Origin: Antedon mediterranea
Lineage: Eukaryota; Echinodermata; Crinoidea; Comatulida; Antedonidae
Length of the DNA stretch: 64,000 nt
Direction: 5' to 3'
Assembly (NCBI RefSeq): GCF_964355755.1
Contig: NC_092672.1
Coordinates: forward strand, 18,658,501 to 18,722,500
The notes beneath the pieces are model-generated. The model was not told the origin of the DNA. It saw only the letters and a list, made by a program, of their open reading frames with translations, and searched no databases. The translations under genes were made by a program, and so were the position numbers. This document shows positions 1-64,000 of this stretch, one piece after another. Numbering within the stretch: the stretch's first letter is position 1; each line of letters begins with the position of its first letter.

Positions 1-1722
1 TTATCGTAGGAGGAGATAGGAAAATGCGAAGCATCCTTGTATTATTGTCTGCGGGTATTTTTCAAGACGGACATCCATTAGACAGTGTATACCACGATCG
101 AAAAACACCCCTATTTAGGGCAAATCGTTGAACCTAAATTCGTTTTAATCGTCAATAACTAATTATCGAACTCAATTTAATTAGTAAACAGGGTTACATC
201 TGGTGGTTAAAATCAGTACCGAAAGTACGAACCAACTTTATATACCATCGAGTAAACATTCTAGAAATAACGCGCGATTTACCGAATTTTGCCCTTACGT
301 AAATTTATATATAAATTGCTACGAAAATGTTTGTAAATATACCAAACACCAATGATAAGTTTTGGAAGTAATGTCTTAACTATTGATCACAATGTAATGT
401 AAAATCATGTGTAAATCTGTGATGAGCGCCACAGTGACATGTGCTTTATAAAAAAGAAACCCTGCTAGGCTGCGCTGAATTTGTTCTTGATTGGCTGGTG
501 GATCAGTACAATTTAACTTCCACAAACCTGTCTTACCCCAGCCCCAAACATGGTGGTGGCTAGTGGTGGACTTTTTTATAGCTTCATTATGTTAACCCAG
601 TCGTGGCTTATGGTTTATAATTACCGAAAGCATAACACTATGATTTAAATTTAAATCATGTTTCGTGAAAACTTCACAATCGTATTGATAATTATGAGTT
701 ATCTATTTCATTTGTTTGTCATGTAAATATCAGGAAATAAATCTATAAATAGCTGTATGAATGAGTAATACAGGAGATTTAACATTCAAATTATGTTTAT
801 AGAACTCACAAGCTCACTTATGTTTATAGATAGATAACAACTCACAATCTCACTTTTACATTAATTTATGCATACTAAATTAATATCAAAACAATGACAC
901 TTATTTAGTAATTGCTTCAAAGTCAAATTAGCTATAAGCTAATTTTTGTTTAGATTTTGTCTTATACTATCTCTAATAGATCTATTTCAGTTTGACTTAC
1001 TGTATCCAAATAGACTTACCTCTAGCTGACTGCGAGGCCATGATGGACCTCCTCGTAAAGGCTTGATCTGTGAGACGTGCCGGCCTAGACTACGATGGAC
1101 AGATGAACATTCATCACATAGAACAACACCACGATTTATAGAAGCCCATGAAGGATCTAAATACAAAATGTATTTAATGTTTAGTAAACAATATATAGTA
1201 AAATTTTATCTATCCTGTAATTGGTAAGTTGCTCGCAGTTGTACAGTAAACAGTGAATTAAACTTTTACAGAAATTAAATTGCTGTCAGTCTGTCTCAGA
1301 ATTACGGAATAGAGAACGAGTAAAGTGGAGGACTGAAGGCAATGAACCACCAAGACTTTGGATATAAAAAAACAAGGTCAGAACATATCAAAACAGAAAA
1401 TATAGCTTTTTTAAAGATCTAATTTATTTTGTGCACATGTGTTCATATCAGGATTGTAAAAATTCAAATTAATCAGGCAGAAATTAAACACATTATTCGT
1501 CTTGAAATCCGCCTTGCTTTTTCTACAATCTTATCTGCAGAAATGTTACTAAAAACAGTTTCAATACACACATTTTATGAACAATTGATATTTATTTAAA
1601 TTTTACTTATAAATGATTTTATGTATTGTACAGTACAGTATATTTTATTTTATTTCAAGTACAGTACTTACAATACGATATTATTTATTTTTACTTTTTT
1701 TTAACAAGGTAAATATTGATTT
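1..1722. other. AT-rich intergenic sequence, no gene seen
   Basis: I see no ORF with recognisable protein character, no RNA gene and no clear element boundary. The stretch is AT-rich with short homopolymer runs. It may contain introns or untranslated parts of a gene lying to the left, which cannot be judged from here. Confidence 0.4.
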
Positions 1723-1840
1723 TTATATAACACCTAAATAAATTCCTGTCATTTGATTGGACGATTGTGGGTCACATGGCGTGCAATAGTACGCACTATT
1801 AAACGATCGTTTAATATAGTTAATAGTGCAATGTTTATTG
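1717..1840. repeat. Dispersed repeat, copy 1 (second copy near 41700)
   Basis: The stretch beginning ATAACACCTA and continuing through CATTTGATTGGACGA, GGGTCACATGGCGTGC and AATAGTACGCACTATT recurs at 41702-41800 with only a few differences. Two copies 40 kb apart with abrupt loss of similarity point to a mobile-element end or MITE. The overlapping minus-strand ORF (1723-2154) has no protein character and is judged a chance ORF. Confidence 0.6.
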
Positions 1841-2399
1841 AACATGGTGTCCCTTCCTTTAATGAGTACAAGCGAACGTATGTTGAATAGTGGTAACATC
1901 CTCGTTGCTTGTGTTTGCAAACATATGCTCCACAACTCCAAAATGTATTGTAGATGGAGAAGCATTCTATAGTACTTAAGTTTAGAGTTTACGATTTTTC
2001 TTTTTCTGTTTATAAATTTATTAATATGGTTGATATTTCTGAAATAAAAAGAAATTGAATTTAAATAGTACTTTTTTTCGTGTACGAAAAAAAATATATA
2101 TATTTTCGTGTTTGGAAAATATTTTTTGATACTATTGCTTTTGAAATACAACAACGCCAGTTATTTTGTAGTGCCACGAAGATTGAATGTGATGACTCTC
2201 TGGTTTTGCGATGGAAGTACATCTTTGAAGAGATATATGCACTAATTTAGATCAAAAAGGCATTTAAATTAGCTTTAGTATGATTTTGATTAATTAATGT
2301 GAACATTTCTACAAGACATAATTAGCTTATATGAGTAATCTAGCATTTTTTGTATACAAGGATCAAATAGAATGCGTTAGCTTTTATACGCTTAACACG

Positions 2400-2586
2400 C
2401 TGCACTGTGTATCGTTCTCACGCAGATAGGCTAAACACAGGCATATACCAGTGCGTACTGCGTAGGGCATATCTGATTGGTTGATTGCAGCCGCCATCTT
2501 GTTGGTTCTCTTTCCATGGAGAATCACTTTTTGAACTGCGATATAATATTGCAGTTTGCTATCTAGCCTTCGGCTATATAAAATCA
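2400..2586 (+). repeat. Dispersed repeat family R1, copy 1
   Basis: Contains CCATCTTGTTGGTTCTC, TCCATGGAGAATCACTTTTT and TAGCCTTCGGCTATATA. The reverse complement recurs at about 20565-20705. Partial copies lie at 5761-5842 and at 22661-22768, the latter just upstream of the ARMC5-like start codon. Copies diverge by substitutions and small indels. No coding potential is visible. Confidence 0.6.
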
Positions 2587-2590
2587 TTGG

Positions 2591-4135
2591 ATATTACTGA
2601 TCCATATGAGAGTAGGGTTAACATTGAGAGTTCTTGCTTATCTATGAGGAGATGTGTCTGTATACAACTAAAATCGAAAAACATAGTTAGAACATACCTA
2701 TATTCTCTACTGGTTTTATCCAAATTTGATTAGGGTTTAAAAGCAAACTGGAAATCTAAATGCGGGTTACAAACCTTAAGCAGAATACACTTAAATAATG
2801 ACTCAAGGAACTTCATCGGAATTGATGTTAGTGCAAAGAGTCTGAAGTTGTTAGCTGTAACAGGGCTGTTCCTTTTGGGTAGAGGTGTTATATATATACT
2901 CTGCTTAAAGATGAATTATCTTCAAAGACATGAAAAATTAAGAATTATAAATATCAGACTTTACTGTAATAAAGTATTTCACTATAAAAAAAAAAAAAAA
3001 CAAAAGTAAAGATGTAACTCATAAAAACAAAAATAAATGGTAAATTAAACCAAAAACTCATTTTAGTTACAGAAAATTTGACTAATTGTTTGCTTTAATT
3101 ACAGTTTTTTCAGAAAATCATGTTTTTTTGTGATCCATCCAATTTTTAATCAAAGTGAATTATGTTACATTAAAATGGAATACAAAAAAAACCCCCATTA
3201 AATTATACTCTATAAGCTACTCCTGCCCAGTAAGAAAAATGAACGAAAAAACGAAAGCGGTTAAAATGTTGACGAGCTCAAAGGTCAGTATATAATTCAT
3301 ATAGCATGTAAAAATGTCAATCTGCTAGTAAATTTAACTACCGGTGTCATTTAACATAATTTAATTCAAAGTTGTACGACTGCAAAAAATGTATTTAACT
3401 AAACAGAATACTGTATCTTATATGGTCTCTATACATGGTATGTTGGTGGCCAAGCTAGTGGGTGTTTATGTTAAATGGTGTGTATTGGTGTGATAATTTA
3501 CTGCATAAAATAACTTAAAAATTCAAAAAGATATGATACTGTAAATAAACATTGTGATCACTTTAATATCTTTTTAACAAGTTTAATCATCCATCGTCTA
3601 TTATCATATTACTGATACTCCATGACAAATGAAGCAATCTCATTGTCTACACAAATACAATTAATTCGCTCAATTTAAACCTAGACTAACCGAAATGATG
3701 GATACCACATAATACGAAGTAATACTGTTAAAAGTATGATTCAAGCATGATGCACAGCATGTTCAACAAGCCTGCAGCCAGACCTTTTTTAACTAGAAAC
3801 CAGTAGTGCAAAGTATTGTGTAATAATAGCGTACGCAATCAAGATACTAAATTGTATATTTTTTTACTTCCTTTGAAAAATATATTGTCCCACTATAATT
3901 TTTTTTAATGGTTTAGTTCAATATGTCATTTTAAAATAGTTATTCACTGTAACTTAAAGAAAAAAATAGTCACATAGATTGGAAATCAATAGGTTTTAGT
4001 TTTTCTCTCTTTTGACTATTAAAACTGCAAAATGGCCTACAGTATTCAAGGTCTTTTTTTTTTTATTATTAATCTTCATTTAATATTTTTAGGGGATATT
4101 ATTGTTGTTAATGTTATGTTTTATTTTTGATGAAC
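2591..4135. other. AT-rich intergenic sequence with poly-A tract
   Basis: No gene recognised. A poly-A run near 2987-3000 directly follows an AATAAA-containing stretch and could be the tail of an old retroposed sequence, but no body could be delimited. Confidence 0.35.
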
Positions 4136-5300
4136 CTGATCTTTGACGCGAGGGTGATGTTTCTGCCGCACCATATTGTCTTCAATTTTGCCAGTGCTGC
4201 TGTTGTTTGTGCTATCCTGGACAATATCTCTATTTAGGACCCTTCATCAGTCACAATAACTCCCAGATATTTAAAGCTGTTTACAGTTTCAAGTTTCTGG
4301 TCCCTTACTGTGACTACCGTTTTGATGCCCTGGGGATCTTTGTCTTCTCAGCACTGATCTCCATGCCGTATGCCTGTGAGGTCTTGTCCAGGTGCTTGAC
4401 AAGTCAGCTCCTCTTCACTACCTGCTAAACCATCAATGCCAATCGTTCTTTGCATCTTCTCCTACCTTGGCATTCCAGTCTCCCTGCACGATCAGGATGT
4501 CCTCCTTCGATACTTGATCCATCACCTCTTGCTGCTCCATATAAAATGTCTCTACTTCCTCATCTGAGTAGTTCGTGGTTGGAGCATACACCTGCACGAT
4601 AGTGATGATACGACATAAGACTTGTCGGTAGCCCATAACACAAGTTATTGTGTCTCTGCGGACTAAAAATCCTACTCCATGTTCATGTTTGTCATCTTTA
4701 CTGCTGTAATACAGCTTGTGCCCTTCATGGGTTGATGTATCCCTAAAGTTAATCCATCTCATCTCACAAAGTCCAAGAATCTTCCATCGGTCTCTTGCCA
4801 TTTCATGTGTTAGCTCTTTTATTTTTTTCTCTTCTGCACGCAATGTTGTGAGGTTTCACATGCTTATTTCAAAGTTCTCTCTTGTTTCTCTTTTGTTTCT
4901 TTTCACCGAGTCGGTATGGAATGAGTGGTAGTCTTTGTCATCATGTGTTTTGTCTTGAGGTCCTCCCACCTGGAGAATCGCCCTGGTTGTGAACAGGTAG
5001 CTGTTGAGTCCGTTGTGGAGCCTTTCCGCCTTGCCCGGTGAGCTGCATCGTTGAGGTCCTTCGCCCTGTCATGCCGTGTAATAGCACTACGCAATTTCTT
5101 TCAGGGTTTGCTCACTTAGCCTTTGCCAAGGCTACTTGCAAGGCAGCGGACGGCTCATGGAGGGCGGGGTCGTCTAACTCCCTGTACAGATGTGAAGCAT
5201 CTGCCCACTGCCTTTTTTGTTGTACACAGGTGCCCAACACATACAACAATTTTCTTGTTTCCGAAGGGTTTAATGGCAGTATAGCAGCCACTTAACGATG
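4136..5300 (-). mobile_element. Non-LTR retrotransposon relic with internal deletion
   Basis: On the minus strand, 4843-4433 encodes part of an APE-type endonuclease domain. Visible features are the KILGLCEMRW block, the HEHGVGFLV block, VQVYAPT and the catalytic-type GDWNAKVG block. Directly after it, at about 4432-4136, come residues typical of the end of a LINE reverse-transcriptase domain (IDGLAGSEEEL, FKYLGVIVTDEGS, a block ending in NITLASKI). Most of the reverse transcriptase is missing between them, and stops or frameshifts break the reading frame. The stretch 5300-4844 looks like the 5' part of the same element. The endonuclease resembles the RTE/BovB-like domain often labelled craniofacial development protein 2-like; the clade is tentative. 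The element is dead. Confidence 0.75.
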
Positions 5301-6629
5301 CTCATTCGCCTGTCGACAACAAAAGGAGTTAAGATGGACCAGTACATCACTCGACTCAACTGTCATTAAACAATTTCAAGAGCATGCTTTGATTATAGGA
5401 AGTAAACAAAATATTACGAATTAAGAGTAAAAATAAAATTTAATCACAAAAAAGATCAACATTTTAGAACTATTATGGAACCATTCTCAAGAACAAATGA
5501 GTAATTAACAACTTAAACAAACCAAAAACCACCAAAAGCTCCTCTCATTAATTATTAAACAATTTTGCTTTGATTGGGATGTTTCGTTTGAGACAAGATT
5601 ACAAATATCATATAAATTGGAAGAATTTGTTTCAATAAAGTATTCTCAATATATAGTTAAAATCTAAAAATATACATTTAAACTTAATATTTGCCTTGGT
5701 TTTTTTTTATGGTTCTTCAGAAAATAGTGTCAATTATTATTAATAGTTTTTAAAGCTTGGCTGCCATCTTGTAGAGAACTTCTCCATAAGATCCACCTTC
5801 ACTGCCACCTAGTCCGCCCTCTAGCCTTTGGCTCTATGGACTATTATAACTTTTTAAGACCATTTTTATTAAAATTTGTTGAATTAGTTTTTGTCAAACA
5901 ATGTGTTTGCCAGCATTAATGTGAATAAATATTTAGGCCTATTCTAGGGCCTGGATGATTCGATCATGCATATACATTTTATTATTAAATTTATTGTTAG
6001 TTTAAAAATAATTATAAACCCCACACATTTAAATCATTTTATTACTTTATTACATTCATTTATTACAGTCATATATCAACATTATTTACCATCAAACAAC
6101 AACAAAAACTGACTGAATCCGGGTGTTTATTGCTATGCAGGCATTCTTTGGGAAGGTTTTAGTAGGACCCTACAAAACTAAGCATAGATGCAGTAAGTGA
6201 GCTACTTAGGTAGTGCATTATAATGTCCTGGCTGGTTTAATGTTTTTAAAGTAATTAATTATTTTTACAAAACGTCAACAATTGCAAGGAAAGTGTCTTC
6301 CCTACCTAGTGAAACAAACCATTCAATATCCGTATGCATACTTCTAAACACCAAGTTTGATTATTTAGGACAAGTTTTATATTTAGAAACAAGTTTTATA
6401 TTTAGGAACGTAATTTTACCGTACCTTTAGCAAATAACGGAACTTAGGATACGGTACCGTATCTTTAGCCGTTCAATTAAATATTTTAAACTTAATTTTT
6501 CAGGAAATAATACATTTGAAAGTGTAGCTCACCTCACTTTGTTTGACAGAGATTGATTGTTTTTAAATTAACTAAATTCATATAAAACTACTAGGCCTAG
6601 GCCTTTACATCAAAACAGAGTGAGCTGAT
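5301..6629. other. Intergenic sequence with one partial R1 repeat
   Basis: No gene seen. A partial copy of repeat R1 lies at 5761-5842 (CTGCCATCTTGTAGAGAAC and CCGCCCTCTAGCCTTTGGCT). The remainder is AT-rich, with a TAGGCCTAGGCC cluster near 6593-6604. Confidence 0.4.
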
Positions 6630-6637
6630 GAATTAAG

Positions 6638-8239
6638 CAGTGGTGGCGCCAGCGGGGGGGCTACGGGGGCTCTAGCCCCCTCATCGGGGAGCCTAGCGCC
6701 CCCCCCCCCCCTCGGGGAACACGGGTACTTTTTGTCGGGGAATATAATATACAGTAAAAAACGTTCGCGTTCACTTCATATAACTTCAGCGCCTAGAAAA
6801 CCATGACGTTCCATTAACCGTGAGAGTACGTCAGAGAGCTATTACAGTATGCACTTTTATGCATTCATTTATTGCCAGCGATCTAACTTACTACTAAACA
6901 TTAGCTAGGTACGCACTTGTCTGGCAGTATCCCTTTGTACGAATCGTTCAACGTAGGGTCGAGACGCGTGATATCAAGTTCCATCCAGGGACCAAAATGT
7001 GTAATGTAGTTATTTTCCAGGCGAAGTTTACCGACGGTTACCGAAGGAAACACGGGTACTTTTTGTCGGGGAATATAATATACAGTAAAAAGCGTTCGCG
7101 TTCACTCCGTACTGTAGCTAGCTTCAGCGCCTAGAAAACCGCGACGTTTCATTGACCAGGAGAGTACGTCAGAGTGATATTATGCACTTTATATGCATTC
7201 ATTTATTGCCAGCGATCTAACTTACTACTAAACAATAGCTAGGTTCGCACTTGTCTGGCGGTATCCCTTTGTACGAATCGTTCAACGTTGGGTCGAGACG
7301 CGTGATATCATGTTCCATCCAGGGACCAAAATGTGTACTGTAGTTATTTTCCAGGCGAAGTTTACTGACGGTTACGTCGTGTACTGCGTCGACGTACGCT
7401 ACACTACAGCAAAAACGAATTAGGTTAATTGTTTGTATGTTCACCAATTTTTTTAATTTACAAGTAACCTTCTGTATTGTGGGGCACCTAAAATAAATTT
7501 TTCATCCATTACTAAACAAAAAAACATGCCATTTTCGCTTAGCCAACATCTTATTATAGCTAAGTTATTACATTTTCAATGTCCTGTATGTCATGAATTT
7601 CTCACCACTCGGAAGTCCAGATGGTACGCACGCATACACTTGAGAGGAATAAACTTATTTCCCCGACCGAAAAAGGTCTACGCTTGCGTTTTTTAAGCCT
7701 CTAGGCCTGATGTTTCGGAAGTATAAAATGCAATTTTTTGAAGACCTGCAGCTCTAGTTTTAAACAGTTTCTTAGCTCAGCCCCAACAATAAAGCTGGTC
7801 ATATTTCGAAGTACAAGAAGTCCATTTTCCGGGACTAACATCTCTATTTTTCAAACATTTCTTAGCTCAGTCACAACCTTGATAGGGACTTATATATTTT
7901 GTTTCATGTTTTGAAGTATAATAAGTCAAACTTCCGGGACCTCCAACTCTATTTTTCTAAATTTTCTTTGAACTTTTATTTTTTAAATTGAAAAATATGG
8001 ATTGAAACAGTCATCGCGCATCGTTTTTTTGCACGCAGTATTTTATTTATATAATGCATTATAAAAAATGGAAAAAATGGCTACCCTAAATCTGATTAAA
8101 ATGACCTCAAATGACGCTAGAACGCGTTGCTTCCGGGGGCCCTTGGTGGCCCCCAGCCTAGTGATGCTCGCTTCGCTCGCATAGCCCCCTCGTCGGGGAA
8201 TGTAGCCCCTGCGTCGGGAAGATCCTGGCGCCACCCCTG
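6638..8239. mobile_element. hAT-type non-autonomous DNA transposon, 1602 bp
   Basis: The element begins CAGTGGTGGCGCCAG and ends with the inverse of CAGGGGTGGCGCCAG, 14 of 15 terminal bases matching. It is flanked on both sides by the 8-bp direct repeat GAATTAAG (6630-6637 and 8240-8247). An 8-bp target duplication with CAG...CTG ends is characteristic of the hAT superfamily. No transposase reading frame is visible inside, so it probably depended on a related active copy. It contains an internal tandem duplication, annotated separately. The exact target duplication suggests a fairly recent insertion. Confidence 0.85.
6719..7376. repeat. 331-bp tandem duplication inside the hAT element
   Basis: The segment starting ACGGGTACTTTTTGTCGGGG at 6721 restarts at 7052, a period of 331 bp. 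Both copies carry TTCGCGTTCACT, CTTCAGCGCCTAGAAAACC, TTATTGCCAGCGATCTAAC and ATCCAGGGACCAAAATGTGT, and differ by scattered substitutions and one short indel. Confidence 0.8.
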
Positions 8240-8247
8240 GAATTAAG

Positions 8248-10020
8248 GTGCAGGTCCTGGTGGGTGCATTAAATTTAATAGGCTATTACTTAATAACTAT
8301 TGAATTTTTTACATTTTTTCGACAATCAATGTGTTAAGAAATAGATGTTTCAAAGGACAACTAATGTACAGTAGTGAGGTATTACTCGTGAGTAGGTTAA
8401 GATGAAGTATTGAAACCATTTTGAGTAATTTTAAGGGGTGGGTACGAAACTGCATTAGCGCCCAGTAGTGATACACATGTCATTGTTTGTAGGGGGCTAT
8501 TTTTGTACCTCCATGCTATACCTAAGGGTCCAGCCAGTCAATAGGCCTAGGCCTCCTAAACCCACTCACTCCGCCACCTCCAGCCAGTCAGAGTAGAGCA
8601 GCAATCCATCCAGGTCTGGCCTGGCTTAGCCTACGTTTTTACTTACCGCTTGCACTACAATCTGAGCAAATTTCTGTTGGCTGTCTAGATTTTCCTCTCA
8701 TTGTAAGTTTGCTCTTAACTAGTAGAGGAATTTTGCAAATAACCAAAATACATTGGATTTATGAACTAAAACTCCTCGGCTGTCGATCGACCAAACCCAG
8801 GTCGGAAGTTGTTTAGGAAAATACACTTCCTTATTTGGTTTGTTCGGTTTGTGTCAAAGGTTATTCAATCAAGAGTTGAGTGGGGGCGACACAACAATTT
8901 ACAATAATACTCTGAATATAAATCAATGTATTTCTTAATAGCTTTTACGTACGTAAATTGGTAAAAAAGGAACGTTAAGACGAAAAACAAGATACGAATT
9001 CATTGTTGACAAAGAAAGGGAAAGTTTTCAGTGCTGTAATATTGATTGATTTCACAATTATTTCTTGTTCAATATTGAAATTAGGCCTTAGTTAGGGCAT
9101 GGAGGTACCTCCATGGTTAGGGTCGGTGAGCTGATAATCATTCAATTCATTCACATATTATTGGTTTCCGTACGCAATGTAGTTATTATATCATCATCAT
9201 CAGCATAATATGGAAGTTTTTATTTCTGTTTGTAAAAGTTGAAATAAATGTCCCTGATGTAGACCTAATATCACATTGCGGCCTAATAGGCCTACTTTGG
9301 TAATTACATTTACACTTTAGGCAGGGAGGTCCACCTCCCTGCTTTACCCACTTACTACACATTTATTAATTAAAAATGTGCTCTCAGGCCATTCTAATAC
9401 TTATAGGCCTATTATTCAATTCACTTTGATTTTATATTTACCTAATAATTATAGAAGGACTGTCTCATATTTTTAAAATTATATTTAATCTACCATATAT
9501 TATTGTTATGCGAGGACATGAAAAATGAAGATTACTAAAAAAAAAAGATTTTGAATAGGCCATTTCGCAGTTTTACTAAAGCTAAATCACTTCGTAGAAA
9601 GAACTTTAACAAACATCACTTCACTCAAAATAAAAGGTTAAATTCAAACAAAAACTTATTGACTTACGATCCAATTATTGCTGATAATTATTATGATTTT
9701 TTTTTTCAGGGGACAATATCATCATTATGGGAGGCATACGATTTGTAAAAACGAAGTACAAGCTCCCTGCCTGATATTTAGCTTTGATTTAAAATCCCTC
9801 TAACTAAAGACAGGATCTAGAAGTGGTCTTACCATATTTAGGCCCCTAGAGCGAAATAAGTAAGAATGGTCACAGGCCTATCTTGCTTTCCAGAGTGAGG
9901 GTAAATGTAATAAGTTGGTTTATTTGTCCCCCTGTCCATTTTGAGCGTATTTAAAAAACTGCAGTATTTGCATAAATTTAAAAAGTCTATTTTACAGGGG
10001 ACATTTTGGAAAATGTTCAG
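8248..10020. other. Intergenic sequence without recognisable gene
   Basis: No convincing coding sequence. A perfect 16-bp palindrome ATGGAGGTACCTCCAT lies at 9099-9114, and a related imperfect one (GGGAGGTCCACCTCCC) near 9324. The 65-residue ORF at 9551-9748 is compositionally AT-driven and was not accepted as a gene. Confidence 0.4.
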
Positions 10021-10760
10021 TTGGGTTCACCCAAACTGTGGTCTTTAGTGTCTATTTAGAGAGAGTCTTTTAATTAGAGGGAGACCTGCATGATCCTTTC
10101 TCTCAAATGACGCTTGTTCAAATTAACTAACGATGTCTTCAATTAACTATTAAACAAATCTGTAACTATATTTTTATCTGCCACTGGTACGGTGAAACTG
10201 AATATAGCTGACCACTCAAAATATTGAGAGTTTTTAGTGGGGGCCTCTGTATTTTTAAAGATTTCTCGAAAATAGAGACTACAAAATTGAAAATGTGTAG
10301 TAAGAAAGAAATTTAAAAAAATGTGCATATTTTAAATATATAAACATATTGTTGTTTGTAGGGCCTATATTTATATAATATTAAATAATTAAAGTGTTTG
10401 GAAGAACTGTTGGGTATCAAAAGCTCATGAAATAGGCCTATGCTTCTAAATATTTTGTTCTAATGAAGGTCTGTGTTTCTAAGAAGTTTTGAAAACAGAG
10501 AATCTATATTCAAATGTCCCAATATTTTTGTGCGTGATTATCGATATTTCTCGAAAAAGAGATCGCCACTAAACTGATCAATATTGTGTACTTTAGAGAG
10601 TCTCTGTTTTTCAACAAATAATTTAAAAAACAGAGACCATAAGATATCTCGAAACACAGACCCCAACTAAAACTTCTTAATATTGTGATCCCTATTTTCG
10701 TGAAATCTTTGAAAATACAGAGGCACGACTAGAACTTTTCAATATTGTGTTAAGCTCTAT
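10020..10760. repeat. Degenerate repeats with GAGACC / TCTCGAAAA motifs
   Basis: Several diverged copies of a unit of very roughly 90 bp can be seen. They carry variants of TTTCTCGAAAAnAGAGACT, ACTTnTnAATATTG and GGTCTCTGTTTTT. A related stretch occurs at about 39200-39520 (AACAGAGACC, ATTGAGAAGTTTTATTGGGT). Copies are too diverged to set exact borders by eye. Confidence 0.45.
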
Positions 10761-10885
10761 CTACTGCACTATCAAACTTTATGTGACAACAAATGTGATG
10801 TGCCCAATGGTAGTGATATGCTTAAATATGGTACTGATAAGACTTCATCATGTCCATATTTGGGCACCTCACATTTTATACATGT
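10747..10885. repeat. MITE-like copy related to 39984-40113
   Basis: AAGCTCTATCTACTGCACTATCAAACTTTATGTGAC (10751-10786) matches the left arm of the short inverted-repeat element at 39984-40113. The stretch ends near a second ATATTTGGGCACCTCAC block (10856-10872). It appears to be a diverged, possibly incomplete copy. Confidence 0.45.
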
Positions 10886-11309
10886 CTCTGAGGATGACAT
10901 AATCATATAAACAGTAAGGCAAATTAATAGGCAAAATTAAATGTAAATTAAAAGTCAATTTAGCAGCCATTTAAAATGTTGATTGCCATCTAGAATTTTG
11001 GAGGACATTTTGGATTGGAACTCACATTCTAAATTAAAAGATACATGCCGAGGATGACATATCCACTTTAAAAAGTGGGGAAAGAACATTTTAATATCCA
11101 TTATGAATACAGTTTATATACTTTTGCCAGCCATTTTGAATTTTGGACGCTATCTTGGATTTGGAAAAAAGTAAGCGTGGCTCCAAAGATTATAGTGTTT
11201 GGATGAAAATTCCAAGTGGAAAATTCCATTGAGAAAACTGTGACAGAAAAAATCGCAGTTTTGTCCTGGTTTGGACCAGTGAAACATTTGATCTCCCATT
11301 TTTGTTTGT

Positions 11310-12045
11310 TTTTAGTCGCGTGGACGCGACTCTATAGTTCACTATGTCGGTCGGTTGGTCGGTCTGTCTGTCTGTCGGTCTGTCTGTCTGTCTGTCGGTC
11401 CGGTATCACTATGCGTTTTATCGCTTTCTGACCTTATCTTGATATCAGTTTAATCACAGTATATTCCTTATGGCCAGGAATCGATGTGGTTATGTTTTCA
11501 CGGTGCGCAATAAACAATTACGCGGTCTACGCACGATTTAACGAAATCACGTTTGTAATCATATCTTCACAACCATGAATCACAATTAAATAAAATTTGG
11601 TACTCATAAATTTCATGTTCAGGGCATAAATCATCATATGGCAATACAATTACGTGCGTAGCGCATGTAACGCATGCGTACGCGCGCTTAAAATTTTCAC
11701 AAATTTATTTTCGATGAAACAAGAGTACGTTTCAGGAAATTTTAAGCGTTTACAAAATTGTGCGCATATTTTTGCGCGCGCACTGCGCGTTAAATGTTAT
11801 TGCACACTCTTTTTGCCCGATTTCTGTTTTCTTGACTTACTTTTCAACTCGAAATTACGTTATACGAGCACGTCAAAAGTGACAGGCTACGCACGTGTAA
11901 ATTAAAAAAATATAAATGTTTTTAAACATTTCAACATTTTTAAACATGTTCAGTAATTTCGGTCAGTATAGTTCACTATGTCGGTCAGTATAGTTCACTA
12001 TGTCGGTCGGTCTGTCTGTCGGTCTGTCTGTCGGTCCGGTATCAC
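11310..12045. repeat. Repeat with GTCG/GTCT microsatellites at both ends
   Basis: A tetranucleotide array of GTCG and GTCT units lies at about 11345-11402. A shorter, similar one, each preceded by TAGTTCACTATGTCGGTC, lies at 11968-12035. The palindrome GTCGCGTGGACGCGAC occurs at 11314-11329. A related fragment (ACGCGACTCTA, GTCGGTTGGTCGGT) is present at 15515-15550. The ORFs crossing this region translate the microsatellite and are not genes. Confidence 0.6.
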
Positions 12046-12104
12046 TATGCATTGTAACACGCGACTTAATGGCTGTTGGCCTTGTTCTATTTAAATTCCT
12101 GTAG

Positions 12105-12965
12105 CCTAATTCCGTACCAAATTGCGTTTCAGTTTTGATATTGTAAATTTAACATTACTACATTATAGGCAAAATATTGGTAAAAATGTGTATTAAAAAA
12201 ATATGCCATTAAGTTCCATTTTTATTAAAAATACAATTCTTGAAAAATTGTAATTTTTGAAAAAAAATAAAAGGTTACCATTTTCACCCAAAAACTTTAC
12301 AATTTTTACATGTAAACATATCTTTTTATATGATTGTTCAATTTGATGCCTCGCAATTTTTAAATTGTTATCTCTTTGTATTTTTATTGTTTGCTTATAA
12401 TTATGTTCAAGTGCAGTATATGGAGAGCCATCTCGATAGTGCTTTGCACTCATGGCAATCCTCAGGATGCTGCACCGCTGTCTTGTTGTCATGTTTTTTG
12501 TGTGCCTGAAAATTGAATAAAATAAATAAAATAAATAAATCTTGTTTGGTATCATTAGATATATAATTAGAATTGCTATATATGATACTTTATTTGATAA
12601 AATATGTTACATCAGTCATAAGTTATATATAAATACCAAATTTGACCTCGAATTTTGAGTGTTTCTATTTAAATGCGGATAATTCCGTACCAAATTACGT
12701 TTCAGTTTTTATATTGTAAATTTTACATAACTTATTGAAACATTTAAATTTTGGAGTATAACAAAAATATAAGTAGAAATAAAAAAAATTACAATTTTCA
12801 CCTAAAAACTATACCAAGTTTGTATGTAAACATATCAAGTTTGCTATCATTAAATAGATAATTGAAATAGCTATTATACGATACTTTATTGATAAAATAT
12901 TCTATAGGCCTACCAGTCACATGTATCTAAAAATTTGAAATATTTGACCTCTAATGACCCCTAAA
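12105..12965. repeat. Diverged direct duplication
   Basis: ATTCCGTACCAAATTGCGTTTCAG at about 12110 recurs as ATTCCGTACCAAATTACGTTTCAG at about 12673. Further pairs in the same order are the TTTTCACCCAAAAACT and TTTTCACCTAAAAACT blocks, and the GATACTTTATTTGATAAAATAT and GATACTTTATTGATAAAATAT blocks. The first copy carries roughly 250 bp of extra sequence. Origin unknown. Confidence 0.55.
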
Positions 12966-13254
12966 TTATATGTTCCACTAACCATATTTTAGTAGATTTT
13001 GAAAAGAAAGTGTCCTTATAGGTACTGAATCAGATAAAAAAAGGTTTTAAAACGATTGCAATTTGTTTTGGGTTACCCAATTCTCCCCCCCTCCCCCTAG
13101 ATTTCCTGGACTAAATGTCCTTACTCGTCAAAAATGTTAATGCATGTATTCGTACAATGGCTACACGGATATCGTATAGAGGCGAGCCACGACGGTTGTC
13201 ACGAGTAGTGTTCGTTCATAACCGTCTATGTTACAGTGTCTCTATCAATAGAAG

Positions 13255-16200
13255 TCATACGTTCGATTCTCCATGGTTCGATGTTGTCTCTGTTTCCTGC
13301 TCTGTCAGTCTGGTGACCTGTTCTTCTCCAATCATATCTCCATGATATCTGTCCGCAGTATCTACGGTGGTTAGTAGACGTCGTCTAAACAAAAGCGTTT
13401 TGTTGTGTTGATCTGGCTTTACCATTCCACCAAAAAAAAAGTAACCGATGCCTGATCCAATAATCACAGTAGAAATTATGTGGATATTCATTGTCATAAC
13501 AGACAGCATAATGAAATAAGCAACCACCATCTGCCCCATATGTACACAAGACACGAACATACGATATTGAAATCTGAAGGAAATAAAATAATTTGGCTAA
13601 TTTATTATTAAAATACAGATAAATATATAACATAAGAATAAATAATAATAAAACATTTTTTTTTCACAAATTAAAAAAAACCCAAAATAATAATCATGCA
13701 CATTGTATCTAAACTTACTATACATCGAAATTACAGTGACGTTTGACAAAAAGTAGGGCATCATTTTGTCTCTTTTTTTATCCAAATCTTAAATTATATG
13801 TATTACAAACAATACCAACAATGGTTAAAATATTTATTTAAATATTCTAGACATCGGTCTCATTTATTTTCTCTATTAAAGCTTTCAGGCGAGAACCATG
13901 GACACTTTTCATTAAAAACACAATCCTGCCAGGATTCGAACCTGGAATCCCGTGATTCGTTGTCAGATACCTTATCCATTGGGATTACATTTACTTCCGA
14001 TGTGATAATGGTTATTGTGGCCGTGTGCTATAACCAGACATAGATCTCACGTTATACAATTTCAAATATCTTCGTCAATATATTTACAATGCTTCTGTTT
14101 GCACTTAAACAAGAACTATTAATGTTCACAAATCTCCAATTTCACAACTGTTAATAGTCAATAAATAAAATAAAAAAACATCACGGTATATTATAATTTA
14201 TATTATATACATGATTAGGCATAAACGTTGAATTAAAATGTGTAAGAGAGCGTCATATTTCAATCTTGATACACACCTTATTTCAGCGGCCAAGATTGTC
14301 TTGGTTTTAAAAATTTAATTTTGTGGATAGTGGGTTGTATCATCATGGAATTGTAGTTACAACTTCCTGATATTATTATTCATAGAAGAAAATACATGAC
14401 ATTGTAATTGGCTACACGATCGCGATTGTTATTTGCAGAAAAGGGAGTTTCTAGTTTTAATTGATTTCTATACCTACATGGTTATACAAATAAAATATAT
14501 TTCAATATCAACTGGTTCACAATATAAAAACCATACCTAAAGTCATTTAATGTACAAAATGATTACAATAAAAGAATAATAAAACTGCCTCAGCATCTAT
14601 ACAACTGATCGTTCCTATAAATTGTATTAATGCCGATGCAGGTCATAACAGAAAAGAAGACTTCATATTAATATCTAGCCTATATTATTACCTCTGTGAC
14701 CATTTTAATGCCACTAAAACTTTCTTAGCTTCAGAGGTAGGCACGTTCAACACGTCCCATCTGTTAGTTGATAGCTGTATGGAAAGTGTTCGTTTGAGCC
14801 CTTCTGGTATTGCAACCTGCTCATAAAATCCATTCCTCAGAGTACTGGTCAGGTGATTCATGTTTTTCTTTGCCATATAACATAGTGTTCGGACAGATGT
14901 ATGTTTAGTAATACGTGTTATAGACTCGAAGAATATTGTAAATATTAGAAGGCCGAGTAATGACAATATTAGATCTGCAAAATATGTAAACCAAGTTTAT
15001 AATCATTAACACAGGCCTTTTTATACAAAATATACGAAATGCACTTATACAAAATAATTTGTATATATTTGATCTTAGAGATATCTTTATAGTCAATTAG
15101 GTTATTTGTGTAAATACTTTATTTGTCACTCTCATAAAATAATATATAAAAAAACATTATTAACAAATATGACAGAAAAGAGGATATTTTAGTAAAGTAA
15201 TAAGTAAAGGTAGATTGTTCGAAAGTTTTTTGCGCCTCTAAAGTAAATGGTACAACTAAATAAAAAATTGTTTTCAAGCTTTGTATTTTTCATATGAAAT
15301 AAAAAAAAAAAAACAAATTAGATACAAATTTTAGAACGTGAATGTATTAACATTAACAACTTAAAGATATCTAAAATACGAAGTTGTTTAAATAATAGTA
15401 CAAAATGAGCTTTATATTAATAGAAAATCACACAACGAACATACATTTTTGGAATAAGAAGTAATTGATTTAAGTAAGTTTGTTTTGGACTCTATTTTCA
15501 GTCGTGTGCGTGCAACGCGACTCTACAAAAATGTCCGTCGGTTGGTCGGTAAACATTAACTTGAGCACGCGACTGCAGATGTATATTATTATGGCCTTGT
15601 TAAAGTAATCGGTCAACAAAAGCAGCGGGTTGCCGCGTATACCATAGTGTTTGAGTTTATAAATTAAAATATCATGGTTGATCATGTCGAATGCTTTACT
15701 GAAATAAATAAAACGAGACCTGATCAATGTCAGAAAGTAATGTATGAGTTAAATTAATAAGCGATAATATTGTATTGTATTGTATTGTATTGTATTGTTC
15801 TTGTACTCGATCCGCACTGGTGATGTTCATAAAGTAATTTCAATTTAATAAAAATCTTGGTACAAAAATTCATTTCGATAACTTTACTAATCACTGAAAT
15901 TGGGCAGTAATTACCGAGGACATCTTTAATAATTGGTAGTAACTTTAAGTAAACTTTATTTATTGATTCCGACAAAAGAAATCACTTAGTCTATGCAAAT
16001 TTTAACAAGGAATTCAGATTCCATTTAATTAAAAATAATTACCGGTAGTTTGTATAATTTCTGGAGATTGAGCAATTATGAAGGATCAGATTATTTAAAA
16101 AACAAGAAGCGCCAGATAATTAAAAAGATTAATTAAAATTAAAGATATTTAGCTTTTCATGCAGCTAAGTTCATAATTTTAATAACGTCACGTTTTGACT

Positions 16201-19200
16201 CATAGCAATTATATGTTTAAAACTATTATTTTTATTCAATTGATTGGCTAAATGTATAAGTTATTATGACCAATGAGATTTCATGTAGATTGGCCAATAT
16301 AATTACTCATTTGTTATTCCAGTTGCGATGTGCGTGTGTGATAAGGAAATTTAAAATACGCGAAGCGCATTCCATTCTTAATCACGCGCTCATCATTTTA
16401 AAAGTAAAGCAACATTATGATCACGCTAACGTATTTTTCAACAACCGGCAAGATCAGTTGATATAAAATAATATATTGATTATACATAGGCCTATAAATA
16501 CATATTTCTTCTAAAGATGAAGCAAGAACCAGACAAGAATGAACCAGTAAGTATCAACACTTTCATTTTTTCTGCTAAGTAGGCCTAGGCTAGGCCTAGG
16601 CCTAGCATGAAAGCAACCTGTCTGTAGACACAGGTTTCTCTTACCCATATTTGCCTAGCCTAGGCCTAGGCCTAGTCTAGGCCTAATAAAAAGCTAATTT
16701 ATCTTGATGTAAATTTAATAGACATGCTATCCATTATTGCGTTTTAGTTTAGCTGCAACGACCGAGTTTCAAAGGATATGACTCGACCGAGAGTACATTT
16801 CCGTGGAACCAGTGAGAAAAGGCTATCAGGAAATCACAAAGAGGTCACAGAAAAGGTTGCTGATGAACCCAAACAGAAAAGTGAGTGTAACGCAGTTTGG
16901 AAACCAACGGATCGAGATGAAGAAAACAGTCCATGTAGATCACCAGCTGGTCCCTCTGGCGATTTGTACCTTCAGGAACAATCATTAACTAAACATGGAA
17001 TTTTGCCCAATATATCAAGTGGGACCAAACGAACCATTACTTCAGATACAGCAATAACAACCAAGGTAAAACCTAGGAACTCTCTTCTAACACAACAAAG
17101 ACCACCCTTTGTTGTTGGAAAACACAAACAGGATCCTGTACCATTGTCAATGAAGTTTGGTCAAAATCGAGCACACTCAGCTTTTGCTCCAAATGTCAGT
17201 AATAAGTTTCATCAAGCTTGCTTTTCCCAACCTCAAGAATCTATACTTAAATCAACTTTGATAAAATCTCGAAAAAAAAATTTGCGAATGTCTACAACAG
17301 AAAACACAAATGGAGAAAATACTGTTCAAAAACATGATCAGCATTTGAGTTGCATCGCAGAAATAAGTAAAAATAATCAATCCTTTATGTTATTCAATGA
17401 TGCTTCCACACAATCATGCTTTGAAAAACGCAAATATTTTATTGAAAAGCACAAACAGATATCACGTGGTATTTTGTTAGACCCATTGGTTGAAAACATT
17501 ATCATTAAAGCTGAAAACGACGAAATGGTACAAGGTGATTTGAAAAAAGAGAAAAAGAATCCTTGCACCGAATTAAAAGATACAGAGAGAAAGACTGATT
17601 CAAGCTACATCAAACAAGTTGAAATGGATAGCAATAATTCCCGTAATGATAAAGTGATATGTCAGTATAAAATAAAGACAAAAACAAGTAAACATATTTC
17701 AAGTGAAGAGAATAAGATGGAAATAAAAGATGAGGTAATAGAAAATACAGATTTGTTGCCGCAAAATGATTTCAATATAAATAATCAACCTTTACAACAT
17801 AGTGATCTAATTTTGGAAAAATTAACGTTTAATGTAGATTATTGTAATGACAAAGAACGCTTCCTGACAACAGATGATCAGATAGAGGGTGAGAAAGAAT
17901 CTAACACGACGATGGAAGTAGATAAAGAACACGAACTACCGATTGAAGTTGTCAATAATTGTGAAATATCTGATAAGCAACCCGATGTCTTACCTAATTG
18001 CGAAATTGATATCCAACATGAAAATAGAAAAATTGAAGTTAGTGAAGAAATTGAAACCACTGATCAGTGTGCCGAAATGGAGGAAACAGAACCTGCAGCA
18101 ACTGTCTTGGCTATAAACTACTCTGCTAATGATACTCCAAAATGTAATGATGCCCTCACCACTTTTTCTGCTAATCAAGAATTGAACATTGATGATAAAG
18201 AAGATAAAGTAGAAACCACAACCGGCAGTAGTGCTGAACAAATATGTGACATTGAAAATGATGAATCTGTGGATGTTATTCAAAGATTTGCAATTAGTCA
18301 CAACCCAATCGGCCGTGTAAAGGGTAATACGGCATTTGATCATGCGTTTGACAAGCTGTTGACTCTTGAATATTACGGAAATCTTTTGGCAAGGTTGTCG
18401 AAACATTCTCAAATTCGACTCATTGAAGCTTTGAATCTAGTAAGCCGGAATGACCGAGTGTACAATGCTGCGCTAAAGAGCGAAGCGTCAGTGGAACTAG
18501 ACAAAGCACTTGACGTGTTCTTAGGTCAATTTGCAAACTCACTCATGTCATATTATAATGTAGCTGCATCTGAAGCTAATGCTTCTACCTTTTATAAGTG
18601 GTTCAGTCAAGCTGAGAATGAAATGGCAGCTGATCTTACTGAAGCAGGAGACGCCAACGACAACTTTTAGCGTGTGTTTTGTTTTTAAATCCACCGAAAA
18701 CGTAGCATATTTTCATAGTTTCCTGAAATAAATTTCTGTTTCAAATGTAATTGTTTTTTTCTAACTTATTAAACAAATGCGATAAATAAAGATTAAATAT
18801 GTTTGATGATTTACTGTATTTTAATCTTTAAAGTATTACAGACAATTCATTTTAATTACTTGTTTATTGTTACGTGATAAATATATTTTCAATGAAATCA
18901 AACGACAACTCGACTTAGCCCGTACTAATAATATAAAGTTAGATGTGTTTGTTGTGTAAACTGTTAAACACATGCTTGACTATTGTAAACGACAAAGGAA
19001 GACATTGATATATGACGTATGCTGCAGTTTTTTTGTGGAAAATAGGTCAAAAAATCAAAATCTTTATGCTCTCTCTACGGGTCTAACTGTTAAAACTAGA
19101 AAATATGACTTTTCTTGCCACAGTAAGATAAGATAAGATTTATAAAGCGCACATATCCACAAAGTGCTCAAGGGCAGTAGGGGTACTATAGAGTGCATCG

Positions 19201-19593
19201 TACCACCCTCGACCCTACGACAGTTTCACTTCCTAAAAGATAAGCATCATCGTTGATTTGTTTTGCTAAATCGGATTTAGTTAAATAATTAAACATTCTG
19301 CTGACGGCAACATGCTCATGTAACACCACCTAACTCCTAATATTAACCAAACCTTCTAAATAATCGCTCACTAATTTAGTATGTCATGGATGCAGGTTGC
19401 TGTCAGAATACGGCACGCTGGGATTGATACGATATGATGCCGCTCGTGCATACTTACCCAGGTTAGTGACAATTGACCATCCATTAATTACAAGAGATGT
19501 TGGGAATGAAACGGAAAACGTCATGTGACCCATATCCATACTATGTGAATTTGAAGAGTTAGCAGAACCAACCATCATGTCCATACTGTCCAT
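13255..19593 (-). CDS. SLC31/Ctr-family copper transporter, 3 exons, 245 aa
   Basis: Exons are 19593-19458, 14974-14692 and 13573-13255. They join in phase (1-base and 2-base split codons) at GTAAGT and GTAATA donors and at TTTTGCAG and TTCCTTCAG acceptors, giving 245 residues. The family moves Cu(I) across the plasma or endolysosomal membrane as a trimer. Seen here: a Met-rich extracellular N-terminus (MDSMDMM; HSMDMGHM at residues 17-24), TM1 at about 44-63 with FFES, the TM2 MxxxM motif at M162-M166 that lines the copper pore, and the TM3 GxxxG motif at G179-G183. These are family-defining. The cytosolic loop between TM1 and TM2 (about 90 residues) is long, and the C-terminus lacks the HCH ending of human CTR1. 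Whether it is closer to CTR1 or CTR2 is undecided. Another gene lies in intron 1 on the opposite strand. Confidence 0.88.
13925..13995 (-). pseudogene. tRNA-Arg-like relic or tRNA-derived SINE head
   Basis: On the minus strand the T arm is intact (CCAGG TTCGAAT CCTGG) and a D-arm-like CAATGGATAAGG is followed by TCTGA and a loop CAACGAA that would place ACG as anticodon. Position 33 is A rather than T, the anticodon stem has a mismatch, and the acceptor strands do not pair. It is therefore not a working tRNA. It lies inside intron 2 of the SLC31-like gene. Confidence 0.5.
15490..15975 (-). mobile_element. LINE reverse-transcriptase relic
   Basis: Minus-strand reading shows FSKAFDMINHDIL and KHYGIRGNPL, the usual blocks around the palm of LINE reverse transcriptases. 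The upstream piece (15975-15754) carries PIIKD and NYCPISVISKVIE, a decayed form of the NYRPIS block. Stops, a frameshift and a TTGTA microsatellite (about 15770-15797) interrupt it. It sits in intron 1 of the SLC31-like gene. Confidence 0.65.
16517..18670 (+). CDS. Unrecognised 650-aa protein, 2 exons, nested in SLC31 intron
   Basis: I do not recognise this protein. Exon 1 (16517-16546) encodes ten residues and ends at CCA|GTAAGT. Exon 2 starts at 16748 after TTGCGTTTTAG and is open to the TAG at 18668-18670. The join is phase 0, so the first ATG of exon 2 (16778) is probably internal. Residues of about 1-510 are Lys/Glu/Asn/Ser-rich and look disordered, with a strongly acidic stretch (residues about 320-515). 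The last 120 or so residues are different: a compact, probably helical domain (FDHAFDKLLTLEYYGNLLA, then LIEALNLVSRNDRVYN, LDVFLGQFANSLMSYYN, FYKWFSQAENEM). The gene lies wholly within the first intron of the SLC31-like gene, on the other strand. A poly-A signal follows at 18727. No function is proposed. Confidence 0.75.
16578..16692. repeat. TAGGCCTA-palindrome clusters in a short intron
   Basis: Two clusters of overlapping TAGGCCTAGGCC units (about 16579-16607 and 16657-16685) lie in the 201-bp intron of the 650-aa gene and could pair with each other. The same octamer recurs through the window, for example at 23220-23395. Confidence 0.6.
18727..18732 (+). terminator. Poly-A signal of the 650-aa gene
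   Basis: AATAAA lies 57 bp after the stop codon. A second AATAAA follows near 18784. Confidence 0.55.
18733..19457. other. Intronic sequence (SLC31-like intron 1)
   Basis: No coding sequence seen. A stretch near 19130-19220 (TTTATAAAGCGCACATATCCAC, CAAAGTGCTCAAGGGCAG) has the look of a common retroposon tail in marine invertebrates, recalled only by general resemblance. Confidence 0.35.
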
Positions 19594-20490
19594 TTCTTTA
19601 AAGAAAAGGAAATAGATTGCCGTAGTACTGTAGTAGGCTCCAATATATTTCGTCGCGTGGTTTATAAAACCTGGTAGGTATCAAATTATGTGTTCTAGAG
19701 GGTCTACGTGTCGGAACCTACAAAATTCAATGATAATACTACTTCGGCAGGCAGAGCAGCCATCGTTAGTTAATTACTGTTACGCCTACTTACCTTTCTT
19801 GTTCCAATTGTGCTTCCGTCCGTTGGTCTTGCGATGATCTGAGTGTCTAAATGTCTAAATGAGAGGTTCAGTGAATGTGAATTTAAAATAAGAGTTTACT
19901 ATTGTTATTGTTCAATTGTTATGAACCGATGAGGCGATTGTATTTTACACCTTTACAATTCGACACAATACAATTGTATCTAACAATAGGTCATCGTAAC
20001 TGAGATTCTAACATGTACACAGTGGAACAGGACCTAATGGAAGATTCAATCATATTATATTTCTGAGGCAGACCTTTATAATTACTATAACTTTATAATA
20101 GAAGAGATGCTTAAGCAGGGCTAGTAGTTAGTTAATAATTATAATGTATATCTGATATTTATCGATGATAGCATCGGAATATAAAACAAAGAAGTTAGAC
20201 TCTCGTATAATTGCTATTTTGTCCATAGTTAGCGACGGTGAAATAGGCATAAAATGGTGATGGGATTTTTAATTATAGGTTTTAAAGGGTGCACTTTATT
20301 TTTCACCAAAACGACTTTTTAAGATTTTACAATAAAAGATCATTTGGAGGCATGTCTATTATGAAAACAAAACACCAAGACAGAAACAGTTTTAATTAAT
20401 TTTGTGGAAAAAAATGATTTCGGTCATAAAAAAATACAAAATAAAACACATAAATCAGATCGATCGGTTGACAGTTTTTTGTTCACATGC
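19594..20490. other. Intergenic sequence upstream of the SLC31-like gene
   Basis: On the minus strand this is the 5' flank of the SLC31-like gene. I see no further coding exon, although an upstream untranslated exon cannot be excluded. Confidence 0.35.
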
Positions 20491-20498
20491 TACTAGCA

Positions 20499-20501
<3 letters not shown>

Positions 20502-20534
<33 letters not shown>
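20502..20534. repeat. Poly-T tract
   Basis: A run of about 33 T residues directly precedes a minus-oriented copy of repeat R1 (20565-20705). This is the arrangement expected if R1 had a poly-A tail on the minus strand, but the other R1 copies lack one. Confidence 0.6.
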
Positions 20535-20536
<2 letters not shown>

Positions 20537-20564
20537 TATTTTTATGGGTACAATCAATGATATA

Positions 20565-20705
20565 TAGCCGAAGGCTGGATGGCAAACTACAATGTTATCG
20601 CAGTTTAAAAAGTGATTTTCCATGGAGAGGGAACCAATAAGATGGTGGCTGAAATCGCATTACTATACGCAGTGTTGCGCCTATCTACGTGAGATAACGA
20701 TACGC
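20565..20705 (-). repeat. Dispersed repeat family R1, inverted copy
   Basis: Reverse complement of the stretch at 2400-2586, sharing the CCATCTT, TCCATGGA, AATCACTTTTT and CCTTCGGCTATATA blocks in the same order. Confidence 0.6.
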
Positions 20706-20725
20706 AACACGTACGTATAATAGTC

Positions 20726-21360
20726 AAAATGGCCGCCACTTTTATATAAAATGTGCATAAAATCAGATCTAAATAAGGTAGATACACAATCTTGGTGTCT
20801 AAGCACATGTACTTCAGACACGGAATCCATTAGGCCTTGTTGACACTTCAGTTTTTGCCTCGTATTGAAATGGCGGCCATTTTTCAAAATGGCCGCCATT
20901 TTTATATAAAATGTGCATAAAATCAGATCTAAATAAGGTAGATACACAATCTTGGTGTCTAAACATGTACTTCAGACACGGAATCCATTAGGCTTTGTTG
21001 ACACTTCAGATTTTGCCTCGTATTGAAATGGCGGCCATTTTGAAAAATGGCCGCTAATTTTATAAAAATGTGCATACAATCGGATCTAAATAAGGTATAT
21101 GCACGATCTTGGTGTCTAAACACATGTACTTCAGACACGGAATCCATTAGGCCCTGTTGAAACTTCCTTTTCCCCTTTATAATGAAATGGAGGCCATTTT
21201 TTAAAATGGCGACCAATTTTATATAAATGTACTTAAAATCGGATCTAAATAAGGTAGGCCTAGATACACAATCTTGGATTCAAAATGGCGACCTATTTAT
21301 ATAAAATATGCTTAAAATCTAAATATGGTAGATTCACGATCTTGGTGTCCAAATAGAAAT
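20726..21360. repeat. Tandem repeat, ~160-bp unit with GGCGGCCATTTT palindromes
   Basis: The block AAAATGGCCGCCA, then AAAATGTGCATAAAATC, AGATCTAAATAAGGTAGAT and CAGACACGGAATCCATTAGG, recurs. GGCCGC/GGCGACC starts are at 20731, 20891, 21049 and 21208 (spacings 160, 158, 159), followed by a shortened copy at 21287 and fading traces to about 21640. AATGGCGGCCATTTT and AAAATGGCCGCCATT form a palindrome at each junction. An inverted trace (GATCCGATTTTATGCACATTTTATA) lies at 22266-22290. Minus-strand ORFs here only translate the repeat. Confidence 0.8.
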
Positions 21361-21994
21361 CCATTAGATTTATAATAAATATGACTAGGTTAAAAGATAA
21401 TTGTATTTAGGCCTAACTGGCTGCTAATTTTTGTAATGGCTGCCTAATTTTTCTAAAAAGTGCTTAAAAGCGGAACTAATTAGGCTAGATCTTGGTCTAA
21501 ACTCATGTTTTTTCAGGCAAGGAATCCATTAAATCTATAATAAATAAATTTAAATAGTTTGATTAATTTTTTAAGTTAAATTTTATTTAGGATTAAATGC
21601 ACAGTAGCTAACATTTTTCAAAATGGTTACCTAATTTATCTGTTCATGAAATCGAAAATCTGTAATTTGTTTTACAAATTGGTAAAGGTTTAGTTTGTAT
21701 AGAGCCATGACTAGGATTTTAAAGCCTCAGCTTTTGTTGAATTCATTTGCATGTAACTTCACAGATGTTTCAGCTTGACTGTAGGCCCTCCTATTACATA
21801 AACTAATATTATTTACCTCCGCTAAGGAGATATATGTAGTCTATGGCGTACCCAAATTATAAACCCCAGCAGGATTTGAACTATGTAAAGCTAATATCTA
21901 AAGCAAAAAAATGTATCATTCAACATGCTCCCTATCAGTGGATATATTTTGCCAAGTAGGCCTAATTCACTCAGTTTCTGAGGGCTTTCATTTG

Positions 21995-22263
21995 TTTGTC
22001 TGTTTGTTAGCAGGATTACTCAAAAATTTATTGCAAGATCTTTACCAAAATTAGGGTTAGATAGATATGTGGTCAAGTTATACTCCATTACATTTTGGAG
22101 GCAATCCGGACCACGGTCCCAATTTTCGACCACTTTTTAGTATTATTTTCAGACCTGCTAGTAAAAGATAGGAGAGAATTTTCAAAAGCCGGCGAGAAGT
22201 CTTAAAGAAACAAGTAAACTGAAACTGCATTTTATTGAGAACTACTTGTCCAAAAAACTTATT
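21995..22263. repeat. Dispersed ~250-bp repeat, copy 1 (copy 2 at 23640)
   Basis: GGATTACTCAAAAA, GCAAGATCTTTACCAAAAT, GATAGATATGTGGTCAAG, CGACCACTTTTTAGTAT and GAGAACTACTTGTCCAAA appear in the same order and direction at 23640-23885. This copy lies upstream of the ARMC5-like gene, the other inside its intron 1. Confidence 0.7.
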
Positions 22264-22660
22264 TAGATCCGATTTTATGCACATTTTATAAATGTAACAT
22301 TCCACTCCCCCTAACTTGATTTCTAAGCATCTTTTCAGATTTTTGTCCTAGACTATAAACGCGAACGCATTCTATGTGATCCTCGTATAAATATATAAAA
22401 ATGCTAGATTACCAGGAAATTATTCTTTCCATTGCGATTAACAATATGTTTAATTTCACTGTGCTTTTACAAGAATATGTGTTGTAATTTATGTGGTCTT
22501 AATGTATTATATTAGATTATTATTTATTATTTTAAATAATGTTTTTGAACATATTTACATATTTACTCGAAGGCCCGCTTATTTTGAATCGGCATTTATT
22601 TATTATATACCATCTAGAACACTCTGTCAGAGTTACAGATTAAATTTATATAAATTATAT

Positions 22661-22768
22661 TATATCTTGTTGGTTCCCCCTCCACATTGGAATCACTTTT
22701 CAGTCTGGAATACGCCCTCTAGCTTTCGGGTTATTACATCTCTCTGGGTCAATGATTTTATATAGCCG
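22661..22768 (+). repeat. R1 repeat copy adjoining the ARMC5-like 5' end
   Basis: Shares ATCTTGTTGGTTCCCCCTCC, GGAATCACTTTTC, CGCCCTCTAGCTTTCGG and TTTATATAGCCG with other R1 copies. It ends about 60 bp before the start codon at 22829, so it could lie in the promoter or 5' untranslated region. Confidence 0.5.
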
Positions 22769-22828
22769 AATCTCATCATCACCGTTTTAAGCTTAGCGCC
22801 CTCATTATAATGTTTTGATAGTAAAAAC

Positions 22829-25800
22829 ATGGCTGCCTCCATGGACACTACTCAACAATTACAAATGTCAAAAGTGTATACATTAATTTCTAGGATTAAG
22901 CAGAATGTTTCCGTTAATGATATAATTGACTGTTTAAAAACTTTAAAAGCACAGTTTGTTAAGCAATCATATGGATGTACACACATTGTACAATGCAATG
23001 GAATTCCAATTTTAATTGCATTGCTAGAGTCCACAAAGTGCACTCGCATAATGGATCTCTGCCTTAGTGTCTTGGCTGACTGCTCATTGCAACTAGAAGA
23101 GATACGGCTTCTGGTGAGAACCTGGAGCTGCCCTGGCTTTTTACTTGAGTTAAGGGTAGACTATAGTATTTAGAGTGAGATTACCAGGGTGTCTAACTAA
23201 AGTAATTAATGATTTAAAAAATAGGGCTAGCCAGGCCTATTTAGTATAGATAGGCCTGCCAGTGCTAGGCCTATTTGTTATTATAATTTATATTCTAGGC
23301 CCTAGGCCTAGACTCCTAGTAGTAGTAGTACTATTATCTGTGTGGTAGTACTAGAGTAGTAGGCCTAAACTAGGAGAGACTAGGCCTAAGTCTAGCTAGA
23401 AAGGTGGGTGTCACAAAACCTAAGATCACGAAACCTCGTTGCTGTTCTATTGTTAGTCGACTGAAGCTATTGTTAATGTTAGTTGAACATAACCTTTTAC
23501 ACCAAACTCGTATACACATGATTGTAGTGAAATTAGCCTAAATCACACAGCGTAAGACACACACTTATGGTGAAAATTGGGTCAATGTCAGGAGGCCAAT
23601 TTTGATTTAGCCAAAGTATCGCGCAATGCGCGAAGACTAGTTTGTTTGTTTGTTAGGATTACTCAAAAAGTAATTACAAGATCTTTACCAAAATGAATAT
23701 AAAGATAGATATGTGGTCAAGGACCATTCCATTGGTCCCAATTCTGGACCACTTTTTAGTATAATTTTCAGACATGCTAGTGTTAAAAGATAGGACAGAA
23801 GTTTTCAAAAGCTGGCGAGCAGTCTTAATAAAGTAATAAGTAAACTGAAATTACATTTTCTCGAGAACTACTTGTCCAAATAACTTCATTTTTGTACAAG
23901 AGGCAAGAGTTATAATTTGTAATTTTAAAACATAATTTGATTTGATGTGCACCTTTTTTGATGTGAGTTGTTTAAAAAACCTATTTCTTTTCAAATTCAC
24001 TCGTTTGATTTTCGCGTTTGCTGTTCTATTGTTAGTCAACTGAAGCTGTTGTTAATTGAAAGGCTTGTTACATAACCATTACACCAAACTTGCATACACA
24101 TCTTGTAGTGAAATTAGCCTAAATCACAAACAGCATTAAGACACACACAAATATATATCTATATTTTTTTTCCCGGAGAAATCTTATGTAGGAGAATTTT
24201 ACAGTAGGCAGAGGTATGCACTCTCGGAGTGGCTTTCTAGTTAAATTAATTATTGGTTATCCGCACTTGATGGATAACCCCTTGTTATTGTCAGGATCTT
24301 TTTTTTTTCTATCTTATTCTTCTTTGCCCGAATTTTTTGTCATGTGTATCTCTAATTCTTATGAACATAACATCGTTTAACTTTGTCAGAAGATTGACCT
24401 CTAACTGTAGAAGTACAGGAAACTTTAACATCATGCACACTTAATAGAGCGCATATCCACTTATCCGTATTCCATTTTTCCCCATTTTTTGATATTGTCT
24501 AGGTCAATCAATTATCTTTTACATGATTTTCCATTTTATAAATTGTGATGACGTCATCATGTTCAAAAGCGTGAATAACTTGGGTCACTTATTTTCATCA
24601 TTCCATTAAATTTAAATATGTTATAGCTAATCAGAATGAAAAATGATACTCGTGATTAAAACATTTTCTGGAAGCTGTTGAATTTTAGATACGCTAGGTG
24701 GTATTTTCAGTAAGATCAAATATCTTTTGATTCGCATAATACATGATGAATGTAAAGGTGGGGAATAACCTATGATGTGTAGCCTAACTGGGCTGAATTG
24801 CGCACAGTACATATACTGATCGATCTGCGCATGCTCGTGCAAGCTCCCTATAAGAATACTAATAAGATGGAAGTGAGCTTTTATCATCTGGATGATGAGA
24901 CACCAAAATGTCCATATTTCTTAACAGATCTAAAGACTCATTTAGTGTGGGTGGATTTTGAAAGTGAGGAAATCTTTCATTCTTGGCAGCTTTTTTTTTA
25001 GTAAACCCCATGCACAGTGACCTAAGGATTCAAGTTCTTTTTCGCTGACCCCTAAGAAGCAACTTCAGAGACAACAAACATCCATACCAGTAAGACAGTC
25101 AAAGGCAATTATATGATCACTAATTTTATAAAGGGTGTTTCACCATTTACAGTAACTATTAGGCAATGCAGAGTGGATATTCCCTCCTGGTTGTTAAACT
25201 GACGTTTATCAATATGAAATTAGCTTCGAACAAATTGAGAAATCTTGGCTAATAATTAAATTTGTCTAAGAGGATTTGGAAGGGCAGATCTAATCTAAAG
25301 AAGCATATATGATAATGGTAATTGGAATACTTAGGTCATATAAGGACATTCTTTTAATACAATATTATATACTGTATATCGATAAGTGGATCTGGCCTTT
25401 GATCTCATTTTGAAATTGAATTGTTCAGTAACTGGGGGTCATAAGCTTGATATAGTTATGTAAATATGTACAATAACTTCTGTGTAAAATGTATCAAAAT
25501 TTAATTATCGGTTGGTAAATTCAGTATTTTAAATACAGTATAAAAAAATAAATCATAAGTGGATAGTAAAATATACAAATTTAGATTTCATGTATGCTGG
25601 GTGAAAACAAATAATAGGCCTAATAACTCTCTACCATCTCACTACTACATGTTAATTGCAGATCAATTTGCATGTTTTTTTTGTTAGAGAAATGTTTTTT
25701 TTGCATGTCAACATTTGCTTTTGGTAATTTAAATTTGTTACAGTAGTTCTGTCAGGTTAAACAAATTAGTCTGTTCACACCAATGGAGTTGTATTGTATT

Positions 25801-28800
25801 GGTGTTTTAGCATAAAACACTAAAACACAATCTGTTTCTGTACATTTAGTGTCTTATATTATAACATTGCCTTGTATTAGTTGTAAACAGTCTTTGATGC
25901 TGATGTAATACCCCTTTTACACCGCCAGTAAAAATGTGGAGTTGATCCGGAATTGTATAACCCGCGTCGTACCCGGGACGCAAAAATGCGGAAATGTAGG
26001 CCGGTGTAAACGACATAAAAAGTTAAAAGTCAACCCGGGACGCACCCAGGATGAACCTGTGTTTGCGGTGTAAAACGCTCAGCGTATCTTTACCCGTTTG
26101 TTTACTATCCTCGCTCACTATAGTATTTAATTTACATAAAATTAGGATTAGATTTTGTTCGCTTATTTAATAAATAAAACTTATGGTTATTTGTTATTTA
26201 TTTTTATTTCAAGATATGATTCTTCCCGAGTAGACTTAATTTTTGTGTGTATTGCAATAAAACAAAATTGTGAGAGGTATAATGTATGGGCGGCCATTAG
26301 GGCCAAAATAGACAAACGTTGCCGTACGAACAATTCCGCTCCCGTAAGCCAAACAAATGGCGTTAAAGACATTATCTGCTCGAGTAAGCCAAACAAATGG
26401 CATTAGAGACATTATCCGCTTCCGTAAGTTAAACAAATGGTGACTATGTTTATCGAGTGACAAACAAATATTGCCGTACGGACACACGCACACATTGCTG
26501 TATGAACAAATTGCCATATGGTTAAATTTCCGAAAGGACAAAAATTGGCGTCAGGACAAAAATTGGCGTAAGGACAAATTGCCGTAAGGACAAATTTGCG
26601 TACAGTCTAACTAAATTTAAATGTTGAGGGCAGCATATTGTGACTGAAACCACTCTGCTCTCTGCTGCTGGGGCTGGGTGGTGGGGAGGATAACATAACA
26701 TAACCCATCTAAATATATTGCACTTGATTTAGATGAATTTCCTTATTTTCGAGAGAAGCAAGGCGCTGAATTCTGTTTCCAAAGTTCGTTACAATTCTCG
26801 CTTCCATGATTATGTTTTTATCCCCTCCCCCCCCAACCCGGCCCCAGAGCAGAGTGGTTTCAGTCACGTGGTTTTAAAATACTATGATGCCCTCAACGTT
26901 TAAATTTAGTTAGACTGTATGCCAATTTGTCCTTACACCAATTTTTGTCCTTACTCCAATTTGTCCTTACGCCAATTTTTGTCCTTACGCCAATTTTTGT
27001 CCTTTCTGCAATTTGTTCATACGGCAATGTGTGTGTGTGTCCGTACGGCAGTATTTTTTTGTCACTCGATAAATATTATGTCTTTAACGCCATTTGTTTG
27101 GCTTACGGAAGTGGAATTGTTCGTACGGCAACGTTTGTCTATTTTGACCCTAATGGTCGCCCATAATAATGAGCAGACAGTTACTATGGTTTCTCTTAAT
27201 GCGTGAGAGGGCGATATTTCGATTGATCTAGAACATTTACACGGGTTGGTATTTTGTAAATACACGCAACCTGTGGCATTCCCGTGTTATGAATCAGGTG
27301 TGAAAAGGAAATTTATCCGGACACGACACGGGTTTGTTATAATGTCGGCGGTGTAAAAGGGGTATAATTCAGCGTATCTAATCGGAATGTTTTGTATGAT
27401 TACAAAAAGCGTGTCATTTCTCTTTTCTACTCCCTTCCACAAACCATTTAACTTTTTCATTAAAAATTTAAACTTGAACAATGGAACTCTATATTAAATT
27501 GGTACTGTTATCTTTTTTATTCAATGTTTGATGTTGTCTTTATCTTCTTGTTCTGTACATTTTTATATTATTATAAATATTTATAATAAAAATGAGCAAT
27601 GAATTTCCGGAAGGATAAATAAATATAACTTGAATTTGAATTGTAACCAAAAGCACTGCCCTGAGTCTGAACACATTTGTTTTTTCTCTGCAGTATATAA
27701 ATTGACCTTGTTGTACACTAAAATAACTCAATTGGTGTGACATAGTGTGTCATTTCTATAAAATCTGTGATGAAACAGTAGAACGACATACATAAATTAT
27801 ACATGAATTATTTGTCCCTGTCAAACAATGGGAAGCTGTACCACCAACTGGAATAGTTACTTCATAGAAAAAAGACCCAATACATTAATGATACAATTTG
27901 AACAATTGACTGTTGACTATAAACACTAATGTTTTATTTGGTGTTATTGTTGTCTTATAAATTATCAATTCTTGTAATAACTAATATTAATTAAAATCTC
28001 AATTACAAATTGTAAGTGAGTCATAATAATACATATTATTATTTAAAAAAAAATTCTAAATATTTATCATAGTGTACGTATTATGTTATAAAATGCCAGC
28101 GTACACGCATATTGCAATCTGTTTTGTTTATACCAGCATACATTGTATTAAGGGTGTATTTAAACTTACCAGTAGTGTTGTTAAAACTAAATAATGTATG
28201 TCTTGTGATACAAATTAACCAATGAAATAGCAAGGATTATTTTCGGTGCATTATAGTAATATTAAATTCCCTTTTTTCATATTTAAAATATCTCATTTTA
28301 CTGTCTAATTTGATCATTTTAAAGCACATGCAACATTAAAAATTACCCATACTAAAATGAATATTACAACGTAAATTTGAAAATGTCATGGTTGATTGCA
28401 CTGTGAATGTCATGGTTGATTGCACTGTGATTGAATCAATTATAATTCAAATTGTACTGTATGCATTAGTCAAGTAAAATCATAAATTTCAGACTAGCTA
28501 ATGATATTACTGTGGAAATTATTATAAGCATATAAAATGTAGCCTGAAGCATGTGTGTACACACCTTTTTGTATTTATTGTTTTCTTAGATATTGAATTT
28601 ACCCTTACATATATTATTAATTTTGCAGCTGTTGTGGATTCATTTCCAATTTTACGTTGGTGGGAATATAAAACAAAACTATGTAGGCATAAAAATATCA
28701 AAATATTGATATGCTATTTAAGAATTGAATAATTGGTGTGATTATCAATTCCTAGTTAAAGATGCTTTTTACCATTTCATCAACAATGTATACAAAAGAA

Positions 28801-31800
28801 TGGTTATTTGACAACTTATTAAATGAAAAACACAGCCTGTGTAAAAAATGTCATCCAAATATTAAGATTAATATATAATACAATTTTAATAATAAAGCAT
28901 TTTTTAAAAGATGTACAGTATTAATATTAATTTTTAAAAATAGCAGTGTATTATATATATTGGTGTATACCGTAATTAAAATTTGTTAATTTAGCATTGG
29001 AAAAATCATCCATTTTTTATGACAGATCTTGTGTTTGACAGAATTCTAATTAAAGATCACTAATTGTGGCACACTGTAATAACTATAGCAGATGGCTGTG
29101 TTATTGATCTATGCATTGTAATAATAGCATTCCCGGTCATTCTGCATAAACCACTATGTTATTGATCTATGCATTGTAATAATAGCATTCCCACTCATTC
29201 TGCATAAACCACTATGTTATTGATCTATGCATTGTAATAATAGCATTCCCAGTCATTCTGCATAAACCACTATGTTATTGATCTATGCATTGTAATAATA
29301 GCATTCCCAGTCACTCTGCATAAACCATATAGTCTAGTAGGAAGGAGGGGTTACCGTGCACCCCCATGATGTATTTTTTTAATGTACATTTTTGTAATCC
29401 TGAATATATGTAATTAACATTTTTTGATGTTCCCAAGACGAAATATTGTCCCATGGGGTTTTTTGGGGGCCATTTTGGTGGCCATCTTGGATTTATCAAA
29501 ATCATAAATATAGACGGTACTTGACAAAGACTGATCATAGAGGTCTGATTTTGGTCTTAAATTGTTCCGAATATGCACATTTCTATGTACTATAATGAAA
29601 AGTTTTTGTTCAAAATGGCCGTAAATATAAATATAGGTCGAATACAAAAATAACCTAAATTATTGCGAAAATCGTTATGCAATAATGTCAAAGGTCAAAA
29701 ATGATATTTCCCGTCAAATTTCAAAAATATGTTCCATTAAAGCGAATATAAATATGGATATTCTGAACAATTTAAGACAAAAATAAAATCTTTATGACCA
29801 GGGGTTACCAAGATATGACCCTTATGTAAAAACAAGGTCAAAGGTCAAAAGTGGCATTTACGGCCATTTTGAAAAAAAACTTTTCATTATAGTACATAGA
29901 AATGTGCATATTCTGAACAATTTAAGACCAAAATCAGACCTCTATGATCAGTCTTTGTCAAGTACCGTCTATATTTATGATTTTGATAAATCCAAGATGG
30001 CCACCAAAATGGCTCCCAAAAAACCCCATGGGACAATATTTCGTCTTGGGAACATCAAAAAATGTTAATTACATATATTCAGGATTACAAAAATGTACAT
30101 TAAAAAAATACATCATGGGGGTGCACGGTAACCCCTCCTTCCTACCCTACTAATAACCATCTAATCAATATTTCTCAACCAAAATAACATTAGAATTCCG
30201 TTTCTAAACATAGTATTTATAATGGTTTTCATTCTCTTTTCCAATTGTTTTTTTCAGATAAAAGAAAACAATGGAATACAAATTATTGGTAAGCTTGCCA
30301 AAAATATTGTTTTACTTTTAGTGACTTGAATATAATCCTATTCATGATCATGAAGTGGAGGACAGGGGTGAGGTGTTTAGAGGGTCTCCAGGACCAGAGA
30401 TTGTTTGCATTTGGAAGTGTATATCGAGTATTAATAAACAAATTATGGTATACATAGTTTATCATATGATTAATATTATAGAAATTTTGTATTTGAATTG
30501 ACGTGCTTAAAGGAACTGACATAGGGAAAACATAATACAAAACAGTACAGTGCATTTTTTTTGTGGCCATTTTTTGTACATGTATTGAGTATATTTTTGT
30601 TTTGTACATGTATGTAATGATTCTATTCAAAGATATAATGTATTGTCCATTTTTTGTTGTTAAATAGGTCATTTGCAAATTTTTGTTTCCAAAATACCAT
30701 TTACTTTTACAAAATAATGGATAAAAAAAGATTAAAATAATCTGATCATATAGTTTATAGTCTACCATAATTTAAGAAAAAAATAGTAGTCAACCAGAAG
30801 TCAATGGGTTTCTATTTAAATTTAAATGTTTATTCTGTGTCTTTTTTAAGTAAAATCATAATTGGCAAAATGTAATATTCAAATTTAATATTAAAATTAT
30901 ACAGAATTGCATATTTCATGTTTGGGGGTGAAAATATGAAAGTTGAAAATAAATTGTAATTAGATAAATTACTGTTTAATTTAAATGTTTTTATTTTTTA
31001 GTGAATATCCTGAAATCACAACATAAAAGTGTTCTGAACAGAGCAGCACGTGCCCTGGGTAATATTTCACTTAGCCATGACAACATTACCACAGTTCATA
31101 AATATGCTGCAGGCCCATTACTTATTAAGGTCCTAAAAGATAGTAATGACCCTGGCACACAAGAAAGCCTTACAAGGACCATTAGACTGATATCAAACAA
31201 TTCAAAGCACAGAGATTTGATTGTGAAAGCTGAAGGCTTAAGACCAATTGTACAACATTTAAATTCAGAGGTGGTATCTGTTTGTAGCCAGTGTGTTCGT
31301 GCTATTGCTGAACTGACCAAAACCTGTTCGCCAGCTGCAGCTATTCAGGTGTTAGAAGAAGGTGGCATTACCACACTTGTACAACTCACTTCACATAATA
31401 AATCAATTGTGAAAGAACATGCTTTTACATCATTGATTAACCTAATGAGACACAGCACAGTTCGAGCAAGTGTTGGCAGTGCTAATGGCGTTTTTATTTT
31501 TTTGCAAGGTATTCAAAATCCCACAGAGAAGGTATTTTCATTACATCTTCATGCTTTATGTTTGTGTTGTCAGGAAGCAGTTAATAGAGCTAAACTGAAA
31601 GAAATAAATGGTTTGATAATGTTGATAAATATTTTGAAAGCTAATGAACATGTAATTCATCATGAACGAATAATTTTAGCATTAGAATGTTTCTACTTTG
31701 ATGAGGATGTCTTGGAATTATTTGGCAACAGTGGGTTGATTCAGATTTTGGTCAATAAACTAACTTCATTAGAAATGATCTCTGATCTTAATGATACCAT

Positions 31801-34041
31801 TGACAATGAAAGTGAGGTACATCTAGAAGAATGCTGCAGTCAAAGCACCAGTGCAAATATAAGTAGTGGTGAATCTAAAAATTCTAACAAGAGAATTCAT
31901 TCTAAAGTCACTTCAATGTTTGATCTTGATGAAGATATCGATGAAAAGCATTTAAAAGAAAAAGTTCAATCATTATCAGACTCAAATACATCGGAATTTG
32001 ATCAATTTATAAGAAAGCCACAGCTGTATAGTCCAATCAGTGTAGATTTAAGTCCATTCCTTAGAAATCAGGAACAACATCATCCCTCTAGCTTGTCGCC
32101 ATCTAGTGATGCCTGCTACTCGCCTTGTTTTTCAATGAGTCCTCCTTCATATGAATTTTCACCTACTACATCACCCCAATTAAGCCCAGGTGCAAGTGAT
32201 TGCCTTTCATCTACCTCTGCTACATTTAATTCAGAAGAATGCCATACAGATGATCACATTCTGACAAGAGAATCTTTGAGTGAAGGGTGTGCAAAAACCA
32301 CCCAAGACACTCAAAGTTCAGTGGAAGTGTCATCACCGAATTCTAATTTTAAGAGGAAGTGCAGACAACAAGCGTTTTCTTTAAAGGCAAGAAAACATGA
32401 ATTCAATGAACCTATCAACAATGAAAATAAGTCATACGCTCATTCAGATTTAATAAGTGAACCAACAACTTCTCAAACTGTGACAAGATTGAAAAGTAGA
32501 GAACATGGTATACTGCTACTCCTGTCAAGGTTCTCATACAAAAATGAGTTATGCAAATTTTTATTGACTGTAGACTGCTTTGATGCATTCATAAAAGTTA
32601 TTGTAACATCAAAGAGTGCTAAATGTGTTGCAAAATGCAGCAGATTGATGGTACGACTTCTTCATAATGTACACTGCCTTGAAGACCTTATCATGTTAAG
32701 TATTCCAACTCTTATAAATCAGAAGCTCACAAATGAAAAGAAACGTTGGCCAGCATGTGAAATAGTGGAACATCTTTTCCAGCTTGGTCTTCAAATTGAA
32801 ACGGTATTTGGAGAAAAACTAATTGAAAATATGATTACATCGACAGTAGAAACACGAAGGTTTGCCTGTTGTAAGGTCATTCCTTTCTTTTGTAGGTAGG
32901 TTTTTTTATAGATTTTATTAATAATTAATGCTCGTGAATGTAAGTATGGGCTTAACATGTTTAGTTGAATTATTTTAAATTATGCATAGTATTTAAATTG
33001 ACAATGTTCTTATTATCAAAAAGAAAAATCTTCCACAAATGACGTAGTATAATAATATATACTGGTTAATTAATAAATGTTTTTAGATCTGTCTAACTTA
33101 TATATTTAGATATTTTTTTATTAGAAGAGAAGGCTAGATTGTGTCGCTTGAACTTCTTAATATCATTATTTTGTTGTTGTCTCAATAGGTTACCTCAAAC
33201 AAGGAAGAAATTACTACAAGATATGAATGCAATAAGTCTTTACAGGGAGTTTCTTCAAATATCTAAAGGTGATGAGATTTTCAATGAGTCTGTTCATAGT
33301 CTAAGACAGTTAGCACATACTGTTGGCATTAAAGATCCAGTAAGAATTTACAGAAAAAAAATTGAAAAGCAACAAAAGCAATCTGCAGACTACTGCTGCA
33401 AGTATGACAACAGCATTTCAGATGTAGACACTGAGTTTATCTTGGATGATAAGTCTAAAATTCCTGTCAACCGTAACATACTCAGTGAAAAGTCTGATGT
33501 ATTTGCAGCAATGTTGAGTGGTGACTTTATTGAATCCCACCAGAACCTTGTTCCATTGACAGAAGTTTCCCAAGATACAATGAAATTCATCATACATAAA
33601 TTGTATGGTTGCTCTCATTGCTGTGTGGTATCCTTATTTGGAAATGCAGAGTGTAGTACCCAGAACTCTTCAGAGTCAGAAGGTAGAAAATTGTCTTTTG
33701 GTGAAACAACTGCAAACACTACTCTAGTAGGTTGTGATAAGGATGTAAGCTCCAATGTGAAAGTATGCATTGAAGCTATGGTAGTGTCTGATAGATTTCT
33801 TTTACATGACATTCAGAAACAGGTATATGATATATTGGTATCAAAAGTGTTAAATGAAAGAACAGCCCCATTCCTCTATACATGCAGTAAACAGTTTGAA
33901 CGTTGCAAATTGGGTAAAGCCTGCTTAGAACATATTTTATGTGGAGATGATGTAAACCCTCAGTCATTTAAAACATTTTTACAGTCCACGATTTCTGCCA
34001 TAGATCACATGATCTTATTAATTTTAGAAAAATCAAGTTAA
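22829..34041 (+). CDS. ARMC5-like armadillo-repeat/BTB protein, 4 exons, 1020 aa
   Basis: Exons are 22829-23113, 30258-30288 (31 bp), 31002-32895 and 33189-34041. All join in frame: donors CTG|GTGAGA, TTG|GTAAGC, AG|GTAGGT; acceptors TTTTTTCAG, TTTTTTAG, CTCAATAG. The start has a good context (AAAACATGG). Residues of about 20-370 are armadillo-like repeats, including NGIQIIVNILKS and RAARALGNIS. Residues of about 375-590 are Ser/Pro-rich and probably disordered. A second helical block spans 600-740, and a BTB domain starts near 814 (DVDTEFILDDKSKIPVNRNI; then LSEKSDVFAAMLSGDF). This order matches ARMC5 (human form about 935 residues), the substrate adaptor of a CUL3 ubiquitin ligase that acts on RNA polymerase II subunit RPB1. 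Orthology is likely but not proven; the Ser-rich part is weakly conserved. AATAAA lies at 34085. Confidence 0.87.
23220..23395. repeat. TAGGCCTA-rich stretch in ARMC5-like intron 1
   Basis: TAGGCCTA or near variants occur at least eight times, mixed with TAGTAGTAGTA. It begins about 100 bp after the exon 1 donor. Confidence 0.55.
23452..24150. repeat. Paired ~110-bp direct repeat flanking a 250-bp repeat
   Basis: TTGTTAGTCGACTGAAGCT through CACACAGCGTAAGACACACAC (23452-23562) recurs with changes at 24030-24150. Between them lies copy 2 of the ~250-bp dispersed repeat (23640-23885). This may be an element with direct terminal repeats, or nested insertions. Confidence 0.55.
24160..25900. other. 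ARMC5-like intron 1, no further gene seen
   Basis: AT-rich intronic sequence. The short inverted pair GGTTATCCGCACTTGATGGATAACC lies at 24257-24281. No coding sequence with protein character is present. Confidence 0.35.
25911..27362. mobile_element. Outer TIR DNA transposon interrupted by another element
   Basis: It begins CCCCTTTTACACCGCC and ends with its exact inverse (GGCGGTGTAAAAGGGG), flanked by TA on both sides (25909-25910, 27363-27364). That suggests a TA target duplication. A second element (26285-27165) is inserted inside it. Without the insert and its duplicated 6 bp it would be about 565 bp, too short for a transposase. Superfamily uncertain; TA targets occur in Tc1/mariner-like and some other groups. 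Confidence 0.72.
26285..27165. mobile_element. Inner long-inverted-repeat element, 881 bp
   Basis: It starts TATGGGCGGCCATTAGGG and ends with the inverse of TATGGGCGACCATTAGGG. Both borders are flanked by the direct repeat ATAATG (26279-26284 and 27166-27171). The two halves are inverted copies of each other nearly to the centre, with matching blocks GACAAACGTTGCCGTACGAA, AAACAAATGGCGTTAAAGAC and AGAGCAGAGTGGTTTCAGTC. Each arm holds short tandem units of AAAAATTGGCGTAAGGAC type. The 6-bp target duplication is less common; I do not assign a superfamily. The ORFs across it merely read the arms. Confidence 0.78.
27400..29090. other. ARMC5-like intron 1, AT-rich, no gene seen
   Basis: A 26-bp unit containing ATGTCATGGTTGATTGCACT is duplicated in tandem at about 28382-28433. 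Nothing else could be supported. Confidence 0.35.
29095..29328. repeat. 58-bp tandem repeat, ~4 copies
   Basis: TTATTGATCTATGCATTGTA starts at 29101, 29159, 29217 and 29275, an exact 58-bp spacing. Units differ at only a few bases (TCCCGGTC, TCCCACTC, TCCCAGTC). The last unit abuts the foldback element at 29330. Confidence 0.9.
29330..30152. mobile_element. Foldback element with ~300-bp inverted arms, 823 bp
   Basis: The left arm (29330 to about 29635) and right arm (about 29850 to 30152) are near-perfect inverted copies. Examples are GTAGGAAGGAGGGGTTACCG, GATGTTCCCAAGACGAAAT, ACGGTACTTGACAAAGACTG and the ATAGTACATAG block. The same short ORF is therefore read from both arms in opposite directions. 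Ends TAGT...ACTA with ATA on each side hint at a short target duplication. The central part has two copies of GTCAAAGGTCAAAA. It ends 105 bp before the 31-bp exon 2 of the ARMC5-like gene. Confidence 0.82.
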
Positions 34042-34084
34042 ATGAAACTAAATCTCTGTTTTGTATTTCTGAATTGCATAGTTT

Positions 34085-34090
34085 AATAAA
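34085..34090 (+). terminator. Poly-A signal of the ARMC5-like gene
   Basis: AATAAA 44 bp after the stop codon; a second copy lies at 34207-34212. Both precede the minisatellite, which is therefore probably outside the mature transcript. Confidence 0.55.
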
Positions 34091-34535
34091 ATATGTAATA
34101 TCTAATAGATAGTTATCTCAATATGATGATGGAACACGACCAAGTCAAGACCTGTCTTAACAATATGTAGTTTTTTTGGTACCAGTACTAGTATCTGATT
34201 CCTGGTAATAAATTGCAGTTTATGCCCTTTGACATGTTATATAGTTTGATTTAAGTTTATATCATCTTTCTGCCTGCATCAGATAAGCATTAATAGAACT
34301 GATTATAACTAAATTAGATTAAAAACCATTACTCATTTGTTTATTTAATGTATTTTTTTAGTTGTAAATACATTTTTGTTTTAACATTGATTTTTAATTC
34401 TGTTTGGCAAAAGAAAATATTGTTATTATTTTAAATACATTGAATACAATTGTGCATTATTTAAGCATTTACTCTTGTTGATATTTCATAACACTGTTAT
34501 GCAGATATCTGTTTTATGTAAATACACCATAGCAA

Positions 34536-37500
34536 CTGACTCAATAACCAACAGCAGGACCACCTAAAGTGTTCTGACTCAATAACCAACAGCAGGACCA
34601 CCTAAAGTGTTCTGACTCAATAACCAACAGCAGGACCACCTAAAGTGTTCTGACTCAATAACCAACAGCAGGACACCACCTAAAGTGTTCTGACTCAATA
34701 ACCAACAGCAGGACCACCTAAAGTGTTCTGACTCAATAACCAACAGCAGGACCACCTAAAGTGTTCTGACTCAATAACCAACAGCAGGACACCACCTAAA
34801 GTGTTCTGACTCAATAACCAACAGCAGGACCACCTAAAGTGTTCTGACTCAATAACCAACAGCAGGACACCACCTAAAGTGTTCTGACTCAATAACCAAC
34901 AGCAGGACCACCTAAAGTGTTCTGACTCAATAACCAACAGCAGGACACCACCTAAAGTGTTCTGACTCAATAACCAACAGCAGGACACCACCTAAAGTGT
35001 TCTGACTCAATAACCAACAGCAGGACACCACCTAAAGTGTTCTGACTCAATAACCAACAGCAGGACACCACCTAAAGTGTTCTGACTCAATAACCAACAG
35101 CAGGACCACCTAAAGTGTTCTGACTCAATAACCAACAGCAGGACACCACCTAAAGTGTTCTGACTCAATAACCAACAGCAGGACACCACCTAAAGTGTTC
35201 TGACTCAATAACCAACAGCAGGACACCACCTAAAGTGTTCTGACTCAATAACCAACAGCAGGACACCACCTAAAGTGTTCTGACTCAATAACCAACAGCA
35301 GGACCACCTAAAGTGTTCTGACTCAATAACCAACAGCAGGACCACCTAAAGTGTTCTGACTCAATAACCAACAGCAGGACACCACCTAAAGTGTTCTGAC
35401 TCAATAACCAACAGCAGGACCACCTAAAGTGTTCTGACTCAATAACCAACAGCAGGACACCACCTAAAGTGTTCTGACTCAATAACCAACAGCAGGACCA
35501 CCTAAAGTGTTCTGACTCAATAACCAACAGCAGGACACCACCTAAAGTGTTCTGACTCAATAACCAACAGCAGGACCACCTAAAGTGTTCTGACTCAATA
35601 ACCAACAGCAGGACACCACCTAAAGTGTTCTGACTCAATAACCAACAGCAGGACCACCTAAAGTGTTCTGACTCAATAACCAACAGCAGGACACCACCTA
35701 AAGTGTTCTGACTCAATAACCAACAGCAGGACACCACCTAAAGTGTTCTGACTCAATAACCAACAGCAGGACACCACCTAAAGTGTTCTGACTCAATAAC
35801 CAACAGCAGGACCACCTAAAGTGTTCTGACTCAATAACCAACAGCAGGACACCACCTAAAGTGTTCTGACTCAATAACCAACAGCAGGACCACCTAAAGT
35901 GTTCTGACTCAATAACCAACAGCAGGACACCACCTAAAGTGTTCTGACTCAATAACCAACAGCAGGACCACCTAAAGTGTTCTGACTCAATAACCAACAG
36001 CAGGACACCACCTAAAGTGTTCTGACTCAATAACCAACAGCAGGACCACCTAAAGTGTTCTGACTCAATAACCAACAGCAGGACACCACCTAAAGTGTTC
36101 TGACTCAATAACCAACAGCAGGACACCACCTAAAGTGTTCTGACTCAATAACCAACAGCAGGACACCACCTAAAGTGTTCTGACTCAATAACCAACAGCA
36201 GGACCACCTAAAGTGTTCTGACTCAATAACCAACAGCAGGACCACCTAAAGTGTTCTGACTCAATAACCAACAGCAGGACCACCTAAAGTGTTCTGACTC
36301 AATAACCAACAGCAGGACCACCTAAAGTGTTCTGACTCAATAACCAACAGCAGGACCACCTAAAGTGTTCTGACTCAATAACCAACAGCAGGACACCACC
36401 TAAAGTGTTCTGACTCATTAACCAACAGCAGGACCACCTAAAGTGTTCTGACTCAATAACCAACAGCAGGACCACCTAAAGTGTTCTGACTCAATAACCA
36501 ACAGCAGGACCACCTAAAGTGTTCTGACTCAATAACCAACAGCAGGACCACCTAAAGTGTTCTGACTCAATAACCAACAGCAGGACCACCTAAAGTGTTC
36601 TGACTCAATAACCAACAGCAGGACACCACCTAAAGTGTTCTGACTCAATAACCAACAGCAGGACCACCTAAAGTGTTCTGACTCAATAACCAACAGCAGG
36701 ACCACCTAAAGTGTTCTGACTCAATAACCAACAGCAGGACACCACCTAAAGTGTTCTGACTCAATAACCAACAGCAGGACACCACCTAAAGTGTTCTGAC
36801 TCAATAACCAACAGCAGGACCACCTAAAGTGTTCTGACTCAATAACCAACAGCAGGACACCACCTAAAGTGTTCTGACTCAATAACCAACAGCAGGACCA
36901 CCTAAAGTGTTCTGACTCAATAACCAACAGCAGGACACCACCTAAAGTGTTCTGACTCATTAACCAACAGCAGGACCACCTAAAGTGTTCTGACTCAATA
37001 ACCAACAGCAGGACCACCTAAAGTGTTCTGACTCAATAACCAACAGCAGGACACCACCTAAAGTGTTCTGACTCATTAACCAACAGCAGGACCACCTAAA
37101 GTGTTCTGACTCAATAACCAACAGCAGGACCACCTAAAGTGTTCTGACTCAATAACCAACAGCAGGACACCACCTAAAGTGTTCTGACTCATTAACCAAC
37201 AGCAGGACCACCTAAGGTGTTCTGACTCAATAACCAACAGCAGGACCACCTAAAGTGTTCTGACTCAATAACCAACAGCAGGACCACCTAAAGTGTTCTG
37301 ACTCAATAACCAACAGCAGGACACCACCTAAAGTGTTCTGACTCATTAACCAACAGCAGGACCACCTAAAGTGTTCTGACTCAATAACCAACAGCAGGAC
37401 CACCTAAAGTGTTCTGACTCAATAACCAACAGCAGGACCACCTAAAGTGTTCTGACTCAATAACCAACAGCAGGACACCACCTAAAGTGTTCTGACTCAA

Positions 37501-38906
37501 TAACCAACAGCAGGACCACCTAAAGTGTTCTGACTCAATAACCAACAGCAGGACACCACCTAAAGTGTTCTGACTCAATAACCAACAGCAGGACACCACC
37601 TAAAGTGTTCTGACTCAATAACCAACAGCAGGACCACCTAAAGTGTTCTGACTCAATAACCAACAGCAGGACACCACCTAAAGTGTTCTGACTCAATAAC
37701 CAACAGCAGGACACCACCTAAAGTGTTCTGACTCAATAACCAACAGCAGGACCACCTAAAGTGTTCTGACTCAATAACCAACAGCAGGACCACCTAAAGT
37801 GTTCTGACTCAATAACCAACAGCAGGACACCACCTAAAGTGTTCTGACTCAATAACCAACAGCAGGACACCACCTAAAGTGTTCTGACTCAATAACCAAC
37901 AGCAGGACACCACCTAAAGTGTTCTGACTCAATAACCAACAGCAGGACACCACCTAAAGTGTTCTGACTCAATAACCAACAGCAGGACACCACCTAAAGT
38001 GTTCTGACTCAATAACCAACAGCAGGACACCACCTAAAGTGTTCTGACTCAATAACCAACAGCAGGACCACCTAAAGTGTTCTGACTCAATAACCAACAG
38101 CAGGACACCACCTAAAGTGTTCTGACTCAATAACCAACAGCAGGACACCACCTAAAGTGTTCTGACTCAATAACCAACAGCAGGACCACCTAAAGTGTTC
38201 TGACTCAATAACCAACAGCAGGACACCACCTAAAGTGTTCTGACTCAATAACCAACAGCAGGACACCACCTAAAGTGTTCTGACTCAATAACCAACAGCA
38301 GGACCACCTAAAGTGTTCTGACTCAATAACCAACAGCAGGACCACCTAAAGTGTTCTGACTCAATAACCAACAGCAGGACACCACCTAAAGTGTTCTGAC
38401 TCAATAACCAACAGCAGGACCACCTAAAGTGTTCTGACTCAATAACCAACAGCAGGACACCACCTAAAGTGTTCTGACTCAATAACCAACAGCAGGACAC
38501 CACCTAAAGTGTTCTGACTCAATAACCAACAGCAGGACCACCTAAAGTGTTCTGACTCAATAACCAACAGCAGGACCACCTAAAGTGTTCTGACTCAATA
38601 ACCAACAGCAGGACACCACCTAAAGTGTTCTGACTCAATAACCAACAGCAGGACACCACCTAAAGTGTTCTGACTCAATAACCAACAGCAGGACCACCTA
38701 AAGTGTTCTGACTCATTAACCAACAGCAGGACCACCTAAAGTGTTCTGACTCAATAACCAACAGCAGGACACCACCTAAAGTGTTCTGACTCAATAACCA
38801 ACAGCAGGACCACCTAAAGTGTTCTGACTCAATAACCAACAGCAGGACACCACCTAAAGTGTTCTGACTCAATAACCAACAGCAGGACACTACCTAAAGT
38901 GTTCTG
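34536..38906. repeat. 4.4-kb minisatellite of 38-bp and 40-bp units
   Basis: About 112 head-to-tail units starting CTGACTCAATAACCAACAGC and ending CACCTAAAGTGTT. Units come in two lengths: 38 bp with GGACCACC, and 40 bp with GGACACCACC. Identity is extremely high; the main other variant is CTCATTAACC, in six units (near 36415, 36957, 37073, 37190, 37343, 38712), plus single changes such as CTAAGGTGTT (about 37215) and the final ACACTACC. A 38+40 pair is 78 bp, exactly 26 codons. This is why long minus-strand ORFs appear wherever the two lengths alternate; they break wherever two like units adjoin. Confidence 0.97.
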
Positions 38907-39980
38907 TTTGTAAATATCTTGCGCATTTAAATAATAAAAATGAAAGGAAGCAAATACTTTTACAGTATATTACTATTATATTATGCTTTATAATTAGCAT
39001 TAGAATTTGTTAAAAGGTAACGTTGTATTGAATGGTTGTAGGTCATTTTGTTGTCAAGGGATTTGTCATTCTATCATCGCCATTTAAAATAAACTTGAGG
39101 AATTACCCTGATTTTTTCTTCAAATCCAAGATGGCGAGCAAAATCCAAATTGTATCGCACTTGTATTTTAATGTCTATTAAATGCCCCTTCATTTTAAAC
39201 TTGATAAAACAGAGACCTCTTCCATAGAGCCCATTAAGTATTGAGAGGTTTTAGCGGAGTCTCTAAAATATAATAACAAATATTGACAAATTCCCTATTT
39301 TGTCTGAATTTTATAAAAACAGAGACCACCCCATAGAACACATGTTATTGAGAAGTTTTATTGGGTCTCATTGGTTAGTTGTTTTCTCCGCCAAATTAAA
39401 TAGTTTCCGCCATAATTCATAAATTGTATTGAATAATATGCTACGTTTTATGAAGAGACCTGAGACCATACTTTGTTTTATTGTGTTCTATACGTTGGTC
39501 TCTGTTTTCGAAAAATATCGAATGTGTTCACTCAGTGGTTCAATGTTATTGTTTTCAAGCAAAAATTTACAAAAAACATTTACGGTTGCTCTTAGGCTCA
39601 ATAAAAGTCACTCGGAAACTGGTACTTAAACACACGATTGTAAATATTGCAGATATTAATAATTCAATCAAATTAACTACAATTTTTTTTATTATTTGTT
39701 AAATTTAATTATTTCACAAATTCATACATGACGTCTAAAGTCTATAGGCCCTAATGTTTTCTAATACCTTTTACATACACCCATTACACGAATATTGTGT
39801 TGTACGACTCAGTTGTAAATACAATGAATAAAAACACATTATAAAAAGACACAATTAGATAAAAATAATTATACTAAAAGATCATTTTAACAATTAAGAT
39901 ACAGATAGTAATTTATGTGTTAAACTCTGCTACGCGAGCAAATTAATACAAAAATCTAAATTTGTGGTCAAATTACTAGT
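38907..39980. other. Intergenic sequence with GAGACC-type repeat
   Basis: Carries a diverged copy of the repeat seen at 10020-10760 (about 39200-39520). No gene seen. Confidence 0.4.
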
Positions 39981-39983
39981 TTA

Positions 39984-40113
39984 AATCTCTGTCTAGACTA
40001 TCGAACTTTATGTGACGTGTCGATACATAGACACGACGACGTCATATCACTACTATATTTGGGCGCATCTTAATTCTGTTGTCAAACTAGTTTGATAGTG
40101 TAGACAGAGCTTT
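39984..40113. repeat. Short MITE-like inverted-repeat element
   Basis: AATCTCTGTCTAGACTATCG at the left pairs with the inverse of AAGCTCTGTCTACACTATCA at the right, giving arms of about 30 bp with a 70-bp centre. TTTA lies next to both ends. A related sequence lies at 10747-10885. Confidence 0.6.
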
Positions 40114-41700
40114 AGATCTGCGACGATTAGTTCTCCACAACGTTTTAATGTCATAAGTTTATGCATTTGCATAATCATATTATGCTTAGGTTCCGTCAAG
40201 TTAAATCTTACAAAATATCGCCATTATAAGACTACTGACTAATAAAAAAGAACGTGCATAGGCCTACATCATTTGCTACTACCGATTATGATGATCGAAA
40301 ATAGAAATAGAGCGTGTGTTACATTTCTTTGGCTTCCATTGCATCAGGATTAGGCCTTTTCTACGAATGATTATTGAACTAAATCAAACATTGTTATGCT
40401 TTAGGCCTATCCAATCTCTGATGTAGGCCAAACTTGCCCTACATCATACATGTAACCAAGAAGAAGTGGATGCTGTCTATTTCTTCAACCAATCACGTTC
40501 TAGTGATTACATAGGCTATGCAATATCATTAAAATATTTACAATTTTCACTACCATCATAATTGATGAAAATATTATAGATTAAATTTATCACAAAACTT
40601 ACTTTAATATTAATTTGTTTAATAGTAGAAACATATATAAAAAACAATTATTAACATAATATTAAATTACATTTATTTAATATTTTTAATATCTCGTAGG
40701 ATATATTTTATTAATACATTGGCCAAGCATTTGGAAAAAAAATCACATAACCTCAATAATGATTGAAGATAATAATAATACTTAATACTTATAACGTTTC
40801 TATATTTTATATTCTGTATCATATGTTAATATTTTATGCACATCATACCGTGAAAGAAAATCATACTACATATAATAAATATATAGCAATGACTTTAAAG
40901 TTATTTTTCTCTACATTAAAAAATACTAAATTATATGTCGCCCATAACAGGATTCAATCAATAAATATAATTTATATAGATAACTAATTAAACAAAACAA
41001 TTACCTAAAAGTTGATAATTTATTTTTCATATAAAACTGTAAGAATGAATGTGAGGAGGAATTGAATATGAATTAATCTATTAACTTGTGCTGCAGAGAC
41101 ATCACTCCAGTTTAGTGTTATTTTCAAATGCATTAGATTGGTAGCTTCCACACAATCACACTTTTATTATTAGACTCTAGCCTCAGTTACAATATTTTTG
41201 TTGGGTCACCTCGAAAGGAGATATTATTCTTCGTCTTTCGTCTTAATCATTTGTGTTTGAATTCATCCGTTGTTCCACATTCTTTATTAGTATCTAAACA
41301 AAAACTATTGACGATTTAATTACAACAAATTCTTCCGAGTCAACAGGACCAAGGAAGAAACGTTTGTGTCAATGGGTTTCACTTAAATTAGTTTCTTAGT
41401 TATGATCTCCTTAGGGTACATTTGTATTTAACGAGTGACCGTCAACCTCGTTAATATTAGGTGTGGGGTTATTGTGTTCCACGGCGAGGCATTCACTTCA
41501 TAGCTCAGCACAATTTTATTATTTCCGCTAAACACAATTTTGATTTTAAAAGATCTGCATTTAGATCTATTAGTATTATTTGGTGGCATACAATTTTCAC
41601 TGATTTACAATCTACTTTGAAAGATCTGTGTTTATCAATACTATTTGTAATTCGCGTTCTGGTACGTACGTATTGCTTTTATTTACGAATATTATATATT
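40114..41700. other. AT-rich intergenic sequence
   Basis: No gene recognised. The block TATCTAAACAAAAACTATTGACGATTTAATTACA at 41291-41324 recurs at 42475-42508 in the same direction, with similar flanks (CACATTCTT). Confidence 0.4.
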
Positions 41701-41701
41701 A

Positions 41702-41800
41702 TATAACACCTATATAAATTCCTGTCATTTGATTGGACGAATGTGGGTCACATGGCGTGCAATAGTACGCACTATTCAACGATCGTTAAATAGTACTTTT
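41702..41800. repeat. Dispersed repeat, copy 2 (see 1717)
   Basis: Near-identical to 1717-1815: CACCTATATAAATTCCTGTC, TTTGATTGGACGA, GGGTCACATGGCGTGC. Confidence 0.6.
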
Positions 41801-41845
41801 TGAAACATTTTTGTGTACGAAAAAAAACGTCTAGATGTTATATAA

Positions 41846-42012
41846 AACAAATAATGAATGTTTTGTATTCGTGTAATGGTACAAATAATGGCACTTGGTG
41901 AATGATGAAAGGTTATATCAACTCGGCTTTGCCTCGTTGATATAACCTTTCATCATTCACCTCGTGCCATTATTTGTACCATTGCACTCATAAACATTCA
42001 TTATTTGTATAC
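41846..42012. repeat. Hairpin element with ~75-bp arms
   Basis: A long palindrome centred near 41929. AACAAATAATGAATGTTTTG, AATGGTACAAATAATGGCAC and TGAATGATGAAAGGTTATAT on the left are mirrored on the right around a short CTCGGCTTTGCCTCG loop. A partial copy of one end occurs at 62497-62540. Typical of a foldback MITE. Confidence 0.75.
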
Positions 42013-42125
42013 TATGGAATCGACACCTGTACGCTACAAAATATGCGTACTAAGCCACTCTTTCATTCGGCGTCTGTCTGAGCACGTGTGAGTAAATCAC
42101 CGCAATAAAAGAACGAGCGCTTCCG

Positions 42126-42380
42126 ATGTCTTGGAATTCAAAGTGGTGCCAGATAATACATGATTTGCCATCCATACTAAAAGGTCGTACGTCATACGAT
42201 AATTATAGTTATATTCAGATAGGAGAAAATGACATAGGGAATGACATAGCGAACATCATGATACACTATTGGTCTTTCATAGACTACCTATTGCTGGGGA
42301 CAGACGTCAAATTAGTGATCGTAGGTGAACTCATCCGTAGACTACCAAAGAACGCGATACATGTTCAGTACTACAATTAA
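42126..42380 (+). pseudogene. Possible SGNH-hydrolase-like fragment
   Basis: This 84-residue reading has GENDIGNDIA, resembling the GxND block of SGNH/GDSL hydrolases, followed by KLVIVGELIRRLPKNA, resembling the strand-loop after it. Catalytic Ser and His blocks are absent. Fragments of this type often derive from mobile elements in marine invertebrates. It may equally be a chance resemblance. Confidence 0.35.
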
Positions 42381-42694
42381 GAAGGTGAATAATAACTTGG
42401 CAACATGTTTCACCGACCATCCTAAAGTTATTTTTTGGAGACACCGTGGTCTCGTTGTTTCACATTCTTCATTATTATCTAAACAAAAACTATTGACGAT
42501 TTAATTACATATTTTGCGTCGGATAATTTGTAGAACTAAGCTGTACTAACGATTACTGAGAGTTTTGCTGGTAATCTAATATGATTCATGTTCCAGGCGA
42601 TTATTGTAGAGTACTTTGAGGCAATAAGTATAAACAGCAGATGAGAAGATGATAAAGCATAATTCTACAAAATTTTAGTATAGAAATTGAAGCA

Positions 42695-44098
42695 TTATCT
42701 CATTGTATTAGATCTACTTGTGGCAGCATATATGTAATGATTACTTTGTATTTCTAAATACATGGCATCAACCTCTTTATCATCTGGTGCCTGAGCAGCA
42801 AATGATCTTCTCCAGATTGTGGCATCTCTTGTGCGAGGTAAAGGTAACGTCATTCTATCGCGAGGTTCAAAGTACACTTCAGGTTGATGTACTATTGTTT
42901 TAGTTTGATTTGTTGTGATGTTTTTTGAACATAAACAATAATAATAAACTGGAATCATAACGATGATTACTAATAAGACTACACAAGCAACAATGATAAT
43001 GACGATGACGTCAGTAGATAATCCTGAAGATGTTTCTTTATTTAATGTGTCAATTCCACGTGATTTATTATTTTCATTATCGTCAATAATTACAGAATCT
43101 TTAGCTAATGAAACTGTAACATCGTTTTGTGTATCAGATTGTATCGTTAACGTAACACTTGTTGATGAACTTCCAATTCGATTTTCAGCTGTGCACGTGA
43201 TCACAGTTCCATCCTGTTTCATTGTAGGATTATACAACATTAATATGTGTCCAGTATTATCAATGTTGTATTCTTTGTTGTCGAGTGGGGGAAGAGTTAA
43301 CCACGTATAACGAGTAACTGCAGGATTAGCGGTAGTGTCACAAATAAAGAAAGCTTGCTTACCGGCAGATATCAAACCTGTTTGAGGAATGCTAACTCTT
43401 GGCTTGTAATATATTGTCAGTGGTTGCGTTGTACAATTTCTACTAAGATCAGGAATTTGTACATTTGTCATTGAACACACAGCTTTATTTCCATTTAAAT
43501 CAGGATTAGCAATTAATCTCTTTTGTAATCTTGCAGTTTCTCCATCAATTATTTCAACAACATGTGTAGCGCCATCATTCCATCGTAATGTAACTGGCGG
43601 TTCTGTATACTCAGAAGCGCAGAAAAGCATGACGTCATCACCTTCTGTGTAAACATCCTTAGATGACGTACATAATGGATATTTCTCATGAGGAATTTGC
43701 AATACATTTAAAAATGCTTTATCTGATTCTAGTAAAAGACTATTATTTCCAAATACGTCACACTGATAAAATCCCCGATCGCTATTCAAAACGCTATAGA
43801 AAAAAATATTGTAAATTATCCGCTTAGGAGGCCTATTATTATCTTCATTTATTGTGACAATAAAGTTGTGTTGTATTTTCAAATCCTCTCGTACAATGTC
43901 ATCAGTGGCAATGTATTCTCCATCTTTCTTCCATTTAAGTTTGTACTGGCTTGTAAAGGTTGTATCAAATTCTACAATGCAAATTAACGAAGCTGCTCTT
44001 TTTGCTCTTACTGTTGAATTTGATGGATGTCCGTCAAATAGAAGACTATTCGTCAAATTCACAAAAAGGACAATAGTAGTACACAATATTGATAACAT
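42695..44098 (-). CDS. Three-Ig type I receptor, array gene 1 (Ig1 class II), 467 aa
   Basis: Intronless. Signal peptide about 1-18; Ig1 (C40, W56, YQC at 111-113); Ig2 (C160, W173, C208) with an extra pair C143/C222 that probably forms a second disulfide; Ig3 (C253, W266, C302); a polar stalk; TM about 364-386; an 80-residue cytoplasmic tail. The tail holds Y409 (YFEP), Y447 (YLEI) and Y455/Y457 (HYIYAAT). N-glycosylation sequons are present in Ig1, Ig2 and the stalk. Probably a cell-surface recognition receptor; the ligand is unknown. Ig1 (CIVEFDTTFTSQYKLKWKKD) resembles only array gene 7, but is a few residues longer (NNRPPKR insertion). It is the last gene of the array on this side. Confidence 0.9.
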   Translation of the reverse strand: MLSILCTTIVLFVNLTNSLLFDGHPSNSTVRAKRAASLICIVEFDTTFTSQYKLKWKKDGEYIATDDIVREDLKIQHNFIVTINEDNNRPPKRIIYNIFFYSVLNSDRGFYQCDVFGNNSLLLESDKAFLNVLQIPHEKYPLCTSSKDVYTEGDDVMLFCASEYTEPPVTLRWNDGATHVVEIIDGETARLQKRLIANPDLNGNKAVCSMTNVQIPDLSRNCTTQPLTIYYKPRVSIPQTGLISAGKQAFFICDTTANPAVTRYTWLTLPPLDNKEYNIDNTGHILMLYNPTMKQDGTVITCTAENRIGSSSTSVTLTIQSDTQNDVTVSLAKDSVIIDDNENNKSRGIDTLNKETSSGLSTDVIVIIIVACVVLLVIIVMIPVYYYCLCSKNITTNQTKTIVHQPEVYFEPRDRMTLPLPRTRDATIWRRSFAAQAPDDKEVDAMYLEIQSNHYIYAATSRSNTMR

Positions 44099-44241
44099 TT
44101 TGATTAATAAACTCGATTTTTTAAGTTACATTCTTCCAGATAAATTATTATTTACTACATTTCGAAAAAATATATTGTTCTCCAAAAGGAAAATTACTTT
44201 TTCAATAATGCAGATATTTAACGTTAATACATCAGTGGTAT

Positions 44242-44280
44242 ATGTCCAAACAAATTGATGGTTATGTTTCGCGTTTAAAG
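44242..44280 (-). promoter_or_regulatory. Shared upstream block, gene 1
   Basis: Plus-strand reading ATGTCC, then TTATGTTTCGCGTTT (44262-44276). It lies 145-180 bp before the ATG and is shared with the other array genes. Confidence 0.45.
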
Positions 44281-44364
44281 GAAACCTACAAAAACAAATT
44301 GTATAAGCCGAATTAAGCATTTATGTTTCATAATATATGAGATTGAAATGTATGCGAGAAAATG

Positions 44365-45759
44365 TTATCGCATTGTATTAGATCTACTTGTGGCAGCATA
44401 TATATAATGATTACTTTGTATTTCTAAATACATGGCATCAACCTCTTTATCATCTGGTGCCTGAGCAGCAAACGATCTTCTCCAGATTGTGGCATCTCTT
44501 GTGCGAGGTAAAGGTAACGTCATTCTATCGCGAGGTTCAAAGTACACTTCAGGTTGATGTACTATTGTTGTAGTTTGATTTGTTGTGATGTTTCTTGAAC
44601 ATAAACAATAATAATAAACTGGAATCATAACGATGATTACTAATAAAACTACACAGGCAACAATGATAATGACGATGACGTCAGTAGATAATCCCGAAGA
44701 TATTTCTTTACTTGCAGTTTTATTACCAAGTGATTTATTATTTTCATTATAACCAATAATTACAGAATCTTTAGCTGTTGAAACTGTAACATCTTTTTGT
44801 GTATCAGATTGTATCGATAACGTAACACTTGTTGATGAACTTCCAATTCGATTTTCAGCTGTGCACGTGATTACAGTTCCATCCTGTTTCATTGTGGGAT
44901 TATACAACATTAATATGTGTCCAGTATTATCAATGTTGTATTCAGTTTTGTTGAGTGGTGGAAGAGTTAACCATGTATAAATAGTAACTGCAGGATTAGC
45001 GGTAGTGTCACAAATGAAGAAAGCTTGCTTACCAGCAGATATCAAACCTGTTTGAGGAATGCTAACTCTTGGTTTGTAATATATTGTTAGTGGTTGCGTT
45101 GTGCAATTTCTATTAAGATCAGGAATGTGTTCATTTGTCATTGAACACACAGCTTTATATCTATTTAAATCAGGATTAGCAATTAACCTTTTTTGTAATC
45201 TTGCGGTTTCTCCATCAACTATTTCAACAACATGTGTAGCGCCATCATTCCATCGTAATGTTACTGGCGGTTCTGTATACTCAGAAACGCAGAAAAGCAT
45301 GACGTCATCACCTTCTGTGTAAACATCCTTAGATGCTGTACATAATGGATATTCATCGCCAGGAATTTGTATTACATCAAAAAATGCTTTATTTGACTCA
45401 AGTACAAGAGTGTTATTTTCAAATACGTCACATTGATAAAATCCACGATCGCTATTCCAAACACTATTGAACATAAGATTATACGTAATAGTCCCGGTGT
45501 TTCTACTCACATCAACAACAAAATGATTTGAATTTTCCAAATCTTCTCTTATTTTATCTTCAGTGGCAATATATCCATTGTCATTTTTCTTCCATCTTAT
45601 CTTGTATTGGTATTCAAGACTAAGTTGTGTTTTTAAAATACAAATTAACGAGCTAGTTTCTTTTACGTTAGATGTAGAGTTTCTGGGATGGTAATCGAAA
45701 GACAAACAGCGTGCAAGTTGAAACAATACTACTTCAAACAATACTACAACAATCTTCAT
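44365..45759 (-). CDS. Three-Ig type I receptor, array gene 2 (Ig1 class I), 464 aa
   Basis: Same layout as gene 1. Ig1 starts with the signal MKIVVVLFEVVLFQLARC and has CILKTQLSLEYQYKIRWKKN. This Ig1 is almost identical to genes 8 and 9 and clearly different from all others. From PLCTASKDVYTEGDDVM onward it matches the whole family. The stalk reads STAKDSVIIGYNENN, with SLGNKTASKEISSG as in gene 3, so even the stalk has a shared-allele pattern. The 468-bp sequence upstream is homologous to that upstream of genes 8 and 9. Confidence 0.9.
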   Translation of the reverse strand: MKIVVVLFEVVLFQLARCLSFDYHPRNSTSNVKETSSLICILKTQLSLEYQYKIRWKKNDNGYIATEDKIREDLENSNHFVVDVSRNTGTITYNLMFNSVWNSDRGFYQCDVFENNTLVLESNKAFFDVIQIPGDEYPLCTASKDVYTEGDDVMLFCVSEYTEPPVTLRWNDGATHVVEIVDGETARLQKRLIANPDLNRYKAVCSMTNEHIPDLNRNCTTQPLTIYYKPRVSIPQTGLISAGKQAFFICDTTANPAVTIYTWLTLPPLNKTEYNIDNTGHILMLYNPTMKQDGTVITCTAENRIGSSSTSVTLSIQSDTQKDVTVSTAKDSVIIGYNENNKSLGNKTASKEISSGLSTDVIVIIIVACVVLLVIIVMIPVYYYCLCSRNITTNQTTTIVHQPEVYFEPRDRMTLPLPRTRDATIWRRSFAAQAPDDKEVDAMYLEIQSNHYIYAATSRSNTMR

Positions 45760-45875
45760 TGTTTATGTTATTACCGTATTAGAAATGATGTTTTACACTG
45801 TGATGTCTCAAAACAATCTCTGATAATATTCCTAAAATGAACAGCAAACGACTGCGAATTTATAATTTTAGAGAG

Positions 45876-45922
45876 ACATGTCCAGACAAATATATGATTT
45901 TGGTACTCGTTTTGAAGAAACT
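45876..45922 (-). promoter_or_regulatory. Shared upstream block, gene 2 (diverged form)
   Basis: GTCCAGACAAATATATGATT then TTGGTACTCGTTTTGAAG. Aligns with the gene 1 block (GTCCAAACAAATTGATGG) but the CGCG core is changed to ACTCG. It lies about 115-165 bp before the ATG. Confidence 0.35.
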
Positions 45923-46227
45923 TATAAAATTAAAAAAAGTAAGAATATACATCAGTGTCACCTTTCATTAATCTTACTTATGTAAAAGTATGATAGACTT
46001 GCAAAATGATTTACGAGAGTTTTTACTTCAATGATTGCTGGAATATGTTACGTTATTGAATTAGGCATAACTCTTCGTAAATGATAGGAAAATATAAAAG
46101 GATATTATTTCTCATTATAATATTATCTACTTCTATAGGTAGTACCATATTAATTTATACATCAACATTGTGAAAGTTAAGGTTGTACTCACTGAAAAAG
46201 GTAATATATTATATTGAATGAGCATTA

Positions 46228-47619
46228 TCATCTCATTGTATTAGATCTACTTGTGGCAGCATAAATGTAATGATTACTTTGTATTTCTAAGTACATGGCA
46301 TCAACCTCTTTATCGTCTGGTGCCTGAGCAGCAAACGATCTTCTCCAGATTGTGGCATCTCTTGTGCGAGGTAAAGGTAACGTCATTCTATCGCGAGGTT
46401 CAAAGTACACTTCAGGTTGATGTACTATTGTTGTAGTTTGATTTGTTGTGATGTTTTTTGAACATAAACAATAATAATAAACTGGAATCATAACGATGAT
46501 TACTAATAAGACTACACAGGCAACAATGATAATGACGATGACGTCAGTAGATAATCCTGGAGATATTTCTTTACTTGCAGTTTTATTACTAAGTGATTTA
46601 TTATTTTCATTATAATCAATAATTACAGAATCTTTAGCTGTTGAAACTGTGACATCGTTTTGTGTATCAGATTGTATCGTTAACGTAACACTTGTTGATG
46701 AACTTCCAATTCGATTTTCAGCTGTGCACGTGATTACAGTTCCATCAAGTTTCATTGTTGGATTAGACAACATAAATATGTGTCCAGTATTATCAATGTT
46801 GTATTCAGTTTTGTCGAGTGGTGGAAGAGTTAACCATGTATAAATGGTAACTGTAGGATTAGCGGTAGTGTCACAAATAAAGAAACCTTGCTTACCAGCA
46901 GATATCAAACCTGTTTGAGGAATGCTAACTCTTGGTTTGTAATATATTGTCAGTGGTTGCGTTGTACAATTTCTATTAAGATCAGGAATGTGTTCATTTG
47001 TCATTGAACACACAGATTTATATCCATTTAAATCAGGATTAGCAATTAATCTCTTTTGTAATCTTGCACTTTCTCCATCAACTATTTCAACAACATGTGT
47101 AGCGCCATCATTCCATCGTAACGTTACCGGAGGTTCTGTATACTCAGAAACGCAGAAAAGCATGACGTCATCACCTTCTGTGTAAACGTCTTTAGATTCT
47201 GTACATAATGGATATTTATCATCAGGAATTTGTATTACCTCTAAAAATGCTTTATTTGACTCCAGTACAAGACTGCTATTTTCAAATACATCACACTGAT
47301 AAAATTCACGATCACTATTCCAAATACTTATGAATATCAGATCAAATTTAATTCTGTTATTGATTCTGTTAATAGTCACTACAAAATGGCGTTTATCGTC
47401 AATGTCTTCTCGTAAATTTCTGTTTGTAGCTATGTATTCCTTGTTTTTCTTCCATTTCAAATCATAATTGCTTTTATCAGAACCTTTAAGTTCAATAATA
47501 CAAACAAGCGAAACTGTCTCTTTTACATTAGCCGTGATGTTAAAAGGATGTTCATAAAACTGTAGACTATTAACTACATTAAAGAAGTAGCTGAAAATAA
47601 TAATAAAAATTCGTTTCAT
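46228..47619 (-). CDS. Three-Ig type I receptor, array gene 3 (Ig1 class III), 463 aa
   Basis: I chose the ATG at 47619, which starts a signal peptide (MKRIFIIIFSYFF) aligned with its paralogues. The frame stays open to an ATG at 47697, adding 26 poorly hydrophobic residues that no sibling has. Ig1 resembles gene 6 (NYDLKWKKN, RINNRIKFDLIFISIWNSDR). Ig2 carries private residues shared only with gene 7: CTESKDVY, GESARLQ and KSVCSM; Ig3 shares GKQGFFIC with it. A conversion event with gene 7 is likely. TM and tail match the family. Confidence 0.9.
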   Translation of the reverse strand: MKRIFIIIFSYFFNVVNSLQFYEHPFNITANVKETVSLVCIIELKGSDKSNYDLKWKKNKEYIATNRNLREDIDDKRHFVVTINRINNRIKFDLIFISIWNSDREFYQCDVFENSSLVLESNKAFLEVIQIPDDKYPLCTESKDVYTEGDDVMLFCVSEYTEPPVTLRWNDGATHVVEIVDGESARLQKRLIANPDLNGYKSVCSMTNEHIPDLNRNCTTQPLTIYYKPRVSIPQTGLISAGKQGFFICDTTANPTVTIYTWLTLPPLDKTEYNIDNTGHIFMLSNPTMKLDGTVITCTAENRIGSSSTSVTLTIQSDTQNDVTVSTAKDSVIIDYNENNKSLSNKTASKEISPGLSTDVIVIIIVACVVLLVIIVMIPVYYYCLCSKNITTNQTTTIVHQPEVYFEPRDRMTLPLPRTRDATIWRRSFAAQAPDDKEVDAMYLEIQSNHYIYAATSRSNTMR

Positions 47620-47775
47620 TCTGGCTGAACTGGCAATTTGAAATGTTAAAAATCTTCTTGAATAAACACCTTCCAGCACATAACGTATTAAAGACAAACG
47701 CTTCTTTAATGACTACCTTCAATGAAAAAAATATTCAACAAGCTATACGTACTTGACTCCATTACACAGCTTTCC

Positions 47776-47822
47776 AAAATGTCCTATAAAATTCAATTTT
47801 ATGTTTCGCGTTTTGACAAAAC
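47776..47822 (-). promoter_or_regulatory. Shared upstream block, gene 3
   Basis: ATGTCC, then TTTATGTTTCGCGTTTT and GACAAAAC. It lies about 160-205 bp before the preferred ATG (47619). Confidence 0.45.
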
Positions 47823-47903
47823 CGTTTATTTCAGAATTCAAAGATCATTAGAAAGTGTTATTTGTTTAAGAATATTAAAATATCACAATTCCTCTTGAAC
47901 GTT

Positions 47904-49274
47904 CTATCTCATTGTGTTAGATCTACTGGTGGCAGCATAAATGTAGTGATTACTTTGTATTTCCAAGTACATTGCATCAACCTCTTTATCATCTGGTGCT
48001 TGAGCAGCAAATGATCTTCTCCAGATTGTGGCATCTCTTGTGCGAGGTAAAGGTAACGTCATTCTATCGCGAGGTTCAAAGTACACTTCAGGTTGATGTA
48101 CTATTGTTGTAGTTTGATTTGTTGTGATGTTTCTTGAACATAAACAATAATAATAAACTGGAATCATAACGATGATTACTAATAAAACTACACAAGCAAC
48201 AATGATAATGACGATGACGTCAGTAGATAATCCTGACGACGTTTCTTTATTTACAGTGTTATTCCCACGTGATTTATTGTTTGTATTATAATCAATAATT
48301 ACAGAATCTTGAGCTGATGTAACTGTATCAGATTGTATCGTTAACGTAACACTCTTTGATGAAGTTCCAATTCGATTTTCAGCTGTGCACGTGATTACAG
48401 TTCCATCCTGTTTCATTGTAGGATTATACAACATAAATATATGTCCAGTATTATCAATGTTGTATTCAGTTTTGTCGAGTGGTGGAAGAGTTAACCATGT
48501 ATAAATAGTAACTGCAGGATTAGCGGTAGTGTCACAAATAAAGAAAGCTTGCTTACCGGCAGATATCAAACCTGTTTGAGGAATGCTAACTCTTGGTTTG
48601 TAATATATTGTCAGTGGTTGCGTTGTGCAATTTCTATTAAGATCAGAAATTTGTACATTTGTCATTGAACATACATCTTTATATCCATTTAAATCAGGAT
48701 TAGCAATTAATCTCTTTTGTAATCTTGCAGTTTCTCCATCAACTATTTCAACAACATGTGTAGCGCCATCATTCCATCGTAATGTTACTGGCGGTTCTGT
48801 ATACTCAGAAACGCAGAAAAGCATGACGTCATCACCTTCTGTGTAAACATCATTCGATGCTGTACATAATGGATATTTATCATCAGGAATTTGTATTACA
48901 TCCAAAAATGCTTTATTTGACTCAAGTACAACGACGTTACTTTCAAATATGTCGCATTGGTAAATTCCACGATCACTGTTCCATACACTAATGAACACAA
49001 GGTTGAAAGTTATTTCCAAAATGCTTCTACTTACAGTGACAATAAAATGACTGGTATCTACTAGGTCATCTCGAATGTCCCCATTAGTGGCTATATATTC
49101 TTCGTCTTTCTTCCATTTTATATCATATTGTCTTTTATTGTTTGTCTCATATTCAGCAATACAAGTTAGCGAAACTGTTCCCATTGCTTCAATTGTTACA
49201 TTCAATGGTTGTTTATCAAATACAAGAGAATTTGAAGAACGAAGCAAAACTGTAATTATCATTAACAATAGCAT
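47904..49274 (-). CDS. Three-Ig type I receptor, array gene 4 (Ig1 class IV), 456 aa
   Basis: Family layout. Ig1 (CIAEYETNNKRQYDIKWKKD) pairs with gene 10. The stalk after Ig3 is shortened (IQSDTVTSAQDSVII, lacking about four residues present in most siblings), and Ig3 has IGTSSKSVTL; both features are shared only with gene 10. Ig2 reads KDVCSMTNVQISDLNRNC. TM and tail are standard. Shortest member of the array. Confidence 0.9.
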   Translation of the reverse strand: MLLLMIITVLLRSSNSLVFDKQPLNVTIEAMGTVSLTCIAEYETNNKRQYDIKWKKDEEYIATNGDIRDDLVDTSHFIVTVSRSILEITFNLVFISVWNSDRGIYQCDIFESNVVVLESNKAFLDVIQIPDDKYPLCTASNDVYTEGDDVMLFCVSEYTEPPVTLRWNDGATHVVEIVDGETARLQKRLIANPDLNGYKDVCSMTNVQISDLNRNCTTQPLTIYYKPRVSIPQTGLISAGKQAFFICDTTANPAVTIYTWLTLPPLDKTEYNIDNTGHIFMLYNPTMKQDGTVITCTAENRIGTSSKSVTLTIQSDTVTSAQDSVIIDYNTNNKSRGNNTVNKETSSGLSTDVIVIIIVACVVLLVIIVMIPVYYYCLCSRNITTNQTTTIVHQPEVYFEPRDRMTLPLPRTRDATIWRRSFAAQAPDDKEVDAMYLEIQSNHYIYAATSRSNTMR

Positions 49275-49442
49275 CTTGACTACCTTAGTCTATACAATCA
49301 ATGTAAACTATTATATAATGAATGCATTATTACAGGTGTAATATATTGCAATATAGTATAGCCATCGAAGTAGACATTTTCTTGCCGGGTTTGAAAACAC
49401 ATTGGCACAGCAATTACAATAGCTCTATGTTATGCTAGATTA

Positions 49443-49481
49443 ATGTCCATTTAAAATAAAAATTGTGTTTAACGTTTTACA
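49443..49481 (-). promoter_or_regulatory. Shared upstream block, gene 4
   Basis: ATGTCC, then ATTGTGTTTAACGTTTT. It lies about 170-205 bp before the ATG. Confidence 0.4.
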
Positions 49482-49535
49482 AAAATGGTATTTATCAAAA
49501 GAAATAGCATACCAATTTAAATTCATAATAACGTA

Positions 49536-50930
49536 TTATCTCATTGTATTAGATCTACTTGTGGCAGCATATATGTAATGATTACTCTGTATTTCTAAAT
49601 ACATGGCATCAACCTCTCTATCGTCTGGTGCCTGAGCAGCAAACGATCTTCTCCAGATTGTGGCATCTCTTGTGCGAGGTAAAGGTAACGTCATTCTGTC
49701 GCGAGGTTCAAAGTACACTTCAGGTTGATGTACTATTGTTTTTGTTTGATTTCTTGTGATGTTTCTTGAACATAAACAATAATAATAAACTGGAATCATA
49801 ACGATGATTACTAATGAAACTACACAAGCAACAATGATAATGACGATGACGTCAGTAGATAATCCTGTAGATGTTTCTTTATTTACAGTGTTATTTCCAC
49901 GTGATTTATTATTTCCATTATAATCAATAATTACAGAATCTTGAGCTGATGTAACTGTAACATCATTTTGTGTATCAGATTGTATCGTTAACGTAACACT
50001 CGTTGATGAACTTCCAATTTGATTTTCAGCTGTGCACGTGATTACAATTCCATCATGTTTCATTGTGGGATTATACAACATTAATATGTGTCCAGTATTA
50101 TCAATGTTGTATTCTTTGTTGTCGAATGGTGGAAGAGTTAACCATGTATAACGAGTAACTGCAGGATTAGCGGTAGTGTCACAAATGAAGAAAGCTTGCT
50201 TACCAGCGGATATCAAACCTGTTTGAGGAGGAATGCTAACTCTTGGTTTGTAATATATTGTCAGTGGTTGCGTTGTACAATTTCTATTAAGATCAGGAAT
50301 GTGTTCATTTGTCATTGAACACACAGCTTTATATCCATTTAAATCAGGATTAGCAATTAACCTCTTTTGTAATCTTGCAGTTTCTCCATCAACTATTTCA
50401 ACAACATGTGTAGCGCCATCATTCCAACGTAACGTTACTGGAGGTTCTGTATACTCAGAAGCGCAGAAAAGCATGACGTCATCACCTTCTGTGTAAACAT
50501 CCTTAGATGCAGTACATAATGGGTATTTATCTCCCGGAATTTGTATTACATCAAGAAATGCTTTATTTGACTCCAGTACAAGTATATCCTTTTCAACAAC
50601 ATCACATTGATAAAATGCTCGATCACTGTTCCTTATCCTTATAAAGACAAGATTAAAATTAATACGGACATCGGTCTTGCTATAGGTTACAACAAAATGG
50701 CTTGTATCTCTAATGTCCTCTCGTATGTTGCCATTTGTAGCAATATATTTTTCGTTTTTCTTCCACTTCATCTCATATTCATGTATGCCCAATGAGTGTA
50801 GTTCTACGCTGCAAATCAACGAAACTGTTCCCTCTGCTTTGACAGTAAAGTTGGATGGATGGTCATAGAACTGCAGACTATTTATTAGATAAAATAGATA
50901 GCTAAATATAGTGATAGCAAATAATTTCAT
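49536..50930 (-). CDS. Three-Ig type I receptor, array gene 5 (Ig1 class V), 464 aa
   Basis: Family layout, with the only class V Ig1 in the window (CSVELHSLGIHEYEMKWKKN; IRIRNSDRAFYQCDVVEKD). Ig3 starts SIPPQTGL, with a one-residue Pro insertion shared only with the adjacent gene 6, and has AENQIG. TM shows one change (CVVSLVIIV), and the tail reads APDDREVDAMYLEI with Arg for Lys. The juxtamembrane stretch is ITRNQTKT. Confidence 0.9.
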   Translation of the reverse strand: MKLFAITIFSYLFYLINSLQFYDHPSNFTVKAEGTVSLICSVELHSLGIHEYEMKWKKNEKYIATNGNIREDIRDTSHFVVTYSKTDVRINFNLVFIRIRNSDRAFYQCDVVEKDILVLESNKAFLDVIQIPGDKYPLCTASKDVYTEGDDVMLFCASEYTEPPVTLRWNDGATHVVEIVDGETARLQKRLIANPDLNGYKAVCSMTNEHIPDLNRNCTTQPLTIYYKPRVSIPPQTGLISAGKQAFFICDTTANPAVTRYTWLTLPPFDNKEYNIDNTGHILMLYNPTMKHDGIVITCTAENQIGSSSTSVTLTIQSDTQNDVTVTSAQDSVIIDYNGNNKSRGNNTVNKETSTGLSTDVIVIIIVACVVSLVIIVMIPVYYYCLCSRNITRNQTKTIVHQPEVYFEPRDRMTLPLPRTRDATIWRRSFAAQAPDDREVDAMYLEIQSNHYIYAATSRSNTMR

Positions 50931-51084
50931 CTTTAATAAAACTGGTCAACTTGATCGTGATATTCGTCTTCAATAATCATATCTCAGGAAGTAATACTGT
51001 TTAAGAAAATGTCCAACTACCTACATCATTTTTAGCTGATAGAGAAATCATATTATTGACAAAACACATCTACAGTATTCTATC

Positions 51085-51127
51085 TGTCCTATACAATTAA
51101 AAACTGTGTTTCCCGTTTCTTTAAAAC
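51085..51127 (-). promoter_or_regulatory. Shared upstream block, gene 5
   Basis: TGTCCT, then ACTGTGTTTCCCGTTTCT and TTAAAAC. It lies about 155-195 bp before the ATG. Confidence 0.4.
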
Positions 51128-51164
51128 ACTAATTTCAATAGAATTCCACAATTGCAATACCAAT

Positions 51165-52559
51165 CTATCTCATTGTATTAGATCTACTTGTGGCAGCATA
51201 TATGTAGTGATTGCTTTGTATTTCCAAGTACATTGCATCAACCTCTTTATCATCTGGTGCCTGAGCAGCAAATGATCTTCTCCAGATTGTGGCATCTCTT
51301 GTGCGAGGTAAAGGTAACGTCATTCTATCGCGAGGTTCAAAGTACACTTCAGGTTGATGTACTATTGTTGTAGTTTGATTTGTTGTGATGTTTCTTGAAC
51401 ATAAACAATAATAATAAACTGGAATCATAACGATGATTACTAATAAAACTACACAAGCAACAATGATAATGACGATGACGTCAGTAGATAATCCTGACGA
51501 CGTTTCTTTACTTATAGTGTTATTCCCACGTGATTTATTGTTTTTATTATAATCAATAATTACAGTATTTTGAACTGATTTAACTGTGACATCGTTTTGT
51601 GTATCAGATTGTATCGTTAACGTAAAACTTGTTGATGAACTTCCAATTTGATTTTCAGCTGTGCACGTGATTACAGTTCCATCCTGTTTCATTGTGGGAT
51701 TATATAACATTAATATATGTCCAGTATTATCAATGTTGTATTCAATATTGTCGAGTGGTGGAAGAGTTAACCATGTATAACGAGTAACTGCAGGATTAGC
51801 GGTAGTGTCACAAATAAAGAAAGCTTGCTTACCGGCAGATATCAAACCTGTTTGAGGAGGAATGCTAACTCTTGGTTTGTAATATATTGTCAGTGGTTGC
51901 GTTGTACAATTTCTATTAAGATCAGGAATGTGTTCATTTGTCATTGAACACATAGCTTTATATCCATTTAAATCAGGATTAGCAATTAACCTCTTTTGTA
52001 ATCTTGCAGTTTCTCCATGAACTATTTCAACAACATGTGTAGCGCCATCATTCCATCGTAATGTTACTGGTGGTTCTGTATACTCAGAAGCGCAGAAAAG
52101 CATGACGTCATCACCTTCTGTGTAAACATCCTGAGATGCTGTACATAATGGGTATTTACCTCCAGGAATTTGTATTACATCAAAAAATGCTTTATTTGAC
52201 TCCAGTACAAGAGTATTTTTTCCAAATACGTCACATTGATACAATCCACGATCACTATTCCAAATACTTATGAACATAAGAATAAATTTAATTTGGTTAT
52301 TTATTCTCCGCATAGTCACTACAAAATGACTCTTATCGTTAATATCTTCTCGTACATGTCCGTCTGTAGCTATGTATTCCTCATTTTTCTTCCATTTCAA
52401 CTCATAATTTCCTTTATCAAAATCTTTTAATTTTAAAATACAATCAAGCGAAGCTGTTTCTTTTACATTAACAGTGTTGTTAAATGGATGTTTATCAAAC
52501 CGCAGACTACAAATGAGACAGAATAAATAACAAAATACAGTAATAGAAAATAGTTTCAT
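51165..52559 (-). CDS. Three-Ig type I receptor, array gene 6 (Ig1 class III), 464 aa
   Basis: Family layout. Ig1 is of the gene 3 type (NYELKWKKN, MRRINNQIKFILMFISIWNSDR). Ig3 carries the Pro insertion SIPPQTGL seen next door in gene 5. Ig2 has VEIVHGETARL and KAMCSMTN. The stalk is the most diverged (VKSVQNTVIIDYNKNN). TM and tail are unchanged. Confidence 0.9.
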   Translation of the reverse strand: MKLFSITVFCYLFCLICSLRFDKHPFNNTVNVKETASLDCILKLKDFDKGNYELKWKKNEEYIATDGHVREDINDKSHFVVTMRRINNQIKFILMFISIWNSDRGLYQCDVFGKNTLVLESNKAFFDVIQIPGGKYPLCTASQDVYTEGDDVMLFCASEYTEPPVTLRWNDGATHVVEIVHGETARLQKRLIANPDLNGYKAMCSMTNEHIPDLNRNCTTQPLTIYYKPRVSIPPQTGLISAGKQAFFICDTTANPAVTRYTWLTLPPLDNIEYNIDNTGHILMLYNPTMKQDGTVITCTAENQIGSSSTSFTLTIQSDTQNDVTVKSVQNTVIIDYNKNNKSRGNNTISKETSSGLSTDVIVIIIVACVVLLVIIVMIPVYYYCLCSRNITTNQTTTIVHQPEVYFEPRDRMTLPLPRTRDATIWRRSFAAQAPDDKEVDAMYLEIQSNHYIYAATSRSNTMR

Positions 52560-52701
52560 CTTGGCTGAATTTGAAATACCTTTTTAAATAAACATTTTGA
52601 AGCACATAAAGGCAACTAGTTCCTTAGCAATTACCTTCCTCATTGTCACATAATAAAGCAAGAACATTTACTTATCGACGCTACTTTACACAGCTATTCC
52701 T

Positions 52702-52746
52702 AATGTCCTACTTAATACGATATTATGTTTAGCGTTTTGCTAAAAC
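52702..52746 (-). promoter_or_regulatory. Shared upstream block, gene 6
   Basis: ATGTCC, then TTATGTTTAGCGTTTT and GCTAAAAC. It lies about 145-187 bp before the ATG. Confidence 0.45.
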
Positions 52747-52824
52747 AAGTTTATTTCAGAATACACACACCAAATAAAAAAAACACTATTGACAACCATT
52801 TTAAGCTAATACCATAAAAACGTT

Positions 52825-54216
52825 CTATCTCATTGTATTACATCTACTTGTGGCAGCATAGATGTAATGATTACTTTGTATTTCCAAGTACATGGCATCA
52901 ACCTCTTTATCATCTGGTGCTTGAGCAGCAAATGATCTTCTCCAGATTGTGGCATCTCTTGTGCGAGGTAAAGGTAACGTCATTCTATCGCGAGGTTCAA
53001 AGTACACTTCAGGTTGATGTACTATTGTTGTAGTTTGATTTGTTGTGATGTTTTTTGAACATAAACAATAATAATAAACTGGAATCATAACGATGATTAC
53101 TAATAAAACTACACAAGCAACAATGATAATGACGATGACGTCAGTAGATAATCCTGTAGATGTTTCTTTATTGACAGTGTTATTTCCACGTGATTGATTA
53201 TTTTCATTATAATTAATAATTACAGAATCTTGAGCTGATGTAACTCTAACATCTTTTTGTGTATCAGATTGTATCGATAACGTAACACTCGTTGATGAAC
53301 TTCCAATTCGATTTTCAGCTGTGCACGTGACCACAGTTCCATCCTGTTTCATTGTGGGATTAGACAACATAAATATGTGTCCAGTATTATCAATGTTGTA
53401 TTCAGTTTTGTCGAGTGGGGGAAGAGTTAACCATGTGTAACGAGTAACTGCCGGATTAGCGGTAGTCTCACAAATAAAGAAACCTTGCTTACCAGCAGAT
53501 ATCAAACCTGTTTGACGAATGCTAACTCTTGGTTTGTAATATATTGTCAGTGGTTGCGTTGTACAATTTCTATTAAGATCAGGAATGTGTTCATTTGTCA
53601 TTGAACACACAGATTTATATCCATTTAAATCAGGATCAGCAATTAATCTCTTTTGTAATCTTGCACTTTCTCCATCAACTATTTCAACAACATGTGTAGC
53701 GCCATCATTCCATCGTAACGTTACCGGAGGTTCTGTATACTCAGAAACGCAGAAAAGCATTACGTCATCACCTTCTGTGTAAACGTCTTTAGATTCTGTA
53801 CATAATGGATATTTATCATCAGGAATTTGTATTACATCTAAAAATGCTTTATTTGACTCTAGTACAAGACTGCTATTTTCAAATACATCACATTGGTAAA
53901 ATCCCCGATCGCTATTCAAAACCCCATAGAAAAAAATATTGTAAATAATTTGCATATTATCTTCATTTATTGTGACAATAAAGTTTTGCGATGTTTTCAA
54001 ATCCTCTCGTAAAACGTCGTTAATGGCAATGTATTCTCCATCTTTCTTCCATTTAAGTTTGTACTGGCTTGTAATCGTTGTATCAAATTCTACAATGCAA
54101 ATTAACAAAACTGCTCCTTTAGCTTTTACAGTTGAATTTGATGGTTGTTTATCAAACACAAGACAATTCGTAATGTTAAAAAACAGAAAAATATAACTAA
54201 GCACTGTTAATAGCAT
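52825..54216 (-). CDS. Three-Ig type I receptor, array gene 7, mosaic (class II / gene 3), 463 aa
   Basis: Family layout but visibly mosaic. The N-terminal Ig1 is class II like gene 1 (FDTTITSQYKLKWKKD, VLNSDRGFYQC). From the end of Ig1 onward (FENSSLVLESNKAF) through Ig2 it is nearly identical to gene 3, including CTESKDVY, GESARLQ, KSVCSM and KQGFFIC. The switch falls between about 53884 and 53897 in the DNA. Private changes include SIRQTGL, FICETTANP and IADPDL. The tail ends SRCNTMR, as in gene 8. Confidence 0.9.
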   Translation of the reverse strand: MLLTVLSYIFLFFNITNCLVFDKQPSNSTVKAKGAVLLICIVEFDTTITSQYKLKWKKDGEYIAINDVLREDLKTSQNFIVTINEDNMQIIYNIFFYGVLNSDRGFYQCDVFENSSLVLESNKAFLDVIQIPDDKYPLCTESKDVYTEGDDVMLFCVSEYTEPPVTLRWNDGATHVVEIVDGESARLQKRLIADPDLNGYKSVCSMTNEHIPDLNRNCTTQPLTIYYKPRVSIRQTGLISAGKQGFFICETTANPAVTRYTWLTLPPLDKTEYNIDNTGHIFMLSNPTMKQDGTVVTCTAENRIGSSSTSVTLSIQSDTQKDVRVTSAQDSVIINYNENNQSRGNNTVNKETSTGLSTDVIVIIIVACVVLLVIIVMIPVYYYCLCSKNITTNQTTTIVHQPEVYFEPRDRMTLPLPRTRDATIWRRSFAAQAPDDKEVDAMYLEIQSNHYIYAATSRCNTMR

Positions 54217-54368
54217 CTTGATTAATATTCTTGATTTTTAAGATGGCTACAGTTCTCTAGATCAATAGTTACTTACTGTACTTCGAAAGTAGTAGTAGTA
54301 GTTTTCGCAAAGCAACGTTACAATGGAAACGACAATGAATATAGTTATTATATTCTTTATCAATGGGC

Positions 54369-54411
54369 AATGTCCAAATGAATTGGTGGTTGTGTTTCAC
54401 GTTCTCAAAAA
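54369..54411 (-). promoter_or_regulatory. Shared upstream block, gene 7
   Basis: ATGTCC, then TTGTGTTTCACGTTCT and CAAAAAAC. It lies about 153-195 bp before the ATG. Confidence 0.45.
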
Positions 54412-54494
54412 ACGTTACATAAACAGATTATATCACCAGAAATAAGTATTGCTGTTGACACATTATATGAGATAGAAATGTATGCGGGAAAGTG

Positions 54495-55889
54495 TTACCG
54501 CATTGTATTACATCTACTTGTGGCAGCATATATGTAATGATTACTTTGTATTTCCAAGTACATGGCATCGACCTCTTTATCATCTGGTGCCTGAGCAGCA
54601 AACGATCTTCTCCAGATTGTGGCATCTCTTGTGCGAGGTAACGGTAACGTCATTCTATCGCGAGGTTCAAAATACACTTCAGGTTGACGTACTATTGTTG
54701 TAGTTTGATTTGTTGTGATGTTTCTTGAACATAAACAATAATAATAAACTGGAATCATAACGATGATTACTAATAAAACTACACAAGCAACAATGATAAT
54801 GACGATGACGTCAGTAGATAATCCTGTAGATGTTTCTTTATTGACAGTGTTATTTCCACGTGATTGATTATTTTCATTATAATCAATAATTACAGAATCT
54901 TTAGCTGTTGAAACTGTGACATCATTTTGTGTATCAGATTGTATCGTTAACGTAACACTTGTTGATGAACTTCCAATTTGATTTTCAGCTGTGCACGTGA
55001 TTACAGTTCCATCCTGTTTCATTGTGGGATTATACAACATTAATATGTGTCCAGTATTATCAATGTTGTATTCAGTTTTGTCGAGTGGTGGAAGAGTTAA
55101 CCATGTATAAATAGTAACTGCAGGGTTAGCGGTAGTGTCACAAATGAAGAAAGCTTGCTTACCGGCAGATATCAAACCTGTTTGAGGAATGCTAACTCTT
55201 GGTTTGTAATATATTGTCAGTGGTTGCGTTGTACAATTTCTATTAAGATCAGGAATTTGTATATTTGTCATTGAACATACAACTTTATATCCAATTAATT
55301 CAGGATTAGCAATTAATCTCTTTTGTAATCTTGCAGTTTCTCCATCAACTATCTCAACAATATGTGTAGCGCCATCATTCCATCGTAATGTTACTGGCGG
55401 TTCTGTATACTCAGAAATACAGAAAAGCATGACGTCATCACCTTCTGTGTAAACATCCTGAGATGCTGTACATAATGGGTATTTATCTCCAGGAATTTGT
55501 ATTACATCAAAAAATGCTTTATTTGACTCCAGTACAAGAGTATTATTTTCAAATATTTCACATTGATAAAATCCACGATCGCTATTCCAAACACTATTGA
55601 ACATAAGATTATACGTAATAGTCCCGGTGTTTCTACTCACATCGACAAAAAAATGATTTAAATTTTTCAAATCTTCTCTTATTTTATCTTCAGTGGCAAT
55701 ATATCCATTGCCATTTTTCTTCCATCTTATCTTGTATTGGTATTCAAGACTAAGTTGTGTTTTTAAAATACAAATTAACGAGCTAGTTTCTTTTACGTTA
55801 GATGTAGAGTTTCTAGGATGGTAATCGAAAGACAAACAGCGTGCAAGTTGAAACAATACTACTTCAAACAATACTACAACAATCTTCAT
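54495..55889 (-). CDS. Three-Ig type I receptor, array gene 8 (Ig1 class I), 464 aa
   Basis: Family layout. Signal and Ig1 are nearly identical to genes 2 and 9. Ig1 ends YQCEIFENN rather than YQCDVFENN. Ig2 has CISEYTEP, THIVEIV and NPELIGYKVVCSMTNIQIPD, making it the most diverged Ig2 of the array. The tail has IVRQPEVYF (His to Arg) and ends SRCNTMR like gene 7. The stalk NENNQSRGNNTVNKE is shared with gene 7, suggesting exchange between these neighbours at their 3' ends. Confidence 0.9.
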   Translation of the reverse strand: MKIVVVLFEVVLFQLARCLSFDYHPRNSTSNVKETSSLICILKTQLSLEYQYKIRWKKNGNGYIATEDKIREDLKNLNHFFVDVSRNTGTITYNLMFNSVWNSDRGFYQCEIFENNTLVLESNKAFFDVIQIPGDKYPLCTASQDVYTEGDDVMLFCISEYTEPPVTLRWNDGATHIVEIVDGETARLQKRLIANPELIGYKVVCSMTNIQIPDLNRNCTTQPLTIYYKPRVSIPQTGLISAGKQAFFICDTTANPAVTIYTWLTLPPLDKTEYNIDNTGHILMLYNPTMKQDGTVITCTAENQIGSSSTSVTLTIQSDTQNDVTVSTAKDSVIIDYNENNQSRGNNTVNKETSTGLSTDVIVIIIVACVVLLVIIVMIPVYYYCLCSRNITTNQTTTIVRQPEVYFEPRDRMTLPLPRTRDATIWRRSFAAQAPDDKEVDAMYLEIQSNHYIYAATSRCNTMR

Positions 55890-56004
55890 TGTTTATGTTA
55901 TTATCGTATTAGAAATGATGTTTTACACTATGTTGTCTCGAAACAATCTCTGATAATATTCCTAAAATGAACAGCAAACGACTGCGAATTTATAATTTTA
56001 GAAA

Positions 56005-56046
56005 CATGTCCAGACAAATATATGATTTTGGTACTCGTTTTGAGGA
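56005..56046 (-). promoter_or_regulatory. Shared upstream block, gene 8 (diverged form)
   Basis: ATGTCCAGACAAATATATGA then TTTTGGTACTCGTTTTG. Same form as genes 2 and 9, about 116-157 bp before the ATG. Confidence 0.35.
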
Positions 56047-56337
56047 AACTATATAAGTAAGAATCTACATCAGTGTCACCTTTCATTAATCTTACTTATG
56101 TAAAAGTATGATAGACTTGCAAAATGATTTAAGAAACTTTTTACTTCACTGATTGCTGGAAAATGTTACGTTATTGAATTAGGCATAACTCATCGTAAAT
56201 GATAGGAAAATATAAAAGGATATTATTTCTCATTATAATATTATCTACTTCTATAGGTAGTACCATATTAATTTATACATCAACATTGTGAAAGTTAAGG
56301 TTGTACTCTCTGAAAAAGGTAATAGGAAAGAGGCTTA

Positions 56338-57732
56338 TTAGCTAATTGTATTAGATCTACTTGTGGCAGCATATATGTAATGATTACTCTGTATTTCCAA
56401 ATACATGGCATCAACCTCTTTATCATCTGGTGCCTGAGCAGCAAATGATCTTCTCCAGATTGTGGCATCTCTTGTGCGAGGTAAAGGTAACGTCATTCTA
56501 TCGCGAGGTTCAAAGTACACTTCAGGTTGATGTACTATTGTTGTAGTTTGATTTGTTGTGATATTTCTTGAACATAAACAATAATAATAAATTGGAATCA
56601 TAACGATGATTACTAATAAAACTACACAGGCAACAATGATAATGACGATGACGTCAGTAGATAATCCCGAAGATGTTTCTTTATTTAATGTGTCATTTCC
56701 ACGTGATTTATTATTTTCATTATGATCAATAATTACAGAATCTTTAGCTTTTGAAACTGTAACATCGTTTTGTGTATCAAATTGTATCATTAACGTAACA
56801 CTCGTTGATGAATTTCCAATTCGATTTACAGCTGTGCACGTGATTACAGTTCCATCATGTTTCATTGTTGGATTAGACAACATAAATATGTGTCCAGTAT
56901 TATCAATGTTGTATTCAGTTTTTTCGAGTGGTGGAAGAGTTAACCATGTATAAATAGTAACTGCAGGATTAGCGGTAGTGTCACAAATAAAGAAAGCTTG
57001 CTTACCGGCAGATATCAAACTTTTTTGAGGAATGCTAACTCTTGGTTTGTAATATATTGTCAGTGGTTGCGTTGTACAATTTCTATTAAGATCAGGAATG
57101 TGTTCATTTGTCATTGAACACACAGCTTTATATCCATTTAAATCAGGATTAGCGATTAACCTTTTTTGTAATCTTGCAGTTTCTCCATGAACTATTTCAA
57201 CAACATGTGTAGCGCCATCATTCCATCGTAATGTTACCGGAGGTTCTGTATACTCAGAAGCGCAGAAAAGCATGACGTCATCACCTTCTGTGTAAACATC
57301 CTGAGATGCTGTACATAATGGGTATTTATCTCCAGGAATTTGTATTACATCAAAAAATGCTTTATTTGACTTCAGTACAAGAATATCATTTTTAAATACG
57401 TCACATTGATAAAATCCACGATCGCTATTCCAAATACTTATGAATATCAGATTATACGTAATAGTCCCGATGTTTCTACTTACATCAACAAAAAAATGAT
57501 TTAAATTTTCCAAATCTTCTCTTATTTTATCTTCAGTGGCAATATATTCATTGTCATTTTTCTTCCATCTTATCTTGTATTGGTATTCAAGACTAGGTTG
57601 TGTTTTTAAAATACAAATTAACGAGCTAGTTTCTTTTACGTTAGATGTAGAGTTTCTTGGGTGGTAATCGAAAGACAAACAGCGTGCAAGTTGAAACAAT
57701 ACTACTTCGAACAATACTACAACAATCTTCAT
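56338..57732 (-). CDS. Three-Ig type I receptor, array gene 9 (Ig1 class I, mosaic), 464 aa
   Basis: Family layout. The first two thirds of Ig1 match genes 2 and 8, but the following stretch (LIFISIWNSDRGFYQC) is of class III type. The DNA at about 57428-57450 (CCAAATACTTATGAATATCA) equals gene 3 and not genes 2 and 8. Private changes: SIPQKSLISAGK in Ig3, AVNRIGNSSTS, MIPIYYY in the TM end, and a C-terminus SNTIS instead of SNTMR. The upstream 450 bp are homologous to those of genes 2 and 8. Confidence 0.9.
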   Translation of the reverse strand: MKIVVVLFEVVLFQLARCLSFDYHPRNSTSNVKETSSLICILKTQPSLEYQYKIRWKKNDNEYIATEDKIREDLENLNHFFVDVSRNIGTITYNLIFISIWNSDRGFYQCDVFKNDILVLKSNKAFFDVIQIPGDKYPLCTASQDVYTEGDDVMLFCASEYTEPPVTLRWNDGATHVVEIVHGETARLQKRLIANPDLNGYKAVCSMTNEHIPDLNRNCTTQPLTIYYKPRVSIPQKSLISAGKQAFFICDTTANPAVTIYTWLTLPPLEKTEYNIDNTGHIFMLSNPTMKHDGTVITCTAVNRIGNSSTSVTLMIQFDTQNDVTVSKAKDSVIIDHNENNKSRGNDTLNKETSSGLSTDVIVIIIVACVVLLVIIVMIPIYYYCLCSRNITTNQTTTIVHQPEVYFEPRDRMTLPLPRTRDATIWRRSFAAQAPDDKEVDAMYLEIQSNHYIYAATSRSNTIS

Positions 57733-57845
57733 TGTTTATGTTATTATCGTATTAGAAATGATGTTTTACACTATGATGTCTCGAAACAATCTCTGATAAT
57801 ATTCCTAAAATGAACAGCAAACGACTGCGAATTTATATTATTAGA

Positions 57846-57893
57846 GACATGTCCAGACAAATATATGATTTTGGTACTCGTTTTGAGGAAACT
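57846..57893 (-). promoter_or_regulatory. Shared upstream block, gene 9 (diverged form)
   Basis: ATGTCCAGACAAATATATGA then TTTTGGTACTCGTTTTG. It lies about 114-160 bp before the ATG. Confidence 0.35.
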
Positions 57894-58190
57894 TATAACA
57901 TTAATTAAAGTAAGAATCTACATCAGTGTCACCTTTCATTAATCTTACTTATGTAAAAGTATGATAGACTTGCAAAATGATTTAAGAGACTTTTTACTTC
58001 ACTGATTTCTTGAAAATGTTACGTCATTGAATTAGGCATAACTCTTCGTAAATGATAGGAAAATATAAAAGGATATTATTTTTCATTATAATATTATCTA
58101 CTTCTATAGGTAGTACCATATTAATTTATACATCAACATTGTGAAAGTTAAGGTTTTACTCTCTGAAAAAGGTAATATGAAAGAGGCTTA

Positions 58191-59567
58191 TTATCTCATT
58201 GTATTAGATCTACTTGTGGCAGCATATATGTAATGATTACTCTGTATTTCCAAATACATGGCATCAACCTCTTTATCGTCTGGTGCCTGAGCAGCAAATG
58301 ATCTTCTCCAGATTGTGGCATCTCTTGTGCGAGGTAAAGGTAACGTCATTCTATCGCGAGGTTCAAAGTACACTTCAGGTTGATGTACTATTGTTGTAGT
58401 TTGATTTGTTGTGATGTTTCTTGAACATAAACAATAATAATAAACTGGAATCATAACGATGATTACTAATAAAACTACACAAGCAACAATGATAATGACG
58501 ATGACGTCAGTAGATAATCCTGTAGATGTTTCTTTATTTACAGTGTTATTTCCACGTGATTTATTATTTCCATTATAATTAATAATTACAGTATCTTGAG
58601 CTGATGTAACTGTATCAGATTGTATCGTTAACGTAACATTCTTTGATGAAGTTCCAATTCGATTTTCAGCTGTGCACGTGATTACAGTTCCATCCTGTTT
58701 CATTGTGGGATTAGACAACATTAATATGTGTCCAGTATTATCAATGTTGTATTCAGTTTTGTCGAGTGGTGGAAGAGTTAACCATGTATAACGAGTAACT
58801 GCAGGATTAGCGGTAGTGTCACAAATAAAGAAAGCTTGCTTACCAGCGGATATCAAACCTGTTTGAGGAATGCAAACTCTTGGCTTGTAATATATTGTCA
58901 GTGGTTGCGTTATACAAGTTCTATTAAGATCAGGAATGTGTTCATTTGTCATTGAGCATACAGCTTTATATCCATTTAAATCAGGATTAGCAATTAACCT
59001 CTTTTGTAATCTTGCAGTTTCTCCATGAACTATTTCAACAACATGTGTAGCGCCATCATTCCATCGTAATGTTACTGCCGGTTCTGTATACTCAGAAACA
59101 CAGAAAAGCATGACGTCATCACCTTCTGTGTAAACATCCTTAGATGCAGTACATAATGGGTATTTATCTCCAGGAATTTGTATTACATCCAAAAATGCTT
59201 TTGTTGACGCCAGTACAATATTTTCAGTTTTGAAAACATCACATTGATAAAATCCACGATCAGTATTCCAAACACTTACAAAGACAAGATCGAATTTAAT
59301 TCGTGTACTACTTCTTCGTATTGTAACAATAAAATGACTTGAATCTTTTAGATTATCCACTATATTTCCATTAGTAGCAATATATTCTTCGTCTTTCTTC
59401 CACTTCATATCATATTGTATTTCGTCGTTTGTTTTATATTCTACAATACATGTAAGTGAAACTGCTCCTTCTGCTTGTACGGTTGAATTTAATGGATGCT
59501 CATCAAATAAAAGACAGCTTGTAAAACGAAATAAAAGAACATTAACAGCAAACACAAACCTTAACAT
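58191..59567 (-). CDS. Three-Ig type I receptor, array gene 10 (Ig1 class IV), 458 aa
   Basis: I chose the ATG at 59567 (MLRFVFAVNVLLFRF, a clean signal peptide). The frame extends to an ATG at 59618, adding 17 residues with no counterpart in the siblings. Ig1 (CIVEYKTNDEIQYDMKWKKD) and the short stalk (IQSDTVTSAQDTVII) pair it with gene 4. Odd points: RVCIPQTG puts an extra Cys at the start of Ig3, and NRTCITQP replaces NRNCTTQP, which swaps one N-glycosylation sequon for another. Ig2 has EYTEPAVTLRW. TM and tail are standard. Confidence 0.88.
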   Translation of the reverse strand: MLRFVFAVNVLLFRFTSCLLFDEHPLNSTVQAEGAVSLTCIVEYKTNDEIQYDMKWKKDEEYIATNGNIVDNLKDSSHFIVTIRRSSTRIKFDLVFVSVWNTDRGFYQCDVFKTENIVLASTKAFLDVIQIPGDKYPLCTASKDVYTEGDDVMLFCVSEYTEPAVTLRWNDGATHVVEIVHGETARLQKRLIANPDLNGYKAVCSMTNEHIPDLNRTCITQPLTIYYKPRVCIPQTGLISAGKQAFFICDTTANPAVTRYTWLTLPPLDKTEYNIDNTGHILMLSNPTMKQDGTVITCTAENRIGTSSKNVTLTIQSDTVTSAQDTVIINYNGNNKSRGNNTVNKETSTGLSTDVIVIIIVACVVLLVIIVMIPVYYYCLCSRNITTNQTTTIVHQPEVYFEPRDRMTLPLPRTRDATIWRRSFAAQAPDDKEVDAMYLEIQSNHYIYAATSRSNTMR

Positions 59568-59725
59568 TCTTGAATAATTTTGAAAATACGTATTATACAT
59601 AATTAGTATCATTCCCATATAAACGTATACTTTTGTAGTATATTGTCGAAACGTTTAAATATTGAGTAAATGTTTAATCATTACCATAGCACACGTATTA
59701 ATAATTGAACTTGTCAGAAACATGC

Positions 59726-59758
59726 TCAGCTGAATTTGTTATTATGTTACGCGTTCTT
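59726..59758 (-). promoter_or_regulatory. Shared upstream block, gene 10
   Basis: ATGCTC, then TTATGTTACGCGTTCT (59742-59757). It lies about 160-190 bp before the preferred ATG. Confidence 0.4.
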
Positions 59759-59799
59759 AATTATAACAAAAAACAGAAACATATTATGCACAGTAACTT

Positions 59800-59919
59800 A
59801 CTTAGTATATAGCAATGGTTACTCTGTATTTCCAAGTACATTGCATCAACCTCTTTATCATCTGGTGCTTGAGCAGCAAACGATCGTCTCCAGATTGCGG
59901 CATCTCTTGTGCGAGGTTT
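59800..59919 (-). pseudogene. Orphan tail fragment of an eleventh receptor gene
   Basis: On the minus strand this encodes only the cytoplasmic-tail segment (RTRDAAIWRRSFAAQAPDD, then EVDAMYLEIQSNH), after which the frame runs on into CYI and unrelated sequence. All extracellular and TM parts are missing. Homology stops abruptly at about 59919 with ordinary AT-rich DNA beyond. It marks the decayed 5'-side edge of the array. Confidence 0.8.
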
Positions 59920-60320
59920 TCATATGTGTTATTTATTAATATAATATACTGGATATAAGTATATTTATTGTATTTTTTTATATTAAATCTTATCTTTGTT
60001 TTATTGTTTTTATTATGTTTATTACATTTTTTTATGGAAAAACAAGAAAGACAAGATATCAAGAAAGGTAGTAATTCGAAAAATAATTCAAGGTGGTCTA
60101 AACATTTGTGATTTTTAAAGCAAATGCCACTCGCTTAAAGCCATTTGGGCAACAATAATTTTGTCAGGGTCTGCAACATGGATACAGCTTGCAACATCCT
60201 TTCTTGATACGTTTGGACCTAATAGGTTGATCTTAAAAATGAACATAGATAGATAGATAATCTGGAGTCTATTCCATTATTTTACCAACAAATTGTTCTT
60301 GCCTTATGTTTATGTGCTTA
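59920..60320. other. AT-rich sequence at the array edge
   Basis: No gene seen; only low-complexity AT-rich DNA. Confidence 0.35.
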
Positions 60321-60800
60321 AAATGCCGCCTAGTCTCCGAAATCTTCATTTGATATTAAAAAAGAAATTTTTTAAAATCGAAATAAGCTTTAAACATCGG
60401 ATAGACTGTGGTATTGTTTATATTGATGATCTTTTAAATGAACACGGTTTGTTATGTCAATATCATATTAAAAAAAACTTAAATCATAAACAAACTGGAA
60501 AGCCGAAATTAAATCAACTCTTGACTCTACTCCAGCTGCATGGAAAGAAAAATACGTAAGGATCCACTTAAATTAAAAACCATACCAGCTGATGAAAGAA
60601 TCATAAAAACTTAAGACCTATATAATGAATTGATATTAATAAAATCCACTCCTCCACATAATATTTTAAACAAATGGGGGAAAATGTATGTCACAGTGCA
60701 ATTAAATGGAATAATGTATGGTCAGTGAAGCTACACAACATTAAAGATATGGATTGCTCATTTAAAAAGCAATTGAGGGGGTCGGGTTTTTTAGGCGAGG
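60320..60800 (+). mobile_element. Possible LINE relic
   Basis: Readable pieces such as YIDDLLNEHGLL, with a broken downstream stretch (NKWGKMYVTVQLN), resemble the region after the reverse-transcriptase domain of some L1/Tx1-type LINEs. The match is by general pattern only; frames are broken and borders are not visible. Confidence 0.35.
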
Positions 60801-61530
60801 TTCGTAAAATTTTCAGCCTAAATAGATTTTAAGAAATTAATTAATATTAAATTAATTAATTAAGTATGTTAAGATATGACCCAGAGAGTGTTGATGATAT
60901 AAAGAAATATCCATACTGGCCACATAAGCCAATCTGGGAGCAGAAGGCATAGGCACAACATGCATCCATTGTCAACAAGAGATAGTGCCAATTAAGACTC
61001 CTTATTGGTCTGGTAAACATTTTGAAATATGAACCATCCATGTTGTTAAAAGAACCATAACATTGTAATGGCAATATTGTTTACATCTCTTGTTTCAAAT
61101 TGTAATTTAGTACTGTAATTCAGGAGTAGTAATAACGTGTTTCACCAATAACTATTAATTCAATACAAACCATTACCTAGAATGTTGAATGAGTAACAGA
61201 TATGAATAAATGAAAGAGTTATATTAAAACAATATATATATATATATATTTAAACGGAAACCATTTTAGGATTTTTTCTTTAAACAAGTTAATTTGTTAT
61301 GTTAATATTATTTTTAGATTTTTCATATAAAATGTAAATCTATTAAACAGGAATTGTTAAGTAAATTATTAAATTTGTAACTTGATGTTTTTAAGTTTAA
61401 TAGAATTAAGACATGTTCATTCTTCAGTAACAGCTGAAAATATGGTCACATGGATCATTATAATGAGAAAACATTGTATGAAAATTAAATGTTGTGAACG
61501 GTAAAATAAAAAAAAAAGTAATATGCTACA
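60800..61530. other. AT-rich intergenic sequence with TA microsatellite
   Basis: A TA dinucleotide run lies at about 61231-61249. Nothing coding could be supported. Confidence 0.35.
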
Positions 61531-61535
61531 ATATG

Positions 61536-61728
61536 AATTTTGGATTTTCCCCTAAAAGCATGAAAACTGCAAAGGTCACTCCTATATACAAAAAAGGTAA
61601 CAAATCTGATCCCAACAATTATCGACCAATTTAAAATTATTTAATGATCTTCCCGACGAAATTAAAATGGCACCTTCAAACAAAATATTTTCTTTTAAAC
61701 TTAAACAAATTCTATTCCATAAATAACT
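61536..61728 (+). mobile_element. LINE reverse-transcriptase relic with internal deletion
   Basis: 61542-61633 reads GFSPKSMKTAKVTPIYKKG then SDPNNYRPI and a stop: the start of a CR1/Jockey-type reverse-transcriptase domain. Immediately after, 61640-61726 reads LFNDLPDEIKMAPS and FKLKQILFHK with a stop, the typical C-terminal end of such ORFs. The roughly 400 residues between are gone. Confidence 0.75.
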
Positions 61729-64000
61729 TATAATAATAAAAAAACATATTTATTTTGGTTTTTCTGTGCTTCCATATTATTTGTTATATTATTGTTGTCT
61801 TGCGTTACCTGTTTGTTTGTCTTGTTTTGTTTTCTGTTTGTTCAAACTTTAATATGATTACAACTTCTTAACTGGCTACCCGTCAAAAGTTTTTTTGGAG
61901 GGAATCTTCCAAATTTTATTACTTTCTGGGTTTTTGCCTCTTAATTATTTATATTTAAATTGTTATTTTGTTTACTTTGAAAGATAAGAAATAAATGTTA
62001 TTATGAATGAAAATTGTGTTAAGAAATGAATATGCTAGAATATGAATTGTGTTAAGAAATGAATATGCTACAATATGAATTGTGTTAAGAAATGAATATG
62101 TTTAGGAAAATGAATAGGCCTACGCTAATTGAATGTGTTAAGACATTTATGTTACGTTATGAATATTATGAAATAAAAGAAAAAAAAATGTTTATTACAT
62201 AAATCATTGCACTGCTTATATTAATACAATAAATAAATAAACATAAATATAGCAACTATATTGGTATACATATTACTACCAATACTACTAATTAATTCAA
62301 CGTGATGGTAATTTTTATTTTTATAGCCATTTGATTAGTTAGTCCCGACGTGTACGATTGAAGGTATCAGCTGGCTTATAAATAATATAGAATCATATTG
62401 AAATCTAACCTGTTAGTGTATGCCTTCTGTAACGGCTCTTCAAACGCTCCTTTCTACTCAAGATGGAAGCGGCGGTATATTTAATCTATAAATGACTTAT
62501 AAAACAAATAATGAACGTTTTTTATTCGTTGAATGTTAAATATAATATATATCCCAAGATAAACAGTAAAATGCTATATCGGATGTTTAGTGTTTAATTT
62601 TATATTGTGATGGCCACGATATTTACATATTGGTTGATGATAGCTCCCTCAATCAATCCTTAATCGAAACTCTGTTTAATGTGACGATATAGATGGCGCC
62701 CCTTTTCTATGAGTCATGTTATGTTAATGATATGCATTTCATACATCTTATTAAACTATAATTTCCATCTCATTAACTCTTCTATGCATAGAATTCATAT
62801 AATTATCTGGCGGTGACTAATGCTTGTTTTTCGTACATAATGAGTGCACCCTGTGACGTGAAAGAGTGTGAGCATTTTATAATCTGATTTCTGTTCGCAT
62901 CAATAGGCCTACAAAACATTTACAATGAATAGAAAAATTGAATAACATAGTTTAATAACTATTTAAACAAAATTTAAATACTTGTAATGATAACATTATG
63001 TCTCTTTTTAACATTTTCATTTCGTGATTTATTAAAAAAATATATATTGTCATGTAGGAGGCCTTTCAAATATGTATTAAATAAATAAAGACATTTATTA
63101 CTGATATTAAATTACTTGTATAATATGTAGGCAAATATTTTTTTTAAAAACACAGATATAAACATTTTCTCACAGGCAAAGTAATCTTATATTATCAGGT
63201 TGAAATTAAGAATTATAATTTTGAACATTGCATAACATAAATATAGTAAATACCCCGACAAAATTATGCTGTAACATGTAATTTCTCAATGTTACGAAAT
63301 ATAAATGCCGTCACTTTCAGATGACTCATCTTGGATCTAAATGGAAATTGCCATATGTCTCGTTCGTAATACAATTACTAGACTGCTTATTATTCTTATC
63401 GACCGTCTTTTTCGCATCTTATTATCCTTTGTCTTGGCAATAAATGACTGCGCAATCTCCTGTTCGTTAATCATATTCACACTGCATGAATATGAACGTA
63501 TTGAAAGTTATTGACGTCAAAAAAACCCGGATGGCCATCAAAATTTAAAAATGAACATCTCATTTAGAGCTGTACAATAGACAACATTACCATTTTTTAA
63601 TTTGCCTATATTATAGCAACACGACATTTATTTTTAACAGATTTTTAAAACGGCGTGAATTATTTACTTTCAGTAAAAAAAAGTGTTTAATTTTAAGCTA
63701 GAATGTACAATTTTAAAGCAATTTTTAAATATAATTTTCAAGTTGTTTTGCGCCCTCTATATTTTCTACTAAAATTGCCACGATTCAGAGGACGTCTATC
63801 GGTTCGTGGTGTCATTCAAACTTACTTAACATAATAAATATAATACTGCCAAGCCCTTCTTTGTTGCCAGGATATTCAGCCTACATTTTACCCAATATGT
63901 TTTAGAAACGGTAGTGTTTGCCAGAAAACATTGGTTGGGTGGTGTGGTTGATTATGTCTTAATATTGTTTATATTGAATAAGTTAAGTACGCTTGTTATT
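61729..64000. other. AT-rich intergenic sequence with small tandem repeat
   Basis: A 33-bp unit (ATTGTGTTAAGAAATGAATA plus ATGCTAGAATATGA) starts at 62013, 62046 and 62079. Part of the 41846 hairpin family is at 62497-62540. No gene recognised through the window end. Confidence 0.45.

Follow-up and report, generated by a model that had tools for sequence, protein, structure and literature searches.

What are the ten intronless receptor genes that lie side by side on one strand of chromosome C3 of Antedon mediterranea, and what might they be for? The stretch that we analysed (the window; 64,000 nucleotides, C3:18658501-18722500) belongs to an assembly of 354 Mb that comprises 11 chromosomes plus small contigs, in which C3 starts with TTAGGG-type telomere repeats and the GC content is 33.7 ± 1.0% (19 sampled kilobases). 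Eleven is unlike the roughly 22 chromosomes known for echinoderms. Troponin matches mark the genome as bilaterian; searches for mitochondrial COX1, the annelid erythrocruorin linker and mollusc haemocyanin found nothing, the latter two having no positive control. A first-pass annotation had described ten uninterrupted ORFs on the same strand, separated by 180-470 bp, and we found all ten at the positions that it gave, on the minus strand (Table 1). They are indeed tightly packed, with 206-468 bp between neighbors when measured by the listed ORFs; if each gap is taken to end at the likely ATG, the range is 234-468 bp. Counted from the likely ATG, the proteins are 456-469 residues long, and they are 79-84% identical to one another. 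A chance origin of these ORFs is excluded by their length (~460 codons each at 33% GC), by this degree of protein identity and by the purifying selection found in every domain, described below.

Table 1. Receptor genes and parts in the window (window positions) and family members by genomic location (C3 positions in Mb)
Feature	Location	Strand	Description	Basis
W1	42695..44098	-	receptor gene, 467 aa, intronless	ORF list, Pfam, alignment
W2	44365..45759	-	receptor gene, 464 aa; Ig1 type common to W8 and W9	ORF list, alignment
W3	46228..47619	-	receptor gene, 463 aa from likely ATG at 47619 (listed ORF start is TTG at 47697)	ORF list, alignment
W4	47904..49274	-	receptor gene, 456 aa	ORF list, alignment
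W5	49536..50930	-	receptor gene, 464 aa; basis of structure prediction	ORF list, Pfam, AlphaFold2
W5 cytoplasmic tail	49539..49787	-	residues 382-464; boxes QPEVYFEPRD, WRRSFAAQAP, YLEI	sequence, motif counts
W5 transmembrane helix	49788..49853	-	residues 360-381	sequence, AlphaFold2
W5 Ig3	49983..50246	-	I-set, residues 229-316	Pfam, AlphaFold2
W5 Ig2	50247..50537	-	C2-set_2-type, residues 132-228	AlphaFold2, Pfam
W5 Ig1	50538..50873	-	V-type, residues 20-131; variable domain of window array	AlphaFold2, Pfam, pairwise dS
W6	51165..52559	-	receptor gene, 464 aa	ORF list, alignment
W7	52825..54216	-	receptor gene, 463 aa; Ig1 type near that of W1	ORF list, alignment
W8	54495..55889	-	receptor gene, 464 aa	ORF list, alignment
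W9	56338..57732	-	receptor gene, 464 aa	ORF list, alignment
W10	58191..59600	-	receptor gene, 469 aa from ATG at 59600 (475 aa from first ATG at 59618)	ORF list, alignment
Relic	59815..59916	-	34 receptor-tail codons upstream of W10 (first gene of array)	tblastn, 97% identity, E about 1e-16
Family genes	C3 near 3.3 Mb		3 genes	
Family genes	C3 11.7-11.85 Mb		4 single genes	
Array B	C3 11.87-11.90 Mb		18 genes in 30 kb	
Family genes	C3 12.6-12.8 Mb		5 genes	
Family gene	C3 14.7 Mb		1 gene	
Family genes	C3 15.0-15.8 Mb		10 genes	
Family gene	C3 18.57 Mb		1 gene	
Array W (window)	C3 18.70 Mb		10 genes	
Array A1	C3 18.73-18.76 Mb		15 genes	
Array A2	C3 18.77-18.78 Mb		9 genes	
Array A3	C3 18.82-18.91 Mb		18 genes	

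The order of parts in each window protein is signal peptide, V-type Ig, C2-type Ig, I-set Ig, transmembrane (TM) helix and a tail of about 83 residues; the signal peptide, three Ig domains, single TM helix and tail that had been claimed for each gene are also what Pfam and AlphaFold2 give. Across 66 family members Pfam identifies an I-set domain in all 66, a V-set domain in 58 and a C2-set_2 domain in 50; it yields Ig domains only, plus chance matches in the TM region, and no lectin-type domain. The AlphaFold2 model of W5 comprises a hydrophobic N-terminal helix, three Ig domains with pLDDT mostly 85-95, a TM helix at 359-390 and a disordered tail. Two extra cysteines of Ig2, C139 and C218, are kept in 82 of 83 members and probably pair within that domain.

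The predicted ectodomain fold is nectin-like. Its closest solved counterparts are nectin-like 4 (Z 18.6 over 278 residues, rmsd 4.6), nectin-1, nectin-3 and necl-5/CD155, followed by DIPs, IgLONs and SIRP-alpha, and a sequence search of the PDB returned DIPs, CD155, contactin and Robo as first matches. With the nectins and nectin-like proteins (Necl-4, nectin-1/3, CD155), the best fold matches at Z 16-18.6, the receptors share a three-domain V-C2-C2/I ectodomain and a single TM helix, but sequence identity is 17-20%, the tail is unrelated and the genes form an intronless array in which a constant body is joined to a variable Ig1. Nectins end in a PDZ-binding motif, E/A-x-Y-V, that binds afadin or a scaffold, whereas the C-termini of the window genes (SNTMR, CNTMR, SNTIS) and of the other large arrays (NTLPY, NQNTL, DTEND) have no such end. 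DIPs and IgLONs likewise have three Ig domains and a similar fold, but these are known as small neuronal families, whereas the present set comprises roughly 100 TM receptors whose tail is conserved.

That tail carries the family signature. Aligned over 66 members, whose identity to W5 goes down to 22%, it reads QP[DE]VYFEP[KR]D ... W[KR]RS...QVP ... C-terminal Y, with variants in each box, and two tyrosine columns are invariant in 66/66. Of 83 members, 81 have the first box, 77 the W box and 35 the motif Y-x-[ED]-[IV]; the corresponding numbers for shuffled tails are 2.3, 3.0 and 7.7. The canonical ITIM, [SIVL]xYxx[ILV], is not enriched among these tails (20/83 versus 20.8 in shuffles); at the candidate site the window tails read AMYLEI. 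Vertebrate LILR/KIR arrays are tandem Ig receptors with tyrosine tails, multi-exon and ITIM-defined. The likeness to them is one of working, through tandem Ig receptors and tyrosine tails, but strict ITIMs are not enriched in the crinoid receptors.

The first-pass annotation had named no family with exactly this tail, and our searches agree: Pfam gives the tail no match, and we saw it in no other gene found. A genome-wide query with the TM helix and tail returned 90 candidates, all inside the receptor family and none intron-bearing. The exact DNA of EVYFEPRD in its window codon context occurs in the ten window genes only, a pattern that misses members with near variants (QD, KD or HI following) and is no count of the degenerate family box. 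We would place the receptors in no named family among those tested. In open-licence papers we found no match to a published intronless Ig receptor family; a prior description elsewhere is possible.

The tandem array of ten is real at this site, but it is not the whole set. Four protein searches of the whole genome, which agree on one set, place it within a family of at least 96 genes, 94 on C3 and 2 on C10 (84 read out as ORFs and 12 known from matches alone, with the best candidates scored). Arrays W, A1, A2, A3 and B each form a single clade in the ectodomain tree and in the tail tree. Every member is one frame without introns, even relatives with protein identity as low as about 22-33% and those on the second chromosome. 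Deep branches on both chromosomes share this state, which therefore arose before the window array did. The first-pass annotation had inferred retroposition followed by tandem amplification. ORFs, domains and array layout bear out the close packing of three-Ig receptor genes that lack introns, and their tandem amplification. Retroposition is possible, but the intronless state predates the array and no intron-bearing parent with the family tail is among the 90 candidates. A single ancient retroposition, then tandem spread, is plausible from the sequences, and intron loss is a possible alternative source. The tail relic next to W10 is what is left of one more receptor copy, now lost. Each unit has its own signal peptide, TM helix, tail and stop, unlike Dscam-type cassette genes, in which alternative exons are spliced to constant exons that they share. 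The mollusc VIgLs (FREP, CREP, GREP) are also expanded, variable invertebrate Ig proteins, but they join Ig to a lectin domain (PMC9334734), which window-type receptors do not have.

Omega was estimated from 24 independent close pairs of the family: signal peptide 0.85, Ig1 loops (BC, C'-D, DE, FG) 0.57, remainder of Ig1 0.40, Ig2 0.36, Ig3 0.33, stalk 0.46, TM helix 0.15 and tail 0.11. The loop labels are approximate, being taken from the predicted structure. Purifying selection in every domain means that the receptor proteins are functional. The loops are the least constrained portion of Ig1 (p = 0.035 versus the rest), and an omega of 0.57 across these pairs demonstrates no positive selection on them.

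The window genes are split between a variable end and a constant body. Across the signal peptide and the greater part of Ig1 the mean pairwise nucleotide identity is 0.55-0.66; over the remainder, Ig2 through tail, it is 0.90-0.98. Median dS is 1.04 in Ig1, 0.14 in Ig2, 0.10 in Ig3 plus stalk, 0.06 in the TM helix and 0.13 in the tail. The break lies elsewhere in other arrays: between Ig2 and Ig3 in A2, and only at the TM helix in A1 and, by sliding window, in A3. At 100 bp outside the coding sequence, mean flank identity is 0.37-0.45 in four arrays (0.33-0.38 in shuffles) and 0.53-0.61 in array B. Similarity in Ig1 is unrelated to similarity in the body across pairs (rho 0.07). The highest-entropy Ig1 positions are mostly in loops (DE 2.3 bits, BC 2.0, C'-D 1.4), and the most conserved strands are C, C', F and G2, at 0.3-0.6 bits. 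The 150-bp 5' flanks of W2, W8 and W9 (just above 45759, 55889 and 57732), genes with one common Ig1 type, are 94-97% identical, and flank and Ig1 together form a recently copied unit; the remaining window 5' flanks are near random.

This pattern fits concerted evolution by gene conversion that would have its centre in the inner 3' portion of the gene and fade both ways, rather than simple tandem duplication. Whole-unit crossing-over does not explain the split, as the flanks 100 bp out are near the shuffled level in four arrays. Each array carries its own tail (pS 0.54-0.78 between arrays versus 0.07-0.25 within), and this strong divergence between arrays with little within them excludes general codon constraint as the cause of the constant tail. 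A GENECONV-like pairwise run test gave a weak signal (6 of 45 pairs in the window array, and 20 of 91 and 13 of 36 pairs), which in the window array we attribute to the few variable sites left in the body. At least 86 more genes, the split between variable Ig1 and constant body, and the array-specific tails all go beyond the first-pass annotation. With several arrays of one family and differing boundaries, the receptors offer a clean natural experiment in domain-wise gene conversion.

We favor, with moderate confidence, the view that these genes are a lineage-specific family of single-pass nectin-like recognition receptors, likely in immune-type use against pathogens or in telling own from foreign tissue. 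The receptors would sit at the cell surface; from their architecture, their number, their linkage and the split between variable and constant parts we infer that Ig1 binds a ligand, that the tail signals through tyrosines and that the role is an immune one. The membrane-distal part (Ig1 in the window array) would contact ligand, with copies differing mostly in the BC, C'-D and DE loops, and Ig2-Ig3 would act as a spacer. Binding might lead to phosphorylation of the PEVYFEP tyrosine, the C-terminal Y-x-E-[IV] tyrosine or both, and the phosphorylated tail could then recruit SH2 proteins. Gene conversion would keep the signalling tail uniform inside each array, and arrays with different tails may link different recognition sets to different outputs. 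Against the recognition reading stand the lack of enrichment of strict ITIMs, a tip-loop omega below 1 and the use of the nectin-like fold by plain adhesion and neuronal proteins as well.

Other explanations were weighed for both the state of the genes and their use. That they are a decaying, unused array of retroposed copies is scarcely credible: the genes are intronless, a tail relic lies beside them and one A3 receptor has a premature TGA after Ig3 (C3:18877363), but this is the sole clear pseudogene among the genes read, at least 95 of 96 frames are open and omega is well below 1 in all domains. Pseudogenic frames had been named beforehand as the finding that would count against the annotation, and a single premature stop in 96 genes is what we observed. 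It is very improbable that the body diverges so little through recent duplication and strong codon-level selection, with no gene conversion. Constraint on the amino acids of the tail is strong (omega 0.11), as that account would have it, but within a single gene dS falls by a factor of about ten, the same tail approaches saturation when arrays are compared, and the flanks are nearly random.

As to use, the family might encode an adhesion or neuronal identity code like that of Drosophila Dpr/DIP, in which a large set of related Ig proteins marks cells for wiring. Sequence and fold searches both put structures of DIP Ig1-3 near the top, but about 100 tandem copies, array-wise homogenised tails and array-specific variants look more like recognition families, and Dpr and DIP genes are not known to form single-chromosome intronless arrays; we consider such a code quite unlikely. 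An allorecognition locus, functionally like the Hydractinia complex in which matching alleles on touching tissues permit fusion, is less far-fetched but still unlikely. Hydractinia has about 40 Alr or Alr-like genes, single-pass IgSF members with polymorphic ectodomains, in clusters on one chromosome (PMC11876637, PMC11067881), and in architecture and clustering the crinoid family follows this outline, with dozens of single-pass IgSF receptors, variable ectodomains and at least 94 of 96 genes on one chromosome. However, the CC'FG face of Ig1, used in nectin-type binding, is the conserved part here and the loops vary instead. Many Alr-like loci look pseudogenic (PMC11067881), whereas the genes described here are intronless, have one premature stop in 96 and belong to a bilaterian.

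Building on the recognition-receptor reading, we tentatively raise a bolder version, which we think possible but would not bet on: a chromosome-wide bilaterian complex of about 100 intronless nectin-like receptors for histocompatibility or individual-specific immunity, in which array-wise conversion would hold the TM helix and tail constant while the ectodomain diversifies, with an array-specific boundary. Invertebrate molecular recognition systems are known in few animals, and the receptor family is a ready candidate; a cell atlas study of Hydractinia lists no more than two invertebrates in which the genetics of allorecognition is well studied (PMC11876637).

Some clues bear on transcription. 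In array B (C3:11873632-11903677) the genes measured are 113-332 bp apart, and AATAAA/ATTAAA signals are few both there (1/13) and in the window (2/10). Short gaps and few poly-A signals would suit an operon or trans-splicing; against it, we saw no shared acceptor ahead of the ATGs, and a TATAAW lies upstream of about half of the window genes.

Elsewhere in the window, a minisatellite at 35285-35737 can be read as a repetitive ORF of VIESEHFRWSCCWLLSQNTLGG-like units, and a 630-residue ORF at 16778-18670 (plus strand) has neither a Pfam nor a PDB match. Positions 31001-34041 (plus strand) hold an ARMC5-like gene of at least two exons, with an armadillo part (PF24768, E 1.6e-62) and a BTB part.
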